Positions 1 to 64,000 of a DNA stretch of 64,000 nt are shown here, one piece after another. Origin of the DNA: Verrucomicrobiales bacterium (lineage in GTDB: Bacteria > Verrucomicrobiota > Verrucomicrobiia > Verrucomicrobiales > DEV007); contig JARGPH010000002.1 of NCBI GenBank assembly GCA_029213065.1, positions 12,551-76,550 of the forward strand, given 5' to 3'. Position numbers and translations under genes: made by a program. Below the pieces are notes generated by a model. It searched no databases, was not told where the DNA came from, and saw only the letters and a list, made by a program, of their open reading frames with translations. Positions within the stretch are counted from its first letter, which is position 1; every line of letters starts with the position of its first letter.

Positions 1-217
1 TTTTCAAAAAATTGACTTCCTTCAGATCCATTTCGAAATGTTCTCCGAGGGTGGCAATCCAATCATCGATGTGACACCCGATCAGTCCCAGTAAGACCTC
101 ATCATCGATCGACTTTCCAAGCTGCGCGACAGCACTCTTCCAGGCAAGCTGTGATGGACCTTCAGTATCGATAAGGAGACCATCCATATCGAAGATTACG
201 GCAGTGATTTTTTTCAT
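1..217 (-). CDS. HAD-family phosphatase, partial (C-terminus off the left edge)
   Basis: The first 72 residues of a HAD-superfamily hydrolase run off the window edge. After MKKITAVIF comes DMDGLLIDTEG, which is motif I of the beta-phosphoglucomutase/phosphoglycolate phosphatase-like subgroup: the first Asp is the nucleophile and the second the general acid. The following helical segment fits the start of a cap domain. Family activity is dephosphorylation or phosphomutation of a small phosphorylated metabolite; the substrate cannot be read from this fragment. The start is the ATG at 217-215. The product is probably cytosolic, as there is no signal peptide. Confidence 0.8.
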   Translation of the reverse strand, partial: MKKITAVIFDMDGLLIDTEGPSQLAWKSAVAQLGKSIDDEVLLGLIGCHIDDWIATLGEHFEMDLKEVNFLK

Positions 218-591
218 GACTTTTACTTTCCAGACGAGGGTATCTTTTCTGAACGAAGAGAGACGAAAAAGAAGCGAATAGCTTTCAAGTCGTCGGCAAT
301 TGCCTCGAGCTGTTTTGATTTCGTAATCTGCGAGCCATAATGCCGGCGTACCCCTGACGACTGAAAACTACCTAAAGACGAAAGAGACCCCGAAAGAGAA
401 TATCGAAACGAGACACTGTTATTACACAAAAAGACTTTACATAGTAGGGGGGGATGAAAAGAATCAGAAAATGTTGCCTCGAATGTCCGGAACGCCGCCT
501 CTTCCAGTTGCTGACAATGTGAGGATCTCTCAGGTGGACGGCGCCGCTTAGATCTTTATGTGGGCCTCCCACTTCAGCGAAAAACCCGAAA
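218..591. other. Intergenic region without a supported gene
   Basis: This stretch lies between the divergent HAD gene and the thioredoxin/WD40 gene. Short minus-strand reading frames in it (223-429 and 372-650) have no recognisable domain and start without ribosome-binding sites. It presumably holds promoters for both flanking genes, but I see no confident -35/-10 pair. Confidence 0.4.
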
Positions 592-597
592 AAGGAG
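592..597 (+). promoter_or_regulatory. Ribosome-binding site AAGGAG that decides a TTG start
   Basis: AAGGAG stands 7 nt before the in-frame TTG at 605. The upstream in-frame candidate at 560 has no such site. In a window where most genes lack a clear Shine-Dalgarno sequence, this supports the TTG as the start. Confidence 0.6.
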
Positions 598-604
598 TAT
601 AGAT

Positions 605-3391
605 TTGAAAGCAGAGAACTCTCTCGACCGCTATTTGGCGAAGAAGGCAAAAGAGGAAAACTCGAAGCCGGCCCGGTCCGCTTCCGTTTTCGGCTTGGTA
701 ACCACGATCACCTTTCTGGCTTTTTTCGGAATCGGAGCGTTTTACATCATTCAAAGAAAGCCCTTCGATTCGCCGGAAGAGATGGGAATCTCAGCAAAAC
801 CTTTCGGCCAGGTCGTTCAAGGAACGGAAGCTCCTATTGATCGAGTCACCAAGCCGGCGCCCGCTCCCAAAGCGTCCGTTTCAGTTCCTTCGACCACAGT
901 GGAGGCAAAAGCGGTGGCACCCCCGGAACCAACCAGCCTACAGGCGCTCACCTTGAGTGAGACATCCCCGGCCCAGCCGAAAAGCATTTGGGCCAAATCC
1001 TACATCGGTCGAAAGGCTCCCGAGTTTGAGGTCGAAGGCTGGATAACCGACAAGCCCAATCTGGAGGGCAAGTTCGTGCTGATCGATTTTTGGGCGACCT
1101 GGTGCCCGCCCTGCCGGGCGGAAACCCCTCAGCTAAACGCATTTCAGGAGAAGTTCCGGGACAAGTTGGTGGTGATTGGGGTATCGGACGAACAGGTCGG
1201 TAAGGTGAAGGACTATACGCAGCGTCACATTCGATACTACAGCGCTGTTGATCGCTCGCGGAAGATGTACAAACAGTATGAAATCGAAGGAATTCCGCAC
1301 CTTGTCCTCATCGATCCCGAGGGAGTCGTGCGTTGGGAAGGTTTTCCGCAGGAAGCAACCGATCTGACGGAGGAGGACGTTGCTGCGATCGTATCGCCGA
1401 CCGCCTCCGACCGAAGTAACGAAGGTTTTGGCGCCACACCCATTCTACGTGTTAACAGCGAGATGCACACCGCCGCGATTAGACGCATGGCAGTGGACGC
1501 TGCGGAAACAACTCTCGCCACCGCCTCGGATGACAAGACGGTGAAGTTGTGGGAGCTGAAGGCGGAGTCCGACACCTTCGGCTCACTGAAATGCACCATT
1601 CGCCTGCCCGGCGACGCCGGTAGCAGTCTGGGTAAAGCCTACTCCGTGGCTCTCAGTCCGGATGGCACGCTCCTCGCTGCAGGAGGATGGTTTACTGACA
1701 GCGGCGATGAAGCTATCTATCTCTACGACACGGAGACTGGAGCGATGCGGCAACGCATCGGAGGGTTGTCCGGTGCTGTCCTCCACCTCGCTTTTTCGCC
1801 GGATGGACGATTCCTCGTGGCATGTGCCAACCGGGGAATCCAGGTTCACGCGGTTTCGGACGGCACGAAGATCTTCGCTGATACCGACTATGGCGGCGAC
1901 CCCTCCTATGGGGCGGATTGGTCCCCGGTAACCTCCGATAATCCCGATGCATCGCCGAGCTTTGTCACCACCTGTTACGACGGAAAGCTGCGCTTCTATA
2001 CAGTGGACGGCAAAAGCGATTCCGCGGAAACGACTCGCTTTCGTCGCGCCGTAGTTGCCAAAATCGCACGCTCCAAAGACCGGCGTCCGGTTTCTTGTGC
2101 GGTAAGTCCGGATGGTCGCCAAGTCGCCGTGGGGTATGAGAAAAGCACACGGGTCGATGTGATAAACTTCTCCCCGTCCTCGACCTCGCCTACATGGTCC
2201 GTTAGTTACGCCTTTTCCCCGGACACCAGTGGAATCGATTACGGCGATCTCAGCCTTGTGGAATGGAGCCGGGACGGGACGCGGCTTCTCGCAGGGGGAC
2301 GGAGTGATGATCTCATCGTCTGGGAAGACGCCGGCCGGGGGGAACGCAAAATCTGGCGCGGCTCGCCGGACACCGTCATGGGTCTGGTTTCCATGAGTGG
2401 GGGACGCACTCTCATCGGCACAGGCGGCCCTTCCCTGGCGATGCTGGACGCACACGGCGAACGCATTCCCGGCGGCGAACGGCTTGGGGAGGTAGTGGAT
2501 TTCCGCGGACACCGGGGCGATCAGCGGCCGCTCTTTGTCTCCTACGATGGCGCGTTGGTCCGCTTTCCCTTCGACTATTCCGGCACGGAATGGGGTGCAT
2601 TTTCGGCAAGCGACCTCCGCTTTTTCGCCTCCGGTTCGCCCGAGGCCGCCGCGACCCGGCCTGCGACCCTGCGCCATCCGCGATTTAGGGTGGACAACTG
2701 GGCCGACCGCGACGATCCCGCCCTCAACGGCAGGCCCATTCATCTCGATCATCACGAGATGACGCACAGTCTCGCAATCGCTCCCGACACAGCGGAGGCA
2801 TCGGGTAAAGGGCGGTTTCTCCTCGGCACCGCTTGGAACGTGCTCTGTTTTGATGGCTCCGGTGTTGAAATATGGCGGCAGTCGGTTCCGGCTGAAGCCT
2901 GGGCGGTGAACGTGAGCGGAGACGGCCGTCTCGCGGTGGCGGCGTTCGGTGATGGGTCGATCCGCTGGTTTCGGATGCGCGACGGAGAGCCGCTCCTGGC
3001 GTTATTCCCGCACAATCCTCGCGATCAGGAATCGAAAATCGAAAATCAAGATTCCCGCGACTGGGTTCTCTGGGCGCCGGATACCGGCCACTTCCGCTCC
3101 TCGCCGGATGGCGAGCGGCTCATAGGTTGGCAGCTCAATCGCGGCAAAGATGCCAACCCGGATTTCCACAGCGGCGATCCGCTTCAATCTGAAATGCGCG
3201 ATCAACACGGCATCCTCCAACGCGTCCTGAAAGAGGCGCGCCCGGCCCGGGAGATCCTCGCTGATCTTGTGACAAAAGGCGAGATGGCCCGACCTCGACC
3301 GTTGAGCGAAATCCTGTCCGGTGCGATCTCATCGGCAAGTTCCAACCAGGGTGGGGTCGCACGTGAAAACGGGGGCAGAAGTATCAGATAA
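605..3391 (+). CDS. Membrane-anchored thioredoxin-like (TlpA/redoxin) - WD40 propeller fusion protein
   Basis: This is a 928-aa protein if translated from TTG 605; the frame stays open back to 560. After a basic N-terminus comes one hydrophobic segment (FGLVTTITFLAFFGIGAFYII, about residues 29-49), then an Ala/Pro-rich linker. A TlpA-type thioredoxin domain follows (about 135-280) with the redox motif WCPPC near residue 166. The remaining ~600 residues are WD40-like repeats (DDKTVKLWEL, SPDGTLLAAGG, SPDGRFLVACA, SPDGRQVAVGY, SRDGTRLLAGG, SGDGRLAVAAF), enough for one or two propellers. The topology suggests a signal anchor with redox and propeller domains outside the cytoplasmic membrane. TlpA-like proteins reduce disulfides of exported client proteins; the propeller may hold the client. 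The partner is unknown and no operon neighbour helps. Confidence 0.75.
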   Translation: MKAENSLDRYLAKKAKEENSKPARSASVFGLVTTITFLAFFGIGAFYIIQRKPFDSPEEMGISAKPFGQVVQGTEAPIDRVTKPAPAPKASVSVPSTTVEAKAVAPPEPTSLQALTLSETSPAQPKSIWAKSYIGRKAPEFEVEGWITDKPNLEGKFVLIDFWATWCPPCRAETPQLNAFQEKFRDKLVVIGVSDEQVGKVKDYTQRHIRYYSAVDRSRKMYKQYEIEGIPHLVLIDPEGVVRWEGFPQEATDLTEEDVAAIVSPTASDRSNEGFGATPILRVNSEMHTAAIRRMAVDAAETTLATASDDKTVKLWELKAESDTFGSLKCTIRLPGDAGSSLGKAYSVALSPDGTLLAAGGWFTDSGDEAIYLYDTETGAMRQRIGGLSGAVLHLAFSPDGRFLVACANRGIQVHAVSDGTKIFADTDYGGDPSYGADWSPVTSDNPDASPSFVTTCYDGKLRFYTVDGKSDSAETTRFRRAVVAKIARSKDRRPVSCAVSPDGRQVAVGYEKSTRVDVINFSPSSTSPTWSVSYAFSPDTSGIDYGDLSLVEWSRDGTRLLAGGRSDDLIVWEDAGRGERKIWRGSPDTVMGLVSMSGGRTLIGTGGPSLAMLDAHGERIPGGERLGEVVDFRGHRGDQRPLFVSYDGALVRFPFDYSGTEWGAFSASDLRFFASGSPEAAATRPATLRHPRFRVDNWADRDDPALNGRPIHLDHHEMTHSLAIAPDTAEASGKGRFLLGTAWNVLCFDGSGVEIWRQSVPAEAWAVNVSGDGRLAVAAFGDGSIRWFRMRDGEPLLALFPHNPRDQESKIENQDSRDWVLWAPDTGHFRSSPDGERLIGWQLNRGKDANPDFHSGDPLQSEMRDQHGILQRVLKEARPAREILADLVTKGEMARPRPLSEILSGAISSASSNQGGVARENGGRSIR

Positions 3392-3572
3392 ATTCGAGGG
3401 TGTGTGATACGGGGACCGTTCAATAAATCTCCAGCTGGTTCGCGTCTGTTTCTCCGTGCCATGACCTGATAGGTCGCATCCTCAAATTGATCCCGGGACG
3501 AGCTTGGTATAGCCACATGCCCCTTGTTTTTTTGAGTGATTCAAGAATTCCTAACTGACTCTGCAGATCAAT

Positions 3573-3613
3573 CGATTCAACAGGGGGGGGCATCGACTGA
3601 ACTCAGTTGAATC
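3573..3613. repeat. Paired 19-bp palindromic repeat (degenerate)
   Basis: Between the convergent gene ends at 3391 and 3645 sit two 19-bp units separated by ATC: 3573-3591, degenerate and containing a run of eight G, and 3595-3613 (GACTGAACTCAGTTGAATC). The outer ends form a 9-bp perfect inverted repeat, CGATTCAAC at 3573-3581 and GTTGAATCG at 3606-3614. It shares the 19+3+19 geometry and the GTTGAATC core with sites at 17257, 21874, 47590 and 57197. It could act as an RNA hairpin for the convergent pair or be a REP-like repeat. Confidence 0.45.
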
Positions 3614-3644
3614 GCAGAAAGTATCACGATTGCTTCATATCTGA

Positions 3645-5102
3645 CTACCGATCGAGGAGGTTCGATACCTGAGCGGCGGGGAACTTGAAACTTTTGAACG
3701 AAGGCGTGGGGCCTTGGTAGCGAATCACAATATCGCCGGACGGGTTCACTTCCCAGACTCGTTTGCCCACGGTGTCAGTGAGCAGGGTATTGCCATTTGG
3801 CTGTCGGCGGGCTCCGCCCTGGAAGGGTGCAAAGAAATCGTCGTGTTCCCAAAACCAGAACTGTTCCGCTTCAAAGGTTCCCGTTTTCCCCTTGAGGTAA
3901 CGTCCATTCTCAACGGTGGGACTGATTTCATGGACGTTGCTGATTCCCTTTAACTGTTCCTGGGCAACGGCGGCTGCCGCTCCACCAGTGCCTACCCTGG
4001 CTACGCTGCTCGTGCCTGTATTGTTATTGAAAACCAGGATATTGCCGGCTCCGGGAAGACCATCGTCGATCCAGTTGGCGTCATGCTGGTTCCGAAAGAT
4101 CTGGTCCGCTTCGGTGCCTTTTCCGTAGGCCGCTGGATTGCCGTAACGGAAAAGCAGATCGCCTCCTTTTCCATGCTGACCACCCGAAGATCCCGCGGCC
4201 TCTGAAAGGGTCGTGCTGTGATCGATCACCCAGATTTCGTTGTAGATAAAGGAACTGATCACAATCTGATCGAGTTCCGCGTTGTAATCGATCGCGTTGA
4301 GGTGCTGCCGCACCGCCTTCATCGGCGCATAACTTTTGGGAAAGTGACCATCGATTTTCTCCGGATGATCAGCAATCGCACCGAAGTTCGGAGCGTCTGA
4401 ATCCCGGTCCTGGATGAGGTGATCGATAAAACGCCAGGCCCAGACAACCTCATGACCGCCGTTCTCCAGGTCGGGGCGAATTTCGAGAATCCCGTCCGAC
4501 CAAACCGGCTTGCCTTCGCCGACAAACCAACCGGCGGCCATCGCTTCTTCGGGAGCGATTTGTTCATAGGTCAGGACCAGAAAATTGCCGTTTGGGAGGG
4601 GACACATGTCGTGGTGAAAGGTGATCTTGTTTCCCTTGAACGCGATGTCGGCGGCGCTCAGTTCCCAGATCGCTCGCCCCGTTTCGTCCGTGATCTGGAT
4701 GATATCCGTTGCCGCAACCGGCTCGCCTTTGACATACGACCGGTCCTTGATCCCGGTTCGGAGGAGTCCTCCTGATTCGAGGAGATACGAGGTGTGCCCG
4801 CCACCGGTCAGATCGGTGTCCCAGCGATGAACGACCGTGCCTTCGGCATCGATGAGCAGGGCAACATTCTGCACGTCGGTCGCCAATTCATCGGCCTGGT
4901 GCCAGAAGAGGTAGCCATCCTGCAACTGCTCCGGTTTCGCCACGTCGATTTCCTCCATGACCATTTCCCCAAGCTCGGGGATTTTGGTAATGACCTCACG
5001 CTGCCGGGTTTGGGCTTCGAGGCGGAGCACGGAAAAGGCGAGCGCCAGGAGGAGGAGGGCGTTGAGGGGGGGGAATCTGTGTCGGTGAAATTTCCGGTTC
5101 AT
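3645..5102 (-). CDS. Secreted arylsulfotransferase (ASST) family protein
   Basis: A 485-aa protein with an N-terminal signal peptide (basic start, then NALLLLALAFSVLRLEA). It shows the arylsulfotransferase-family beta-propeller pattern: GYLFWHQADELATDVQNVALLIDAEGTVVHRW near the start, HHDMCPLPNGNFLVLTYE, HLNAIDYNAELDQIVISS, HDANWIDD and ARRQPNGNTLLTDT. The conserved His and Asn/Asp-rich blades match ASST/arylsulfotransferase-like proteins (PF05935/PF14269 type). The family moves sulfate between phenolic sulfate esters, but most environmental members are untested. It is followed on the same strand by DoxX and alkylsulfatase genes, which suggests work on sulfate esters outside the cell. The exact donor and acceptor are unknown. 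Confidence 0.8.
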   Translation of the reverse strand: MNRKFHRHRFPPLNALLLLALAFSVLRLEAQTRQREVITKIPELGEMVMEEIDVAKPEQLQDGYLFWHQADELATDVQNVALLIDAEGTVVHRWDTDLTGGGHTSYLLESGGLLRTGIKDRSYVKGEPVAATDIIQITDETGRAIWELSAADIAFKGNKITFHHDMCPLPNGNFLVLTYEQIAPEEAMAAGWFVGEGKPVWSDGILEIRPDLENGGHEVVWAWRFIDHLIQDRDSDAPNFGAIADHPEKIDGHFPKSYAPMKAVRQHLNAIDYNAELDQIVISSFIYNEIWVIDHSTTLSEAAGSSGGQHGKGGDLLFRYGNPAAYGKGTEADQIFRNQHDANWIDDGLPGAGNILVFNNNTGTSSVARVGTGGAAAAVAQEQLKGISNVHEISPTVENGRYLKGKTGTFEAEQFWFWEHDDFFAPFQGGARRQPNGNTLLTDTVGKRVWEVNPSGDIVIRYQGPTPSFKSFKFPAAQVSNLLDR

Positions 5103-5161
5103 ATTTTGTCGGGTTTGAATGAGTTTCTACAGTGTTCGTTTGGGTTCAGCGACGGGCCGCT

Positions 5162-5557
5162 TTAAGACGCCTTCAGAGGCTTGCGCAGAAGGCTTCGGTA
5201 GCTGTCGAAGTTCAAGGCAATGAGAATGGCGATCGCCAGGAAATTCGGAATTCCGATCAGCAGCCATTCATGGGCGACGAAGGTGACCCACAGGAGGATG
5301 TTGAAAGCGTAGGGCAGTGCCATGAGATAGGCGACCTTTTCGGTGCGGGGGATGAGGATCAGCAAACCGGTGACGGCTTTGAACAGACCGACCCAGCCGA
5401 CGAGGTAGCCGGTCTCTCCCGCTGCCCGGAGAAATTCTCCGGCGGGCGACTGGGGCCACTCGGGTGGATTGAAGTGAAACCCCATCGTCATGATTCCGGT
5501 TCCGATGAGAAAAACAGCGTAGAGCAGTCTCAAGGTGAGTGTCGCTTTCTTCTTCAT
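5162..5557 (-). CDS. DoxX-like membrane protein
   Basis: A 131-aa protein with four predicted membrane segments: LRLLYAVFLIGTGIMTMGF, GYLVGWVGLFKAVTGLLILI, YLMALPYAFNILLWVTFV and IPNFLAIAILIALNF. Size and layout match the DoxX/DoxD-like family, named after a subunit associated with thiosulfate:quinone oxidoreductase in archaea but widespread with unclear roles. It lies 59 bp upstream of the arylsulfotransferase and 48 bp downstream of the alkylsulfatase on the same strand, so the three may be one operon. A link to sulfur chemistry is suggested by position only. Confidence 0.75.
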   Translation of the reverse strand: MKKKATLTLRLLYAVFLIGTGIMTMGFHFNPPEWPQSPAGEFLRAAGETGYLVGWVGLFKAVTGLLILIPRTEKVAYLMALPYAFNILLWVTFVAHEWLLIGIPNFLAIAILIALNFDSYRSLLRKPLKAS

Positions 5558-5605
5558 TTCTGATTCTTGGGTTTCGGGAAGCTTGTTCGATTGAGCCGCT
5601 TTGAT

Positions 5606-6982
5606 TTAGAACCACACTTCACTCAACTGTCCTGATTCCAGCTCATTGGCGTAGCTGAGGTAGTAGTTGCGGTTCGGAGCGTTGTATTCCTTTTCCGCAA
5701 GACCGCGCAGCGCGGCGATCTTTACCTCGCGGGCCAGTTTCCGGTCGGCATTGTCGAGCCATTTGAGATGATCGGAGAGCTCGAGGGCCCATTGAAAGTC
5801 TTCTTTCTCCAGGGCCGCATTCATCTGTGCGGTGAGCTTCTCTGTGCCACCGGCAAGCTCAGCCACTTTCTGCGCTTTTGCCTTTGGCTCCATCGGATTC
5901 AAGGTCGCAGGATTGCCGTCGAACCACCCTAACAAACCGGCGTAGATCGCGCGAACCGCGTGAGGAACCGTGCCGTAGAACTGAAGCAGGTAAGGCTTCT
6001 CGCGCAGATGTTCCGGCAGCTCAACTTCATGCGCGAGCTGGTCGGGGCTCTTGCCGGCATTGATCCCTTCGACGGTCTGGTCATAAACACTGCGGATCGC
6101 TTCGCTGTAATTCTTCAACGGAGTCGTCGCCGCTTCCTGTCCGCTGATCGGCAGGGTATGACCGGGCACGAGATGCTCGGGGGCGAACTCCGCCATCCGG
6201 CCGACGCTCTCCGACCACTTCAAGACATCGCGGTAGGCGGTGCCGCGGATCGCGTAGAGATTGGGAAAGGCGTGGTAAAAGTTATCGCCCGAAAAGAGAA
6301 CCTTTTCCTCCGGCAGCCAGATGAACATGGCGTCGTCGGTCTCGCCCGGTGCGAGGTAGAACTCGAGATCGACTCCGGCGATGGTTTCCTTGTGTCCGTC
6401 TTCTGAAATGCGGATTGTCGGAGCAACAAAGCCTTTGCCGCCGTCAGTGTCATTGGTATTCCCCGGGGCGACTCCGCGATTGATGATTTGATCAGCGGGG
6501 AGGTCACGACCGAACTGACGAATATTGCGCAGGCGCTTCACTGGATCGACGGCCTTATTGACGCCCTCGGCTGAGCCAAAGCCTTCTGTTGCGTAAATGT
6601 CAGGCTTTCCCTTGCCGACAAAGGCACTCGCGCCACCGATGTGATCGCCGTGACTGTGGGTATAGAGAATCGCTTTGACCGGTTTGTCGGTGTATTCCCG
6701 GAAAGCATTCAAGGCCATCCGCGCACTGAGCGGTCCACGCAGGGTGTCGACGATGATGATGCCGTCGTCGCCGACGATCATCGAAGTGTTGGCACCGTGA
6801 AACCCGACCGCGGTGTAGACGTTTTCGCTGACCTGGACGACTTTTCGCTCGAACTGCTCGTTCTGATTCTGGAGAAGTTCCCGGGCACGTTCCGGAGTGA
6901 CTTTGGTGTCGCCTGCGAAAACGCTGAATGCGATCGCGGAGACGGCAGCGAGAAGAAATAGTGGGGGGATACTGGCTTTCAT
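5606..6982 (-). CDS. Secreted alkylsulfatase-like metallo-beta-lactamase-fold hydrolase
   Basis: From ATG 6982 this gives 458 aa with a clear signal peptide (MKASIPPLFLLAAVSAIAF, ending FAGD); an in-frame ATG at 6997 is the alternative. The metal-binding motif THSHGDHIGGAS is the metallo-beta-lactamase signature of linear alkylsulfatases (BDS1/SdsA1 group). Further matches are FSGDNFYHAFPNLYAIRG, PGHTLPISGQ and a helical C-terminal part (FYGTVPHAVRAIYAGLLGWFDGNPATL) typical of the alkylsulfatase dimerisation domain. It is shorter than the ~650-aa BDS1 enzymes, apparently lacking the C-terminal SCP2-like substrate-binding domain. The family hydrolyses primary or secondary alkyl sulfates to alcohol plus sulfate, using two zinc ions. 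Probably periplasmic. Confidence 0.8.
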   Translation of the reverse strand: MKASIPPLFLLAAVSAIAFSVFAGDTKVTPERARELLQNQNEQFERKVVQVSENVYTAVGFHGANTSMIVGDDGIIIVDTLRGPLSARMALNAFREYTDKPVKAILYTHSHGDHIGGASAFVGKGKPDIYATEGFGSAEGVNKAVDPVKRLRNIRQFGRDLPADQIINRGVAPGNTNDTDGGKGFVAPTIRISEDGHKETIAGVDLEFYLAPGETDDAMFIWLPEEKVLFSGDNFYHAFPNLYAIRGTAYRDVLKWSESVGRMAEFAPEHLVPGHTLPISGQEAATTPLKNYSEAIRSVYDQTVEGINAGKSPDQLAHEVELPEHLREKPYLLQFYGTVPHAVRAIYAGLLGWFDGNPATLNPMEPKAKAQKVAELAGGTEKLTAQMNAALEKEDFQWALELSDHLKWLDNADRKLAREVKIAALRGLAEKEYNAPNRNYYLSYANELESGQLSEVWF

Positions 6983-7095
6983 GATTCGATGGATCATTGT
7001 TTCTAATTGTTGAAAGCAACCTACCGGACACCGCATCCGCAACAAGGTGAGCAAGCGACAAGCGATGGTCAAAAATGGACAAATTCCAAATTGAT

Positions 7096-7491
7096 TCAGA
7101 GCGATATTCTGAATTCAGCGAGCAGCTCTCCTGCTCTCGCCTGGTTATCGGTCACGAGGGTGACAAGGCTTCGCGGGCCGACCCGCTGGGCGATTCTCAA
7201 GCTGTGGATATTGATTTGTGCTTCCTGGAGGCGGCGTGCAATCTGTGCGAGAGCTCCCGGTTCGTTCGCCAGTTTCAGGACAATAGCATCCTCGGTGATG
7301 GCCTGGAAACCGGCGCGATTCAAGACCTGCAGCGCGGTGTCATATCGATCAACGGTGATGATGATGACACCCTTCTTCTCGATGCTCTCGGCGTCGATTT
7401 CCTCGATGTTTACCTCGGCGTCTGCGAGAGCTTGAGTGACTTCCGCGAGGGCTCCGGGCCGGTTTTTAACTGGAATGATGATTTCTCTCAT
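7096..7491 (-). CDS. Tandem ACT-domain protein
   Basis: A 131-aa protein made of two ACT units: residues 1-65 (REIIIPVKNRPGALAEVTQALADAEVNIEEIDAES) and 70-131 (AIVLKLANEPGALAQIARRLQEAQINIHSLRI). Both carry the N-R/E-PGAL loop that binds amino acids at ACT dimer interfaces. There is no catalytic domain, so it is a stand-alone sensor or subunit. Its ATG overlaps the histidine decarboxylase stop as ATGA (7488-7491), which means translational coupling. It probably binds histidine, histamine or another amino acid and controls the decarboxylase; ligand and partner are inferred from position. Confidence 0.8.
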   Translation of the reverse strand: MREIIIPVKNRPGALAEVTQALADAEVNIEEIDAESIEKKGVIIITVDRYDTALQVLNRAGFQAITEDAIVLKLANEPGALAQIARRLQEAQINIHSLRIAQRVGPRSLVTLVTDNQARAGELLAEFRISL

Positions 7492-8699
7492 TTCGTTTCA
7501 TCGGTTTTCGGGGCTTTGGATCCAGTGATTAAGTCCTTTTCAAAATCATCTACAAAGTGGTCGATCGTATCCCGGGTGACATTCGGCATCGCGATCAAAT
7601 GAGCAATTTCACCGTAGGGTGCCAAAATCCATTTTTCCAAAAGTGCAGCAGACGGACGCGGAAAAACCACCGTGATTGAATTCACATGTCTCCATGCCTC
7701 CACTCCGATTTCATTGAGTCGTTCGACTGCGTAGTCGGCAACTTTCAGAGAATTCAAGATGATCTCGCGGAAGCCGATTTCACCTTTCTGTTTCAGCGCG
7801 TGCCATAGAATCAAGGGAGTGAACGCATTTCGCGAGCCGCTGATGGTGGTGTCGAGGGCCCCGACATATTCGACGAGACGGGCGATCCGTTCGACATGAG
7901 TTTTCCTCGCCAGAGCCACACCGCAGGGAAGGGGAGAGCCCAACATTTTATGGCCGGAAATAGAAATACTGTCAGCCCCTGATGCGAAGTTCCACGGAGG
8001 AGGATTATTGATAAAGGGCAGAATCAATCCTGACAAAGCAGCATCGACATGGAGATAATACCTGGAGATGCAAAGCCGATCGAGAATCTCGCGGATCTTG
8101 TACAGGTCATCAATCGCTCCCGTCATCGTGGTTCCGACATTCACAAAGATAATCGGCGGGACTTCGCGATGGATTTTGATGCTTTCCTCCAAATCCTCGT
8201 AATCAATTTCTCCTCCTTCACGACTACGAATCATGATGCTTCGGGTGTGCTGGAGCCGGAGGATTTTTGCGACGCTGTAGTGGGTGTCTTCAGAAAAATA
8301 GACGATTCCATCCGGATGAATTTCCCGGGCGAGGTAGAGTCCATACATGTTACCCTCGGTTCCGCCGTTGGTGACGTAGCCCCAGTAGTCGTCATCGGGA
8401 ATCTCCGTCCACCGCGCAAATTCGGTGAGCACTTCGCGTTCGATCTCATGCGTATTCATCCGGAAATTGCTTCCGGAAAACGGGTCACCCACATTGTTGA
8501 TTGTCAGATCCAGAAACGGATACAGTTCCGAATAATCGAATTTTTGATTGCAGGGATATCCGATCGAACGATCGCGAAGTTCGGCAAGATGTTGATAGAG
8601 TTCTTCAAGCCGTTTGCGGTGTTCCGGGGCGAGACGCGAAGATTCCCCGGTGCTGTCTACCGCATTTTGAGAAGTGTCAGCTGGATTCAAGGAGTGCAT
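7488..8699 (-). CDS. hdc: PLP-dependent histidine decarboxylase family protein
   Basis: A 403-aa group II PLP decarboxylase resembling bacterial histidine decarboxylases (usual length ~380). Landmarks: NVGDPFSGSNFRMNTHEIEREVL, TNGGTEGNMYGLYLARE, YFSEDTHYSVAKI, NVGTTMTGAIDD, YLHVDAALSGLILPF and SGHKMLGSPLPCGV, where Lys251 is the expected Schiff-base lysine and the His-x-Asp pair contacts the cofactor. The reaction would be L-histidine to histamine plus CO2. The C-terminal end is coupled to a tandem ACT protein. Substrate choice within the family (histidine versus a related amino acid) cannot be fixed from sequence alone. The enzyme is cytosolic. Confidence 0.8.
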   Translation of the reverse strand: MHSLNPADTSQNAVDSTGESSRLAPEHRKRLEELYQHLAELRDRSIGYPCNQKFDYSELYPFLDLTINNVGDPFSGSNFRMNTHEIEREVLTEFARWTEIPDDDYWGYVTNGGTEGNMYGLYLAREIHPDGIVYFSEDTHYSVAKILRLQHTRSIMIRSREGGEIDYEDLEESIKIHREVPPIIFVNVGTTMTGAIDDLYKIREILDRLCISRYYLHVDAALSGLILPFINNPPPWNFASGADSISISGHKMLGSPLPCGVALARKTHVERIARLVEYVGALDTTISGSRNAFTPLILWHALKQKGEIGFREIILNSLKVADYAVERLNEIGVEAWRHVNSITVVFPRPSAALLEKWILAPYGEIAHLIAMPNVTRDTIDHFVDDFEKDLITGSKAPKTDETK

Positions 8700-8768
8700 C
8701 GTCCCGGCTGGATCATATCGTTTACAGTGAAGGAATACGATATAAAACGAGGGGCGGGGATTTCCTTT

Positions 8769-9569
8769 TTACGATCGTTCCTGCTCACGGCGAAATGCCT
8801 CGGGCGTCGTTCCTGTGAGTCGTTTGAAGAACTTCACGAAGTTGGTCGCTTCACTGAACCCGAGGTCGAAGGCAATTTCCTCAACCGTCTCATCGCCGAG
8901 AACCAGTTTGCGTTTTGCTTCGAGAACAAAATGCCGGTCGACCAGTTGTTTCGGACTGATCTCCCTGATCGCATGACAGGCGCGAGCCAACGTGCGCGGG
9001 GTGACGTGGAGCTGGCTTGCGTAATCTGAGAGCGGTTGGCGTGTCGGCTCGTTCATGAGGAGGCATTCGAGTCGAAATACCAAATCCGATGCGCGATTGT
9101 GGGCGGGCGTTCGCGTCTCTTCATGATGGCGCAAATAGAGATCATTCACCCCGGACAAAACCGCATGAAGCAATCCCGGAGCCATTGAGGTCAGGCGAAG
9201 TTCCTCGGGGACGTCTTCCATGTTCTGGATGAACTCTAACAATTGCACGATCGCCTCGTGATCCCGGTGTTCGATTGAAAAGGGTTCTGTGAGGTGGATC
9301 GCAAGGTGGCGGATATGCTCGGGCGAAACTGTTTCAGGCCGGAAGACGAGTAAGAGGGACTCGTGATTCGAATTTGCATCGAAGGCATGAACCTGACCGG
9401 GACGCACCAGGAGAATGTCGCCCTTCGAAACGGAATGCTTTGTGAAATCAACCCAGTGCGCTCCTGTTCCATCAGTCACGAATTTTAGCAGGTAGAAGTT
9501 GTGCCGTATCGGTGCTGCGATATCGATTCCTTCCAACCTCCGACGTCGTAACTCGGAGAGACGGATCAC
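8769..9569 (-). CDS. AraC-family transcriptional regulator with cupin sensor domain
   Basis: A 266-aa protein starting at GTG 9569. Residues 1-150 form a cupin-like sensor (HNFYLLKFVTDGTGAHWVDF, GDILLVRPGQVHAFDAN). The C-terminal ~100 residues hold two helix-turn-helix units ending in VEEIAFDLGFSEATNFVKFFKRLTGTTPEAFR, the AraC signature. It lies upstream of hdc on the same strand and is divergent from the GH86-sulfatase gene, so it may control either. The ligand is unknown; a sugar or amine would fit this context. Confidence 0.85.
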   Translation of the reverse strand: MIRLSELRRRRLEGIDIAAPIRHNFYLLKFVTDGTGAHWVDFTKHSVSKGDILLVRPGQVHAFDANSNHESLLLVFRPETVSPEHIRHLAIHLTEPFSIEHRDHEAIVQLLEFIQNMEDVPEELRLTSMAPGLLHAVLSGVNDLYLRHHEETRTPAHNRASDLVFRLECLLMNEPTRQPLSDYASQLHVTPRTLARACHAIREISPKQLVDRHFVLEAKRKLVLGDETVEEIAFDLGFSEATNFVKFFKRLTGTTPEAFRREQERS

Positions 9570-9696
9570 CTCGATTGGGGTGCCGCGTCCTTTCGAGTGG
9601 GAAAAGCCGAGGTTCTGGATTTCAGTTTCGATGGAGGAAGAGTAGCAGAATTACGATTCCTTTCCTTCTCGTTTCTCAATGTATCATTTGGTCGAG

Positions 9697-9716
9697 AAAT
9701 TTGTTAACCTTTCCCC
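9697..9716 (+). promoter_or_regulatory. Candidate promoter/regulatory motif AAATTTGTTAACC upstream of the GH86-sulfatase gene
   Basis: AAATTTGTTAACCTTTCCCC lies about 37-56 bp before the ATG at 9753. A very similar string, AAACTTGTTACACTTCCTCC, lies at 55288-55307 before the sigma-factor gene, and CTTTGTTAACGTCG lies before the sulfatase at 22 kb. Its recurrence before functionally related genes suggests a shared promoter element; which sigma factor reads it is unknown. Confidence 0.35.
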
Positions 9717-9752
9717 GTTTTTGGGCATTTCCAGTGTAGTCCGAACCCTGTC

Positions 9753-12700
9753 ATGAAATTTCTTTCGAGAGAGCACTCCCTATCCATCGCCGTTTTTGCC
9801 GTTCTCTTCGCAGGCACGCTGATCTCGTCCGCCCTGGAATTGAGCGGGGAGGGCGAACAGAAGAAAGCGCTTCATGATTTTCTCTTCGAGAAGTTTGTCG
9901 AATCGCGCGAGGCAAAGTTCATCGGCGAGGGAGAAGCGCGAGGGCTGAAGGAACTGACGATCCTGAAAGAAACGCAGGAAATCCATCACGGCGACGAGAT
10001 TGCCCTGCCGGCCGGAGCGGAGCGCATCGCGACGTTCTTTCGTCATTTCGGATTTCACGGGGAGAACCTCGATCAGATCAAGGAGGTTCACGTGGTCCCG
10101 TTTTCTCCCGACAAGTCTCCTCCCCGCAGCATGCAGGTGACCGAATTCTACCGGGTGCAAATGCCGACGATCCCCGAGTCGGACGAGGATCCGGCTCCGA
10201 TGAAGATCCGGTTTTTCCTGAAAGATGAATCCGCGACCTGTCGGATCGACAATCTCGTTTTCTACGCGCAGAATCCAGTTTCACCGGAATTCGATTCCAT
10301 TCCATACGTGGACCTGGGATCGGATCAGCCTCGTGTGCCGGTCGTAGTGGATGCCGATATCGAGCACGAACTGGTCATCGACGGAACCTCCGACCTGCAA
10401 CGGGAACGCTGGTTCCGGTATCATGAAACCCCGGGATCGACCGACGCGTCCTTCCAAAGATGGGCCTACGAACGCGGTTTTCTTCCGGCGCGGGGTTTTC
10501 TCAAATTCAATCCCGCGCTGACGAAGGGGTGGGGAAAAGATCCGGAGACTCTGAAGGAACGCGAAGACAAGCCGGGAGCGGCCGACCTGAGTTTTTTCGA
10601 GTGGTCTGATTCCGGCGAGAGGCTTCGCAGCGCCATTCCGGAACTGCAGGGCAAGAGCTTCACGATGTGCTTCAACGACTGGCCGGAGTTCATGTCGGTT
10701 CCCCTGAAGGGACGCGGCACGCCACTCGTGGAACGCTTCGACGAAGCCGCCGAACTCGCGGCTGCCTATGTCGCCGACCAGATCGCGGATGCGGGTTACA
10801 CTGCGACCTGGTGGGAGGTGAAAAATGAAAGCAGCGTGAAGTCGGAGTGGGATCACCATTTCGCCAAGGGGCTCGATGGTTGGGGATTGCTCGCCGATTT
10901 TCACAACCGCACCGCTGACGCGATCCATGCGAAGGCTCCCGGGGTGAAAGTGGGCGGCCCTTCGTCGGCCTATATGCAGTTGCAGGTCAAGGATTTCGAA
11001 TTGTATCGGAGCCAGGCCCGGTTCATCGAAGAGACGCGGGGGCATATCGATTTCTTCTCGCACCACTTTTACGAGAATCTGGGAATGCTGGGAGCTCACG
11101 AACGCCGGGACTCCGGATACTCCAGCTACCTGCTCGGTCGCTACGAGGCGGTGCTCGACATGCTGCGCGCGCACATGCACCAGGCCGACAACGTACTGCC
11201 GATCCTCATTACCGAAACCGGCTCACTGCAGAACGGGCGCAGACCGGCGGACAACTGGTTTCGACTGATGGCCTGGAACGCCTACCTGAACAAGTCGATG
11301 CAGCGTCCCGACCAGATCGACCTGTTCATCCCGTTCATCTTTCTCAACATGTCGTGGAATCCCTACAGTGGCGACGCCGCATTTTCCCCGAAGGACGGAC
11401 TCGATAAGGCGTGGAAGATCGAGGATTTCGAACCCTCGACGATCGCTCACTTTTTCGAGTTCTGGCGGGATTTCGACGGACGCCGACTGCCGGTGTCGTT
11501 CGATCACGACTGGCTAGACGTGACCGCCGTTCATGACGACGGGCAGATTTCACTGGCCGTAACCAACATGGGTGGCCGTCAGCTTGCGGTGGACTTGTCA
11601 GGGTTGGTGAAAAAGGCCGGGGCGACAGGAGCACGTCAGAAGCGGCTGAACTATCACCGGGGTAAAGTCGTTTTTCAGCCGTGGCACGAGGTCGATGCCG
11701 CCGCTGTTCCGGTCGATGTGAATGAAACGACCGTGATTCAGTTGCCGCTCTCAGAACCGCTCACACCCGCTGAGCCCTACCAGTTGAAGCGGTGGTTTGC
11801 TCTCGAAACCGGGGTTAAAAGCACCGGGGAGGCGACAGAGTTTTTGGTCAAGATCCCGAATCCGAATCCCGTTAAAAGCGCCCGTCTCCTCGTCGGAGTG
11901 CATCGGTCCGGAGGCATCACCGAACCCCTTACAGCAACGATCAACGGAACTGAGATCGCCATTGGAACCGGCGACGCGAATGAATTCAGCGAGTTCTTCG
12001 CTCCGCTCGATGCGGACATACCCGCGGATCTTCTCCAGGCAGAGAATCAGGTGCTCATCAAAGCGCAGGAAGGAACGACGGTCACCTCGGTGCAGGTCGT
12101 GACGCTTGATTCCACGCAATCTGCTGCGGCGAACCCCTCGGCAGGAGAAAAACCCAAACCCAATATCCTTTGGATCGTCACCGATGACCAGCGGGCGGAC
12201 TCGATCGCCGCCTTCAACAAGATGCTCGGCACGAGCGAGAATGGTGACAGTCGTCTCGGCAAAGTGCTTTCTCCGAATGTCGACAGACTTGCGGCGATGG
12301 GAACGACTTTTCTTCAAACCTACAACCAGAATCCCGGCTGCGCTCCAATCCGCACCCTGATGCACACGGGGCGCTATTCGCATCACACTGGCGTTTACGG
12401 ATTCGAATACTACACTCCCGTCGGCCAAGCACACTGGCGACCTTTCGTGCCGCACGTGCTTCGGGATGAGGCGGGCTATCAGACCGTCGCGGTCGGCAAG
12501 CTCGGGATTCGCGCGCTCGATCACACCGTCGGGAAAAAGGTGCTCAATATTCCGCTCTATGACACTTTCCTCGGTTACCGCAGAGATTTTGCCGCTGAGG
12601 GACTCACCGACTGGAACAAGGAAAAGCCGTGGGCTGACGGCAAACCTGGGTCGAGCGAAGAGACGTTCTTTTTTCCCGACGGCAATCGACTGAACTGGAA

Positions 12701-15500
12701 CGAAGGGGCGAGCGATGATGACCGCGAGGAAATCCGCGAGAAACTCGACTTGCTCCGCCTTTACCACCCCGGTGAGGAAAATTCCGACAACGAAATTCTC
12801 GGCGGTGTTAATTCGCAAGGGGGCGAGATGACCCGCGACGGAAACTTTATCGGAACGCTGCTTGAGCACTTCGATGAGATTGGCAAAACCTATACCGACC
12901 GCCTCGGTCGCGAACAGGATGGACCGAATCCTGACAAACCAATCTTCGCCTACTGCGGTTTTGACTTTCCGCACACCCCGGTGCTGCCGCCGAAAGAGTT
13001 CCGGGAAAAATTTCGTTCCTTCAAATACAAGATCCCCGAGTTCACCGAGGAGGAACTGGCTGCCTTCCCGCCGCAGCTCATGAAGCTCTTCAAAAACGCA
13101 GGGACCGATCATTTCACCGATGAGGAGAAGCACCAGATGATCGCTGACTACTACGCCTTCTGTGCCTACGGCGATTCGCTGGTGGGACAGGCGGTGGATG
13201 GTTTCGTTTCGCTTTCCGAAAAACAGAACCGGCCCTGGATGATTCTCTACGTCTGCGGCGATCACGGCTGGCGACTGAACGATCATGGCATGGTCGCGAA
13301 GTTTTCCCACTACGACACCGATCTGCACAATCCCATCATCGTCGCCAGCTCTGACAAAGCCGCATTTCCCGATGGAGAAGTCGTCACCGAACTGACCACC
13401 TTCGTCGACATCGCTCCGACATTCTACGAAGCAGCCGGACTCGACACCACGGATGCCGCCTACGATCATCTCGACGGATTCGATCTCGCGAAAGTGGCTG
13501 CAGGCGACGGGCCGCAACGCGAATACACCATCGCCGAACCGACCTGGGTGATCGGACCGCGCGGCGTCATCCGTACCCGCGAGTGGAAGTTCGCGATGAA
13601 GCTGAAACCGCGCTACAACCCCGGCAAGGACATGGACTGGGCAATCGGTGCGAGTCTCGAAGAGGTCGAACCAACCCTGTTTGATCTCCGATCTGACCCT
13701 CTTGAATTGAAGAACCTCGCCTTTGATTCACGTCATCGTCCGGTCGTCGATGCTCTGCGCGAGAAGTTGCAGAATATTCTCCTCGGTGACGGACGCGTCG
13801 AAGTCGCCTGGACCCGCGAGGGCGGCGACGAGGTTTTTACCGGCAACTTCGCCCCCGGTGCCGACGATGGAAAAATCACGGTTCCGGAACCTCTGAAGTC
13901 CGCGCCGAAGGCAGCAACGGCAAAGGCGAAACCGAAAAAGAAATCAGCTAAAGCAGCCTCCGGAAAACAGCCGAATATCGTCCTGGTCTTCGCCGATGAC
14001 ATTAGTGCCCGCGAGCTGCCCGTCTACGGGGCGACCGTGTGGAGTCCACCGCTTGGCGGCAACAGCTCCGATCCCGCCTTTCGCGCCCAAACTCCGGTGC
14101 TCGATGAATTGGCCGCCGAAGGTTGCTGGATCAAACATTGCTGGGCCGCGACAGTTTGCTCGCCCAGCCGCGCCATGATCATGACCGGTCGCTACGCTCA
14201 TCGCCACAAATGGTGGACCAACAATGACATCGGCGAGGTGCAGCGCGAAAACGGCAAGCGGGAAAAATGGCCGCTGTATGAAAGCTCACCGTTGCAACTC
14301 GGACATCTCGCACAGCAGGCCGGCTACGGCACCTTCTGGACCGGCAAGACCCAGATGGCGGGCGATCTGACCGAATTTGGATTCGACGAAGGCGTCTTCA
14401 CTCCGGGCAATCTTTCCGACCGTGACAATCCCTACACCGATTTCAAACACGAAATGGTGAAGCGCGACGGCGGAAAAATTATGATCAATACCGACACCGG
14501 AGATCCGGTCGACACCTACCTGCAACACGGCTGGTACTGGTATCCGCATGTGCGACTGATGAATCACCTCTCACTGAACGGCAAAACCTTTGGCTGGTGG
14601 CCGAACACGCCGGAGACGAAGAAATCCTTCGGACCTCATACCTACGGGCCCGACGTCGAGCTGGACTTCGCTTTCGAGTTCATGGAACGCCAACATGCCG
14701 AGGGGAAACCCTTCTTCGTCTACCATTGCTCCCATCTCGGACACGACGCCTTCAACTGGCTCGATCCCGCCGACCCAAGCAAATGGCCCGGCACTCCCGT
14801 CGTGAAGTGGGACGGTGAAAAATACCAGCGCACCGAGCCGAAAATCACCGGTGACAAAGGCGACTACGACACTCACGGTACCGTGACCGAGTCGGGCATT
14901 CATCATCACATCAATTATCTCGATTACCACGTGTGGCGTTACCGCGAAAAACTGGAAGAGATGGGCATCGCTGAAAACACCGTGCTGATATTCTGCGCCG
15001 ACAACGGCACCAGTGGCTACGGCAAACACAGCCCCGACCGGCAGAAGGGGACTCACGTGCCGCTCATCATTCACGCGCCCGGCATGAAAAAGCACGGCGA
15101 ACAGGACGTGCTCTTGAACCTGTCCGATTTCCTCCCGACCTTTGCCGACATCATGGGCGTCGACCTTCCCGCCGACTACGCCATCGACGGCGAAAGCTTT
15201 TGGCCCTTTGTCATGAGCGGAAAGAAGAATCACCGGAAATGGATTTACGGCTATCGCGGTCCGCAGCAACTGATTCGTGGTCGCCGCGTCATGAAGGATG
15301 GTTTCGACAAGTGGTGGAATGTTAGTGAAGTGCCGGACGACCTCATCAGCTTTCCACAGATCGAAGACTGGCAGAGCGTTTCCCAGGAACACCGCAACGA
15401 GCGCAATCTCTTCCGCAAGGTTCTCCCGGAATACGATCTCTGGGCCGAAGAACACGATGCACCGGGGACTCCGCCTGCGGAGACTGCGGGGAAGAAGTGA
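9753..15500 (+). CDS. Secreted trifunctional GH86-like agarase/porphyranase - sulfatase - sulfatase fusion
   Basis: One uninterrupted 1915-aa frame with a single N-terminal signal peptide. Residues ~200-560 resemble GH86 beta-agarases/porphyranases: ERWFRYHETPGS, MCFNDWPEFMS, WWEVKNES (N358-E359, candidate acid/base), KVGGPSSAYMQLQV, HIDFFSHHFYENLG and LPILITETGS (E488, candidate nucleophile). A beta-sandwich region follows to ~790. Sulfatase 1 starts ~799 (KPNILWIVTDDQRADS) with CAPIR near residue 862, a CxPxR site for formylglycine. A Lys/Ala/Pro-rich linker (~1379-1404) leads to sulfatase 2 (~1405, NIVLVFADDISARE) with canonical CSPSR near 1468. Neither sulfatase has its own signal peptide, which supports a true fusion. 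The expected job is endo-cleavage of a red-algal galactan with desulfation of the chain or its products. GH86 assignment rests on motif similarity recalled from the family; the exact polysaccharide is inferred. Confidence 0.8.
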   Translation: MKFLSREHSLSIAVFAVLFAGTLISSALELSGEGEQKKALHDFLFEKFVESREAKFIGEGEARGLKELTILKETQEIHHGDEIALPAGAERIATFFRHFGFHGENLDQIKEVHVVPFSPDKSPPRSMQVTEFYRVQMPTIPESDEDPAPMKIRFFLKDESATCRIDNLVFYAQNPVSPEFDSIPYVDLGSDQPRVPVVVDADIEHELVIDGTSDLQRERWFRYHETPGSTDASFQRWAYERGFLPARGFLKFNPALTKGWGKDPETLKEREDKPGAADLSFFEWSDSGERLRSAIPELQGKSFTMCFNDWPEFMSVPLKGRGTPLVERFDEAAELAAAYVADQIADAGYTATWWEVKNESSVKSEWDHHFAKGLDGWGLLADFHNRTADAIHAKAPGVKVGGPSSAYMQLQVKDFELYRSQARFIEETRGHIDFFSHHFYENLGMLGAHERRDSGYSSYLLGRYEAVLDMLRAHMHQADNVLPILITETGSLQNGRRPADNWFRLMAWNAYLNKSMQRPDQIDLFIPFIFLNMSWNPYSGDAAFSPKDGLDKAWKIEDFEPSTIAHFFEFWRDFDGRRLPVSFDHDWLDVTAVHDDGQISLAVTNMGGRQLAVDLSGLVKKAGATGARQKRLNYHRGKVVFQPWHEVDAAAVPVDVNETTVIQLPLSEPLTPAEPYQLKRWFALETGVKSTGEATEFLVKIPNPNPVKSARLLVGVHRSGGITEPLTATINGTEIAIGTGDANEFSEFFAPLDADIPADLLQAENQVLIKAQEGTTVTSVQVVTLDSTQSAAANPSAGEKPKPNILWIVTDDQRADSIAAFNKMLGTSENGDSRLGKVLSPNVDRLAAMGTTFLQTYNQNPGCAPIRTLMHTGRYSHHTGVYGFEYYTPVGQAHWRPFVPHVLRDEAGYQTVAVGKLGIRALDHTVGKKVLNIPLYDTFLGYRRDFAAEGLTDWNKEKPWADGKPGSSEETFFFPDGNRLNWNEGASDDDREEIREKLDLLRLYHPGEENSDNEILGGVNSQGGEMTRDGNFIGTLLEHFDEIGKTYTDRLGREQDGPNPDKPIFAYCGFDFPHTPVLPPKEFREKFRSFKYKIPEFTEEELAAFPPQLMKLFKNAGTDHFTDEEKHQMIADYYAFCAYGDSLVGQAVDGFVSLSEKQNRPWMILYVCGDHGWRLNDHGMVAKFSHYDTDLHNPIIVASSDKAAFPDGEVVTELTTFVDIAPTFYEAAGLDTTDAAYDHLDGFDLAKVAAGDGPQREYTIAEPTWVIGPRGVIRTREWKFAMKLKPRYNPGKDMDWAIGASLEEVEPTLFDLRSDPLELKNLAFDSRHRPVVDALREKLQNILLGDGRVEVAWTREGGDEVFTGNFAPGADDGKITVPEPLKSAPKAATAKAKPKKKSAKAASGKQPNIVLVFADDISARELPVYGATVWSPPLGGNSSDPAFRAQTPVLDELAAEGCWIKHCWAATVCSPSRAMIMTGRYAHRHKWWTNNDIGEVQRENGKREKWPLYESSPLQLGHLAQQAGYGTFWTGKTQMAGDLTEFGFDEGVFTPGNLSDRDNPYTDFKHEMVKRDGGKIMINTDTGDPVDTYLQHGWYWYPHVRLMNHLSLNGKTFGWWPNTPETKKSFGPHTYGPDVELDFAFEFMERQHAEGKPFFVYHCSHLGHDAFNWLDPADPSKWPGTPVVKWDGEKYQRTEPKITGDKGDYDTHGTVTESGIHHHINYLDYHVWRYREKLEEMGIAENTVLIFCADNGTSGYGKHSPDRQKGTHVPLIIHAPGMKKHGEQDVLLNLSDFLPTFADIMGVDLPADYAIDGESFWPFVMSGKKNHRKWIYGYRGPQQLIRGRRVMKDGFDKWWNVSEVPDDLISFPQIEDWQSVSQEHRNERNLFRKVLPEYDLWAEEHDAPGTPPAETAGKK

Positions 15501-15559
15501 GGTTCGGTTTCAGGACGAGACGACTGATGAATTCGATGAGTAGCTTCGTCGTCGCCTAG

Positions 15560-16141
15560 TTATTTGCGCCCACCAAGAAACGAAGCGTGAATCTTCACGG
15601 TAGCCGAGAGAAGTTGCTTCAGCTCCTTCTCGTTTCTGACGAGCTGTTTCATTTCTGCCGTGGAGACGGCGATGAGGCGGGCCACGGTTTCGATCGTAAC
15701 CCCGGATGTGGCCAGGGTGGAAGATTTTGCATCCGAGTATGTCTGAATCACGCCGATGAGCTGCGCTTCGATCTGCTCCATCATCTGGTCTCTCAGGTCG
15801 GGGGCAAACTTGGGGCCGAATTCGAGAATCTCTTCAGACTCGGGGCTGGTGCGGATCAGCTTGTAGGGTTCCATAATCCAACTGTCGAGAACAGCGGAGA
15901 TTCCCGCTTCCAGTCCGGAGCATTTCTCCAGTTTCTTCTCCGCCACGGATGAGAACTCCTCTATTTTCCGAATGAATACGGCGCGGAGTATTTCCTCCTT
16001 GTTGGGATAAACCAAATACAGCGAAGGACGCGACATATCTGCCTTCCTGGCGATGTCGCCCATGGTCGTCTTCTTAAAACCGAAGCGAAGGAACACTTCG
16101 AGGGCGGCATCGAGAACTTTGGTTTGTTTTTCAGTATCCAC
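15560..16141 (-). CDS. TetR-family transcriptional regulator
   Basis: A 193-aa protein starting at GTG 16141. The N-terminus has the TetR DNA-binding domain: VLDAALEVFLRFGFKKTTMGDIARKADMSRPSLYLVYPNKEEILRAVF, with the recognition helix at MSRPSLYLVYPNKE. The C-terminal ~130 residues are the helical ligand/dimer domain. It is divergent from an SDR gene, and the 112-bp gap holds two matched palindromes at 16152-16174 and 16186-16208, so autoregulation and repression of the SDR are likely. The ligand is unknown. Confidence 0.85.
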   Translation of the reverse strand: MDTEKQTKVLDAALEVFLRFGFKKTTMGDIARKADMSRPSLYLVYPNKEEILRAVFIRKIEEFSSVAEKKLEKCSGLEAGISAVLDSWIMEPYKLIRTSPESEEILEFGPKFAPDLRDQMMEQIEAQLIGVIQTYSDAKSSTLATSGVTIETVARLIAVSTAEMKQLVRNEKELKQLLSATVKIHASFLGGRK

Positions 16142-16150
16142 GAAAACAAA

Positions 16151-16208
16151 TTGACAAAATATGTCTAAATGTCAATTTTGATTTATGACAATTTATGTAA
16201 AAATGTCA
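16151..16208. promoter_or_regulatory. Two matched palindromic operators for the divergent TetR regulator
   Basis: Site 1 (16152-16174) has arms TGACA and TGTCA separated by 13 bp; with flanking bases the arms extend to TTGACA and TGTCAA (16151-16175). Site 2 (16186-16208) has the same arms with the same 13-bp gap. Each also contains an inner half-site (TGTC or TGTA) 5 bp after the GACA. The centres are 34 bp apart, about three helical turns, in the gap between the TetR and SDR starts. Confidence 0.65.
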
Positions 16209-16253
16209 GAACGGGGGGATGCAGGAATTACACGGAATCAAAAGAATTGAATC

Positions 16254-17204
16254 ATGACTGACAAAAACCATTTCGGCCCCGAAGGCTGGACGCCGGAGCA
16301 ACTCAACTCCCTCGCCGGCAAAACCTGTCTCATCACCGGAGCGAACGCCGGTGCCGGATTTGAGGCAACGCGGATTCTTCTCTCCAAAGGCGCAAAGGTG
16401 GTGATGCTGAACCGCAGCGCCGAAAGGTCGGTCGATGCCATCGCCGCCCTGAAGGAGGAATTCGGCGATGAGGCGGACGTGTCTTTCATCCACATGGACC
16501 TGGCGGTTCTGGATTCGGTGCGCCAAGCGGCGGCGGAGGTTATCGAGAAGTTCCCCCGCATCGACGCGCTTATTTGCAACGCGGCCATCGCGCAGGTGCC
16601 GACGCAGAAGCTCACGGTCGACGGCTTCGAAAGCCAGCTCGGCACCAACCACTACGGCCATTTTGTCCTCTGCGGGATGCTCTTCGACCGGATCGATGAG
16701 TCGCAGGGCCGGATTGTCGTCGTCGCCAGCCTCGGCTACAAGATGGGGCTCAGGACGATTAAGTTCGACGACATGAACTGGGACCAGGATTACAGCGCCA
16801 ACCCCGCCTACAGCCAGAGCAAGTTGGCGCAGATGATGTTTGCCTATGAACTGCAGGACCGGGTCAAGGCAGCGAACCGGAACGTCGAAGTGTATGTCTG
16901 CCACCCCGGTTCCTCCGCGACCTCGCTGATCAGCACCAGCGGTGGTCGTTTGACGCGGGCCATCTGGTGGCTCATGACCAAGACGCCGTTAGTTCAAACC
17001 GCGGAAAAGGGCGCCTATCCGGAGGTCATGTGCGCTACCGAAAACGGCCTGGAACAGCGTGCCCTTTATGGCCCTACGCGCCGCGTGGAAACGGTTGGAC
17101 CGGTCGGCAAAGGCACGTTGGAGCCCTACGCTTACGACAAGACCGTCATGACAAAACTGTGGGACGTCTCAGAACAGGCGACGAGTTTTGATTGGGCGAT
17201 CTGA
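16254..17204 (+). CDS. Short-chain dehydrogenase/reductase (SDR)
   Basis: A 316-aa SDR with the cofactor loop TGANAGAGF near residue 29, the NAG-like motif ICNAAIAQ, a catalytic Ser in VVVASLGYK, and Tyr-x-x-x-Lys in NPAYSQSKLAQ. The length and the C-terminal extension resemble the retinol dehydrogenase/protochlorophyllide-reductase-like branch. It catalyses NAD(P)-dependent oxidation or reduction of an unknown carbonyl or alcohol in the cytosol. It is probably repressed by the divergent TetR through the operators at 16151-16208. Confidence 0.85.
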   Translation: MTDKNHFGPEGWTPEQLNSLAGKTCLITGANAGAGFEATRILLSKGAKVVMLNRSAERSVDAIAALKEEFGDEADVSFIHMDLAVLDSVRQAAAEVIEKFPRIDALICNAAIAQVPTQKLTVDGFESQLGTNHYGHFVLCGMLFDRIDESQGRIVVVASLGYKMGLRTIKFDDMNWDQDYSANPAYSQSKLAQMMFAYELQDRVKAANRNVEVYVCHPGSSATSLISTSGGRLTRAIWWLMTKTPLVQTAEKGAYPEVMCATENGLEQRALYGPTRRVETVGPVGKGTLEPYAYDKTVMTKLWDVSEQATSFDWAI

Positions 17205-17256
17205 CCAAATACCGCACCGAAGCATTGATAGCGAAGTCATTCGGCAGGGAATTTTC

Positions 17257-17297
17257 GAACAAACCCTGTTGGTTCATCGAACAGACCCTGTTGGTTC
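17257..17297. repeat. Tandem pair of 19-bp palindromes (22-bp period)
   Basis: GAACAAACCCTGTTGGTTC (17257-17275) and GAACAGACCCTGTTGGTTC (17279-17297) are separated by ATC. Each unit can fold with arms GAACaaAC and GTTGGTTC around a 3-base centre. The pair lies 53 bp after the SDR stop and before the convergent DUF1501 gene end. Same geometry as the sites at 3573 and 21874. Confidence 0.6.
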
Positions 17298-17467
17298 GTG
17301 AAAAATGTGTGGCGGGACCGGATCCCGTCTAAGAAGTGGAACGGAGGCCGTCACGATCGAATGGAAAGCATCTTCTGAATGGCCGAAACGACTTCTGCGC
17401 AGTTTTCGTCATCCAAAGCGTCCGTAGTTCGCAGAGACAGATGCGTCGTCTCAAAAACGGCTCGCAA

Positions 17468-18877
17468 CTATCCCAGCACGTCTTTCATCACTTCGCCATA
17501 GACATCGGTCAGGCGGAAGTCGCGACCGGCGTAGTTGTAGGTCAGTTTGGTATGGTCCAGTCCCATGAGATGCAGGATGGTGGCGTGGAGATCGTGGATG
17601 TGGGTTTTGTTTTCGACGGCCTGGTAGCCGTGTTCGTCGGTGGCACCGTAGCGGAGGCCGCCGCGCACGCCGCCGCCGGCCATCCACGCGGAGAAGCCCT
17701 TGTTGTTGTGATCGCGTCCGTCGTTGCCTTGCGCGTAGGGAGTGCGGCCGAACTCACCGCTCCAGACGATGAGGGTGTCCTTGAGAAGGTCGCGCTGCTT
17801 GAGGTCGGTGAGCAATCCGGCGATGGGCTGATCGGTGGCGGCGGTGTTGTCGCGCAGTGCCTGTTCGAGGTTGCGGTGTTGATCCCAGCTGCCGTGAGTG
17901 ATTTCGATAAAACGCACCCCGGCTTCGGCAAATCGGCGGGCGAGCAAACACTGGCGACCGAACTTGGCGCTGGCTTGATTGTCGATGCCGTAGAGGGATT
18001 TCGTGGCCTGCGATTCTGCATCGATGTCGAGCAAACCGGGAATCTCAGACTGCATGCGGAAGGCGAGTTCAAACGATTCGATGAGGCCTTCGACCCGGGG
18101 ATTGTGGACCTCTTGATCGAGTTTTCCCCGGTTGAGAGATTTGGCAAAATCGAGCTGCAGGCGCTGCCGTTCGCTGCTCAGTTTTGGATTGCTCAGGTTC
18201 GGCATCCCGGCCGCTGAGGTGTCATAATTTTGCGTCCGCAGACTGCTGCCGATGGGAGTTCCCTGATAGATTGCCGGAAGAAAGGCGGAGCCGTAGTTGT
18301 TGGCACCGGTCGGAGGGCTCAGGGTGATGAAGCCGGGAAGATTCTGATTTTCCGTGCCGAGTCCATACAGCGACCACGCACCCAGCGATGGCCGGACGAA
18401 CTGAAAGTTGCCGGTGTGGAGTTGGGCAAAAGCCTGCGGGTGACTGGGCACGTCGGTGTGCATCCCGTTGACGAGGCAAAGATCGTCCGCGTGTTGGGCG
18501 AGATGCGGATAAAGTTCGGAAATCGGCAGGCCGCTCTCGCCGTGTTGTTTGAACTCGAAAGGTGACCCAAGCCACTTCGCGTCGCCACGCAAGCCGGCGA
18601 CATTGCCGGAGTCTTTGTTCAATCTCGGTTTGTAATCAAAGGTATCGATGTGAGAGGGGCCGCCCTCCATGCACAAAAAGATCACGCGTTTGGCGGTGGC
18701 TGCAAAATGCGGGGCTTTTGGAGCGAGAGGATTGTTGGAGGAGGCCGTGGCAGCAGTGGCGGCGAGGCTGCTTCGCGACTGCATTGCGCTGAGTCCGGCA
18801 AAGGCGGTGTAGGCAAATCCGGTCGACAAATTCTTCAAAGCCTGGCGACGAGTGGGGGGGAAAGGATGAGGATTCAT
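17468..18877 (-). CDS. DUF1501 family protein with Tat-type signal
   Basis: A 469-aa protein of the DUF1501 family, abundant in Planctomycetes and Verrucomicrobia. The N-terminus PPTRRQALKNLSTGFAYTAFAGLSAM is a twin-arginine export signal. The alkaline phosphatase/sulfatase-like fold is suggested by VIFLCMEGGPSHIDTFDYKP near the start, RFIEITHGSWDQHRN, TLIVWSGEFGRTPYAQGNDGRDHN and a C-terminal DLHATILHLMGLDHTKLTY. The putative metal-site residues are present, but no reaction is established for the family. It lies 18 bp downstream of the PSD1 gene, the usual order for this pair in the phylum. Confidence 0.85.
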   Translation of the reverse strand: MNPHPFPPTRRQALKNLSTGFAYTAFAGLSAMQSRSSLAATAATASSNNPLAPKAPHFAATAKRVIFLCMEGGPSHIDTFDYKPRLNKDSGNVAGLRGDAKWLGSPFEFKQHGESGLPISELYPHLAQHADDLCLVNGMHTDVPSHPQAFAQLHTGNFQFVRPSLGAWSLYGLGTENQNLPGFITLSPPTGANNYGSAFLPAIYQGTPIGSSLRTQNYDTSAAGMPNLSNPKLSSERQRLQLDFAKSLNRGKLDQEVHNPRVEGLIESFELAFRMQSEIPGLLDIDAESQATKSLYGIDNQASAKFGRQCLLARRFAEAGVRFIEITHGSWDQHRNLEQALRDNTAATDQPIAGLLTDLKQRDLLKDTLIVWSGEFGRTPYAQGNDGRDHNNKGFSAWMAGGGVRGGLRYGATDEHGYQAVENKTHIHDLHATILHLMGLDHTKLTYNYAGRDFRLTDVYGEVMKDVLG

Positions 18878-18895
18878 GCGGTGAAATGGGGGGAT

Positions 18896-21394
18896 TCAAT
18901 TGACGTAGAGAAAATCAGCCGAAGTAAACAGCGCATGACAAAAGTCGGTCATGGCTTCGAGATACGCAGCATCCCGGTCGGTCCTGTTTTCCTGACTGGT
19001 TATCTCAAGGGATTGCTGAAAAAACGAACTGGCCTTGCGCATTTCGTCCGCGGAAGGGGGGCGACCGAAGACCATTTGAAAGGCCGCAGCGCCTTGTTGT
19101 CCCGGCTTGATTCCTTCGTTTTCGATCAGTCTGCGGGCCGTAGCTTCGGCCTGAGTCCGCACGAAGTCGCTATTCATGAGAAAGAGGGCTTGCGAGGGAA
19201 CGGTCGTGGTTTCGCGCCGGCCGACGCCCGTGCTCGGATCGGCGAAGTCAAAGATATCGAGCGAGTCGGGAACCTGTTTGCGCACGATCGGCAGATACAC
19301 GGAACGATGCGGGCTGGTGAATTCAAACCCCTCGATGTCGGCAACGCCACCGCTGCGAAGATTGCGGCTTTGTTGGGTGATCACTGAACCGTAGGGTGGC
19401 TCGATTTCCAGGGAACCACTGATGGCGAGAAGGGAGTCGCGCAGTGATTCCGCATCGAGTCGGCGCTGGTCGGCCCGCCATCGCAGGGCATTTTCCGGAT
19501 CGGTGGTGAAGGCGGTGCTGTCGAATGTCGAACTCAACTGGTAGGTGCGGGACAGGACGATCTCGCGGATCAGATTTTTCACCGACCAATCGTCGGCCAT
19601 GAACTGCAGGGCAAGATGGTCGAGCAGCTCGGGGTGACTTGGTTTGCTGCCGGTGGCACCAAAATTGTCGACGCTGGTGACGATGCCGTTGCCCATCAGG
19701 TGCATCCAGACGCGGTTGACCATGACACGGGCGGTGAGCGGATGCTCGGGGGACGCGATCCACCGCGCCAGTTCGAGGCGACCGGAGGAATCGTCCGCGA
19801 GCGGCTGGAGGTCTTCCTCATCGGACATCACCTGGAGAAATCCCCGTGGCACAGTGTCTTTGGGAAGGTCGACTTCGCCACGCACCAGAAACTGAGCGTC
19901 GGAAATATCCTCGCTGTCGGTGACGCCCATGGCGAGGGCAATCGGCTTGCCATTTTCGTCGTAGGTATTGAGCTCGGTGTCGAGCATGGTGATGACATGG
20001 TTCAACTGCAGAAGTTGCCGACGATCCACTTGTGCTGGATCCTCGCTTCGGGCTCTGACGAGTTCTCTCATGCGGTCGCGTGCGCGGTTGAGTTGGTTTT
20101 TCTTGGCCTCGATTTCATCCGGGGAAAGTGGTTCGAAGGCGAACTCGTTTTCCTTGATGGGCAATTCGATCAACTCAGAAGCGTGGCGATTCTGAACCGA
20201 CGAGTAAGTGCCGAACCAGGTATCGCTGCTCAGGAAAATGCCCGCCATCGCGTAGTAATCCGACTGCGGGATGGGGTCGAATTTGTGATCGTGGCAGCGG
20301 GCGCAGGAGATGGTGGTGCCGAGCATCGCCTTGCCGAGTGTTTCAATCTGCTCGTCGACCAGGTCGTAGCGAAACTGCTCCTCGACCTGTGAGTTGAGGT
20401 TCTTCGGCCCGAGAGCAAGGAAGCCGGTGGCAATGCCCTGTTGGGCGCGCTCCTGCTTGTCCGGTGATGTCATGAGATCGCCGGCGAGCTGTTCGGTTAG
20501 GAAGATGTCGTAGGGTTTGTCGTCGTTGAAGCTCTTAATGACATAGTCGCGGTAGCGCCAGGCTTCCGGATAGAAAACGACATTCACATCTCTGCCGTTC
20601 GATTCCGCGTAGCGGGCGACATCGAGCCAATGGCGTCCCCAGCGTTCCCCGAACTGAGGTGAGGCGAGAAGTTCGTCGACGACTGCGGCCACGGCTGCGG
20701 ACCGATCTTTCTCGCAGGCTTTGATGAACGCTTCGATCTGCTCAGGCTTCGGCGGCAGGCCAATGAGATCGAAATAGAGACGGCGCAGCAAAGTATAGGA
20801 ATCGGCATCGGCGACTGGCTCCAGTTTGGCTTCCGTGAGACCGGCGTAGATGTAGTGATCGATGTCGGTGACCGGCCAGGCATTGGCGGAAAACTCGGGA
20901 ACTTTTCCCTGTTGCGGTTTCCGGTAGGCCCAGAACTCGCGCCCGGCATCCATGTCGATGATGGAGGTAATCATGCCGGCGCTGTCCGACTCTCGCGGGT
21001 CGGGAGCACCCATCTCGATCCACTTGCGAAAATCAGCGATCACTTCGGCGTCGAGTTTGTACTTCGGCGGCATTTCCAGTGAAGAGTCATCGTAGCTGAT
21101 CGCGGTCATCAGCAGACTGTCGTCGGCTTTTCCCGGAACCACTGCGGCACCGCTGTCTCCACCCTGCAGACTCGCTTCACGGGTATCGAGCAGCAGTCCG
21201 CCCTTCACCTTTTCCGAATCCTGCGAGTGGCATTTGTAGCAATGCTCGACCAGGGCAGGGCGGATTTTTGACTCGAAAAAATCCAGGCCGGCCGAGTCGG
21301 TTTGCGCGAGACCTGCACCTGTGGGAATCGCCGCGAAAACAGCCAGAACTGTGGCTTTGATAGTGCGTTCGGATAGGGAGCAGGGAAATCTCAT
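18896..21394 (-). CDS. PSD1 / planctomycete-type cytochrome c, DUF1549-DUF1553 protein
   Basis: An 832-aa secreted protein with an N-terminal signal peptide. A cytochrome-c-like heme site, CYKCH (CxxCH), lies near residue 52 within LVEHCYKCHSQDSEKVKGGLLLDTREA. DUF1549 follows (DIDHYIYAGLTEAKLEPVADADSYTLLRRLYFDLIGLPP) with CARCHDHKFDPIPQSDYYAMAGIF, a second CxxCH. A coiled linker leads to DUF1553 (HPLTARVMVNRVWMHLMGNGIV, then FGATGSKPSHPELLDHLA). The family is always paired with DUF1501 proteins and often with sulfatases. Its function is unproven; a periplasmic redox role tied to polysaccharide use is a common guess. First gene of the two-gene operon. Confidence 0.9.
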   Translation of the reverse strand: MRFPCSLSERTIKATVLAVFAAIPTGAGLAQTDSAGLDFFESKIRPALVEHCYKCHSQDSEKVKGGLLLDTREASLQGGDSGAAVVPGKADDSLLMTAISYDDSSLEMPPKYKLDAEVIADFRKWIEMGAPDPRESDSAGMITSIIDMDAGREFWAYRKPQQGKVPEFSANAWPVTDIDHYIYAGLTEAKLEPVADADSYTLLRRLYFDLIGLPPKPEQIEAFIKACEKDRSAAVAAVVDELLASPQFGERWGRHWLDVARYAESNGRDVNVVFYPEAWRYRDYVIKSFNDDKPYDIFLTEQLAGDLMTSPDKQERAQQGIATGFLALGPKNLNSQVEEQFRYDLVDEQIETLGKAMLGTTISCARCHDHKFDPIPQSDYYAMAGIFLSSDTWFGTYSSVQNRHASELIELPIKENEFAFEPLSPDEIEAKKNQLNRARDRMRELVRARSEDPAQVDRRQLLQLNHVITMLDTELNTYDENGKPIALAMGVTDSEDISDAQFLVRGEVDLPKDTVPRGFLQVMSDEEDLQPLADDSSGRLELARWIASPEHPLTARVMVNRVWMHLMGNGIVTSVDNFGATGSKPSHPELLDHLALQFMADDWSVKNLIREIVLSRTYQLSSTFDSTAFTTDPENALRWRADQRRLDAESLRDSLLAISGSLEIEPPYGSVITQQSRNLRSGGVADIEGFEFTSPHRSVYLPIVRKQVPDSLDIFDFADPSTGVGRRETTTVPSQALFLMNSDFVRTQAEATARRLIENEGIKPGQQGAAAFQMVFGRPPSADEMRKASSFFQQSLEITSQENRTDRDAAYLEAMTDFCHALFTSADFLYVN

Positions 21395-21473
21395 CGGTGA
21401 TTACTGACCCTTCTAGTAACGCCACGAATTCGAAAAAGTTTCGCGAAGGGATGATCTCAACACGCAGAACAAA

Positions 21474-21853
21474 ATTCCCGAACCCCTCAAAACGCGCTCT
21501 GCACCATTCCTCCTTCGGCGCGGATGTTGCTGCCGTTGATGACAGCGGCGCGGGAGCTGCTCACGAAGGTGACGATGTCGCCGATTTCCTGTGGCTTGAT
21601 GAGTCGCTGGATCAGCGAGGCGGGGCGGTTCTCGGCGATGAATTTCTGGACGCCTTCGGTGAGTGTCGGTCCGGGGAGGGCGCTGTTCACGGTCAACCCG
21701 GCGAGGGCACGTGAAATCCCCAACGGCATCGTCTTCGTCGCGCTGTAGTGAGCCATTTCCGGTGCGGCTTTGATGCCGGATTCACTGGAGATGAAAATGA
21801 CCCGTCCCTCCTTGCGGTCGAGCATGCCCTTAAGGTAGTGACTGGCGAGACGA
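21474..21853 (-). pseudogene. Decayed duplicate of the 3' part of the SDR gene at 30678-31466
   Basis: About 380 bp are near-identical to 30662-31112, the 3' part of the intact SDR gene, in the same orientation. The copy has lost 51 bp (17 codons, [17 protein letters not shown]) and 18 bp (6 codons). Both losses end at short direct repeats in the intact copy (TCGGCGATGAA and GGTCA), as expected for replication slippage. The frame stays open, but the Rossmann cofactor half is absent, so no active enzyme can result. Upstream homology stops at about 21853. Confidence 0.85.
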
Positions 21854-21873
21854 TAAATCGGCACCTGACCCCA

Positions 21874-21914
21874 TACTCCTTAGGGTTGAGTCGATGACTC
21901 CTTAGGGGCGAGTC
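21874..21914. repeat. Tandem pair of 19-bp palindrome-like units (22-bp period)
   Basis: TACTCCTTAGGGTTGAGTC (21874-21892) and GACTCCTTAGGGGCGAGTC (21896-21914) are separated by GAT. The outer arms GACTC/GAGTC are complementary. The pair sits right at the broken end of the SDR pseudogene, which suggests involvement in the rearrangement or insertion there. Confidence 0.5.
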
Positions 21915-21935
21915 GTGTGTCTTCAATATTAATTC

Positions 21936-21949
21936 TACTTTGTTAACGT
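21936..21949 (+). promoter_or_regulatory. TTTGTTAAC promoter-like motif before the sulfatase gene
   Basis: CTACTTTGTTAACGTCGTCG matches the core of the motif seen upstream of the GH86-sulfatase (9697) and sigma-factor (55288) genes. It lies farther from its gene (about 120-150 bp) than the other two, so it is weaker evidence. Confidence 0.25.
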
Positions 21950-22099
21950 CGTCGAGATGACGTAAAAAAGGGTCTCTGCACCCGCTGCGAAGCCTCTGGA
22001 ACGGAGTCTCTGCGGCGGATACGGAGATCCTTTTCTACAAAATATCAAAGTGGAATTAAATTGGCAATGATTCTGATTTCATTGATTCTCCTTAAACAC

Positions 22100-23941
22100 A
22101 TGAACCAACTGAAATTAATCCTTTTCGCCCTCGGGTCCCTGTTTTTGTCCTCGGGTGCGCAAGCAGATCCGGCGGAGTTGAAGCCCAATATCCTCATCTT
22201 CTACGTCGATGATCTCGGATGGCAGGGATCTCAGTTGAATGACGTCGATAAGCCTTGTAACTACGAAACACCCAATGTTCTCAAGTTGGCGGAGCAGGGG
22301 ATGAACTTTACCCAGGGGTATTCCGCAGCGCCGACCTGCGCCCCGTCACGGGCCGGGATCATTACGGGGCAGCACCCGGGGAAACTCCGATACACCCACG
22401 TGTTGTTTGACCGGATCACGACAGGCAAAGCGTCGGAAGAATTTGTTGATCCCTACCTTGGATCCCATCTTCAGCTGGATGCGCTTACTTTGGCGACAGC
22501 ATTAGGGGCCAACGGCTACCACACCGGGCATGTCGGCAAATGGCACCTGGGATTGAGCTCGTCGCTTTTCGGCTTTGATTTCAGTCATGAAGAACGTGGA
22601 GTGCATCGTAAGACAGCTGATCGAACCAAGGATTTTGCAACTTTCGATGATCCCACCTACCCACTCAGCAAAGAGAAATACCCGCCGTTCAGCGACAAAA
22701 AGCCAGACGGAATCTCTTATCCCTACGACGATGTCACCGAAACGGCGCTGAAGTTTATCGAAGAGAGCGATGATAAGCCGTTTTTTCTCTATCTGGCCCA
22801 CTGGATGGTGCACTGGCCGGCGATGACGCGCAATGGTGAGTTGCTGGAATACTATTGTGACAAGCTCGGCCAACCGTTCCCGCCAAAGCCGGGATCGATG
22901 TCCATTCCGGGACAGAACAACCCCTATTTCGCATCGATGGTGAGCACCGTCGACTGGAGCCTCGGCCGGGTGCTTGACTATCTCGAAAAAACCGATGATC
23001 CGCGTAATAAGGAAAAGAAGTTAATCGAAACGACCTATGTGATCTTCACCTCTGACAATGGAGGAGCAACGCTCCACGGCAAAGAAGTCCTCTCCGATAA
23101 CTCCCCGCTGAAATATGGCAAAACACATGCCGAGGAAGGTGGCATTCGAGTACCCATGGTCATTTCCGGACCCGGAATCCCAAAGGGCACAAAGTTTGAT
23201 CGCCCGGTCAATCAGCTGGACTATTTCCCGACGATCCTGAATTTGACGCAAACAATGATTGCTCCGGAGGCCCGGAAGAACCTGGGCGGTCTGGACATCA
23301 CCCCGGTTCTTCTGGACGGGGCTGAGCAAATTGTAGACGCGCAAGGCGAGGAACGCGAAAACCTGTTCTGGCACTACCCGCACGGTGGCGAATCAATGCG
23401 ATCGAGCCTTCGTGAAGGCGATTTCAAATTACACAAAAACTACCACACACACGACTACAGTTTGTATCGCCTCTACAAAGACGGACAACGACACGATCTG
23501 GAAGAAGCTAACGATCTGGCGGCCGACCCTGAATATGCGCCACTGCTCAAGACGCTTTCAGAAAAACTCGACAATCATCTCGTGGAAAATCAGGTGGAGG
23601 GCCCGTATCTCAACCCGATCTACACTGACAGAACAAAACCTGCCGCGGAGATCCAGGCAGTGAAATACGATAGCGAAAAAACGGAATCCAGATTGAGACT
23701 GACAAGCGAAAGTCCTGCCATCAAAACCGCCTACGTTATTTATCGCGACAAGCCGGGTGTTGATAAGAAGAAAAGTAAGACCGATTTCGATGTTCGTATC
23801 GGCGTGAAAATACCTGCCAAGATCACCGCATCGGGAAAAATCATCCGGGCCACGATACCGAAAGGAATCGAAGCATGGTGCTTCCTGTTGATTGACGAAA
23901 ATAACTACCTGATTTACAGCGATGTCGAAGTGATCGAGTAG
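22100..23941 (+). CDS. Secreted type I sulfatase
   Basis: A 613-aa protein from ATG 22100; in-frame ATGs at 22061 and 22067 precede it but would spoil the signal peptide MNQLKLILFALGSLFLSSGAQA. The metal-binding start is NILIFYVDDLGWQGS. The formylglycine motif is CAPSR, Cys80 counted from 22100, within APTCAPSRAGIITG. HTGHVGKWHLG and FTSDNGG supply further active-site residues. The family hydrolyses sulfate esters after conversion of the Cys to formylglycine. The C-terminal ~90 residues form an extra beta-rich tail. It is the first gene of the accessory island; its closeness to a GH43-like gene suggests action on a carbohydrate. Confidence 0.9.
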   Translation: MNQLKLILFALGSLFLSSGAQADPAELKPNILIFYVDDLGWQGSQLNDVDKPCNYETPNVLKLAEQGMNFTQGYSAAPTCAPSRAGIITGQHPGKLRYTHVLFDRITTGKASEEFVDPYLGSHLQLDALTLATALGANGYHTGHVGKWHLGLSSSLFGFDFSHEERGVHRKTADRTKDFATFDDPTYPLSKEKYPPFSDKKPDGISYPYDDVTETALKFIEESDDKPFFLYLAHWMVHWPAMTRNGELLEYYCDKLGQPFPPKPGSMSIPGQNNPYFASMVSTVDWSLGRVLDYLEKTDDPRNKEKKLIETTYVIFTSDNGGATLHGKEVLSDNSPLKYGKTHAEEGGIRVPMVISGPGIPKGTKFDRPVNQLDYFPTILNLTQTMIAPEARKNLGGLDITPVLLDGAEQIVDAQGEERENLFWHYPHGGESMRSSLREGDFKLHKNYHTHDYSLYRLYKDGQRHDLEEANDLAADPEYAPLLKTLSEKLDNHLVENQVEGPYLNPIYTDRTKPAAEIQAVKYDSEKTESRLRLTSESPAIKTAYVIYRDKPGVDKKKSKTDFDVRIGVKIPAKITASGKIIRATIPKGIEAWCFLLIDENNYLIYSDVEVIE

Positions 23942-24406
23942 GCAGGCCTCATGGGAGCCGGAGCGTCACTCACAAATCGAAGCAGGCGACGATCACTATA
24001 ACGGCGGACCATCGCTTCAATCCATGCGGGGCATCCCATCTTCTTCGAGGTCCGTTTTTCTGTATTGTTTGTCTGTCCCTTGAAGCAACCGATGGTGACG
24101 CGACCGCCCACCGAATCAGGGCGCGTGTCCCTTCCTCTTTAACCGGGGCTGCTCCGCTCGATGCGGCAGCTGGGTGATCGGCGGGTTTAGGGGTGATTGG
24201 TGACTGTGTGAGAGTCAGGAAATGTCGCCTGACCTCGAAATTCCGAAATTTCTAGTTCGATCTGATTGTTTTAGAATTCTCTTTGAGGTGTGATAAATAT
24301 GATTTTAGAGACTATTAGTCTGAATAGATAACCTGTCCCCAGGAAATTGTGTCCCCAGGAAATTCGGGGGGGCGTGAGAAGGCTGTTCAGTGACCATCGA
24401 TTTCGA
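23942..24406. other. Gene-free junction with mobile-element-like repeats
   Basis: No supported gene; a 65-aa minus-strand frame at 23914-24111 has no recognisable domain. The part next to the HerA gene holds TGAATAGATAACCTGTCCC (24321-24339), nearly identical to 38201-38219, followed by the short tandem string GTCCCCAGGAAATT in two copies (24335-24365). These look like remnants of a small transposable element. Confidence 0.4.
24321..24370. repeat. Dispersed repeat, probable transposon-end remnant
   Basis: TGAATAGATAACCTGTCCC here and TGAATAGATTACCTGTCCC at 38201-38219 match at 18 of 19 positions. Here it is followed by two copies of GTCCCCAGGAAATT. Strings of this type are often seen beside Y1 (RAYT/IS200-like) transposase genes; that link is from memory and no transposase is present here. 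Confidence 0.4.
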
Positions 24407-26602
24407 TCAAAAAGGAATCGCGTCCTCATCCGGGCGATCTTCTCCGGTGTCTTTCTCTGCGATGTCTTCAATAGTTGGCTCGGCAGCTTGTTCAGTGGAG
24501 TTCTCGGAATTTACCCTACCTTGCCATTCTCGGGAAATCTCCGACCAGTCGACTGTTCTCTCACTTTCACCCTCCTCATCGTCGACCTTTCCAGTCCACA
24601 CTTCCCAAAAATCGGGATCGTCTGATTGTGGACGCTGTTCATCCGGGAGGTTTCTAATTTTGACGAGGATCGGCAGCTCCGACGCCCATCCCATCAGAAT
24701 CGCTTTTTGGGAGGGAAGCGAAGGAAGGTCACGCAACAGCCCCCTGAGATTGTCCGGGACTAGCTTCTGCACGAGTTCCTGATCCCGATCGTTGCTGATG
24801 CGGTGAAGGAGGAAGGTATTGCACTGAGAGAGAACAGTGGGTGAAAGTTCGGAAGGACGTTGGGAGGAAAGAACGAGTCCAAGGCCGAACTTCCGGCCCT
24901 CCCGAGCAATTCGCTCGAATAGGCGACAGCAGGCACTGGAGGCGCTCTCATTTTCAGACACCTCGTTGTATCGTTTAATGAAAGTGTGCGCTTCCTCCAT
25001 CACAAGCACGGTCGGGAGCGTTTTGTGTTGTGGGTGCAGTTTCCGGTATCGCTGTAAAGCTTCAAAAGTCATCCTCGCGATGACGGCCGTAATAATATGG
25101 ATGACCTCAGCTGGGACTAGAGAGAGGTCGACAATCGTTACCGTCCCATTTGAGGCATCGCTGTTTCCCAAAATCTCAGTAAGCCACTCATCCAAACCGG
25201 TTTCCTCGCCATCAGTTCCGTAGGTTGAACTCATTCGAGCCTCCGCCAGCAATCCTCTGACTCTCATAATGAGCGAGTCAAAAAATTGAGGGTTGCCTTC
25301 AGTTCTAGCGGACCTCTCTAAGTAAGCCCCAAATTCAAAACTTCCGAACTGAATGGGCAAATCCTCCTTGTTCTGGGAAATTTGAATTCCGTTTCCAAGT
25401 TCTGAAACCAATTCGTCGATTTCCCCCCTTATTTCATTTAGAGACTTGATAGAAAAGTTATTGTAGCCAGTCGTTCCATTGTTTCTCTGATAGGTTTGCC
25501 CATCCGCACCCAAGACCGAATCAATCGTCTGAACGCAGCTGTGAAGTCGATCTGAAAAGTCACCAAATTGGGAACCAAACTCTTCAAGATCCTCCTTAAT
25601 CAGCTGCAGGGTGGGTCCAAACTTCCATCCTTCGTAACCCCGACCAGTTGAAATCGCTGCCTCGATGGTCGTCAACATCGCGCTACACCCCTGACGCAAG
25701 CGCAATTGGGATTCCTGGTTTGCCCCTTCGATACTCTTGATTTCTCGCAGACACTTTCGTAGCAGGGGCCTCTGAACTCCTGGGCTCGCCTGCGTGAACG
25801 CACACCATTCGTCGCTGTTCCAGAACCAGAGAGGGACTTTTAGGGGAGCGACATTCTCTTCCTCGGCATCCACGGAAAAGATTCTGGCCTTTTTGTCCGA
25901 AGAAAAGGCACGGCTGTATTCACCATTCGGATCGAGAATCAGAAAACGAGCATTGGGATCCGCCCCAGTGCCTCGCTCTGCCTTGGCAGCATCGAGAGAC
26001 CACCGGATCAGCCCTGCGACCGAACAAGATTTTCCGCTCCCTGTATTTCCGAGAACAGCAAGATGCCTTCCGAAAAGTCGGTTGGGATCCACCTTGACCT
26101 CTGCGTTCTCCGCCAACGGACTGTTGCCGATCCAGACTCGGCGATTTTCGCCCGACTCGACGATGGAACGAAGCTGTTCCGGTGTTGGCAGAAAAACCAC
26201 GTCACCAACCGAAGGAAAGCTCCCAACACCTCGCCGGAAATTGAAACTGACATGCCCCTTTCCGTCGTCATTCCCGAAAGACAAGGTCCCCAATGGAGTA
26301 AGACTTAGCTTTCGCAAGGGGAAGGGCAAATCAATCAAGCCGAAGTCCTGCTGGGTTCCTTTTCTCTTGGGGTAGGGAGAACGCTCCACCGTGATCCACT
26401 CCACTTGCCCGACCAGGAACCCTTCATCGGAAGGCACGAGGACGTATCCATTGACCCGGGGAAACGGACGTGGAGTCCCTGTGTTGAGTGAAATCGCGGC
26501 AGGGGCTTCTACATCCAGTAAGACCTTGATCTCGCTGGGTGACACGAAGTCAACACTCCCGATGCGGAGAGAATCTAGGAGTGCTAATGGGCTTGTGCTC
26601 AT
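24407..26602 (-). CDS. herA: HerA-like ATPase of a SIR2-HerA anti-phage system
   Basis: A 731-aa FtsK/HerA-superfamily ATPase. An N-terminal HAS-barrel-like region covers residues 1-150. Walker A is GNTGSGKS at residues 185-192, and Walker B/catalytic Glu is LPTVLVMEEAH near 530. ERIAREGRKFGLGLVLSSQRPSELSPTVLSQCNTFLLHR follows, with the sensor Gln and arginine-finger region typical of HerA. The last ~60 residues are acidic. In SIR2-HerA defence the ATPase forms a hexameric ring that joins a SIR2 NADase multimer and controls its activity on phage infection. It starts 2 nt after the SIR2 stop, so the two are co-translated. The product is cytosolic, and base composition is more AT-rich than in flanking genes, in line with horizontal acquisition. 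Confidence 0.85.
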   Translation of the reverse strand: MSTSPLALLDSLRIGSVDFVSPSEIKVLLDVEAPAAISLNTGTPRPFPRVNGYVLVPSDEGFLVGQVEWITVERSPYPKRKGTQQDFGLIDLPFPLRKLSLTPLGTLSFGNDDGKGHVSFNFRRGVGSFPSVGDVVFLPTPEQLRSIVESGENRRVWIGNSPLAENAEVKVDPNRLFGRHLAVLGNTGSGKSCSVAGLIRWSLDAAKAERGTGADPNARFLILDPNGEYSRAFSSDKKARIFSVDAEEENVAPLKVPLWFWNSDEWCAFTQASPGVQRPLLRKCLREIKSIEGANQESQLRLRQGCSAMLTTIEAAISTGRGYEGWKFGPTLQLIKEDLEEFGSQFGDFSDRLHSCVQTIDSVLGADGQTYQRNNGTTGYNNFSIKSLNEIRGEIDELVSELGNGIQISQNKEDLPIQFGSFEFGAYLERSARTEGNPQFFDSLIMRVRGLLAEARMSSTYGTDGEETGLDEWLTEILGNSDASNGTVTIVDLSLVPAEVIHIITAVIARMTFEALQRYRKLHPQHKTLPTVLVMEEAHTFIKRYNEVSENESASSACCRLFERIAREGRKFGLGLVLSSQRPSELSPTVLSQCNTFLLHRISNDRDQELVQKLVPDNLRGLLRDLPSLPSQKAILMGWASELPILVKIRNLPDEQRPQSDDPDFWEVWTGKVDDEEGESERTVDWSEISREWQGRVNSENSTEQAAEPTIEDIAEKDTGEDRPDEDAIPF

Positions 26603-26604
26603 AC

Positions 26605-28101
26605 TTAAAAAAGGTCCGACACGCTGTCTTGATCGTCCTCAGTCTCCTTCTTCTTCCCGGCCTCCGTGGGATAGCGCATTTTCAGCAATTCACTCATCCT
26701 CGAAGTTGCCCTGTCGATGGCCGATTTCGGAAGAAAATTTTCAGTCAATGTCGCCAAATCCCCTAGGGTTTCGCCCACTAGAAGCGTGATCTGCGATCTA
26801 CGCCCAAGCCTGTCATACATTTCACTAATCCGCCCCATTGAGTCGCTTCTCGCAATCACTACGAGATGGGTGGAAGGGATAGTGAGCATATCCTCGATGA
26901 TCCGATTAATATGTTCATCCCCAAAACTGAACCCATAGGTGACGAGGGTGCTATTGGGGCGACACACTGCCGATGCAAAGTCACGAAAGAGATCCACGTA
27001 GGGAAAATGCGCCGTCTCTCTGTCCTTTGCGGAGTTGGGAAAAATCATCAATTGATTTGGAGTAGCGCCCATCAACCCTGGAGCCTTCAAAAACGGGGCA
27101 ATTTTTTCTGCCCCAAGAGGGACCCCCATTCGCCGGATTTCGTGTCCCGAATTTACCCAGTCGATCGATCCGTGTAGTTTAGCATACCGAACCACTCCTT
27201 CAAGATAGCGAGGCTCGCCCCTGATGCCGGGTGGATTGTAATGCATATCTACGTCTAATCGGGAGGATCGAAAGATTGGTGTCAGCGTCCCAACAAAGCG
27301 GTCCAACAGATGCACTCCAGCTAGTTCTGCGCCCGCCTCGAGAATCCTATCATAGTTTGTTGTGAAAATATTAAGACGTTCCCGAGTTCCTGATCGGGAG
27401 GCAAAACTCATCAAGAAGTTCACCAAAGTATTCCAAGCTTGCTCGCGCTTTTCACTTGGGCCTTCCACGATACCGGTTTCACTCTTAAGAATTGATTCGG
27501 CGAAATCTTCGAGGATCGCCGCTACCTGCGTTCTCAGCTTTTCAGCCTTTTCATCTCCTTGAATCTCCAAGCCGCGAATCAGCTCATTTGCAACTCGAAG
27601 ATCATCTTCGAGATTAGCGCCGGATCGCTTGGCCTCCTTTGCGCTGGAATTGGCTGCGTCACGAATTTCTTTATCATACTCTTCGAATTTTGCTGTATCC
27701 ATGCCAGCTGCAGGCCCGTCCGCAGCCATCCAGTGCATCGCGTGCGTCAATCCCGATCCGACGAGCAGAGACAAATGCTCCGATTGAAAGAGCGCTGTCA
27801 GCCAAGGCTCAATTCTTTGCCGCAAATCGGAGATTTCGAATTTTCCTTCTGGAGCCCACGCCGGATAATCATCACCTCGGACCTGAAAGTCATTTGCAGT
27901 CCTGTCAAAAGGAACTGGCATCCGATCGTCGCGTGTTTTCAGTAATTCAGGCTTCGGAGGATCAGGCGGCGATGATTTCGAATCTTCAGATGGATCGAGT
28001 GGAACTACACCGGGATCCGATGATTCTTCCGGTGGATCCAGAGGAACTACAGGAGGCGCTGGAGGTTCGCCCGATGGGGCAGGGGGATCGTCAGTTGACA
28101 T
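26605..28101 (-). CDS. SIR2-domain NADase-like effector of a SIR2-HerA anti-phage system
   Basis: A 498-aa protein. Residues 1-55 are a Pro/Asp/Glu-rich tail in which VVPLDPxE occurs twice. The SIR2-like domain starts with LSLLVGSGLTH (G115-S116-G117, NAD-binding loop), has FTTNYDRILE with candidate catalytic Asn249, and KLHGSIDW with candidate catalytic His310, then NSTLVTYGFSFGDEHINRIIEDML. This matches prokaryotic SIR2 defence effectors, which hydrolyse NAD+ rather than deacetylate. Directly followed by a HerA ATPase, it forms the known SIR2-HerA pair. The Pro-rich extension is unusual and could act as a spacer or partner-binding arm. Confidence 0.85.
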   Translation of the reverse strand: MSTDDPPAPSGEPPAPPVVPLDPPEESSDPGVVPLDPSEDSKSSPPDPPKPELLKTRDDRMPVPFDRTANDFQVRGDDYPAWAPEGKFEISDLRQRIEPWLTALFQSEHLSLLVGSGLTHAMHWMAADGPAAGMDTAKFEEYDKEIRDAANSSAKEAKRSGANLEDDLRVANELIRGLEIQGDEKAEKLRTQVAAILEDFAESILKSETGIVEGPSEKREQAWNTLVNFLMSFASRSGTRERLNIFTTNYDRILEAGAELAGVHLLDRFVGTLTPIFRSSRLDVDMHYNPPGIRGEPRYLEGVVRYAKLHGSIDWVNSGHEIRRMGVPLGAEKIAPFLKAPGLMGATPNQLMIFPNSAKDRETAHFPYVDLFRDFASAVCRPNSTLVTYGFSFGDEHINRIIEDMLTIPSTHLVVIARSDSMGRISEMYDRLGRRSQITLLVGETLGDLATLTENFLPKSAIDRATSRMSELLKMRYPTEAGKKKETEDDQDSVSDLF

Positions 28102-28450
28102 TATTTTTTACTAAACAGCTGTGTAACAGAAGTATCAATTATAGTTTATTTTAAATTCTGCTCATGGTAGGTATATTTTTGGAATTCAATTTCCACCCTT
28201 CATATTCCCTGACGTCAGGCAACAATTCTTAGCTAAATCCATCAAGTCCCTGCGGCATCTATCACTCATGCCTTTGTTCCCTGGCAGGCTACCGCCGGAA
28301 CAACATGGGCTGGCCTAACATTCGTCCCCGTTCCCAGCGTTCCCAGGGGTCACGCAACAATTCTTGACTAACGCGACTAATAACCTTCCCCTGTAGATTC
28401 GACCCGCCTTTGCGGATCGGGAACGGGTCAACTTGCGATAGACCACTCGC
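28102..28450. other. Gene-free junction with a repeated 12-mer, probable mobile-element remnant
   Basis: Between the SIR2 start and the GH43-like stop there is no supported gene. GCAACAATTCTT occurs at 28219-28230 and 28354-28365, each followed two bases later by CTAA and each preceded by a GTCA-like string. CGTTCCCAGCGTTCCCAGG lies just before the second copy. The two copies look like the ends of a decayed 150-bp mini-element. Confidence 0.4.
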
Positions 28451-30331
28451 TCATCGCGCGGGTCTTCCGGCCCCGGGAAGACCCTTCTTAAGAACCAAAC
28501 TCGGCCGACGTCCTGGCTCTGCATTATTGGCCTGACCAATTTCATAGCGACTGTTTGTCGGAACCGCCTCAACATCGGCATTGAACCGGAAAACCGCATA
28601 GGTTCCTCCGGAATAACCCGGGTTTGCAGTGTAATAACTCTGCAACCATGCCGAAACGTCACCGGAGGTATGAACGCCTTCGCCATCCGACGAGGTCAAA
28701 ACACCATCCTGCAAGCCGGCATGCCCTTTTTCGTCGTCCAAAAAGTCACCCGCATAATAGTTGGAGCTGTCGACGACCGCTTCGGGAGCAAAACCGATGC
28801 CATACAAATCGACGTCAAAATCCGGGTTCCCCACGACTCGAGTATAGAATGAAAGATGGGCATTGGTAACGACCTCGCCTTCAGGAAGAACAGGCAATTC
28901 AAATAAGAGAGCCCCGCAGAGGTCGATAGTCTTGAAGTCGCCAACTCCGAAATACTGCGAATTCCTCAGACTGCCATCTTCTCCAATCTCTTGATCTGCC
29001 GGATGTCCGATAACCGACACCGAATGGTCCGGGCCTTTTCTGTCATCGTAGAACTCTGCCGCCGCATTAAAATCCGGGAACATCTGCTCTCCCTTCCACG
29101 TCATCGGAACGACAGCCGGACGACAGGTATGGCCCCATGTATGAGCGAACTGACCGCGAGGGTTCCAAAAAATACAGGCCCACCACTGTCCCTCAAAATC
29201 CTCAAAAAAGTTTCCGTGCCCACCGCCGATCAACGAGGTTGTCCGCCTCCCGTATGGGCCATAGATTGAATCGGACGAAGCAATCACGACATCATAACTG
29301 TAGGCGTCCTTCTTTTTATGCGCGTAATGGAACATCCCGGGCTGGTCGGGGTCGGGAGTCGACCAGATGGTGTTCGACAGGATATATTTCCCATCGTGCT
29401 TGAATAAAAAAGTCCCTTCGATATACGGCTCCTGCGAATAGGGCTGTTGAGTCAACAGCCGCGGCTCTTCGGCCAGCCCGGTCAGATCATCCTTGAGCTT
29501 GGCAATTTTACCATTCTGGTAGACCAGATAGATTTTACCGTCATCATCCTCAAAAAGATTCGCATCGATCTGCGCCGTCAATGGCGCTCCGGGGGAAATG
29601 TCTTCATAGGGCCCCTCCGGCTCGCCGGTCGTGCTCCGGAGCACAAAGGTCGCGCCCTTGAGTCCGTGCCCAACAAGCTCGTGTCCTCGAAGGAGCATGT
29701 TGTGGTTCATGCATGCGACCAGGAAATAATTATCCTGGAGCGGGAGGTAATGAATCTCAGGCGCCCAGACCGACCGCCGCACCTCGGTTCCAGTGGGCAA
29801 TTCCGCCTGGTGGAACTCATCCGGAGCCAAGGTATAACCGGCCTCTCCCGGTGGATACACGTAGAAGTCTTTCTGCCACCCGTCCCAGTCATCCAGCGGC
29901 CACACCAGCCCCAGCGGCTCCCACTTTTTTAAATCGCGGGATTTCCAGACCCGGAGTCCATCATTCCACTTCCAAAGCGATGCATCGGGCTGGCCATCCG
30001 CAGCGACCGATCCCGTCATGAAAAACCAGCCATCCCGACCCCGGGTAACCTGCGTATCTCTCATATAGATATCCAGCAAGGGATAAACAGAAGGAGGAAT
30101 CTGAATCCGGGGATCTTTAACATCGATTTCCCCATAGGCAGTGGTGCCCTCCTGAACAGACGGGTTCTCCCCCCAAATAATGCCCCCTGTAGATAGAAGC
30201 ACTATGAGTATCGCGGCAATCAACCGGCTTCTACCAATGCAAATGCATTCAGTGAAATTTCGAAATTTTGAATCTTCCATATCAACCATCTTCAGGCGGG
30301 ACTTAGTAACAGGCTTCGAGCGCGGGTTCAA
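28451..30331 (-). CDS. Secreted GH43-like glycoside hydrolase with C-terminal beta-sandwich
   Basis: A 626-aa protein. A hydrophobic signal segment (RLIAAILIVLLSTGGII) lies near residues 36-52, so the true start may be an internal ATG such as the ones at M15 or M18. The propeller resembles GH43-type enzymes: DTQVTRGRDGWFFMTGS, SVWAPEIHYLPLQDNYFLVA, QIDANLFEDDDGKIYLVYQNGKIAKL, EGTFLFKHDGKYILS and GGGHGNFFEDFEGQWWACIF. Asp in ANLFEDDDG and Glu in YIEGTF are candidate base-fixing and acid residues. Residues ~460-620 look like a carbohydrate-binding beta-sandwich (LLFELPVLPEGEVVTNAHLSFYTRVV). It likely removes terminal sugars from plant or algal polysaccharide. The subfamily is not assigned. Confidence 0.7.
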   Translation of the reverse strand: MNPRSKPVTKSRLKMVDMEDSKFRNFTECICIGRSRLIAAILIVLLSTGGIIWGENPSVQEGTTAYGEIDVKDPRIQIPPSVYPLLDIYMRDTQVTRGRDGWFFMTGSVAADGQPDASLWKWNDGLRVWKSRDLKKWEPLGLVWPLDDWDGWQKDFYVYPPGEAGYTLAPDEFHQAELPTGTEVRRSVWAPEIHYLPLQDNYFLVACMNHNMLLRGHELVGHGLKGATFVLRSTTGEPEGPYEDISPGAPLTAQIDANLFEDDDGKIYLVYQNGKIAKLKDDLTGLAEEPRLLTQQPYSQEPYIEGTFLFKHDGKYILSNTIWSTPDPDQPGMFHYAHKKKDAYSYDVVIASSDSIYGPYGRRTTSLIGGGHGNFFEDFEGQWWACIFWNPRGQFAHTWGHTCRPAVVPMTWKGEQMFPDFNAAAEFYDDRKGPDHSVSVIGHPADQEIGEDGSLRNSQYFGVGDFKTIDLCGALLFELPVLPEGEVVTNAHLSFYTRVVGNPDFDVDLYGIGFAPEAVVDSSNYYAGDFLDDEKGHAGLQDGVLTSSDGEGVHTSGDVSAWLQSYYTANPGYSGGTYAVFRFNADVEAVPTNSRYEIGQANNAEPGRRPSLVLKKGLPGAGRPAR

Positions 30332-30605
30332 GAATCTGCCCGGCCTCTTTCATGTTTTTCTGCAAAACGGGGATCGGAACGTAGCGAAGTGCACCGCCAT
30401 ACTCTATGGAAAGAGCGGCGACCGCACCGGCGACCTGCCCCGGCGCCATCCAGGTTGGTTCCATCCGAATCGACGAATACGCCACATGAGTTGTCGAAGT
30501 CGCAACCGGAACGATTAATCCGTCGACATGTAGCGGAATCATAATTCGATACGGATGGCATACGGGCGGGTAGTATGATTGAATGAGTCCACCGGGGGCA
30601 GGTGA
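30303..30605 (-). pseudogene. C-terminal stump of an FAD-dependent oxidoreductase
   Basis: The reading frame has PYRIMIPLHVDGLIVPVATSTTHVAYSSIRMEPTWMAPGQVAGAVAALSIEYG, matching the end of secreted FAD-dependent oxidoreductases (PF12831 type) common in Planctomycetes/Verrucomicrobia. In those, this segment closes the FAD-binding fold. The N-terminal ~400 residues, including the dinucleotide loop, are missing. The break lies within ~60 bp of where the SDR duplication begins (30662), so the gene was probably cut by the rearrangement that built the island. The residual frame overlaps the start of the GH43-like gene by 29 bp. Confidence 0.6.
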
Positions 30606-30677
30606 ATTATTGCGTCCCCACCTACTGGAAGCAGCATGTGAGGGTATCAACAGGCCGTGTGAAATTCCCCAAACCCC

Positions 30678-31466
30678 TCAAAACGCACTCTGGACCATTC
30701 CTCCTTCGGCGCGGATGTTGCTGCCGTTGATGACCGCGGCGCGGGAGCTGCTCACGAAGGTGACGATGTCGCCGATTTCCCGGGGCTTGATGAGTCGCTG
30801 GATCAGGGAAGTGGGGCGGTTCTCGGCGATGAAGCGGGCCTCCGCTTCTGCAGCGGGAAGGTCGGGAAAGACGTCGGCGATGAATTTCTGGACGCCTTCG
30901 GTGAGGGTCGGTCCGGGGAGGACGCTGTTCACGGTCACCCGGGTGCCTTTGGTCAATTCGGCGAGGGCACGTGAAATCCCCAACTGCATCGTTTTCGTCG
31001 CGCTGTAGTGAGCCATTTCGGGTGCGGCCTTGATGCCGGATTCACTGGAGATGAAAATGACCCGTCCCTCCTTGCGTTCGAGCATGCCCTTCAGGTAGTA
31101 TCGGGCGAGACGCACTCCGCTCATGATGTTGGTTTCGAAGAGGCGTTGCCAGTCTGCGTCGGTCTCGTCGAAAAAGCCGACCGCTTCGTAGATGCCGAGA
31201 TTGTTGACGAGGATGTCGACTTTGGGGAAGGCGGCCAGCGTCTCTTCAGTGCCTTCGGCGGTGGCGTTGTCCGCAACGAGGCCTTCGAGTTTTGCGTCGG
31301 GCAACTGCGCGCGGATGTCGGCGCAGGCTTCGTCGACCCGTTCCCGGCTGCGTCCGTTGATGATGACTCGGGCCCCCTCGGCCGCGAGAGAGCGGGCGAT
31401 TTCGAGTCCGATTCCGGCAGAGGATGCGGTGACAAGGGCGGTTTTTTCGTTCAATTCAAGATTCAT
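30678..31466 (-). CDS. SDR-family oxidoreductase (intact copy)
   Basis: A 262-aa classical [19 protein letters not shown] (TGxxxGIG-type loop), [12 protein letters not shown] (NNxG), catalytic Ser in [19 protein letters not shown] (YxxxK), and a C-terminus ending [12 protein letters not shown]. It catalyses NAD(P)-dependent reduction or oxidation with an unknown substrate. Its last ~450 bp are duplicated in decayed form at 21474-21853. It is divergent from a LysR gene across 124 bp that contain a LysR-type palindrome, so it is a likely target of that regulator. Confidence 0.85.
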
Positions 31467-31562
31467 AATAGTTTGTGGTTGGTGATCGCCGCTCTCCCTC
31501 CACCGGGAGGGGGCAACGGTTCATGGCTTGACCTTCACGAATTCCGAGTGATCATTCAAATA

Positions 31563-31577
31563 ATGCAAATCATGCAT
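31563..31577. promoter_or_regulatory. LysR-type operator (T-N11-A palindrome)
   Basis: ATGCAAATCATGCAT is a perfect inverted repeat with arms ATGCA/TGCAT and a 5-bp centre. It contains T-N11-A, the hallmark of LysR binding sites. It lies in the divergent gap between the SDR (start 31466) and the LysR gene (start 31591), only 14 bp before the regulator's ATG, a place suited to autorepression. Confidence 0.5.
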
Positions 31578-31590
31578 ATAGATTATAATA

Positions 31591-32484
31591 ATGATTAATC
31601 TCGAGTGGCTCCGCACCTTCAAAACGATTTATGAACGCGGCAGCGTGACGGCTGCGGCGGAGCATCTTCTCGTCTCGCAACCCGGAGTCAGTCTGCATCT
31701 GAGCTCTCTCGAGAATCACGTCGGCTACAAACTCTTTGAGAGACGCCCGCGTTTGCTCGTCCCGACCGAGCGGGGCAAGCAGCTCTACAATGCGATCGTC
31801 GATCCGATCGCGCGGCTTGAGGAAATCGAAATCAAGAGCCAGCGGGGCGCTTCGGGGGATCGGCCTACGATCACTCTCGGGATGTGTTTCGAGACCTTTC
31901 AGCTGAGCCTGGAAGAAGCCGTGCCGGACTTGCCGTTTAACCTCATCCTCGAGTTCGGTGACTACCGGCAGCTCTTGAAAAAGCTCGAGGATCAGGTCAT
32001 CGATCTCGTTGTCACGCCGCACAATCCCGAGCTGCGCGGGATCCACTATGAGCGGTTTTCGCAGGAAACGATTGTCTTGGTTGCCGGGAAGAACCTCGAT
32101 GTGAGCGATTTTGATCCGTCGGATCCGGCTGCGTTGAGAGTGTGGCTGCAGCAGCACCCCTGGTATGGCATCGCGGGAGACAACGATCACTTGCTGCGAT
32201 TCTGGAAACAGAACTTCCAGTCTTCCCCTGAATTTCGGCCCAACTACATCGTCCCGAATTTTCACTCCATCCTGAGAAGTCTCTCACGCGCTCCCGGCCT
32301 CGCGATCGTTCCTGATTTTCTGTGTCGGGAGGTTCCCGGCGTCACCGTTCTCTGGGAAGGCTACCGTCCTCTCGTGAACCGTCTCCACTTCGCGCGGCAG
32401 AAGAAGAGCCCCCATGAAGCGGCCCTGCAGCAGATCACGGAGTTGATCCGACAGAAAATGCCGCCGATGAATGCGGAGGTTTGA
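31591..32484 (+). CDS. LysR-family transcriptional regulator
   Basis: A 297-aa LTTR. The winged helix is at residues 1-60 (LEWLRTFKTIYERGSVTAAAEHLLVSQPGVSLHLSSLENHVGYKLFER), followed by a ~200-aa periplasmic-binding-protein-like effector domain (ITLGMCFETFQLSLEEAVPDLPFNLILEFGDYRQLLKKLEDQVIDLVV). Divergent from the SDR gene, so it probably regulates that gene and itself through the palindrome at 31563-31577. The inducer is unknown. Confidence 0.9.
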   Translation: MINLEWLRTFKTIYERGSVTAAAEHLLVSQPGVSLHLSSLENHVGYKLFERRPRLLVPTERGKQLYNAIVDPIARLEEIEIKSQRGASGDRPTITLGMCFETFQLSLEEAVPDLPFNLILEFGDYRQLLKKLEDQVIDLVVTPHNPELRGIHYERFSQETIVLVAGKNLDVSDFDPSDPAALRVWLQQHPWYGIAGDNDHLLRFWKQNFQSSPEFRPNYIVPNFHSILRSLSRAPGLAIVPDFLCREVPGVTVLWEGYRPLVNRLHFARQKKSPHEAALQQITELIRQKMPPMNAEV

Positions 32485-32522
32485 GTGTTGTTCAGCGCGC
32501 CGCAGGAGCGGCGATGAGCCAA

Positions 32523-33326
32523 TCAAAGTAGAGCGACGAGCGATTCGATTTCGCGGACGACTTCCGCGCATCGTTCGTCATCCAGCGCATCCGGGTGAGG
32601 ATCGGCGAATCGCTGTGCGTCGTTGTCGAAATATTGTCCTGACGCATTCATAAATTCATCGCTCAGGGCGGCGCGGCGGAGAATGTCGGCGCCGATGCCA
32701 AGATCCTTTCCAGCCATACCGAAGCCTTCCTTGACCATCTTGCTGGCGAGGAGAGAGCCGGGATTGACGGCGACAACGACCGGGCCATTCATTCCCAGTT
32801 CCTTCGCGAGAACCCGTGTCCACATCGTGATTGCGAGTTTGCTCTGGGAATAGGCGGACATGTCGTCGAGTTTTCGCTCACCCCGCATGGCGGCGAGGTC
32901 GACGCGGTCCTGGGCGGCGGAGGACAGGTTCACGATTCGTCCGCTATCGGGGATGATGGGGAGAAGACGCCGGGTCAGCAGCCAGGGTGCGATCGTGTTG
33001 ACGACGAAGCGCATATCGAGGCCGTTTTCGGCGATCGGGTTCGGTGTTTTGAGAACACCGGCGTTGTTGATGAGCACGTCGATGCGTTCGTGTTTTTCAG
33101 TAATGGCCTCAGCCAATTCCCCGACTTCAGCGAGACGGGAAAAATCGGCGCGGAAGGTCTCGATTTCTTCTGAACCGGAGATGGCACTGAGGGTCTCTTG
33201 CGTTTCTTCCAGCTTCGCGGGATTGCGTCCGTGGAGGAGCAGGTGGTGACCTTCAGCGGCCAGCCGCCTGGCGGTTTCGAGACCAATGCCGTCGGTCGAT
33301 CCGGTGATGAGGATGGTTTTTTTCAT
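32523..33326 (-). CDS. SDR-family oxidoreductase
   Basis: A 267-aa SDR with ILITGSTDGIGLETARR, DVLINNAGVLK, active-site Ser in RIVNLSSAAQD and YSQSKLAITM (YxxxK). The C-terminus (GQYFDNDAQRFADPHPDALDDERCAEVVREIESLV) resembles retinol-dehydrogenase-like bacterial SDRs. Third gene of the minus-strand operon after the MDR reductase and the LLM oxidoreductase, with an 18-bp gap to the LLM gene. Together they look like a carbonyl/electrophile detoxification set; the substrate is unknown. Confidence 0.85.
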   Translation of the reverse strand: MKKTILITGSTDGIGLETARRLAAEGHHLLLHGRNPAKLEETQETLSAISGSEEIETFRADFSRLAEVGELAEAITEKHERIDVLINNAGVLKTPNPIAENGLDMRFVVNTIAPWLLTRRLLPIIPDSGRIVNLSSAAQDRVDLAAMRGERKLDDMSAYSQSKLAITMWTRVLAKELGMNGPVVVAVNPGSLLASKMVKEGFGMAGKDLGIGADILRRAALSDEFMNASGQYFDNDAQRFADPHPDALDDERCAEVVREIESLVALL

Positions 33327-33344
33327 GAGGATATTGTGGTGTTG

Positions 33345-34322
33345 TTAGTGAAATTCGGGAAGCAGCTCGTCGGCGAGCCGTTTCATCGTGGTTTCGGTAT
33401 CGGTCTGATTGAAACGAAGATTCAGCGCAAGGTGATTGACGCCGATTTCCTTGAGCGACTTCAAGTAGGAAACAAGACGATTCATGCCGAGATGGAACCC
33501 GAGGTGGATGGGGTAGGGCTTCGCGTCGGGATCGTCGTCGAGATCGATATGAAGCGGCTGCATCACCGGTTTGTCGGGCAATCCGGCGTTCCCGATTCGC
33601 TCGCGAAACTGGCGGATCGCCCGGTTCTGCGCGGGCAAATCGCGAGGGTAGTTCATCCAACCGTCGCCATTGCGCGCGATCCATTCGGGATCCTGCTGGC
33701 TCCCGCCGGTGATGAGGAGGGGGAGTTTCCCTCCGACCGGTTTTGGCAGCAGGTCCATACCGCCACCGGGCCTTCCGAAGGATTCGTTGTCGAATGCGGG
33801 AGCCTGATCCGCCATTCGGCGGATGTATTCGAAGCTGTCGCGAAATCTCGCACCGCGATCGTCGAAGGGGAGATTCAACGCGGGGTATTCCTGTGGACGG
33901 TCACCCGAGGCGACACCGAGAACGAGCCGCCCGTCTGAGAGAACATCGGCGCTCGCCGCCGCCTTGGCGACATGAGCGGGATGACGCAGCGGGAGCACGA
34001 TACTGGCGACACCGAGCGCGATCGTTTCGGTCTGCGCGGCGAGGTAGCCGAGATAGACGAAGGGATCGAACAGCTGCCCCGCATCGCCGAAGGTCGGCAC
34101 GTTGAAGGGCACGTCGCGGAGCCAGACGGCGGAGAATCCCAGACGCTCGGCGAGTTGGACCCGCTCGAGGTGACGCTTCATCGTCGGCACCGGATTCCGG
34201 TCGTAAGTCTCGAGCGGGACAACCAGTCCGATGCTCATCTTTCCGGAACGGAAAATGGTATCGTATCCCCGGTTGATTGGCTCGAACCGGGACGCCTCAG
34301 TCGGTAGCGTTTTCGTGGTCAT
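33345..34322 (-). CDS. LLM-class (luciferase-like) flavin-dependent oxidoreductase
   Basis: A 325-aa protein from ATG 34322; the open frame extends to 34466, but that part overlaps the upstream gene. Typical bacterial-luciferase-fold landmarks: FSAVWLRDVPF, DPFVYLGYLAAQTETIALGVASIVLPLRHPAHVAKAAASADVLSDGRLVLGVASGDR and LLITGGSQQDPEWIARNGDGW. It closely resembles a family often annotated as TIGR03571-type oxidoreductases. It would use FMNH2 or F420H2; which one cannot be told here. The start is 1 nt after the stop of the MDR reductase gene, which implies coupling. Confidence 0.85.
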   Translation of the reverse strand: MTTKTLPTEASRFEPINRGYDTIFRSGKMSIGLVVPLETYDRNPVPTMKRHLERVQLAERLGFSAVWLRDVPFNVPTFGDAGQLFDPFVYLGYLAAQTETIALGVASIVLPLRHPAHVAKAAASADVLSDGRLVLGVASGDRPQEYPALNLPFDDRGARFRDSFEYIRRMADQAPAFDNESFGRPGGGMDLLPKPVGGKLPLLITGGSQQDPEWIARNGDGWMNYPRDLPAQNRAIRQFRERIGNAGLPDKPVMQPLHIDLDDDPDAKPYPIHLGFHLGMNRLVSYLKSLKEIGVNHLALNLRFNQTDTETTMKRLADELLPEFH

Positions 34323-34323
34323 A

Positions 34324-35313
34324 TCAAAAATCAATGACGACCTTGCCCATCGCCTTGCCGCTTTCGAGACGGGCGTGGGCTTCTCCGGCTTCTTCGAGTG
34401 AGAAGTTCGTTTCATCGAGGACGACCTCGAAATCGCTCGACTCGATGATGCTGGCGAGGTCGGCAAGGATGGCTCCGTGTTCGTAACGTTTGAAGTGGTG
34501 CAGCATCGGAATGAGCATGAAGACGACGTGCAGTGAGAGCCCTTTGAAATGCACCGGATTCAGATCGAGCTCGCACATGGAAACGGTCGTCGCGATCTGG
34601 CCGTTGAGCGCGGCAGCTTCGAACGACTTGGGCAGATTTTTCCCGCCGACGGTATCGAAAATCAGTTCAAAGCCGGCACCTCCGGTGTGTTTTTCCACAT
34701 AGTCCTCGACGCTTTCGGTTTTGTAGTTGATCCCCGTTGCTCCCAATTTTTCGATCAGAGCCAGCTGGGCATCGCCGCCGCCGGTGGAATAGACTTCAGC
34801 ACCCCAGTGTTTCGCGAGCTGCAGCGCGACGTGCCCGACGCCACCGGAACCGCCGTGAACGAGCACTTTCTGTCCGGCGCCGATCCCGGCACGTTTCAGC
34901 CCTTCGTAGGCGGTGATTGCGACGAGAGGCAGGGCGGCCGCTTCGCGCATCGAGAGGTTCTTCGGTTTGTGCGCGATGAGGTCGCTGTCGGCGGCAATGT
35001 ATTCAGCGAGGGTGCCGGGGAGGTCGGCGAGACCACCGGCGCATCCGTAGACTTCGTCACCGACGGAATAGTTTTCGACGCCTTCTCCGACCGCTTCGAC
35101 CGTTCCGGCAAAGTCCATTCCGAGCAGCGCCGGAAGCGCGGGGGAAAGCGGCAACTCTTCACCCATGTTGCGGATCATCGTGTCGACCGTGTTCACGCTG
35201 GTCGCCGCGATTTTCACGAGGACGTGACCGGCTTCCGTTTCGGGTTTTTCGATTTCGGTGGCTTCGAACTTTGCGTCTTCGCCGTAGGTTTTCAGTAGCA
35301 TTGCATTCATCAT
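34324..35313 (-). CDS. Zinc-independent MDR-family NADPH:quinone reductase-like protein
   Basis: A 329-aa protein from ATG 35313; ATGs at 35310 and 35301 are alternatives. It is a medium-chain dehydrogenase/reductase of the quinone oxidoreductase type: MLLKTYGEDAKFEATEIEKPETEAGHVLVKIAATSVNTVDTMIR, LPALLGMDFAGTVEAVGEGVENYSVGDEVYG, and VLVHGGSGGVGHVALQLAKHWGAEVYSTGG, where GGSGGVG is the NADPH loop. The structural zinc cysteines of classic alcohol dehydrogenases are absent. It reduces quinones or enones with NADPH. Head of the MDR-LLM-SDR operon; a 26-bp inverted repeat at 35419-35444 lies about 105 bp upstream. Confidence 0.85.
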   Translation of the reverse strand: MMNAMLLKTYGEDAKFEATEIEKPETEAGHVLVKIAATSVNTVDTMIRNMGEELPLSPALPALLGMDFAGTVEAVGEGVENYSVGDEVYGCAGGLADLPGTLAEYIAADSDLIAHKPKNLSMREAAALPLVAITAYEGLKRAGIGAGQKVLVHGGSGGVGHVALQLAKHWGAEVYSTGGGDAQLALIEKLGATGINYKTESVEDYVEKHTGGAGFELIFDTVGGKNLPKSFEAAALNGQIATTVSMCELDLNPVHFKGLSLHVVFMLIPMLHHFKRYEHGAILADLASIIESSDFEVVLDETNFSLEEAGEAHARLESGKAMGKVVIDF

Positions 35314-35418
35314 ATTCTGGTATTTTCGATTTCGTTGGGTTGAGGGAGACGGGACCAAAATTTCCCGGTACGAGAAATCAGGTTCGTCTCTGTTCCTGTG
35401 AGGTTACGCTGCTGAATG

Positions 35419-35444
35419 GATTAGAAAAATTGGTTGTTCTAATC
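35419..35444. promoter_or_regulatory. Inverted repeat GATTAGAA-N10-TTCTAATC, candidate operator
   Basis: A perfect 8-bp inverted repeat with a 10-bp spacer lies about 105 bp upstream of the MDR-LLM-SDR operon and after the AraC gene stop. The dyad spacing suits a dimeric regulator. The nearest regulator genes are AraC at 35589 and LysR at 31591; which one binds is open. Confidence 0.4.
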
Positions 35445-35588
35445 GCATTGATGAGGTTTCCATATAGTTGGCGACGGTCGCTCTCCATAGGAGCGCCCGA
35501 TCTGAGGAGGATACGATGGAGACACGGCTTATGGCTAAGACGGGAACCAACTGATTTTCAGCGTGTCGGAATCCGTATTTTTGAGAGA

Positions 35589-36611
35589 TCAGCTCTCTGC
35601 CTGAGACGCTTCACGCCGCACGCTCCCGGGCGTTTGCCCCGTTGCCTTTTTGAAGGCGCGGGAAAAACTCGCTTCGCTCTCATACCCAACCTGCTCGGCG
35701 ATTTCCGCAAGCGTCTGATCGGTGTCGCGCAGCCAGTTGCGGGCGACCTCGAAACGCCATTGCCTCAGGTAAGTCATCGGCGTCTCGCCAACAAGGTCAG
35801 CAAAGCGGGCCGCGAGGCCGGAGCGGGAGACTCCGACCGCTTCCGCGAGAGATTCCACCGTCCAGGGGCGGGTCGGGTCTCGGTGGATGAGAGAAAGTGC
35901 CCTGCCGACTTGCGGGTCCTGAAGCGCTCCGAGCCAGCCGGTTTGAGCCTTCGGATCTGATTGCAGCCAATGACGAATCGCCTGCACCACGAGGATGTCT
36001 GAGACCCGCGTGATGACAGCGTCCCCGCCGGGGCCGAGACTGCGCGCCTCTTCCATCATGAGCTGGACCGACCCGCGGAGCCATTCATTGCCGGGAGTCG
36101 CCGCCTGCATCGGGATGATCCCGGGAAGGAGGCTCACCATGCGCCGGGCGGCCGGGTCCCTGACCGAGACGAAACCGCAGATCAGTCCGGCCGGGTCACC
36201 GCCACCGTCGATTTCGAGCAGCTCATAACGCGGACTGAGGAGGGGGCGTTCGTAGTCGAAAAGATTGGTCGCGTGCGTTTCCGGTGCGTCGGTAATGGCA
36301 TGGCCAAGGCCCTGCGGAATGAGCGCGAAATCATGGGTTTTCAGTTCGTGCCGTTCGCCGCCGGGGAAAGTGATCCAGGCCGATCCTTCGGTCACGATGT
36401 GAAACATGAGGCTCTCAGGCATCGCCGGGAGTTCGACTCCCCACGGAGCGTTCAGTTCCGACCGGCAGAAGAATGTTCCGCTCAACCGCAACGCATGCAA
36501 AGCCTCCCCGAGCGGGTCGACGGACCGGAATGCTTCCTCGGGAGAGTTTACCGTGGGGTGGTCGGGCATCGGGGGAAAGACGCCCATTTTGGACGAATCG
36601 TCAACTCTCAT
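35589..36611 (-). CDS. AraC-family regulator with N-terminal cupin domain
   Basis: A 340-aa protein from ATG 36611; later in-frame ATGs are possible and upstream codons to 36689 run into the divergent gene's promoter. The N-terminal half is a cupin_6-type sensor (SGTFFCRSELNAPWGVELPAMPESLMFHIVTEGSAWITFPGGERHELKTHDFALIPQGLGH). The C-terminal HTH pair is RPWTVESLAEAVGVSRSGLAARFADLVGETPMTYLRQWR and TLAEIAEQVGYESEASFSRAFKKATGQTPGSVR. This architecture commonly controls an adjacent oxidoreductase gene in response to an organic ligand. It is divergent from the NmrA-like gene with only 49 bp between starts. Confidence 0.85.
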   Translation of the reverse strand: MRVDDSSKMGVFPPMPDHPTVNSPEEAFRSVDPLGEALHALRLSGTFFCRSELNAPWGVELPAMPESLMFHIVTEGSAWITFPGGERHELKTHDFALIPQGLGHAITDAPETHATNLFDYERPLLSPRYELLEIDGGGDPAGLICGFVSVRDPAARRMVSLLPGIIPMQAATPGNEWLRGSVQLMMEEARSLGPGGDAVITRVSDILVVQAIRHWLQSDPKAQTGWLGALQDPQVGRALSLIHRDPTRPWTVESLAEAVGVSRSGLAARFADLVGETPMTYLRQWRFEVARNWLRDTDQTLAEIAEQVGYESEASFSRAFKKATGQTPGSVRREASQAES

Positions 36612-36660
36612 GGAGCCGCTGCCATAGCGGATTGAAACGGAATCGATCAAAGTGGGGGCG

Positions 36661-37524
36661 ATGAAAACAATCCAACTATCCCATCCCACCCGAAATGTTC
36701 ACTCCGCTACCGCTCCCTTTCTCGTCATTGGCGGCAGCGGTAAAACCGGCCGGCGTGTCGTCGATCGTCTCAAAACGCTCGGGCATGAAGTCCGCAGTGC
36801 CTCGCGCTCCAGCAACCTGAGCTTCGATTGGAACGATGACGCCAACTGGGACGAAGTGCTCACCGGCGTGAAGGCGCTCTACGTCACCTACCACCCCGAC
36901 CTTTCGGTACCGGGTGCGTCGGACCATATTCGTGCACTGTTGGCGGTTGCCGAATCGCAGGGGGTCGAGCGAATCGTCCTTCTTTCGGGCAGAGGGGAGG
37001 AGGAGGCGCAACGCTGCGAGCGTCTCGTGCTCGATTCCGGCATTCCGGCGACGGTGGTTCGGTGTGGTTGGTTTAACCAGAACTTCTCTGAATCCTTCTT
37101 CCGTGATCTTCTCATGAGCGGAACTCTCGCTGTGCCCAACGCTTCCGTCGGTGAAGGCTACATCGATGCGGATGACATCGCCGATGTCGCCACCGCTGCT
37201 CTCACCGGGGAAGGGCACGAAGGCCAGATCTATGAGCTGACCGGACCGGAACTGCTCACGTTTCGCGACATCGCCGTGATCTTTCACGAGGTCACGGGGC
37301 GCGAGTTGAACGTGGTCGACGTCTCGCGTGAAGACTTCGTCGAAGGGCTCGAAGCGGCCCAACTGCCGGAGGGTATGGTTCAGTTAGTGGACTATCTCTT
37401 CAACGAAGTCCTCGACGGGCGAAACGCCAGCCTCGGTAACGGGGTGCAGCGAGCCCTCGGTCGCCCCCCTCGTGACTTTCGCAGTTTTCTGCAAAAAGCC
37501 CATCTTTCCGGTGCGTTCGATTAA
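36661..37524 (+). CDS. NmrA-like NAD(P)-binding protein (atypical SDR)
   Basis: A 287-aa protein from ATG 36661; an in-frame GTG at 36652 is possible. Rossmann start FLVIGGSGKTGRRVVDRLKTLGHEVRSASRSS, then VLTGVKALYVTYHPDLSVPGASDHIRALLAVAESQGVERIVLLSGRGEEEA, typical of atypical SDRs of the NmrA/ergot-alkaloid AgnL4-like type. Such proteins bind NAD(P) and act either as reductases or as redox sensors. Followed by a DUF1772 gene and divergent from an AraC gene, a common arrangement. Confidence 0.85.
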   Translation: MKTIQLSHPTRNVHSATAPFLVIGGSGKTGRRVVDRLKTLGHEVRSASRSSNLSFDWNDDANWDEVLTGVKALYVTYHPDLSVPGASDHIRALLAVAESQGVERIVLLSGRGEEEAQRCERLVLDSGIPATVVRCGWFNQNFSESFFRDLLMSGTLAVPNASVGEGYIDADDIADVATAALTGEGHEGQIYELTGPELLTFRDIAVIFHEVTGRELNVVDVSREDFVEGLEAAQLPEGMVQLVDYLFNEVLDGRNASLGNGVQRALGRPPRDFRSFLQKAHLSGAFD

Positions 37525-37534
37525 TTCAACTCGG

Positions 37535-37562
37535 GGAGGGCGGCCTGACACGGTCGCCCTCC
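37535..37562 (+). terminator. GC-rich hairpin after the NmrA-like gene
   Basis: GGAGGGCG (37535-37542) and CGCCCTCC (37555-37562) form a perfect 8-bp stem with a 12-base loop, starting 10 bp after the stop codon. The following bases (ATCTTCCTGTTTCATC) are only loosely T-rich, so it may be a weak or factor-assisted terminator rather than a textbook one. Confidence 0.55.
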
Positions 37563-37601
37563 ATCTTCCTGTTTCATCTCCTTCTGAATCTTCTTTATTT
37601 C

Positions 37602-38105
37602 ATGAACTCACCATTCCTCTTCAACGGACTTCTCGTTTTCGCCACCCTGACAACCCTGCTCGTCGCCGGGCTTCTCCTTACCTTTGCCATTCTCGTGATG
37701 CCCGGACTCGGGCAACTCGATGATCGCGGATTCCTCCGGGGCTTTCAGGAGATCGACCGGATTATTCAGCAGAGCCATCCCGTCTTCGTAGTGGCGTGGT
37801 TAGGATCGATTCTCAGTCTTCTCGCAGTTACCTTCATGGGATTCGGGCAGCTCGACGGATTCCCGCAGGGCCTTCTCATCGCGGCGACGGCGCTCTATCT
37901 GCTCGGCGTTCAACTGCCGACTGTCCGGGGGAACGTTCCTCTCAACAATCAATTGCAAACGCTCGATCTCACGACCCTGAACGAGTCCGATCTCGCGCAA
38001 GCACGGCGAGCCTTTGAAATGCCCTGGAATCGCCTGAACCTCTTTCGGACTGTGATTTGCCTGATGGCCGCGATCCTCCTGATAGTGGTGGTTCTCTTGC
38101 GGTGA
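37602..38105 (+). CDS. DUF1772 (anthrone oxygenase-like) membrane protein
   Basis: A 167-aa protein with four membrane segments: LLVFATLTTLLVAGLLLTFAILV, VFVVAWLGSILSLLAVTFMGF, GLLIAATALYLLGV and TVICLMAAILLIVVVLL. The conserved loop LPTVRGNVPLNNQL and the ...RRAFEMPWNRLNLFRT end are the DUF1772 signature. Fungal relatives act as anthrone oxygenases; bacterial members are uncharacterised. It follows the NmrA-like gene and is likely part of the same regulated unit, although a hairpin lies between. Confidence 0.85.
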   Translation: MNSPFLFNGLLVFATLTTLLVAGLLLTFAILVMPGLGQLDDRGFLRGFQEIDRIIQQSHPVFVVAWLGSILSLLAVTFMGFGQLDGFPQGLLIAATALYLLGVQLPTVRGNVPLNNQLQTLDLTTLNESDLAQARRAFEMPWNRLNLFRTVICLMAAILLIVVVLLR

Positions 38106-38200
38106 AAGGGTGGGGTGGCAAAGTGAAACGGCTGCGGACAGGTGAATTCGAGCTGGAGCCGAGCGCGGTAGACAGCGGTAGAAGCAAGAGGGGGCGCAGA

Positions 38201-38219
38201 TGAATAGATTACCTGTCCC
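38201..38219. repeat. Second copy of the TGAATAGATwACCTGTCCC repeat
   Basis: Nearly identical (18 of 19) to 24321-24339. It stands alone between the DUF1772 gene and the cupin gene. It is probably an end fragment of a decayed mobile element. Confidence 0.4.
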
Positions 38220-38273
38220 TCGCGGGATCAGGCCACACTCACCCTGCTCGGGTAAAGGGTTGGATAGATCAGG

Positions 38274-39164
38274 TCAGTTTGCCGCCGGGGCGGAAGCAAC
38301 CTCGAACCGTCCTTCGGTGCGAATATAGAGAATGCTTTCCGCTTCCGGGTCGGAGGAAACGAGTTGGGAGGAACCTTCTTCCGAACTGAAATAGCTACCG
38401 GGTGTCAGAGTTGTGGCTTCCGATTCTCCGGTCCGCTTTACCTGTGGTGCTCCCTCGACGACTACGGCTTTCAACGATGATCCGTCGCTGCGAATTTCAC
38501 CGGAGAACCCGGCGGGCAACTTGAGAAGCGTTCCAATGCTTTCCCCGGTTCCCGGCTGCCCCCAGAGAAAGGCGAGTTCGGGTCCTTTGGCGGTGAGCCA
38601 TGTCGAATTCGCGGTATCCAACCAGACGATATTCGACTCGTGAACATTGATCGGTCGCTCGCCGTTGTCGGAGGCTTTTTCCGCAGGCCAGACGAGATAG
38701 GGGCCGCGCTGGATTTCGATGTAGGCTATATTTTCCGCACCTTTCGCCGCCGTGATGTGAACTTCGCCGGCAGGCTGCGTCCAGTAGGAACCGGACGGCA
38801 TCCACATGGCCTCCGCCTCGGGATCGTCGTTGTGAACAAGGCCGGAGATGACCACGCCGCGGTAGGTCACGTTGTGAATGTGAGGTGGCGAGGAAAAGCC
38901 GTCGGCGAATTTCACGAGGAAGCCGGTCTGCGGGGCGCCGGCGCGGTCACCCCAGAGAGTTCCCGCTTTGGGCCCTTGATCGCCACGGGCCGGGTTAAGC
39001 GGCGTCCATTCAACGTCCGAAGTGAGTAGCATTTTTTCTGATGTTTTTGATTCAGGAGGATCGGCAGCATCGAGCCAATGACTCCGACCGGTGAGCAAAA
39101 CAGCGAGAACGAGGAGGGGCAATCCTGCGGTGATGAACTTTCGGGTGAGGGCGTTTCTTCTCAT
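38274..39164 (-). CDS. Exported DUF4437-type double cupin protein
   Basis: A 296-aa protein with an N-terminal signal or anchor ([29 protein letters not shown]). Two cupin halves follow: the first has [33 protein letters not shown] (HxH metal-binding motif), the second [28 protein letters not shown]. Residue pattern and length fit DUF4437, a family of cupins with unknown reaction. It is divergent from a LysR gene 56 bp away, which probably controls it. Confidence 0.75.
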
Positions 39165-39220
39165 GCCATCAATATGCTCCCGGTTGAAAATAAGAGAAAT
39201 TGATTGTAGAAATTGAATTG

Positions 39221-40129
39221 ATGAGCAAATCCAATAGATCGAATTTTAAGCTGGATACCGATCTTCTCAGTTTGCGCTCCCTCATTGCCGTCGTCGAAGA
39301 AGGGGGATTCTCCGCTGCCGCGAAACGGGTCGGGCGTACGCAGTCGGCGATCAGTTTGCAGGTCGCGAAGCTGGAAGACCGATTGGGGGCGAAACTGCTG
39401 GAGCGCACCAGTCGCTCAGTGTCGGTGACTCCTGCCGGGGAAATCTTTCTCAGCTATGCGCGGCGGATTCTCGAATTGTCCGACGAGGCATTTCTCGCGG
39501 TGTCGGCCCCGGAGGAGAAAACATTGCTCCGGGTGGGGTTTGCGGAATACCTTGCGCCGCGACACCTGCCGAATTTGCTGGCGAGATTCCGTCGAGCTCA
39601 TCCGAACTGTGAACTCAGTCTCGTTCTCGGTATGGGCGTCGATTTGTTTCCGTCGATGGATGATGGGAAACTCGATCTCGTTTTCGCCGGCCCCGAGGCG
39701 GACAACGGGACGCTGCTCTGGGAAGAGGAACTTGCCTGGACCGGACCGGGAAAAGAGAGCGCTGCGGCTGGCTTTTCCGATCCCGCCGGTGCTGATGGAA
39801 ACGGTGATCAACCGCTCGATCTCGTCTTGATGCATCCACCGTGCAGCTATCGCAAGATCGCATTCGATTCACTGACGAGGGCAGGCAAGCCCTGGAAAAT
39901 GTCGATCGAAGCCAACTCGGTGCAGGCGGTGCAATCCGCGATTCGGGCGGGTCTTGGTATCAGTGTGCTGCCGCGTTCGGCCGTGGCTGAGGATTTGGCG
40001 TTTTTGTCAGGAGATACGCTGCCTGATCTGCCGAACACCGCGGTGATGAGTTACGAGCGCCCCGATCAATCCCACCCTTATGCGCAGCGCTTCATCGATT
40101 TTTTGCTGGCGAGTGTGGAGGGGGGATGA
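39221..40129 (+). CDS. LysR-family transcriptional regulator
   Basis: A 302-aa LTTR from ATG 39221; an in-frame TTG at 39200 is less likely. [65 protein letters not shown]. The effector domain follows, with [27 protein letters not shown], the typical second subdomain signature. It is divergent from the cupin gene. The 56-bp gap is rich in AATTGA strings but no clean palindrome was found. Confidence 0.85.
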
Positions 40130-40528
40130 AATTTTTCGGCTAATCCATTAGCGGAACTCGACGCCTCATCTGAAAACCGGGATTGAGTCAAAGGGGAACC
40201 CTGTCAAATCTCATCGTGGAGAATGATGACTGCCGCTTTTCCTGAATTGTCGGGTGGGAGTCGTTGTCTCGAAGCTGCTTCCTGACTGAAACGGCACTCA
40301 CCTCGCGGGTGAGGTGGGTCAAATTCATCGTCAGCCGACGGACGTTTTCCGAGGCCGTATTTCATCGCCTCTGCCGGGCTCTTCCTGATCCATTGGCTTG
40401 TTTCACTTGCCGCTACCGTTTTAAAAAGGATGATTGGAATCGGTCGTTATCTTCATCGGAGCCGGCCTTTCATATCGGAAACTGAGCCCCTGTCTCCTAC
40501 CGCTTTTTGGTACGCAAATACGATCCGG
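40130..40528. other. Intergenic region, nothing identified
   Basis: This stretch lies between the convergent ends of the LysR and hybrid-kinase genes. A 73-aa plus-strand frame at 40264-40485 has no domain similarity that I recognise, and no RNA or repeat was seen. Confidence 0.4.
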
Positions 40529-43500
40529 TCACGAGCCTTCTATTTGTTCAAGAAGTGATTGGAGTTCATCGATCTTCACCGGTTTGACAAGGTGATGGTT
40601 GAAACCGGCTTCCCTGGATTGTTCGCGGTCCTTTTTCATACCGTATCCGCTCATCGCGATTGCGGGTATCTCCTGGCGTGTCTGGATTTCGCGCATGAGA
40701 TCGAGTCCGTTTCCATCGGGCAGACCCAGATCGCTGACGATGCTGTCGAACTTGCCGGGTTCGAAGATTTCGAGGGCCTCTTTGACACTTGAGGCTGTTT
40801 TGACGCGGTAGCCGAGATGGGTGAGGAGTTTTTTGAGAGTGTTGCGGGTGTTTTCGTGATCCTCTACGATGAGGAGTCTCATCGGGGACGCTTCTCCGCA
40901 AACGGGGGCGGGATCGCTGTTCGTTTCATCCCCGGCGGGAGGGTTGACGGTTTTCAGGGTAACGGTAAAGGAGGCACCTTTATTTTCGCCGTCACTCTCT
41001 GCACGGATTTCGCCATGGTGGGCTTCTACGATGGCATTTGAAATGGCGAGCCCAAGACCGAGACCACCATACTGATGATGGTTTCTCTGTGCGCCCTGTT
41101 CGAAGGCGTTGAAGATGTCTTTCAAGGTATCTCTGTCGATGCCGATTCCGGTGTCTGTAACGGAGATGATGATATCGTCGTCGGGGCCGTTTTCGGTGGT
41201 GATGATGATTTTCCCGCCGTCGGGAGTGAATTTCAGAGAATTCTTGATCAAGTTCCAAAAGACCTGCTGGAGGCGGGTAGGGTCCGCGGGGACAAATTGA
41301 TTCTTTGCCTTGTAGCGCTTTTGAATCTCGATTCTCTTACTGTCGGAGTCTCCGGTGGCAATTTCGGCAGCCTGGTCGATCAGCTCGTGCACCCCGGCAG
41401 TCTTCCGGTCGAGATGGAGTTTGCCATTGGTGATTCGGGTGAGGTCGAGGAGGTCGTCGATGAGGCGCGCTTCGAGTTCGACGTTGCGGCGGATCATGGA
41501 GAAGGCGTCGCGCGTGTTTGAGGAGAGAGTTGTATCGTTTTCCAGAGTCGCAGCCATCATCAGAACGGGGGTAAGCGGGGTGCGCAGCTCATGAGAAAGG
41601 GCTGCGAGAAACTCGTCCTTTGCCCGTGAAATGCGTGAAATTTCCTCGAGATTCAGCCGGGCGGTATTGATGTCGGTGTTGGATCCGAACCAGAGGATCA
41701 CCTTGCCTTCATCATTTCGCATGGGATGAGCGCGGCTCAGATGCCAGCGGTATTCGCCGTCCTTATTGCGAATGCGGTGCTCAAACTGAAAGGGGGCTCC
41801 GGTTTCGACGCAGTTTTTCCAGACGCGGATATTGTCTGCCCGGTCGTCGGGATGGATGAGATCGGCCCAGTTCCAGCCGGATATTTCTTCGAAGCTCATC
41901 CCGGTGTACTTCATCCATTGCCGGTTGAAGTAGTCGATTTTGCCGGAGGCATCTGCGGAGAAAATTTTCTGAGGCATTGATTCCGCCATGAACTGGAGAC
42001 GTTCCGCGCTGGCTTTGATCTTTTCGCGGCTTCGCTTTCGTTCGATTGCAATGGCGATGAGACGGGGAGCGATCTCAACGAGACGCATTTCGTCGGGACG
42101 CGGTTCCCGCGGTGTGGTGTAATACATCGCGAAGGTTCCCAATACCTCGCGCTCGACACTGGAAAAGATGGGAATTGACCAGCAGGCGCGCAAGTTGTGG
42201 GGAAGTGCGAGCGGGGCGAAATCTTTCCAAAGGGGATCGGACTCGATGTCGATGACGTAGACGGGCCTTTTCAGGAAAGCTGCGGTTCCACAGGACCCGG
42301 CACCATTTCCGATTTCCAATCCGTCGACAGCTTTGCAGTAGTCCCCGGGAAGGCTGGGGGCCGAGCCGTGGCGAAGGTTCCTGCCGTTTTCGTCAAGCAA
42401 CAGGATTGAGGCGAACATTTCTTCGGTCGCCTGGCCTTCGATGAATCCGATCACGGCGTCGAAGACTTCTTCGAGAGGGGCATCTTCAGCGATGAGCTCA
42501 AGGACCTGTCTCTGGCTGGTTTCCCACTGTTGGGCCAGTTTGCGCTCGGTCACGTCGATGCAGGTTCCGGCGATGTAGTGGGGCTTTCCGGAATCATCGA
42601 GAAAGGTTTTTCCTTTGTCGTCGAGCCAGCAAGTACTCCCGTCCGGTCGCACGACACGGAACTCCATAGAAAAATCGGTCCCATATTCAGCGGATCGCTG
42701 ACAGCGTTCCACGACCTCCCCGCGATCGTCCGGGTGAATTCCGGCGAGGAACTGATCCAGCGATTTGACCGTTTCGCCGGGGGGAAGCCCGAAAAAAGCA
42801 TCGAGAGTTTCGTCCCAGTCAACATCATCGGTTTGGATATTCCAACGGTAGGTTCCTGCACCGGAACCGTCGAGTGCAGCCTGAAGACGCTCACGGCTGT
42901 CCGCCAATTCCTCTTCGGACTGTTTGCGCTCCGTGACATCCCGCGTCGTACCCGCAACGGCTTCGACCTCGCCGTCAGACCCGAGAACAGGGACGAAGAT
43001 GTAATCGTAGATCCGCCGGCCGCCGGTCCCGGTGAAGGGAACCTCACCGCGAATGGGCTTCTTCGTCGCTATCACCTGTTCGATCTCGCGGTCATGCAAG
43101 GCGGCGTGCCAGTCTTCGTATCCAAGCTCGAGGCAGTTTCTGCCGATTGCATCGTTCCAATCTTTTCCCCACATCGAGAGAAGAGCTCTGTTGGCGTAGG
43201 TGAAGCGGTGATTCCGATCGAAGACGTAAATGAGGTCCGGAGTGGCGGACAGGATCGTTTCGTAGAGACGGGTCTGCTGCTCGCTTAATTCCTTGAGCGA
43301 TCTGAGTTCTGCCTCCGCCGTTCTCCGCTGTGAGATATCCTGAAAATAGACGGAAAGACCGTCCCTCGAGGGATAGGATTTTATCGAGAACCAGATGTCC
43401 AGTGGTGGAAAATAAAATTCAAACTCCGACGTGGTCCTTTCGGACTTCGACCTTCGGAAATTTCGCTCGACTGCCGTGCCGACAAGGTCGGGAAACACCT

Positions 43501-44965
43501 CCCACAGGATTTCGCCAACATAGCCTTCCTCGTATCCGTTCACCGGCCCGAGAATTTCCAGAGCCTGTTTATTTACAAACGTGTAGCGCCAGTCATCGTC
43601 TAGAGCGATGAAGCCGTCTGTGATGCTGTTGAGAATATTTGCGTCGCGCTCCTGCATCTCCTGCAGTTCCTGTTCGGCCTGTTTTCTCGCGGTGATGTCC
43701 TCAACCACACCCAGCATTCTGACGGCGAGACCTTCGGAGGTGTGATAGACACTCCCGTGGATTTCAAGCCAATGGAGGCTTCCATCTTCCCACACCACTT
43801 GGCATTGGACTTCCCAGTCGCGATGATCCTCGACCGCTTTTCGAAAGGCTTTCTCGACCTGGCCCCGGTCATCCGGATGAACGTAACTAAGGAAACGCTC
43901 GAATCCCCACTCGTCTTCGGGAATGGGTTCATCGAAACCAAAGCATTGGTCGTGTCGGAGCGATGTCCTCGCTTTGCCGGTCAGCAAATTGAGGTCCCAA
44001 TCTCCAAGCTGAGCGGTATCGAGCATAAACTTGAGCGCTGTCCGGCTCTCCCGCAGCGCTTCTCCGGCCTCGACTCTATCAGTGATGTCAGTTCCCGTCG
44101 GAGCGATGTATATAGTATTCCCCGCCTCGTCTTTCACGCAGGTCATCACGAAATCGACGTGACGTTGTTTTCCATCCGCCAGGAAAAAGGCGGATTCAGC
44201 TCTGAAGACATTTCCCTCGCAAGTGGATTTAAAACCTTCACGCACCATTTTCTTCAAGTCGGGGGAGGGATCCCACCAACCACAATCCCAGAAATATTTC
44301 CCGACGATTTCCTCCCTCGTAAATCCGCAACCTTCCACTGCCAGCCGGTTGGCTTCGATGACACGACCGTCCAGATCGAGGATGCCGGCGAAATGGGTTC
44401 CCTGATCAAAAAACGTCCGGAACTTCGCATCGGATTCGGGGGCATCGTTTAAACAATCTCTGATCTCCGAAGTTGTTGATTTCGTCTCTTTGCGCTGGCA
44501 CCACTCGGAGAACAAAGCCACGCCCATTTCGATTCCAAACATGATCCATTCATCGAGAGGATCTGCGGTGAATACCGCGACGACGCCGGCACTGTCATCG
44601 GTGGTTTTCAGGGGGAAAGTGGAGAGAGTCCTTACACTTTCCTGCGCTTCCAACCAATCGAAACCTGTCGTCTCGAATTCACAACCGCGGAACGAACCGT
44701 CCCCGCTACTAATCTCCTTGAATACCTGATCGCGGTCCGCGTTCTCTCCGGTCAGAAATTCCGGATCGTCGGTTCCGGCGACTGCCAATCTTTCAAAGTG
44801 ACCGGAGTGGTCAGACTGAATGAAAATCGCAACGATTGATCCCTCTACCAAAGTGGCAATTTCGTCGGCAAGGCGTTGAGAGGACGACAGTAATGCAGAT
44901 TCTTCCGTGAGAATCGATTCAAGAGCAGTGCGGAATGAAGCGATAAACGAAGGCTTTGAACCCAT
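40529..44965 (-). CDS. Hybrid sensor histidine kinase with GAF, six PAS, GAF and receiver domains
   Basis: A 1478-aa protein from ATG 44965; an in-frame TTG at 45022 is possible. Order: N-terminal GAF-like region (1-180); PAS1 (~190), PAS2 (~315), PAS3 (~445), PAS4 (~565) and PAS5 (~695), with PAC-type ends such as WLEIHGSVYHTSEGLAVRMLGVVEDITARK; GAF (~820-980, ILLLDENGRNLRHGSAPSLP); PAS6 (~990, RLQFMAESMPQKIFSADASGKI). HisKA follows with DEFLAALSHELRTPL (phosphoacceptor H1125), then HATPase (LQQVFWNLIKNSLKFTPDGG), and receiver domain MRLLIVEDHENTRNTL with phosphoacceptor D1412 in SDLGLPDGNG. No membrane segment, so it senses cytosolic signals. It is divergent from a BLUF photoreceptor gene about 350 bp away. 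No dedicated output regulator is adjacent. Confidence 0.9.
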   Translation of the reverse strand: MGSKPSFIASFRTALESILTEESALLSSSQRLADEIATLVEGSIVAIFIQSDHSGHFERLAVAGTDDPEFLTGENADRDQVFKEISSGDGSFRGCEFETTGFDWLEAQESVRTLSTFPLKTTDDSAGVVAVFTADPLDEWIMFGIEMGVALFSEWCQRKETKSTTSEIRDCLNDAPESDAKFRTFFDQGTHFAGILDLDGRVIEANRLAVEGCGFTREEIVGKYFWDCGWWDPSPDLKKMVREGFKSTCEGNVFRAESAFFLADGKQRHVDFVMTCVKDEAGNTIYIAPTGTDITDRVEAGEALRESRTALKFMLDTAQLGDWDLNLLTGKARTSLRHDQCFGFDEPIPEDEWGFERFLSYVHPDDRGQVEKAFRKAVEDHRDWEVQCQVVWEDGSLHWLEIHGSVYHTSEGLAVRMLGVVEDITARKQAEQELQEMQERDANILNSITDGFIALDDDWRYTFVNKQALEILGPVNGYEEGYVGEILWEVFPDLVGTAVERNFRRSKSERTTSEFEFYFPPLDIWFSIKSYPSRDGLSVYFQDISQRRTAEAELRSLKELSEQQTRLYETILSATPDLIYVFDRNHRFTYANRALLSMWGKDWNDAIGRNCLELGYEDWHAALHDREIEQVIATKKPIRGEVPFTGTGGRRIYDYIFVPVLGSDGEVEAVAGTTRDVTERKQSEEELADSRERLQAALDGSGAGTYRWNIQTDDVDWDETLDAFFGLPPGETVKSLDQFLAGIHPDDRGEVVERCQRSAEYGTDFSMEFRVVRPDGSTCWLDDKGKTFLDDSGKPHYIAGTCIDVTERKLAQQWETSQRQVLELIAEDAPLEEVFDAVIGFIEGQATEEMFASILLLDENGRNLRHGSAPSLPGDYCKAVDGLEIGNGAGSCGTAAFLKRPVYVIDIESDPLWKDFAPLALPHNLRACWSIPIFSSVEREVLGTFAMYYTTPREPRPDEMRLVEIAPRLIAIAIERKRSREKIKASAERLQFMAESMPQKIFSADASGKIDYFNRQWMKYTGMSFEEISGWNWADLIHPDDRADNIRVWKNCVETGAPFQFEHRIRNKDGEYRWHLSRAHPMRNDEGKVILWFGSNTDINTARLNLEEISRISRAKDEFLAALSHELRTPLTPVLMMAATLENDTTLSSNTRDAFSMIRRNVELEARLIDDLLDLTRITNGKLHLDRKTAGVHELIDQAAEIATGDSDSKRIEIQKRYKAKNQFVPADPTRLQQVFWNLIKNSLKFTPDGGKIIITTENGPDDDIIISVTDTGIGIDRDTLKDIFNAFEQGAQRNHHQYGGLGLGLAISNAIVEAHHGEIRAESDGENKGASFTVTLKTVNPPAGDETNSDPAPVCGEASPMRLLIVEDHENTRNTLKKLLTHLGYRVKTASSVKEALEIFEPGKFDSIVSDLGLPDGNGLDLMREIQTRQEIPAIAMSGYGMKKDREQSREAGFNHHLVKPVKIDELQSLLEQIEGS

Positions 44966-45314
44966 GGTGTCTCGACGGTAAATTGGTTTCAACTCGACGT
45001 CCAATCTAATGAAGATTGGCAAAACTATAAGGAAAATTTCTGAAAAGTCGATGAGGCGCAGTTTTGCAAACGCTTGAATAGATCAATCGCCAAATATCGA
45101 TTCTTTCATGGTTCCCGGGAACTCACGTTCCGGCTCAGCCCCGGGGAAGTTACCCGACACCCCGGGGGAGTTGAAATTTTCGCAAGTGAGCCATTTGCGA
45201 GGCGCAGAGACAGGGGCCGGACGATAAACACGGTGGCAGATTCGTCTTGCTGTCATTTCCCAACGTGGCAAGGTTTAGGTCAATTGGTCAATTTGGTAAT
45301 ATCTTCCCCAATCC
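44966..45314. other. Divergent intergenic region between hybrid kinase and BLUF gene
   Basis: It should hold both promoters. A direct repeat GTCAATTGGTCAATTTGG is visible around 45278-45295 close to the BLUF gene, but no clear -35/-10 or palindrome was found. Short frames here lack support. Confidence 0.35.
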
Positions 45315-45785
45315 ATGGAGTCTGAGTCCGACAGTTTAATTTGCCTGCTTTACGTCAGTACTTTGACTTCAGAACTCACAGAGGAAACACTGGAAAGCAT
45401 TCTCTCGAAATCCCGAATCAGGAACGAGGAGCTGGGTGTCACCGGTCTCCTCCTTGTCTTCGGGGAACACATTGTTCAGGTTCTCGAGGGACCGCCGACG
45501 GAGGTCCGGAGAGTATACGCTTCTATCGAAATCGACAGCAGGCACAGAAACGTTTCGAAAATGGTAGACGTTCCCGTTGATCGCCGGTTTTTCCCCGACT
45601 GGTCAATGGCTTTTCAAAAGCATCCCGACTCCGCTCCCGATCCAAATCCGGCATTGCAAAAACTCCTCCAGTCAGAGGAAAAGGGCACGGTCGAGATGGT
45701 GAAGAAGCTGTTCGAGATCTTCGGCATTTTTCTCGGAATCGGCAAGAAACACGATTTCCAATTCCAGCATAGAAATTCGAGATAG
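45315..45785 (+). CDS. BLUF-domain blue-light photoreceptor
   Basis: A 156-aa single-domain BLUF protein. Key FAD-site residues are Tyr13 (LICLLYVST), Asn37 (SRIRNEELGVTGLLLVF), Gln55 (IVQVLEG), Trp96 and Met98 (FPDWSMAF). Spacing from Tyr to Asn (24) and Tyr to Gln (42), and Trp-Met (2), equals that of AppA (Y21, N45, Q63, W104, M106), so a working photocycle is expected. There is no fused output domain; the C-terminal ~50 residues are helical. Such short BLUFs signal by protein contact, and the divergent hybrid kinase is the obvious candidate partner, though that is inference. Confidence 0.9.
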   Translation: MESESDSLICLLYVSTLTSELTEETLESILSKSRIRNEELGVTGLLLVFGEHIVQVLEGPPTEVRRVYASIEIDSRHRNVSKMVDVPVDRRFFPDWSMAFQKHPDSAPDPNPALQKLLQSEEKGTVEMVKKLFEIFGIFLGIGKKHDFQFQHRNSR

Positions 45786-45884
45786 GGCGGGCAACGCCTC
45801 GATTTAAATCAAGTGTGATATTGATAGGCTCCCTGCTCGCGACCATTGCGCGAATGCTGATCGAATCCTGAGCGAGATAGTTCT

Positions 45885-46106
45885 TCAGCCCGCTTTCCGC
45901 ACTTCGGAATGAGACTTGAGAACCTCGTCACCATCTTCCTGTTCGATCAGGTAGGCCGGGGCCTCGTCGCTGGCGTCCCGTGTCACTTCGGAACCCTTGA
46001 GGTTCCGGGTAACCTTCTCCCGGAAAACTTCCCGGACCTTTCCCGTCGCGGTGCCGTTTCCCCAGTCCCATTCGACCTTTGTATTGGTTGCGTAAGCTTC
46101 TTTCAT
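45885..46106 (-). CDS. DUF2945 (HVA1/TUDOR-like) small protein
   Basis: A 73-aa protein: TKVEWDWGNGTATGKVREVF followed by VTRNLKGSEVTRDASDEAPAYLIEQEDGDEVLKSHSEVRK. This is the full DUF2945 pattern (hypervirulence-associated protein, TUDOR-like fold). Small cytosolic proteins of this family are common in stress-related loci, but no molecular function is known. Confidence 0.85.
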   Translation of the reverse strand: MKEAYATNTKVEWDWGNGTATGKVREVFREKVTRNLKGSEVTRDASDEAPAYLIEQEDGDEVLKSHSEVRKAG

Positions 46107-46139
46107 CTCAGGGTTTACGTATTGAATACGGAGTTGGAG

Positions 46140-46349
46140 TCACCCCGAAAGAACCGCAACAACCATCGACATCGCAAGCACAGCAAGCACGGGGCGAGAG
46201 CGTTCCCTGTCTCCAACGTGCACGAGGAGCGCTCCGATGATCAATACCACGATCCTGAGCGCTGCGGTTTCTGAAGGCGCGCGCCTGTCCGGTGTCCGAA
46301 AGCAGCTGAATCGCAGTTGCCGCGAGTATTCTGGATTGTATGGATCTTG
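46140..46349 (-). CDS. Possible small two-helix membrane protein without a clear start
   Basis: The frame ending at stop 46142-46140 encodes LRIVVLIIGALLVHVGDRERSRPVLAVLAMSMVVAVLSG, two hydrophobic helices joined by a charged loop, at its C-terminus. It is open back to 46349 but has no ATG before the hydrophobic part. Only GTG/TTG codons are available, or a +1 shift from the neighbouring frame beginning MTRSIQSRILAATAIQLLSD. It may be a degraded or frameshifted gene, or chance. Confidence 0.25.
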   Translation of the reverse strand, partial: QDPYNPEYSRQLRFSCFRTPDRRAPSETAALRIVVLIIGALLVHVGDRERSRPVLAVLAMSMVVAVLSG

Positions 46350-46406
46350 TCATGTAAGTTAGGCCGTCTAAAGCGTGATGACTCGTAACCGGATACATGT
46401 AATTGA

Positions 46407-47573
46407 ATGAAGACACTCTCACATTCATCGAAACGTCACCTCGTTTTCGTCGGAGGTGGCCATACCCACGCGCTCGTTCTCCTCGCTTTGGGAAAGGCGC
46501 CTCTGCCAAACTGTCGCATCACGCTCATCAGTGACGTGGAGCTGGCTCCCTATTCCGGAATGCTGCCGGGACGTGTCGCCGGAATCTACGACGATGATGA
46601 AATGCACATCGATCTTCCGCGACTCTGTCGCTTCGCGGGAGCCGATTTCGTTTCGGCGCATGTCAGTGGATACGATCCGGAGAGCGGTATACTACAAGAG
46701 GAGGGCGGTGAGGCGCTCGATCTGCGTCCCGATTTTATTTCCTTTAATGTCGGTAGTGCGCCGAAACTCGATGCGGTTGCCGGGGCGCAGCAATGGGCGA
46801 TTCCGTCGAAGCCGGTGCCCACGTTGCTCGAGGGCTGGGCTCGTGTCCGTGAAGCGGCTACGCAGATTTCTCCGGATGGGGATCCGCTTCGTATCGTCGT
46901 CGTCGGGGGAGGGGCCGGTGGTGTCGAGCTGACCCTCGCAATGCAATCGCAACTCCCCGAATCGACCTGTTTCGATCTCGTCCACGGTGGCGATCACCTT
47001 CTTCCCGGACACAACGATCGCGTCCGGTGGCGGTTCACGAATCTGCTTGCCGCACGCGGGATCACGACGCGGCTCGGGACGCGTGTCGTCGAAGTCCTGG
47101 AGAAGCAAGCCCGCCTCGATGATGGCTCATTTCTGAAAAGCGATTTTGTCTTTTGGGTGACTCAACCGGCTCCACCGAAATGGCTGCAGCAGACGGGACT
47201 CGAGCTCAATGAAAAGGGCTTTCTCCGTGTCACGCCAACTCTGGAGTGCGTAGGACAGCGGGGAGTTTTTGCGGCCGGTGATGTCGCGTCGATCGAAGAC
47301 ACTCCGCTGCCCAAGTCGGGAGTCTACGCGGTGCGGATGGCGACGCCTCTCGAAGCCAATCTGCGGGCGGCGTGGGCCGGGGATCCGCTCGGCTCTTATG
47401 AACCGCAGCGCCACATTCTCAGTCTCATCGGCACGGCGGACGGGCGCGCTGTCGTCTCCCGCCCCTGGCTCCCAACCTTGCACTCCCGTATTGCGTGGTG
47501 GTGGAAGGACCGGATTGACCAACGCTTCATGCGTCAGTTCGTCGAGGCGGAGCGCTCCGGGGGGACGGATTGA
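46407..47573 (+). CDS. FAD-dependent NADH-dehydrogenase-like pyridine nucleotide oxidoreductase
   Basis: A 388-aa two-Rossmann flavoprotein: HLVFVGGGHTHALVLLALGKAPLPNCRITLISDVELAPYSGMLPGRVAGIY (FAD-binding start with HTH), a second dinucleotide loop IVVVGGGAGGVELTLAMQ, and GVFAAGDVASIEDTPLPKSGVYAVRMATPLEANLRA (FAD C-terminal motif). It belongs to the type II NADH dehydrogenase-like branch that in other organisms is fused to selenophosphate synthetase SelD. Here it is free-standing and no selenium genes are near. It likely transfers electrons from NAD(P)H to a quinone or other acceptor. No signal peptide. Confidence 0.85.
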   Translation: MKTLSHSSKRHLVFVGGGHTHALVLLALGKAPLPNCRITLISDVELAPYSGMLPGRVAGIYDDDEMHIDLPRLCRFAGADFVSAHVSGYDPESGILQEEGGEALDLRPDFISFNVGSAPKLDAVAGAQQWAIPSKPVPTLLEGWARVREAATQISPDGDPLRIVVVGGGAGGVELTLAMQSQLPESTCFDLVHGGDHLLPGHNDRVRWRFTNLLAARGITTRLGTRVVEVLEKQARLDDGSFLKSDFVFWVTQPAPPKWLQQTGLELNEKGFLRVTPTLECVGQRGVFAAGDVASIEDTPLPKSGVYAVRMATPLEANLRAAWAGDPLGSYEPQRHILSLIGTADGRAVVSRPWLPTLHSRIAWWWKDRIDQRFMRQFVEAERSGGTD

Positions 47574-47589
47574 AGAGGGTTAGGTGGAC

Positions 47590-47608
47590 GATTCAACCCT
47601 GTTGAATC
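47590..47608. repeat. Single 19-bp palindrome, GATTCAACCCTGTTGAATC
   Basis: Perfect 8-bp arms (GATTCAAC/GTTGAATC) around CCT, starting 17 bp after the stop of the flavoprotein gene. It is the best-formed member of the family seen at 3573, 17257, 21874 and 57197. It may serve as a 3'-end RNA hairpin. Confidence 0.6.
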
Positions 47609-47644
47609 ACATACCTGAGATGACGATGGAAGGCCGTCCGACAG

Positions 47645-47761
47645 CTACGTGACAACTGGCACGTGGTTGACGCGTTGTCGCATAGGCTGCCGCGTCGGGG
47701 TGGTGCAGGCAGATAAGGTGATCAATGCGAGAAGTCCGGTGAGGGCGTGCCTGATTTTCAT
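47645..47761 (-). CDS. Small lipoprotein (38 aa)
   Basis: From ATG 47761: KIRHALTGLLALITLSACTT, a basic start, hydrophobic stretch and lipobox LSAC, then a short tail rich in Thr, Gln and Arg. This matches an entericidin-sized lipoprotein precursor. The open frame reaches 47863, but the upstream part would hide the signal peptide. No close family was recognised and no ribosome-binding site is evident. Confidence 0.45.
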   Translation of the reverse strand: MKIRHALTGLLALITLSACTTPTRQPMRQRVNHVPVVT

Positions 47762-47838
47762 GAGGCTTATGCTGGAGAAATGGTTGAGAGCACTCTTCGA
47801 TTCGTTGCAAACTCCCGCGAGTTCTGCAACGGTCATTG

Positions 47839-47985
47839 ATGGATGATCAGAAAGATGAGTCACGACCGCAAGCCGGAACCGATGAGTTAACTGAGGAAGA
47901 AAAAGCTGACTTGAGAGATTCGGTTCAGGAAGCGATCGATTTTTTCAGAAAGAAACTGGCTGCAGAGGAAGAGGGCGATTCGTAG
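47839..47985 (+). CDS. Small acidic helical protein (48 aa)
   Basis: A short frame from ATG 47839 to TAG 47985. It encodes a highly charged, mostly helical peptide with DELTEEEKADLRDSVQEAI and FFRKKLAAEEEGDS. There are no low-complexity or out-of-frame hallmarks, and codon use resembles neighbouring genes. It overlaps no other gene on either strand and is divergent from the small lipoprotein. The family is not recognised and no ribosome-binding site is visible. Confidence 0.4.
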   Translation: MDDQKDESRPQAGTDELTEEEKADLRDSVQEAIDFFRKKLAAEEEGDS

Positions 47986-48345
47986 TGGTGCTGCTTCTGA
48001 TCGAAAGCCCCGGGCGAGCTGAAGCATTCGATTCCCCGGTTACTGGTTTAACCCATCAGGGATGAAGGAGCTTGCTTTCAATAGTTCGACCTCTGAACAG
48101 ACTACCTGATCCCGCGGAAACTTTAGGGCGCAAGAGCTTACCGGCTTGCTAACCCCGGAGATCGATGGATTGCCTCTACTCCGTAGCCTTTCCACATCAG
48201 ACGCTCGGATTTGAATTGCATAATACCCGAAAGGGCTCTGCAAAATGCGCGACGCGTGCCCCGTGGATTTTCTGAAACTGCTTCGCTGCCAGCTACAGAG
48301 CGGTTTGGAGGAAGTGGCACGTAAAATGATATTCAGTGGGAATCG
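47986..48345. other. Gene-free region with an 18-bp repeat copy
   Basis: No supported gene; a minus-strand frame at 48040-48504 lacks any domain and overlaps the next gene. TCAGGGATGAAGGAGCTT at 48056-48073 is identical to 49793-49810. Confidence 0.4.
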
Positions 48346-49218
48346 ATGATCACAAAAATATCCGAAGCGATCCACCATTATTTTCTTTGCTCCAATTTCG
48401 TGGAACCACGAGTGAGCTTTCGATCTGCGAGGCGAGGACTCTTTCCCATTGCGGTGATTTTTTGCAGCTTGCTCCCGCTGACTAACATGAACGCTGAAAC
48501 CCACGATAAGAACAATGGCAGTATTGAAACACCGAGGGTTATTTTTCTCGACGTGAATGAAACTTTGCTCGATTTAAAGCCCTTGAAGAGCTCTGTCTCG
48601 AAAGCTCTCGATGGCAACGATAATCTTCTTTCACTCTGGTTCTCCACGATGCTGCACTATTCGCTGGTGGATACTCTCACGGGGGAATACAACCATTTTT
48701 CAGAGGTTGGCGTGGCCGCTTTGATGATGGTCGCTGAATCAAATGACATCGAGCTCGAGAAAGCCGAAGCCGAAGAGGCGATTATTCCCGTTCTTCGAAG
48801 TCTTCCGCCTCATCCCGATGTAGTAGAGGGATTGAAACGGCTAAAGAGGAAGGGGCTCAGGCTGGTGAGCCTCACTAATTCTTCAAACGAAGGCGTTAAA
48901 GAACAGTTCGAGAATGCCGGCCTCATAGAGATCGTCGAAGAACGACTCACCGTTGACGGAGTTGAAAAGTTCAAACCTCATCAGGAAGTTTACGAGTGGG
49001 CTCTAAAGGAAGCCGGAGTCGAGCCCGGTGAAGCGATGCTGGTTGCAGCTCATGCCTGGGACATCGCAGGAGCAAAGGCAGCGGGGTTGCGAACCGTGTT
49101 CGTGGCGAGACCGGGAAAAGTGACTTATCCACTCGCTGACGCACCGGACTACACCGTGAAAAACATAACGGAACTTGCTGACCGAATGACTCAAAGCAGC
49201 ATCAAATTAGAAGAATAA
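48346..49218 (+). CDS. Exported haloacid dehalogenase-like (HAD type II) hydrolase
   Basis: A 290-aa protein. A basic region (RSARRG) and hydrophobic stretch LFPIAVIFCSLLPLTNMNAE form a probable signal peptide at ~30-50. The HAD core starts with VIFLDVNETLLDL (nucleophile Asp), then SLTNSSNEGVKEQFENAGL (motif II Thr/Ser), a Lys in VEKFKPHQEVYEWAL (motif III) and VAAHAWDIAGAKAAGLRTVFV (motif IV Asp), the pattern of L-2-haloacid dehalogenases. Predicted reaction: hydrolytic removal of halide from 2-haloalkanoic acids, or phosphatase activity. Export of such an enzyme is unusual. The peroxiredoxin-like gene follows after 5 bp. Confidence 0.8.
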   Translation: MITKISEAIHHYFLCSNFVEPRVSFRSARRGLFPIAVIFCSLLPLTNMNAETHDKNNGSIETPRVIFLDVNETLLDLKPLKSSVSKALDGNDNLLSLWFSTMLHYSLVDTLTGEYNHFSEVGVAALMMVAESNDIELEKAEAEEAIIPVLRSLPPHPDVVEGLKRLKRKGLRLVSLTNSSNEGVKEQFENAGLIEIVEERLTVDGVEKFKPHQEVYEWALKEAGVEPGEAMLVAAHAWDIAGAKAAGLRTVFVARPGKVTYPLADAPDYTVKNITELADRMTQSSIKLEE

Positions 49219-49223
49219 TCGAC

Positions 49224-49760
49224 ATGAAAATCATACCTGATTCCATCGCACCGCAATTGGAAGTTAATCAAACAGGAGGCGGCCAATGGAGGCTGTCTGA
49301 CCAAAAGCCGGAGAACTTTCTCATGATAATTTTCTATCGGGGACTCCACTGCCCGATCTGTAAAAATTATCTCGAAGACCTTGAACCTCTGCTCGATACC
49401 GCCCGGAAAAAAGGCGTCGAGGTATTCGCACTGTCAGGCGACAACCGGGAACGAGCCCATGAGAGCGCGAGCGATTGGGATATCGGTGATCTCAAGTTGG
49501 GTTACGGTCTGACATTGGCACAAATGCAGGAATGGGGCCTCTACATCTCCAATGCAATCAAGGAGGAGGAACCTTCAACGTTTTCCGAGCCTGCTCTGTT
49601 TTTAATTCGACCGGATCGCACGGTGTATTACGCCGCTTATAATTCTATGCCGATGGGTCGCCCCGATGTCAAAGAGGTGCTGGAGTTCGTCGACTTCGCT
49701 TTGGAGGAGGGCTACCCTGCCCGCGGAGAAAAGACGGAAGGAAGCCGCGGGGATAAGTAA
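49224..49760 (+). CDS. AhpC/TSA-family peroxiredoxin-like protein
   Basis: A 178-aa thioredoxin-fold protein. The peroxidatic site is FYRGLHCPICKNYLEDLEPLL, a CPIC motif in place of the usual T-x-x-C. ALSGDNRERAHESASDWDI and FSEPALFLIRPDRTVYYA are typical of AhpC/TSA-like redoxins. It probably reduces peroxides or acts as a disulfide reductase. Located in the cytosol, as no signal peptide is present. It lies 5 bp after the HAD gene, so the two are co-transcribed. Confidence 0.8.
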   Translation: MKIIPDSIAPQLEVNQTGGGQWRLSDQKPENFLMIIFYRGLHCPICKNYLEDLEPLLDTARKKGVEVFALSGDNRERAHESASDWDIGDLKLGYGLTLAQMQEWGLYISNAIKEEEPSTFSEPALFLIRPDRTVYYAAYNSMPMGRPDVKEVLEFVDFALEEGYPARGEKTEGSRGDK

Positions 49761-49783
49761 GTTTTTCGTCTCGGTATTTTCTG

Positions 49784-49810
49784 CTTTATCCCTCAGGGAT
49801 GAAGGAGCTT
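49784..49810. terminator. Stem-loop between convergent genes, containing an 18-bp dispersed repeat
   Basis: CTTTATCCC (49784-49792) and GGGATGAAG (49796-49804) form a 9-bp stem with loop TCA. It sits between the peroxiredoxin stop (49760) and the DUF2207 stop (49830), so it could end transcription from both sides, though no T-tract follows. TCAGGGATGAAGGAGCTT (49793-49810) recurs at 48056-48073. Confidence 0.4.
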
Positions 49811-49829
49811 CGTCCCGGCACGCAAACGA

Positions 49830-51731
49830 TCACCAACCTCCTCCTCCTCCGCCACCACCTCCACCGCCGGAGTACCCGCCTCCGCTGGATCTTGAGCCGG
49901 AGCTGGAACCGGGAGCGGTAGACGAGGATGACACCGCTGAGGCAAGGGTGGCGCCTACCGCAGTAGCGAACATCGAGGGGGCTAAGTTGGCGTTCTGCGA
50001 GACACCGTGATACCAGTGAGGCCGGTAGGTGGATTCACCGGAGGCGGCGGCTGCCAGCTCGAGGACGGAGGAAAAGCGCTCTGACCACTTCTGCTCGACG
50101 CCAAGTGCCAACGCATAGGGCAGAAAAGCTTCGTAGGTTTCCACGGTGTCCTCGGGCGGATTGTAGTCTCTTAATTCGTCGCGTTCGGCGACGGAGAGAT
50201 AGAGGCGAAATCCATCGATGCGGTCCATGAGGCGACGACCGATTTTGGTGGGCGCTTTGAGAAGATGATGGAAGAGCGCGACCAGTCCAAGGCTGGCAAG
50301 CAGTATTCCCATGACCCAGGGGTTCAGGTAGATCGTCATGAACCAGAACATGGTCGCAAATCCAATCCAAATGGCAGTCGCGAGGATGGTTTCGATCGAG
50401 CCGGCACTCCGCAATCCGTTCGCTCTTAAATAGGCAAACACCGAAGAAGTCCACGGGTAGAACATTACGAAGGCAATCCCGAGGATGATTCCGGTCGTGA
50501 ATGCCTTGCCGAAGTCGTGTGCTTCGAAGAGGCATAATCCCAACCAGGGGACAAGGCCGAGACAACCGACGAGCCACCACCGGAAGTTGGTGTGAAAATA
50601 AACCTTTTCGATTTCCTTTTTCAGGCTCGATTCAAGTGTCTTTTTCGCATTGCGGATTCGGACGTAGTTGGAGTTTTTCAGCTCCAGTGTTTTGCTGCGT
50701 CCGGTGAAGAGGCAGTCGAGAACGGCTCTTTCGCGGTCTGTCAGTGGTTTGCCTTTGTTCTGCTTCTTGAGGGTGAAGTGCCTCTTTTTCTTCTCCTCGA
50801 TATCGATCCATCTTTTCGCGGCAAGCCCGAGAATGGCAACCGAGTAAACTTCATCGTCCATTTTCATTCGGCTCAGATATCTCGTGGCGGCGGGACTGAG
50901 TTCTTCGGGCGGAGCAAAGAGAGGGATGATGGTTCCTTTGGCAGGGTCGCGTCCGACGATGAGCCAGACGAACACAAAATATCCCGTTCCGGCGACAAGG
51001 CCGAAGAGGCCGACGAAAATTCCGACGTTGTCGGCGAAGAGGTTGACGGGTTTGCCGGAGGGCTGCACGAGACCTTTTTGCCAGGTGACAACGATGGTCA
51101 AGCCTTCGCCGGGCACGAAGGTCCGCGTCGAATCGAATCGCGCTCCGCCTTCCAGTGCGGTGACGGATACCGCCTGCTCTTTGCTGCCAAAAGCCCCCGC
51201 GTATCCGGAGCGCTCGTCCACCTCTGCACCGGACGGCAGTTTAACGGTGGCCGACGTTTTCTCGATCGGGAAAGCCCAGTCATTCCCCGTGACGTTCCAA
51301 TACAGCTCGTCGTGCTTTTTGAAGAAACCCACCTGGCGATCCGTCTCGTAAATGATGGTGTAGGTGTATTCGCCCGGTTTTAGCAGGACGCTGGATTTAC
51401 CCATCCGAACGCGGATGCCGTTGGCGAGTGGCTGGAGGATGTATTGCTCAGTTTCGCCGTCGCGTGTCACCGATTTGACTGAGAAGTCGACGGTTTGTTT
51501 CAACCCGAGCGTGCCCCGATAGAGCGTCGGGAAGTCGCGGTAGATGCCCCGTTTGATGTTCCTGCCCTCAGCACGAACCCGAATCGTTTCAGTCACTCGC
51601 AGGATGCCATTTTCCTGAACTTGAATCTCGCTGTCAAAGGAGAGGATGCTCTCTGCTGCGTTAGCGGTTAACCCGCTCAGCGCTGTGACCACGAGGGCGA
51701 TCGTTGCGAAAATTCTGCCGATCCTTTTCAT
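49830..51731 (-). CDS. DUF2207 membrane protein with Gly-rich C-terminus
   Basis: A 633-aa protein from ATG 51731; the open frame extends to 51782 but the signal peptide starts here (RIFATIALVVTALSGLTANAAES). The N-terminal extracytoplasmic DUF2207 domain has the pattern ILSFDSEIQVQENGILRVTETIRVRAEG and RGIYRDFPT. Membrane segments follow: VGIFVGLFGLVAGTGYFVFVWLIV, WWLVGCLGLVPWLGLCLF, TGIILGIAFVMFYPW and a double helix around IETILATAIWIGFATMFWFM. The protein ends in a Ser/Gly tail with a run of Gly. The upstream LemA gene ends 1 bp before; this LemA-DUF2207 pair is common. Function unknown, perhaps envelope maintenance. Confidence 0.85.
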   Translation of the reverse strand: MKRIGRIFATIALVVTALSGLTANAAESILSFDSEIQVQENGILRVTETIRVRAEGRNIKRGIYRDFPTLYRGTLGLKQTVDFSVKSVTRDGETEQYILQPLANGIRVRMGKSSVLLKPGEYTYTIIYETDRQVGFFKKHDELYWNVTGNDWAFPIEKTSATVKLPSGAEVDERSGYAGAFGSKEQAVSVTALEGGARFDSTRTFVPGEGLTIVVTWQKGLVQPSGKPVNLFADNVGIFVGLFGLVAGTGYFVFVWLIVGRDPAKGTIIPLFAPPEELSPAATRYLSRMKMDDEVYSVAILGLAAKRWIDIEEKKKRHFTLKKQNKGKPLTDRERAVLDCLFTGRSKTLELKNSNYVRIRNAKKTLESSLKKEIEKVYFHTNFRWWLVGCLGLVPWLGLCLFEAHDFGKAFTTGIILGIAFVMFYPWTSSVFAYLRANGLRSAGSIETILATAIWIGFATMFWFMTIYLNPWVMGILLASLGLVALFHHLLKAPTKIGRRLMDRIDGFRLYLSVAERDELRDYNPPEDTVETYEAFLPYALALGVEQKWSERFSSVLELAAAASGESTYRPHWYHGVSQNANLAPSMFATAVGATLASAVSSSSTAPGSSSGSRSSGGGYSGGGGGGGGGGGW

Positions 51732-51732
51732 G

Positions 51733-52299
51733 CTACAGCGATACCTGCGGGTTTTGCTTTTCGGTAGATGTTTCAAGTTCAAAGAAGTCTTCAGGAGCGA
51801 ACTGAAATTGCGCAGCGAGGAGATTGGCAGGGAACGACTGGATCATGGTGTTGTAGTCGCGCACGCTGCCGTTGTAGTAGCGTCGGGCGAATTGGATCTG
51901 ATCTTCGATCTCCACGAGTTGAGCTGACAACTGCTGGAAATTCCGGTCTGATTTTAACTCGGGATACTCTTCGGCAACGGCGAACAAATTTCTGAGTCCC
52001 ATCGTTACATCGCGTTCCGCTGAACCCGCGTTTTCCGGACCGGTAGCGGCGGATGCGAGGCTGCGTGCCGCGGTCACTTTCTCGAGGGTGTCGCGTTCGT
52101 GATTCTGGTAGCTCTTGACGACTTCGACCAAGTTCGGAACGAGGTTGTGGCGGCGCTTCAGTTGCACGTCGATACCGCTCCACGCTTCCGAGACCCCGTT
52201 ACGGTGTTTGATGATCCGGTTGAAGATCAGGATAATTCCGATCAGTCCGATGCCGAAAATGACGGCGAGGATTGTGATGATGGTAGTCCCCATGGCCAT
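51733..52299 (-). CDS. lemA: LemA family protein
   Basis: A 188-aa protein: one N-terminal membrane segment (TIITILAVIFGIGLIGIILIFNRII), then helical LemA core VSEAWSGIDVQLKRRHNLVPNLVEVVKSYQNHERDTLEKVTAARSLA and FAVAEEYPELKSDRNFQQLSAQLVEIEDQIQFARRYYNGSVRDYNTMIQSFPANLLA. All conserved family blocks are present at normal length. Function is not settled; the protein is anchored with its body outside the cytoplasmic membrane. It is the first gene of the operon with DUF2207. Confidence 0.95.
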   Translation of the reverse strand: MAMGTTIITILAVIFGIGLIGIILIFNRIIKHRNGVSEAWSGIDVQLKRRHNLVPNLVEVVKSYQNHERDTLEKVTAARSLASAATGPENAGSAERDVTMGLRNLFAVAEEYPELKSDRNFQQLSAQLVEIEDQIQFARRYYNGSVRDYNTMIQSFPANLLAAQFQFAPEDFFELETSTEKQNPQVSL

Positions 52300-52463
52300 G
52301 AGTATACACGGAATCGCCGGAATTCACCGTGGGACTTTCGTCTTCTGCGGGCAAAACATCCGGGCGGACAGAACAAGTCCTGCACGGGACCATTGTTTCG
52401 ATTCACCTAATTGGCGAAGTGTGAGATCAAAGGGCGGTGCGGCCGGCGTTGAACGACCCCCTA

Positions 52464-53492
52464 TCAGCGCGGGGGAGCACCTATGCCTTTTTCACCCTTA
52501 CCTTTTCCACCTTTGCCGCCCTTGCCTTTACCTCCTTTTCCACCTCTCTCTCCGCCACCTCCGGCGGGGCGCAGTTCCACGGGCGTTCCGCGGAAGTGGC
52601 GGGGAACTACCGGCCATTCGCCGGTCAGGAAGTAGGCGTAGGTGCCTTCCGGAAAGTCAGGGGTAATACAGAAGCGCCCGTTGCACTCGTCAAGGGTCCC
52701 GCTGTTTTCCACGTATTCGTAGTCACGAGAGAACGCGCCGTCATACTCGCCACCGGGGCCATCCTCGCCCGACGGGCGTTGACCCTTTTTCAGCTGATAG
52801 CTCGAGGTCATCTCGACAATCGGAGATCGCGGGTCCTGAGGATCTTTACTTCCGTAGAGGGCGTAAATCGGAAAACCGTCTGCTGCCCAGCCAACGAGGG
52901 GCGAGTGCTTATCTCTTCCGGCGCCAATCGCTCTCAGGTAGAGCTTCGAGATGCCGTGGTAGTGGTAAGCGCCACTGGGCTGAACGTGAGCGTGGTTTTC
53001 ATCGAGTCCGAGCCGGAGAGCACCGCCAAGAGCTTCGTAGTTCCAATCAGCTTCGCGGTCAGCGTTCCAGAATTCGGCGGTGCCGGGATCAAAGAGCACG
53101 CCATTCAGGGCGATGCCAAACGGTCGGTTGGGAGGGCCTGTCGGTGAACTGTTGTGAGTCGGTGTTGTTTCTGCCGCGGGCTTTGGATCCGCCGGAAGCA
53201 CGAAATGATATTTCTGCTCCTCGATGGTGTGAGGATTCGCCCGGTTGGGGAAAACTCCAACGAGGTGCCCGGGGATGGCGTTCGATACGACGACTCGTGA
53301 CTCGCCCTGCTTTTGAATCGACTCATGATGTTCTGCAGGCGGATTTTCGCTGGCCGGCAAGAGCTTCAAAGGCTGCGCTTTGTTCGCGGTATGCTGGCGC
53401 ATCGGTGGTGGACCTTGAGCGAGAAGCGAGATCGCCAGGGAAACGCTCGTGAGGCAGGAGAGCGTGAGGAAAGTGGATGAAGTCCGATTCAT
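52464..53492 (-). CDS. Secreted YHYH-domain protein with Gly/Lys-rich tail
   Basis: A 342-aa protein with a signal peptide (FLTLSCLTSVSLAISLLAQG). The core contains FGIALNGVLFDPGTAEFWNADREADWNYEALGG and PSGAYHYHGIS, the YHYH motif that names the family, with DFPEGTYAYFLTGEWPVVPRHFRG near the end. The last ~30 residues are repeats of GKGGKGKGG followed by GEKGIGAPPR. The divergently transcribed sulfatase at 53717 ends in the same kind of tail. Function unknown; some YHYH proteins lie near Cu or redox genes. Confidence 0.8.
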   Translation of the reverse strand: MNRTSSTFLTLSCLTSVSLAISLLAQGPPPMRQHTANKAQPLKLLPASENPPAEHHESIQKQGESRVVVSNAIPGHLVGVFPNRANPHTIEEQKYHFVLPADPKPAAETTPTHNSSPTGPPNRPFGIALNGVLFDPGTAEFWNADREADWNYEALGGALRLGLDENHAHVQPSGAYHYHGISKLYLRAIGAGRDKHSPLVGWAADGFPIYALYGSKDPQDPRSPIVEMTSSYQLKKGQRPSGEDGPGGEYDGAFSRDYEYVENSGTLDECNGRFCITPDFPEGTYAYFLTGEWPVVPRHFRGTPVELRPAGGGGERGGKGGKGKGGKGGKGKGEKGIGAPPR

Positions 53493-53648
53493 AGTGGCCG
53501 TATAAACAGCTCCCGGGCCTATTGGTTTCGAAAGTTTTGGAGGTTTCTGTCAGCTCTCTGCTTCCACTGATGTCATAACAGTGGCAGAAAAATTTGAAAC
53601 CCGCTGAAGGCTGCGGTGTTCCATTCTTCTCTTGAAACCGGAGAAGCA

Positions 53649-53675
53649 CCGCGCCGGCGAGCTCAGCCGGCGCGG
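53649..53675 (+). promoter_or_regulatory. Perfect 10-bp GC hairpin in the leader of the sulfatase gene
   Basis: CCGCGCCGGC (53649-53658) and GCCGGCGCGG (53666-53675) are perfect inverted repeats with a 7-base loop. The hairpin ends 41 bp before the sulfatase ATG at 53717 and lies in the divergent gap with the YHYH gene. No T-tract follows. It may be an operator or an RNA leader hairpin. Confidence 0.5.
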
Positions 53676-53716
53676 AAACCCTGACAAGCCAATATTAAAA
53701 TCGACCCGAAAGCATC

Positions 53717-55162
53717 ATGAATAGAATAGCACTTTGTATTGGATTGGCTTTGATGGGCTGCCAACTGCATCTGGCGGCAGCCGATAAGGCGCCGAATATT
53801 GTTTTTATCCTCGTCGACGATATGGGATGGAATGGGCTTTCCACAGCGATGGATCCCGAGGTGAAAGAGTCGCTCAGCGATTTTTACAAGACACCTAACA
53901 TTGATCAACTCGCCGGCGAGAGCGTGGTTTTTTCGCGTGCCTATTCTCCGGGACCGTCATGCAGTCCGAGTCGGGCCGGTATTTTGACGGGGAAGACCCC
54001 GGCGGAGTTGCATATGACGACACCGGGCGCAGGAGCAACGCAGCCCTGGCATAAAGTGATCTCAGCGGATTTTGTCAGGGTTCTTCCAGAGGCGGAAGTC
54101 ACGATTGGCGATCGTTTGAAAAAGCAGGGATACGCCACCGCCCACTTCGGTAAGTGGCACCTCGGGAGGAGCAATCCGGGAGACCATGGATTTGATGTCC
54201 ACGATGGCAGCACCGGAAATGAAGGCGGTGACAACACCGGCGAGGACAATCCGAAAGATATTTTCGGAATCACTTCCCGCGGATTGGAGTTCATGGAGAA
54301 GCAGGCCAAAGCGCGCAAACCGTTCTATCTGCAATTGTCTCATTACGCAGTTCATGAACCGGTCGCAGCGTTGGCTTCGTCGGTCGAAAAGTTTGGCGAA
54401 ATGAGTATCGGTCAGAGACATGACAAAGTGGACTTTGCGGCAATGACCTTCGACTTCGACACGAGTGTCGGGCAGGTTCTTGAGAAAGTTCGCGAGTTGA
54501 AGTTGGAAGAGAGCACTTACATCGTCTTCATGTCTGACAACGGAGCGGTCGGCAATCAACGCCGCCCCGTGAATGCACCGCTCGCGTTCGGGAAGGGGAC
54601 ACTCTACGAAGGAGGCATCCGCGTGCCGCTGATGATTCGCGGACCCGGGATCAAGGGGGATACCTACTGCGATGAAAAGGTGACAGGATGCGACCTTTTG
54701 CCCACTTTTTGTGAATGGGTTGGGACTGCTCCGGGCGAAATCGAGGGCTCCAGCCTCGTGCCTTTGCTGTCGGGTAATCCTTCGGCATTCAAGCGCCCAC
54801 AGGAGGGACTGCTTTTTCACAATCCTCACTACGGAGCGGGCCCGATTCAGAAACCACAGACCGCGATCCTCGTGAGAAACTACAAACTGCTCCGGGATCT
54901 CGAGACTGGAACGGATCAGTTGTTTGACCTCGAATCTGATATTTCCGAATCAACTGATCTCGCTCAGAAAAAGCCGGAGATCGCGGCAGATATGGCTGCC
55001 GTCCTGGAGAAACGTCTCGAGCAGGTCGGTGCGCAAATGCCAACACCCAACCCGGACTACGATCCCGAGGCAACCGCGCCACGAGGCGGCGGAAAAGGTG
55101 GAAAAGGCATGGGCAAAGGCGGAGGTGGCAAAGGGAAGGGAAAAGGCAGAGGATCCAACTGA
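53717..55162 (+). CDS. Secreted type I sulfatase with Gly/Lys-rich tail
   Basis: A 481-aa protein with signal peptide (NRIALCIGLALMGCQLHLAAA). NIVFILVDDMGWNGLS provides metal ligands; the formylglycine site is CSPSR with Cys82 (PGPSCSPSRAGILTG); YATAHFGKWHLGR and FMSDNGAVGNQR complete the active site. The last ~25 residues, RGGGKGGKGMGKGGGG onward, are a Gly/Lys repeat like that of the divergent YHYH protein. It hydrolyses sulfate esters outside the cytoplasm, probably algal polysaccharide fragments. Its gene lies just upstream of the sigma/FecR pair. Confidence 0.9.
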   Translation: MNRIALCIGLALMGCQLHLAAADKAPNIVFILVDDMGWNGLSTAMDPEVKESLSDFYKTPNIDQLAGESVVFSRAYSPGPSCSPSRAGILTGKTPAELHMTTPGAGATQPWHKVISADFVRVLPEAEVTIGDRLKKQGYATAHFGKWHLGRSNPGDHGFDVHDGSTGNEGGDNTGEDNPKDIFGITSRGLEFMEKQAKARKPFYLQLSHYAVHEPVAALASSVEKFGEMSIGQRHDKVDFAAMTFDFDTSVGQVLEKVRELKLEESTYIVFMSDNGAVGNQRRPVNAPLAFGKGTLYEGGIRVPLMIRGPGIKGDTYCDEKVTGCDLLPTFCEWVGTAPGEIEGSSLVPLLSGNPSAFKRPQEGLLFHNPHYGAGPIQKPQTAILVRNYKLLRDLETGTDQLFDLESDISESTDLAQKKPEIAADMAAVLEKRLEQVGAQMPTPNPDYDPEATAPRGGGKGGKGMGKGGGGKGKGKGRGSN

Positions 55163-55287
55163 TTGCCGCCGGAATATGACTCTCCGAGGATAGCTGTTTT
55201 CCGGTTACTCCTTAGTGCCGATGGAAACCGGGAAGCGCGGGCGAAATAAATCGTTCTTTTGACAGTAAAATTGAGCTTCTTCCCGGG

Positions 55288-55307
55288 AAACTTGTTACAC
55301 TTCCTCC
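55288..55307 (+). promoter_or_regulatory. Candidate promoter motif AAACTTGTTACAC upstream of the sigma-factor gene
   Basis: AAACTTGTTACACTTCCTCC lies 29-48 bp before the sigma-factor ATG at 55336. It matches 14 of 20 positions in the motif upstream of the GH86-sulfatase gene (9697-9716). Autoregulation by the sigma factor would explain this. Confidence 0.35.
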
Positions 55308-55335
55308 TGCCAGTGGAGAGAAGAGGTAACCAGTT

Positions 55336-55866
55336 ATGTTGTCAGAAGAAGATCAGGAAACTTTCACCCGTTTGTGGACCGAGGCTCAGCCGACGGTTTC
55401 GCACTACTTGATGTCGCTGGTGCGGGATTCTTCGACGGTGAAAGATCTGCTTCAAAACACGGCCCTGGTCCTGCTTCGTAAGTTTTCCGACTACGACCGC
55501 GAGAAGCCCTTTCTCCCGTGGGCGATGGGAGTGGCAAAGTTCGAGTTGCTCGGCCATCATCGTGATGCCGCCCGCAGTCGCGTCATGTTTGACTCCGATT
55601 TACTTGATCGCTACACAGAACGCTGGGTGGAGCTGGCACCTCGTCACTCGGACGAAGCGGATGCTCTCCAGACGTGTCTCGCAAAATTGCCGGAGCGTCT
55701 CCGAAAAGTGGTCCGCTTGCGCTATTTTGAAGATCGCAACTCGGGTGAAATCGCAAAATCACTTGAGATGAAGGCGGGTAATGTCCGCGTCACTCTGCAA
55801 CGAACTCGCGAGCAGCTGCGTGAATGTGTCGAACGCGAACTCGGCAGGGAAAGGGGACTCGCATGA
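55336..55866 (+). CDS. Sigma-70 family RNA polymerase sigma factor (Rhodopirellula/Verrucomicrobium type)
   Basis: A 176-aa ECF-like sigma factor. Region 2: SHYLMSLVRDSSTVKDLLQNTALVLLRKFSDYDREKPFLPWAMGVAKFELLGHHRDAARSR. Region 4: CLAKLPERLRKVVRLRYFEDRNSGEIAKSLEMKAGNVRVTLQRTREQLRE, with HTH. It is short and lacks regions 1.1/3, like TIGR02989-type sigmas of the PVC group. A ribosome-binding site (AGAGG) precedes the ATG. Its stop overlaps the FecR start (ATGA), the typical sigma/anti-sigma coupling. It probably controls secreted-enzyme genes near it. Confidence 0.9.
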   Translation: MLSEEDQETFTRLWTEAQPTVSHYLMSLVRDSSTVKDLLQNTALVLLRKFSDYDREKPFLPWAMGVAKFELLGHHRDAARSRVMFDSDLLDRYTERWVELAPRHSDEADALQTCLAKLPERLRKVVRLRYFEDRNSGEIAKSLEMKAGNVRVTLQRTREQLRECVERELGRERGLA

Positions 55867-57191
55867 AGGAGGCGGAATCACTCATCGCCGGATGGCTCGA
55901 CGACAGTCTTGATGGCGCCGAACAGTCACAGTTCGAATCCTGGCTTCGCGAGCATCCTGAGAACCTTGACCAATTGGTGGAAGCGTCGATTCGCGATCAG
56001 CAACTGCGCGAGGCGGTTCAGATTTTTGAAAGTCGTTCTTCGGCCGGGTTCTCGCAGAAACGGCGCCGGTATCTCCCGCTCCTCGCTGCCGCTGCCGCCC
56101 TCGTCTTCAGTCTCGTTGCTACCTTCTGGCTTTCGACCGGTTCGACACGTTCCAGCGGCTTAGCCGAAGTGATTGCCGCCGAGGAGGTTCTCCTGGGGAA
56201 CCGAAAAGAGACATTCAGCGCAGGCATGAAATTCGCGATGGGACCGGTTTCCCTGAAATCCGGTCGGCTTGAATTGATGCTCGATTCCGGAGTGCATCTT
56301 AAAATGATGGCACCGCTTGAAGCTGAGTTGATCGACGACATGCATTTGCGGCTTAAGTCGGGTCGGCTTAACGCCAATGTGGGAGAGCGTGGGAAGGGAT
56401 TCACGGTTTACACCGAAGCCGGGGACGTGATCGATCTGGGAACCGAATTCGGCATTGAAGTGGACGAAGATGGCGAAAGTCGCGTCGCCGTCTTCTCCGG
56501 AAAAGTCGAGGTGCATCCCCGGGAGAAAGGCAAACGCCAGAGTAACGGAAAAGGCAGAATCACCCTGAATGAAGGACAGGCGGCCCGCTTTTCAGTGCTC
56601 GCCGGATTGCGTCGTTGGGATAAGGTCGCCCTCGCTGCAAAGGCGGCCGGCATTTCCTCCGATCGTTATGACGGGGTCGTGAGAGAAGTTCGAGACAATC
56701 TCGGCGACAGCGAACTTTATCCATTTTATGGGATCGTTAGGGGTGGAATGAAAGAAGGTGCCCTCGCTTATACGGATAAACCGAATCCACGCTGGCATGC
56801 CGCCGAAGGCGAACGTTTTCCCGAATGGCTCGAGGGCGCTGACCAGATCCGGACCTACCACCAGTTCCGCTACCGACGTTACTACCGTCTTAATCTGGAA
56901 CTTGTCGAACCCGCGGTTGTTTACGTCTTTCAAGATTCCCGCGTCGAGCCACCCGTTTGGCTGAGGCAGGGTTTTACCGATACCGGCACCCAACTCCGTG
57001 TCGGTCCCTGGCATCCCAACATGGCGGGCGAACCCGGGGTGGAGGTCGAGGCAGATGGTCCCTGGCTTAACGTCAACGTCTGGAGCCGTGAAGTGGCCCC
57101 CGGTCTGCTCGAACTTGGATCGCCCCTTACACGCGATGCCGACGAGCACGTCTCGATGTATGGCCTCGCGGTGAAGCCATTGCATAAGTAG
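55863..57191 (+). CDS. FecR-domain membrane protein, probable anti-sigma partner
   Basis: A 442-aa protein from ATG 55863, overlapping the sigma stop. Residues 1-60 are a cytosolic anti-sigma-like region (AESLIAGWLDDSLDGAEQSQFESWLREHPENLDQLVEASIRDQQLREAV). One membrane segment (YLPLLAAAAALVFSLVATFWLS) follows, then the FecR domain: FAMGPVSLKSGRLELMLDSGVHLKMMAPLEAELIDDMHLRLKSGRLNANVGERGKGFTVYTEAGDVIDLGTEFGIEVDEDGESRVAVFSGKVEV. The C-terminal ~180 residues are an additional extracytoplasmic beta-rich part (PAVVYVFQDSRVEPPVWL). It likely holds the sigma factor until a signal is sensed. Confidence 0.85.
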   Translation: MKEAESLIAGWLDDSLDGAEQSQFESWLREHPENLDQLVEASIRDQQLREAVQIFESRSSAGFSQKRRRYLPLLAAAAALVFSLVATFWLSTGSTRSSGLAEVIAAEEVLLGNRKETFSAGMKFAMGPVSLKSGRLELMLDSGVHLKMMAPLEAELIDDMHLRLKSGRLNANVGERGKGFTVYTEAGDVIDLGTEFGIEVDEDGESRVAVFSGKVEVHPREKGKRQSNGKGRITLNEGQAARFSVLAGLRRWDKVALAAKAAGISSDRYDGVVREVRDNLGDSELYPFYGIVRGGMKEGALAYTDKPNPRWHAAEGERFPEWLEGADQIRTYHQFRYRRYYRLNLELVEPAVVYVFQDSRVEPPVWLRQGFTDTGTQLRVGPWHPNMAGEPGVEVEADGPWLNVNVWSREVAPGLLELGSPLTRDADEHVSMYGLAVKPLHK

Positions 57192-57196
57192 AATGG

Positions 57197-57215
57197 GCTC
57201 AAGCCTGTTGAGACG
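57197..57215. repeat. 19-bp palindrome-family member after the FecR gene
   Basis: GGCTCAAGCCTGTTGAGAC starts 6 bp after the FecR stop. Arms CTCAA/TTGAG pair around GCCTG. It agrees at 14 of 19 positions with the unit at 47590. Confidence 0.45.
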
Positions 57216-57269
57216 GCGTTGCCTTGACTCTCCTGAGCGCAATCGGCAGACGATTTCTGTTCGACACGA

Positions 57270-58073
57270 TCACTCCGGCCAGAGGAGTTTGATTGCCATG
57301 AAGAAGAGAGCGATGTAGAGAGCGTTGCGGATCCAGCGTTCGCCCTTGAGGACGCTGAGTTGCGAGCCGATCCAGCCTCCGAGGGAATTGCCCACCGCGA
57401 GGGCGAGGCCGGGGAGCCAGAGGACCTGACCGCGGGCCGCGAAGATGATGAGGGCGGCGAGGGTGAAGAAGCCGACGATGAAGACTTTGTGCATGTTGAC
57501 ACGGACGAGGTCGAGTCCGAGAACGTTGTGCAACGCTGCCATGAGGAGGAAGCCGACCCCGGCCTGAATGAACCCGCCGTAGAAGCCGACTCCGATCATC
57601 GCGAGATGCCCGAGAATGAGCTGTTGTCGGGACGGACCGGTGCTTTTTACTTTTTCAGGTTCCCCGGATTTGCCTGTTTCTGAAGCGGTTTTTCCGGCCT
57701 TTCGCCATTGCTGCCAGGTCATGTAAATGAGCACAGCAATGAGAACGGCACCGAGAACGCGGTTGAAGAGCTCGCCCCGGACCATGGTCCCGAGAAGGGC
57801 TCCGCAGATCCCGCCGGGAAGAGCGGCGAGGGCGAGGGTGAAACTCAGTTTCATGTCCGAGAAACCGAGTGAGCGGAAGCCTCCGACTGCGGTCACATTC
57901 TGGGCGAGGATCGCAACGCGGTTGGTGCCGTTCGCGACCGCTCCGTCGAGTCCGAGGAAGACCATCGCGGGGAGAGTGAGAAGCGATCCGCCACCGGCGA
58001 GAACGTTGAGGGTGCCCGCGATGACTCCGAGGACGGCGAGGAGAAGGTAATGCCACAATTCCATGAGGAGCAC
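57270..58073 (-). CDS. TauE/SafE-family anion permease
   Basis: A 267-aa membrane protein with about eight segments. The family signature is at the start ([47 protein letters not shown]) and is repeated in the second half ([53 protein letters not shown]). Members move sulfite, sulfonates or related anions across the inner membrane. In this neighbourhood, export of sulfite or sulfate from desulfation is plausible but unproven. The gene is monocistronic, convergent with FecR. Confidence 0.9.
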
Positions 58074-58120
58074 ATTCTAGCTCCATTTGGGGAATCTGCG
58101 CTGAGGAAGGGGGGAAGTTT

Positions 58121-58260
58121 TTTGTTCTTGGTTCTTGGGTGTTGGTTCTTGGGTGTTGGATGTTGGATGTTGGATGTTGGATGTTGGATGTTGGATGTTG
58201 GATGTTGGATGGTGGATGGTGGATGGTGGATGGTGGATGGTGGATGGTGGATGGTGGATG
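58121..58260. repeat. Heptanucleotide tandem repeat (minisatellite)
   Basis: Eight copies of TTGGATG (58156-58211) are followed by seven copies of GTGGATG (58212-58260). Preceding them, GTTCTTGGGTGTTG occurs twice with a 14-bp period (58131, 58145). Sharp change of unit type at one point suggests separate slippage expansions. It lies between the TauE/SafE start and the PKS stop. Confidence 0.95.
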
Positions 58261-58273
58261 GTGAGATCAAGAC

Positions 58274-58309
58274 ATAGGTAACACTTCAGTGTCAGGCTAT
58301 AGGTAACAC
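58274..58309. repeat. Paired ATAGGTAACAC, possible insertion-sequence end
   Basis: ATAGGTAACAC occurs at 58274-58284 and again at 58299-58309, 25 bp apart, immediately after the minisatellite. Closely spaced repeats of this type occur at the ends of some insertion sequences (IS21/IS481-like, from memory). No transposase gene is present. Confidence 0.35.
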
Positions 58310-58390
58310 ATTGGTTGCTTGGGGGGGGAGTTTGGCTTCTGAACGGGGCAGGTCACAGACTGCATCCTTTGCGGGAGGATGCTGTTCTTC

Positions 58391-59425
58391 TTATTCTCGT
58401 GAGAGTTCGAGGGAGTGGGCGGCGAAGCCGGCTCCGAATGAGGTGAGCCAGAGATGTGAATCGCTGTGCTTTGAGGCGGAGTTAAGCCGGTTCTCGAGTG
58501 CGAGCAGTACCGAGGGGCTGCTGCAGTTTCCATACTCGCGAAGCACCGCTCTTGACTCGGTCAATTCGTGTTGAGGCAGGACTTCCTCGATCGCGTTGAG
58601 GACATCACGGCCACCGGTGTGACTGATAATTTGATCGGGTTCGGTCTTACGCTTTTCAAAGAGTTGTGCGACGGCGTCGGCGGCGAGTTTCGGAACAGTT
58701 CGGTGCAGCTTGTTTCGCAGTCGACCCGAGTCGTTGACAAAGCGAATTTTCTCCCGCTCGGCGGGCAGGTGCAGGGTGTCGAATCGACCGGTTTTCCAGT
58801 CTCCGGCGTTTCCCGGTTTACCGGACCAGATCGACGCGCTGGCGCCGTCGCCGAAGAGGCAGAGGCTGATCAGCACGCCCGGATCGTCGGCGATGAAAAA
58901 GGCAGCCGAACAAACTTCAACTGAGATCGTGGCAACCGTGGTATCGGGATTCGCGGCGAGGAATCCATCGGCAGAGCGGAGCAGGGGAATCGCGGCGCCG
59001 CAGCCCTGGCCGACGGAATCGAGGAGAAATGCGTTCGGTTTCAGCCCCATCGACTCGGCGACGTAACTGGAAACCCCGGGACAGAGATAGCCGGTGCAGG
59101 TGCTGATGAGGAGGGCGTCGAGATCTGTGGCCTGCAGCCCGGCCTGATCGAGAGCCTTGCTCAAAGCGGTCGCGGCGAGGGCGGGGGCGTGTTCTTCGAA
59201 GGCGCGATTCTGAGCCTCCGCATCGGAACCAAAGAGGCGCTCAGGATCGGAAATGGCGAAATGTCTTTTGTCGATCCCGGAGTCCTGACTGAGGATTTTT
59301 CGCAGAAGCGATATCGAACTTCCTTTCAGCTCTGTGTTTCCGATCTGGCTGTTTAAAATCTCCCAGCAGTCCTGCTGAGTGAAGGAATCTTCGGGCAGGG
59401 CCGAGGCGATGGAATGGAGATACAT
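58391..59425 (-). CDS. Type III polyketide synthase (chalcone/stilbene synthase-like)
   Basis: A 344-aa thiolase-fold enzyme. Catalytic triad: Cys142 in [13 protein letters not shown], His269 in [11 protein letters not shown], Asn300 in [44 protein letters not shown] and [13 protein letters not shown] are typical of the family. It condenses malonyl-CoA units on an acyl-CoA starter to make an alkylresorcinol, pyrone or related product. The gene is the last of a methyltransferase / FAD oxidoreductase / PKS operon; modification of the polyketide by the two neighbours is likely. The product is unknown. Confidence 0.9.
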
Positions 59426-59464
59426 GTGGTGAAGCCAGGGGCGACTGAAATAGTGGTAGTGCGT

Positions 59465-60481
59465 TCAGCGAACGGCACGGTAGAGTTGTTGAAAGGGCAA
59501 AAGCCGGGCGCGGGAAATCATCGCGATCGCTTGTTGTCCGGCGCGCGAAGACAAGGCCGGATGGAGGAGGCGGGACCAATGGAGGCGTCGGCGAAAACGC
59601 TCCCGCTGCGACTTGTTGACAGCGTCGCAGGTGCTTTCCCATGAACGGTCGCCACTCGCGTATTCGGTCAGAAAAGGAAGGGCGGACTCGGCTGCTTGAA
59701 AAGCCATCGTCATCCCGTTGCCGGTGAAAGGGGGGATCATGCTGTGAGCATCGCCGAGCGAACAGCGATCACTCGCCGAGCTTTGTTCACCGAAGCGAAT
59801 CGCGCTGACGCCGCTGAAGGAATCCTCGTCCGCGGTCGCCTCGTCGAGTCGGTCCACGAGGCGGCTCATTCCGGAACGGCGAATCGTTTCGACCAACCGC
59901 TCTGCGCCGCGCACTTTCAGGCCGGGCAAATTCTTAAAGAGGCCGCAGACGTTGACGCGACCATCCTCCACCGGTGTCACACCGACGTAGGAGCCGTCCC
60001 CGAGATGCATCTCAAGTCCATGGGACAATGGCATATTACGAAAATGGGCTTTCAGTCCAACCCAGCGGCTCTCTCTTTCTGAATTCCGCCCCGCAGCCCA
60101 GACGATCCCTTCGTCGTTTCCCTCGCGGACGCGTGATCGCTCGTGCAGGACGCCTCCGGAGCTGGTAAATCTTTCCGCGAGCCGGAGGTCAAGGGTGTAA
60201 CGGGAGACCGCCAATGCCGGTTCCGGCAGAGTGCCGCTGAGAATCTTCCGGCCGTTCAGGAACCACGCGGTCGAGCTGTGCCGGAGGCAGTCGCTCAGAG
60301 GCTCTTTGAGGTCGAGGGTGTCAATGGTTTCCCCGGAAAGGCCGCTGATGAACTCTCCACAGACACGGTGACGCGGGTAGGATCCCGCCTCATGAATTTC
60401 CACGGGGATGCCGCGCTCGCGAAGCGCGATGCCGACTGAGAGACCGGCGAGGCCGCCTCCTGCTATCGTGATCGATCTCAT
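59465..60481 (-). CDS. FAD-dependent oxidoreductase of the type III PKS cluster
   Basis: A 338-aa protein from ATG 60481, which overlaps the methyltransferase stop as ATGA. The GxGxxG motif is SITIAGGGLAGLSVGIALRERGIPVEIHEAG, followed by YPRHRVCGEFISG, the pattern of geranylgeranyl-reductase/halogenase-like monooxygenases. DRCSLGDAHSMIPPFTGNGMTMAFQAAE is the second FAD-binding motif (GD...P..G.GM). It lacks the Trp-x-Trp-x-Ile motif of halogenases. Expected role: hydroxylation or reduction of the polyketide. Located between the methyltransferase and the PKS. Confidence 0.85.
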   Translation of the reverse strand: MRSITIAGGGLAGLSVGIALRERGIPVEIHEAGSYPRHRVCGEFISGLSGETIDTLDLKEPLSDCLRHSSTAWFLNGRKILSGTLPEPALAVSRYTLDLRLAERFTSSGGVLHERSRVREGNDEGIVWAAGRNSERESRWVGLKAHFRNMPLSHGLEMHLGDGSYVGVTPVEDGRVNVCGLFKNLPGLKVRGAERLVETIRRSGMSRLVDRLDEATADEDSFSGVSAIRFGEQSSASDRCSLGDAHSMIPPFTGNGMTMAFQAAESALPFLTEYASGDRSWESTCDAVNKSQRERFRRRLHWSRLLHPALSSRAGQQAIAMISRARLLPFQQLYRAVR

Positions 60482-61125
60482 TTTCGGGAGGACTGCCGGC
60501 GGGCGATGAGTCGGGAGGCTCCGAGGAGACCAATGGATTCCTTGATCTCCCATTGATCGGTTTCGAGCTGCCAGTGACGGGGAAGTTCACCGGGGCGAAA
60601 TCCGGCGCGAATGCTGACAAAAAGATCGTGCCGGGTGACCCTGTTCACGAAGGGAACCAGGGCGGCACCGAGCACCTGCGGGAAATGCGCACGAAGCGGT
60701 TCGTTTACGATCAACAAGGGAAAGCCTCCCATCGTCGGTGCCAGCGCGTCGAGCTGCCTGTCGTCGAAGTGGTGCCAGAATAGATTCGCGATCAGTGCGT
60801 CAGCGGAGAGCCGGGGCAGTTCTTCAAACATATCTCCCTGGATCCAGTGAACCTTTTCAGGGAGATCCGCGGGGCGGGGCGCGAGATCGACAGCGGTCAC
60901 AGAATAGCCGAGGTGTGAGAGCGCGCCGGCAAACTTCCCATCGCCCGATCCGACTTCGACGACGCGTGCCCCCGCTCGCAGACCGGCATGGCGGAGGGCG
61001 TGGTTGAGCCAGCGAAAATTGCCCATCATGAAGTTGATCCTGCGCAAATCCTGACGGGATCTCACCGCTGCCGGATCGTTCGCCGGCAGTGAGTCGAGAA
61101 GTTCGGGAGTGACGCGTCGCTGCAT
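60478..61125 (-). CDS. Class I SAM-dependent methyltransferase of the type III PKS cluster
   Basis: A 215-aa protein. SAM-binding motif I is RVVEVGSGDGKFAGALSHLGYSVTAVDLAP, motif II region VHWIQGDMFEELPRLSADALIANLFWHHFDDRQL. There is no membrane segment. First gene of the three-gene operon. It probably methylates an O or C position of the polyketide made by the downstream synthase. The regiochemistry cannot be inferred. Confidence 0.85.
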   Translation of the reverse strand: MQRRVTPELLDSLPANDPAAVRSRQDLRRINFMMGNFRWLNHALRHAGLRAGARVVEVGSGDGKFAGALSHLGYSVTAVDLAPRPADLPEKVHWIQGDMFEELPRLSADALIANLFWHHFDDRQLDALAPTMGGFPLLIVNEPLRAHFPQVLGAALVPFVNRVTRHDLFVSIRAGFRPGELPRHWQLETDQWEIKESIGLLGASRLIARRQSSRK

Positions 61126-61260
61126 AAAGGAAATAGATACGACGGCCGGAGCGAGTCGGATATCTTTTCCTCTCTATAGAGCACAGAATCCCTTCGACGC
61201 GGCAAGGGAAAACGGGGAAGGAAAAAGGTTTGTCAGGCCATTGCCCTCTCTTCGGCGGAA

Positions 61261-63063
61261 TCACTCGAGATAGCGCCGCCAGCTCCCTAGCGCGGTGATC
61301 TCTTCGGCGTCTTCGATGACGTGGAATTCACAGAGAAAACCGCTCACTTCGCGACCGTCACTGAGAGCGAGTTTTCCGATTCCGAGGGGGGCTCCGATGC
61401 CATCGACGAAGGAGCCAAAGCCCGTTGCGGGCACGTTCCAGATCTCGATTTCGATGGCGGCTCCGAGGGCGTCGTTGCGGACCAATCCTGGCCTTGCCGG
61501 AAAAGGGTCCGAGGGCGGGAGGGCAAACATCTGATAGACCGGCGCAGTCGTGGTTGCCTCGACGAGGCTGGCTCCCCGGGAGGTGAGCTGATGGTTCAGG
61601 GGAAGACCGGAGAGGTGGGCGCCGCAGACCGCGACGGCGATGGTGGCTTCGCTCGACCCGAGGGACGGGGCGGTGAAAGCGGAGGCGGGTTCGTGTCCTT
61701 CGGGGAGAAGGCCTGTCGCGGCGTGAAAGCGGGCCGCAAGCGAGAGGAGGAAGGGGTCGCGAAAGGCGGGACCAAACAGGGTTACGCCCCAGGGCATACC
61801 CTGTTTGGTGAGGAATCCGGCCGGCACCGCGACGGCGGCGTAATCGAGCAGATTCATGAAGTTTGTGTAGTAGCCGAGATTCGAATTCAACTGAACCGGT
61901 TCGGCGTCGACCTCGGCTGTGGTGTAGGGTGTCCCGAGTGTGGGTGTGAGGATCGCGTCGACGGATTCCCACACCGCATCGGCTTTGCGCTTCAGGGCGC
62001 GGAGGCGGTATTCGGCGCGAAAGGTTTCCACGGCGGTGAGTCCGTAGGCGCCCTCAATGATCTTCCGGGTCACGGGGAACACCGCGTCGGGACTGGCTTC
62101 GAGGAAGGGTTCGATCGCGGCGAGGCGCTCCGCGACCCAGGGGCCTTCGTAGAGGAGGCGGGCCGCTTCGAGAAAGGGTTCGAAATCGATTTCAATGACT
62201 TCCCAGCCCAACTCGCGGGAGCGGGCAATCGATGTTTCGAAGAGCGCGGCGGCTTCGTCGTTGCCGAAAAATTTGAGCTGTTCCGGACGGGGCACGCCGA
62301 TGCGGGCGCTGCGGGGATCGGCCGCCGGTTCGGGCGGAGTCACCATGGGGCGGCTGTAGGGATCTTCGGGATCGAAGGCGGCCATGACATCGAGGACGAG
62401 GGCGCCTTCGGCGACAGTGCCGGCGAAAACGGTGACGCAGTCGAGTGAGCGGCAGGCGGGGACGACCCCGGTGCAGCTGACAAGGCCGCAGCTCGGTTTG
62501 ACACCGACGAGGTTGTTCAGCGACGCGGGGACGCGGCCGGAGCCCGCGGTGTCGGTGCCGAGGGCGAAGGAAACGAGCCCTCTCGCGACGGCGACGGCGG
62601 AGCCGGAACTGGAACCACCGGGGATGTAGTCTTTCTGAAAAGGGTTTTCGGGGATGCCTAGAGGGGAGCGCACCCCGACGAGTCCGGTCGCGAACTGATC
62701 GAGATTGGTCTTCCCGACGGGGATGGCGCCGGCTTCGATGAGCCGGGCCACCGCGGGGGCGGATTCGGCAGGGGTGTAGGCGTATTCGGGACAGGCTGCG
62801 GTCGTCGGGATTCCCGCGAGGTCAATGTTATCTTTGATCGCAAAGGGGATGCCGTAGAGAGGGAGTGTTGCGGGGTCTTTGCCTTCGAGCCCGTCGACCC
62901 GGGCCATGACCGCTCCGGAGGAAAGGCGTTCGATCCAGATCTTCGGATCGGTTTCGTCGCAGGCTTTGAGGATTCCCGAAAGCACTTCACGAGGTGTTTT
63001 CGAGCCGTTGAGGTAGGCTTCCCGGAGGGTCGCAATGGGGAGGAGGTTGGAGGCAGGTATCAT
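61261..63063 (-). CDS. atzF: Allophanate hydrolase
   Basis: A 600-aa protein. The amidase domain spans residues 1-~440, with catalytic Lys in YGIPFAIKDNIDLAGIPTTAACPEY, and Ser residues in PGGSSSGSAVAVARGLVSFALGTDTAGSGRVPAS (amidase signature). The C-terminal ~150 residues (IAVAVCGAHLSGLPLNHQLTSRGASLVEATTTAPVYQMFALPP onwards) are the allophanate-hydrolase C-terminal domain. It converts allophanate to two NH3 and two CO2. It follows urea carboxylase on the same strand (36 bp gap), completing the ATP-dependent urea amidolyase route for using urea nitrogen. Cytosolic. Confidence 0.95.
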   Translation of the reverse strand: MIPASNLLPIATLREAYLNGSKTPREVLSGILKACDETDPKIWIERLSSGAVMARVDGLEGKDPATLPLYGIPFAIKDNIDLAGIPTTAACPEYAYTPAESAPAVARLIEAGAIPVGKTNLDQFATGLVGVRSPLGIPENPFQKDYIPGGSSSGSAVAVARGLVSFALGTDTAGSGRVPASLNNLVGVKPSCGLVSCTGVVPACRSLDCVTVFAGTVAEGALVLDVMAAFDPEDPYSRPMVTPPEPAADPRSARIGVPRPEQLKFFGNDEAAALFETSIARSRELGWEVIEIDFEPFLEAARLLYEGPWVAERLAAIEPFLEASPDAVFPVTRKIIEGAYGLTAVETFRAEYRLRALKRKADAVWESVDAILTPTLGTPYTTAEVDAEPVQLNSNLGYYTNFMNLLDYAAVAVPAGFLTKQGMPWGVTLFGPAFRDPFLLSLAARFHAATGLLPEGHEPASAFTAPSLGSSEATIAVAVCGAHLSGLPLNHQLTSRGASLVEATTTAPVYQMFALPPSDPFPARPGLVRNDALGAAIEIEIWNVPATGFGSFVDGIGAPLGIGKLALSDGREVSGFLCEFHVIEDAEEITALGSWRRYLE

Positions 63064-63098
63064 GTAGAAAAGGGAAAGGTAGAAAAGGGAAGGAGGGG

Positions 63099-64000
63099 TC
63101 AGGCGGGTTCGAGGTAGAGAAGCGGTTCGCCCGGCGCCACCGCGGAACCTTCGGTGACTGCCACTTTCCAGACGGTGCCGGCCCGGGGCGCGTTGACCTG
63201 GAATTCGGTTTTCATGGCTTCGAGGATCGCCACGGTCTCTCCCTCTTCAACGGTGTCGCCGTCCTCTTTGAGAAGTTTCCAGACGTTGGCGGCGACAAAG
63301 CTTTCGATCGCCTTCATTCCCTCGGGGATGGCTTCTGCGTCGCCGCCGGGGCTGCTCTCTTCCGGTTCCTCCGTCGTTTCCATGAGCCCGGCCGCGGCCC
63401 AGCGTTCGCGCTCCTCTTCGAAGGCGGTTTGCTGTCGCGCCTTGAACGAATCGATCGACGCGGCATTCGCTTCGAGGAAGCGGTTGTATTCGCCGATCGA
63501 GAGCCGGGTGGTTTCGATTTCCGGATTGAAACGTCCCTTAATGAAATCGTGGCGGAGTTCAGTGAGTTCTTCTGTGGTGACCGGATACCAGCGGATCTGA
63601 TCAAAGAAATTGAGCAGCCACGGTTTGCCTTCCTTGAAGGATTCGGTGATGCGGTAGCGATTCCATTGCTGAATGGTGCGGCCCACGAACTGGTAACCAC
63701 CGGGGCCCTCCATGCCGTAGACACAGAGGTAGGCGCCGCCGATCCCGACGGCATTTTCGGGGGTCCAGGTCCGGGCGGGGTTGTATTTCGTGGTCACGAG
63801 ACGGTGACGGGGATCGAGTGGCGTCGCGACGGGGGCACCGAGATAGACGTCGCCGAGCCCGAGAACGAGGTAGTTCGTTTCGTAGACGATTTTTTTCACG
63901 TCCTCGATCGAATCGAGTCCGTTGATCCGGCGAATGAACTCGATGTTGCTGGGACACCAGGGCGCATCGGGGCGCACCGACTGGGTATACTTTTCAATCG
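63099..64000 (-). CDS. Urea carboxylase, partial (N-terminus off the right edge)
   Basis: The last ~300 residues of a ~1200-aa protein. [106 protein letters not shown] is the carboxyltransferase (KipA/AHS2-like) domain, and the C-terminal biotin-carrier domain has [13 protein letters not shown] (biotinyl Lys). The frame stays open through the window edge. It carboxylates urea to allophanate with ATP and bicarbonate; the next gene hydrolyses allophanate. Confidence 0.95.

Follow-up and report, generated by a model that had tools for sequence, protein, structure and literature searches.

The GH86-S1-S1 gene and its domains

In the window, a stretch of 64,000 nucleotides from the draft genome of a Verrucomicrobiales bacterium, positions 9753-15500 (+) form a single unbroken open reading frame of 1915 amino acids, in which a GH86 glycoside hydrolase is followed by two S1 sulfatases, here termed S1a and S1b (Table 1). 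The GH86 and S1 domains share this one frame, each with its own catalytic residues, and the uninterrupted frame of the original prediction is confirmed: the assembled sequence contains no frame break and no N bases between positions 9700 and 15600. The gene lies in the middle of contig C21, which is 407,528 bases long; the draft totals 5.9 Mb and has 80 contigs. Its longest stop-to-stop frame spans 1930 codons, against 276-436 codons when the window was resampled 20 times under a first-order Markov model, and third-position G+C is similar across the three parts of the gene (0.707, 0.680 and 0.709). A Pfam search of the 1915-residue protein returns the sulfatase family PF00884 in two stretches and PF18040, the C-terminal domain of beta-porphyranase A. 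The presence of a GH86-S1-S1 reading frame is confirmed, and its earlier interpretation is partly supported.

Table 1. Features of the fusion gene and of the neighbouring regulator gene, in window coordinates.
Feature	Position	Strand	Description
Divergent AraC-type regulator gene	8769..9569	-	Pfam HTH_18, AraC_binding
Whole fusion gene	9753..15500	+	1915 aa plus stop, one frame, no N
Signal-peptide-like N-terminus	9753..9833	+	residues 1-27, hydropathy only
Extra N-terminal region	9840..10337	+	residues ~30-195, conserved in GH86 relatives (alignment A1)
GH86 domain	10344..12095	+	residues ~198-781; phmmer, profile search, Foldseek
E359, predicted acid/base, Asn-Glu motif	10827..10829	+	aligned with Asn-Glu of 8h97 and 4aw7
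E488, predicted nucleophile	11214..11216	+	aligned with E322 of BuGH86
PF18040, beta-porphyranase A C-terminal domain	11874..12098	+	residues 708-782, Pfam E 1.2e-6
Short GH86-S1a joint	12114..12155	+	residues ~788-801, about 14 residues
Sulfatase S1a	12150..13895	+	residues ~800-1381; choline/iduronate-sulfatase-like
C863, predicted formylglycine site, CAPIR	12339..12341	+	CxPxR motif
Lys/Ala-rich linker	13884..13964	+	residues ~1378-1404, between S1a and S1b
Sulfatase S1b	13965..15485	+	residues ~1405-1911; arylsulfatase/GALNS-like
C1469, predicted formylglycine site, CSPSR	14157..14159	+	CxPxR motif

The divergent AraC-type gene would, from its position, be the nearest candidate regulator of the fusion gene; scans for promoters (4 versus 2.2, sd 1.8) and terminators (11 versus 8.1, sd 3.2) gave values near the shuffled mean. 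The window holds no agar pathway genes around the fusion gene, and, of the genes before position 26000, the fusion gene and a single generic sulfatase are the only ones that match genes found around the GH86 relatives at loci L017-L021 and L095. Elsewhere in the window, an arylsulfotransferase gene adjoins an alkyl-sulfatase-type metallo-beta-lactamase gene near the fusion gene (3645-7072, -), a HerA-type ATPase gene (DUF87) adjoins a SIR2-domain gene (24407-28101, -) in a pair that we take to resemble the HerA-Sir2 anti-phage defence system, and a hybrid histidine kinase of 1497 residues combines a GAF and a receiver domain with many PAS stretches (40529-45022, -).

The GH86 domain is assigned to its family by three routes. 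In a phmmer search of the PDB with the first 795 residues, all four matches are GH86 chains (E 3e-19 to 6e-16). A profile built from eight GH86 sequences, that of the window among them, finds 8h97 (E 1e-48, profile positions 198-781), 5ta1 (E 4e-44, 197-781) and 4aw7 (E 3e-35, 350-785), profile positions being close to residue numbers. The best seven Foldseek matches to the AlphaFold model of this domain are likewise all GH86, with TM-scores of 0.41-0.48 by query length; the model is moderate (mean pLDDT 62.8) and was used for fold recognition only. In the phmmer alignment N358-E359 coincides with the Asn-Glu pair of 8h97 and 4aw7, and both phmmer and Foldseek align E488 with E322 of BuGH86, the residue mutated in 5ta0. 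These two glutamates are invariant in all eight rows of alignment A1; in a wider set of 11, the first is missing in one distant protein. That GH86-type protein (G424, L084 1026-2876), which has no Asn-Glu motif where the first catalytic acid would lie, is possibly inactive or a different enzyme. Residues ~198-781 thus appear, from sequence and fold, to constitute a divergent GH86 domain distant from the characterised enzymes. The predicted family and catalytic residues therefore stand, and residues 200-560, on which the assignment had been staked, fall inside the profile match with E359 and E488 kept; it is the extent that changes, since the domain runs to ~781 instead of 560. The conserved region at residues ~30-195 lies upstream of the stretch that the profile search covers in PDB GH86 chains.

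The two full sulfatase domains that had been predicted, with separate CxPxR sites, are borne out by the presence of PF00884 in both stretches (E 1.5e-65 for the whole protein), with CAPIR at C863 and CSPSR at C1469. In the S1a motif, isoleucine takes the position occupied by serine in 15 aligned S1a relatives. All 50 Foldseek matches listed for the S1a model are sulfatase-type proteins (sulfatases and phosphonate monoester hydrolases), this model too being moderate (mean pLDDT 69.2) and used for fold recognition only. Solved sulfatases of many substrates score alike against S1a and S1b by sequence, as they do against the S1a fold, and no close solved relative of either domain was found among the PDB sequence matches. 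An assignment of either to subfamily S1_11 was considered and dropped: its members are among the better matches, but other sulfatases score about as well. An origin of the pair by tandem duplication was rejected, since S1a and S1b match each other weakly, at best 27% over 79 residues. A joint alignment of the two (A2) was set aside, its S1a rows having 20-22% identity to the first row and being taken as lying on the wrong half.

The host genome is rich in sulfatases, with 157 matches to the whole fusion protein, several of which belong to the same gene. It also yields 16 matches to PF03781, the family of the formylglycine-generating enzyme (FGE), the best at 286 bits; this family is wider than FGE, and the same search was positive in 4 of 14 control genomes. 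Other long composite frames occur in this genome: one of 2443 residues with a 3-keto-disaccharide hydrolase, DUF7133, HEAT, cytochrome c and two sulfatase stretches (L022 2258-9586), one of 2244 residues with a GDSL lipase, DUF7133, a copper-binding domain and a sulfatase (L023 8090-14821), and one of 1278 residues with a sulfatase and GH2 (L024 917-4750). Enzyme fusion looks like a habit of the host genome.

Relatives of the three parts in other genomes

Homologues with the same domain order were looked for, and the GH86-S1-S1 arrangement occurs in this genome only among the sampled genomes (metagenomes not included), where relatives of the parts are found as separate genes. The genome sets overlap, the wide sets are samples, and the searches scored up to 40 or 44 candidates per genome for S1a and S1b in the genus and 2-4 in the wide sulfatase and class searches. 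In the genus, a close GH86 relative (64-76% identity) is present in 4 of 32 other genomes, and a further one (G005) has a 97-residue GH86 match at 46% identity; no candidate scored in the 32 reached E<1e-60 for S1a or S1b, and none of the four GH86 relatives has an S1a or S1b orthologue beside it. GH86 relatives occur in 5 of 374 genomes of the class sample, the own genome counted, and, at E<1e-10, in 13 of 149 genomes of the Aporhodopirellula family, Aporhodopirellula (G430) counted. Across 387 sampled Verrucomicrobiota genomes, eight others hold S1a relatives (E<1e-80) and eight hold S1b relatives (E<1e-90). Seven have both (G283, G255, G424, G084, G135, G271 and G426), and each of these carries at least one adjacent same-strand S1a-S1b pair, either gene order being seen. 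Among 343 sampled Planctomycetota genomes, only Aporhodopirellula has S1b at E<1e-100.

The company kept by these relatives links the sulfatases to GH86. On Persicobacter plasmid 2, a GH86 gene (22% identity) is directly followed by S1a (41%), which has its own signal-like N-terminus, and within 11 kb of plasmid 3 lie a GH29-type fucosidase gene, S1b (56%), further sulfatases and GH86. Aporhodopirellula carries on one strand GH86, GH2, a DUF5060/apiosidase-like gene, a sulfatase, S1b (66%) and S1a (43%) with a GH117-like tail. The S1a relative with this GH117-like C-terminal domain is located at L093 6585-9494 of Aporhodopirellula aestuarii; the label GH117 is one that we presume from the database match name, "anhydro-alpha-L-galactosidase". 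S1b (68%) lies immediately upstream of GH86 (68% identity) in G1153, as does S1a (47% and 46%) in the very closely related lineages G1029 and G1090. In the verrucomicrobial genome G255, S1a (46%) is followed by GH86 (30% identity), and GH86-type proteins lie a few kb off in both S1a-S1b loci of G424. GH117-like genes are found upstream of GH86 in G1119 and G1045, and alpha-L-fucosidase family (GH29-type) genes near S1b relatives in G084 and Persicobacter. A close S1a or S1b is absent from 9 of 12 stretches around GH86 in the Aporhodopirellula family, several of them short and some cut by contig ends. GH86 was in turn not found in the stretches covered of G271, G084, G426, G283, G135, G362, Catenovulum and Persicobacter plasmid 1, or in those of the second loci of G255 (L079) and G430 (L094). 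GH86 thus adjoins S1a or S1b in Pirellulaceae, in Persicobacter and in a second verrucomicrobial genome, with many clusters lacking one partner.

Fusion at the C-terminus of GH86 recurs within its own lineage. Among 16 GH86 sequences of at least 63% identity (the own sequence with those of G004, G024, G022, G029, L016/G430, L017/G431, G1153, G1119, G1125, G1045, G1101, G1029, G1070, G1090 and G1127, the last partial at a contig end), three have a C-terminal partner: this protein, G004 and G1119. In G004, GH86 is joined to a DUF5060/apiosidase-like domain that shares 66% identity with its stand-alone counterpart in the Aporhodopirellula cluster. In G1119, of the Aporhodopirellula family, one frame of 1486 residues (L123 1850-6307) joins GH86 to an agarase with an Agarase_CBM domain and a match to 5z6p at E 6e-95; the match is named "B-agarase", and we take the partner to be of family GH50. 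A maximum-likelihood tree places the present GH86 and that of G004 as sisters (99/98) and pairs G1119 with a stand-alone Aporhodopirellula GH86 (100/99), the placement of three long rows (G056, G255 and G1142) being unsure. The simplest reading of these sequences is that at least two separate fusion events took place, with three different partners. Longer frames with more distant GH86 domains (1278 and 941 residues in G989, 1531 in G1101) have no S1a or S1b match.

Predicted function and origin of the fused chain

The reading that we favour, with a probability of about 0.7, is that of a genuine fusion whose single exported chain carries three enzymes from a common pathway for agar-type (agarose/porphyran-like) galactan. 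The presence of GH86 and two S1 domains in one chain with key catalytic residues retained agrees with the original prediction, and the chain is probably exported. In the scheme that we infer, it would be made with one signal peptide and secreted, and an FGE of the host would convert C863 and C1469. The endo-acting GH86 would cut the beta-1,4 backbone by means of E359 and E488, and the tethered sulfatases, connected to it and to each other by the short joint and a flexible Lys/Ala linker, would strip those chains, or the fresh ends, of sulfate esters. The desulfated ends may then become accessible to further exo-enzymes. The sulfated sugar attacked, the order of action and the benefit of tethering would be predicted features of the same scheme. 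The likening of the protein to a cellulosome is not sustained: Pfam, at E up to 0.001, shows neither dockerin nor cohesin nor scaffold modules in it.

An alternative in which the chain is real but at least one domain is inactive, or nothing is gained from joining them, is unlikely, though it is the strongest of the rivals. Such a neutral or decaying fusion would fit the restriction of the full order to one sampled genome, the different partner of GH86 in the sister genome G004 and the unusual CAPIR motif of S1a. Against it, every tested catalytic residue is retained in all three domains, and the 1915 codons form an unbroken frame whose third-position G+C is even.

As to the substrate, the original prediction of a red-algal galactan holds as the likely one, of agar type. 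This is favoured by the GH86 family itself, by the fusion of a close GH86 relative to a GH50-type agarase, by GH117-like neighbours in relatives, and by GH2 and GH29-type genes that fit the porphyran pathway described for B. plebeius (PMC12316285). A different sulfated polysaccharide, akin to carrageenan or fucan or else a mixed galactan, is somewhat less probable again than a neutral fusion. While the nearest solved sulfatases span many substrates, carrageenan enzymes among them, and fucosidase-family genes accompany S1b relatives in two lineages, the GH86 structures matched are agarases and a porphyranase, the agarase fusion and the GH117-like genes upstream of GH86 in two genomes point the same way, and GH29 acts as alpha-L-galactosidase in the porphyran pathway of B. 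plebeius (PMC12316285).

The joints bear on how the chain arose. Mean hydropathy over 13 residues reaches 2.68 at residues 12-24 and only 0.74 and -0.04 at the two joints, so that the single signal peptide originally proposed is upheld as one predicted, N-terminal, signal-like stretch. By comparison, 14 of 15 stand-alone S1a relatives have a signal-like stretch of their own ahead of the sulfatase fold (at least 1.68; the exception, from Catenovulum, has 0.55), as do all 15 stand-alone S1b relatives (at least 1.85); several of these relatives share a genome. The alignments show short linker sequence at the joints where stand-alone relatives have signal peptides; the GH86-S1a joint marks the end point of stand-alone GH86 relatives, and S1a relatives begin after it. 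The Lys/Ala-rich linker is present as claimed and is confined to the S1a/S1b junction. As signal-like sequence lies only at the N-terminus while stand-alone S1a and S1b have their own, a true fusion is favoured over an assembly error, and because relatives of these enzymes occur in other bacteria as separate genes side by side, the fusion appears real. That adjacent genes were merged by errors in the draft is very improbable: despite the 80 contigs and a joint seen in no second sampled genome, the gene is mid-contig and free of N, a base error would leave signal-peptide and start-codon sequence at joints that hold linker sequence instead, and in two more GH86 relatives a different partner is attached at this same point.

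Known fusions and the significance of the new combination

Fusions of glycoside hydrolases to sulfatases have been described before. In Formosa agariphila, P36 is a characterised natural GH78-S1_25 ulvan enzyme which, like the present protein, joins a glycoside hydrolase to an S1 sulfatase, its domains acting in consecutive steps on one algal polysaccharide (PMC8511951); it differs in its substrate, in its exo-acting GH78 and in having one sulfatase where GH86 and two sulfatases are found here. In P1 and P2, Planctomycetes associated with Porphyra, an estimated 34 and 21 sulfatase genes, respectively, are multi-domain, mostly with glycoside hydrolase or hypothetical domains (PMC4807772). These Planctomycetes also have, as here, a fusion of two unrelated neighbouring sulfatase genes, in which, unlike here, the arylsulfatase-like domain comes first, and the section of that account on multi-domain sulfatases has no GH86-S1-S1 protein (PMC4807772). 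Within the same superphylum, Kiritimatiellales F1 and F21 have GH10-, GH32- and GH29-S1 fusion genes, which share the joining of S1 to a glycoside hydrolase and differ in the hydrolase families and in having one sulfatase each (PMC6388578); the term "GH86" is absent from the text of PMC6388578.

Other close known enzymes are single ones. The solved GH86 agarases and porphyranase 8h97, 5ta1 (BuGH86) and 4aw7 (BpGH86A) share the fold, the catalytic glutamates and the C-terminal porphyranase-type domain, but are only 15-20% identical and occur as stand-alone PDB chains with no sulfatase. BuS1_11 and BpS1_11 (7lha/7lj2 and 7snj/7sno), porphyran exo-L-galactose-6-sulfatases, are S1 enzymes of a GH86-containing red-algal galactan pathway (PMC9096561, PMC12316285). 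They are among the better matches of S1b by sequence and of S1a by fold, other sulfatases scoring about equally, and stand alone where S1a and S1b are fused. No GH86-sulfatase fusion was found in the literature searched, in which coverage of subscription journals is thin. As fusions of glycoside hydrolases with sulfatases, and of sulfatases with one another, are known in PVC bacteria and GH78-S1_25 has been characterised, the kind of fusion is not new. The novelty originally claimed for a trifunctional GH86-S1-S1 enzyme is thereby narrowed: found nowhere else in the sampled genomes, it is a new combination of a known type of fusion, and the pattern of recurring fusion merits follow-up.

A tentative extension, which we hold to be possible although the odds are against it, is that the GH86 lineage common to Verrucomicrobiota and Planctomycetota serves as a fusion hub. 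Its C-terminus would be joined to varied enzymes of the same agar-type pathway (S1a-S1b, DUF5060/apiosidase-like, GH50-type), so that a gene cluster becomes a one-gene "portable operon" whose endo-enzyme may pass new ends directly to tethered sulfatases. The fused and unfused relatives form a ready comparison set. If active as predicted, the protein would be a natural single-chain desulfating galactanase, useful in the processing of red-seaweed polysaccharides, and a test case for faster degradation by tethering sulfatases to an endo-hydrolase. The fusion also marks two sulfatase groups, for which no close solved relative was found, as probable degraders of agar-type galactans.
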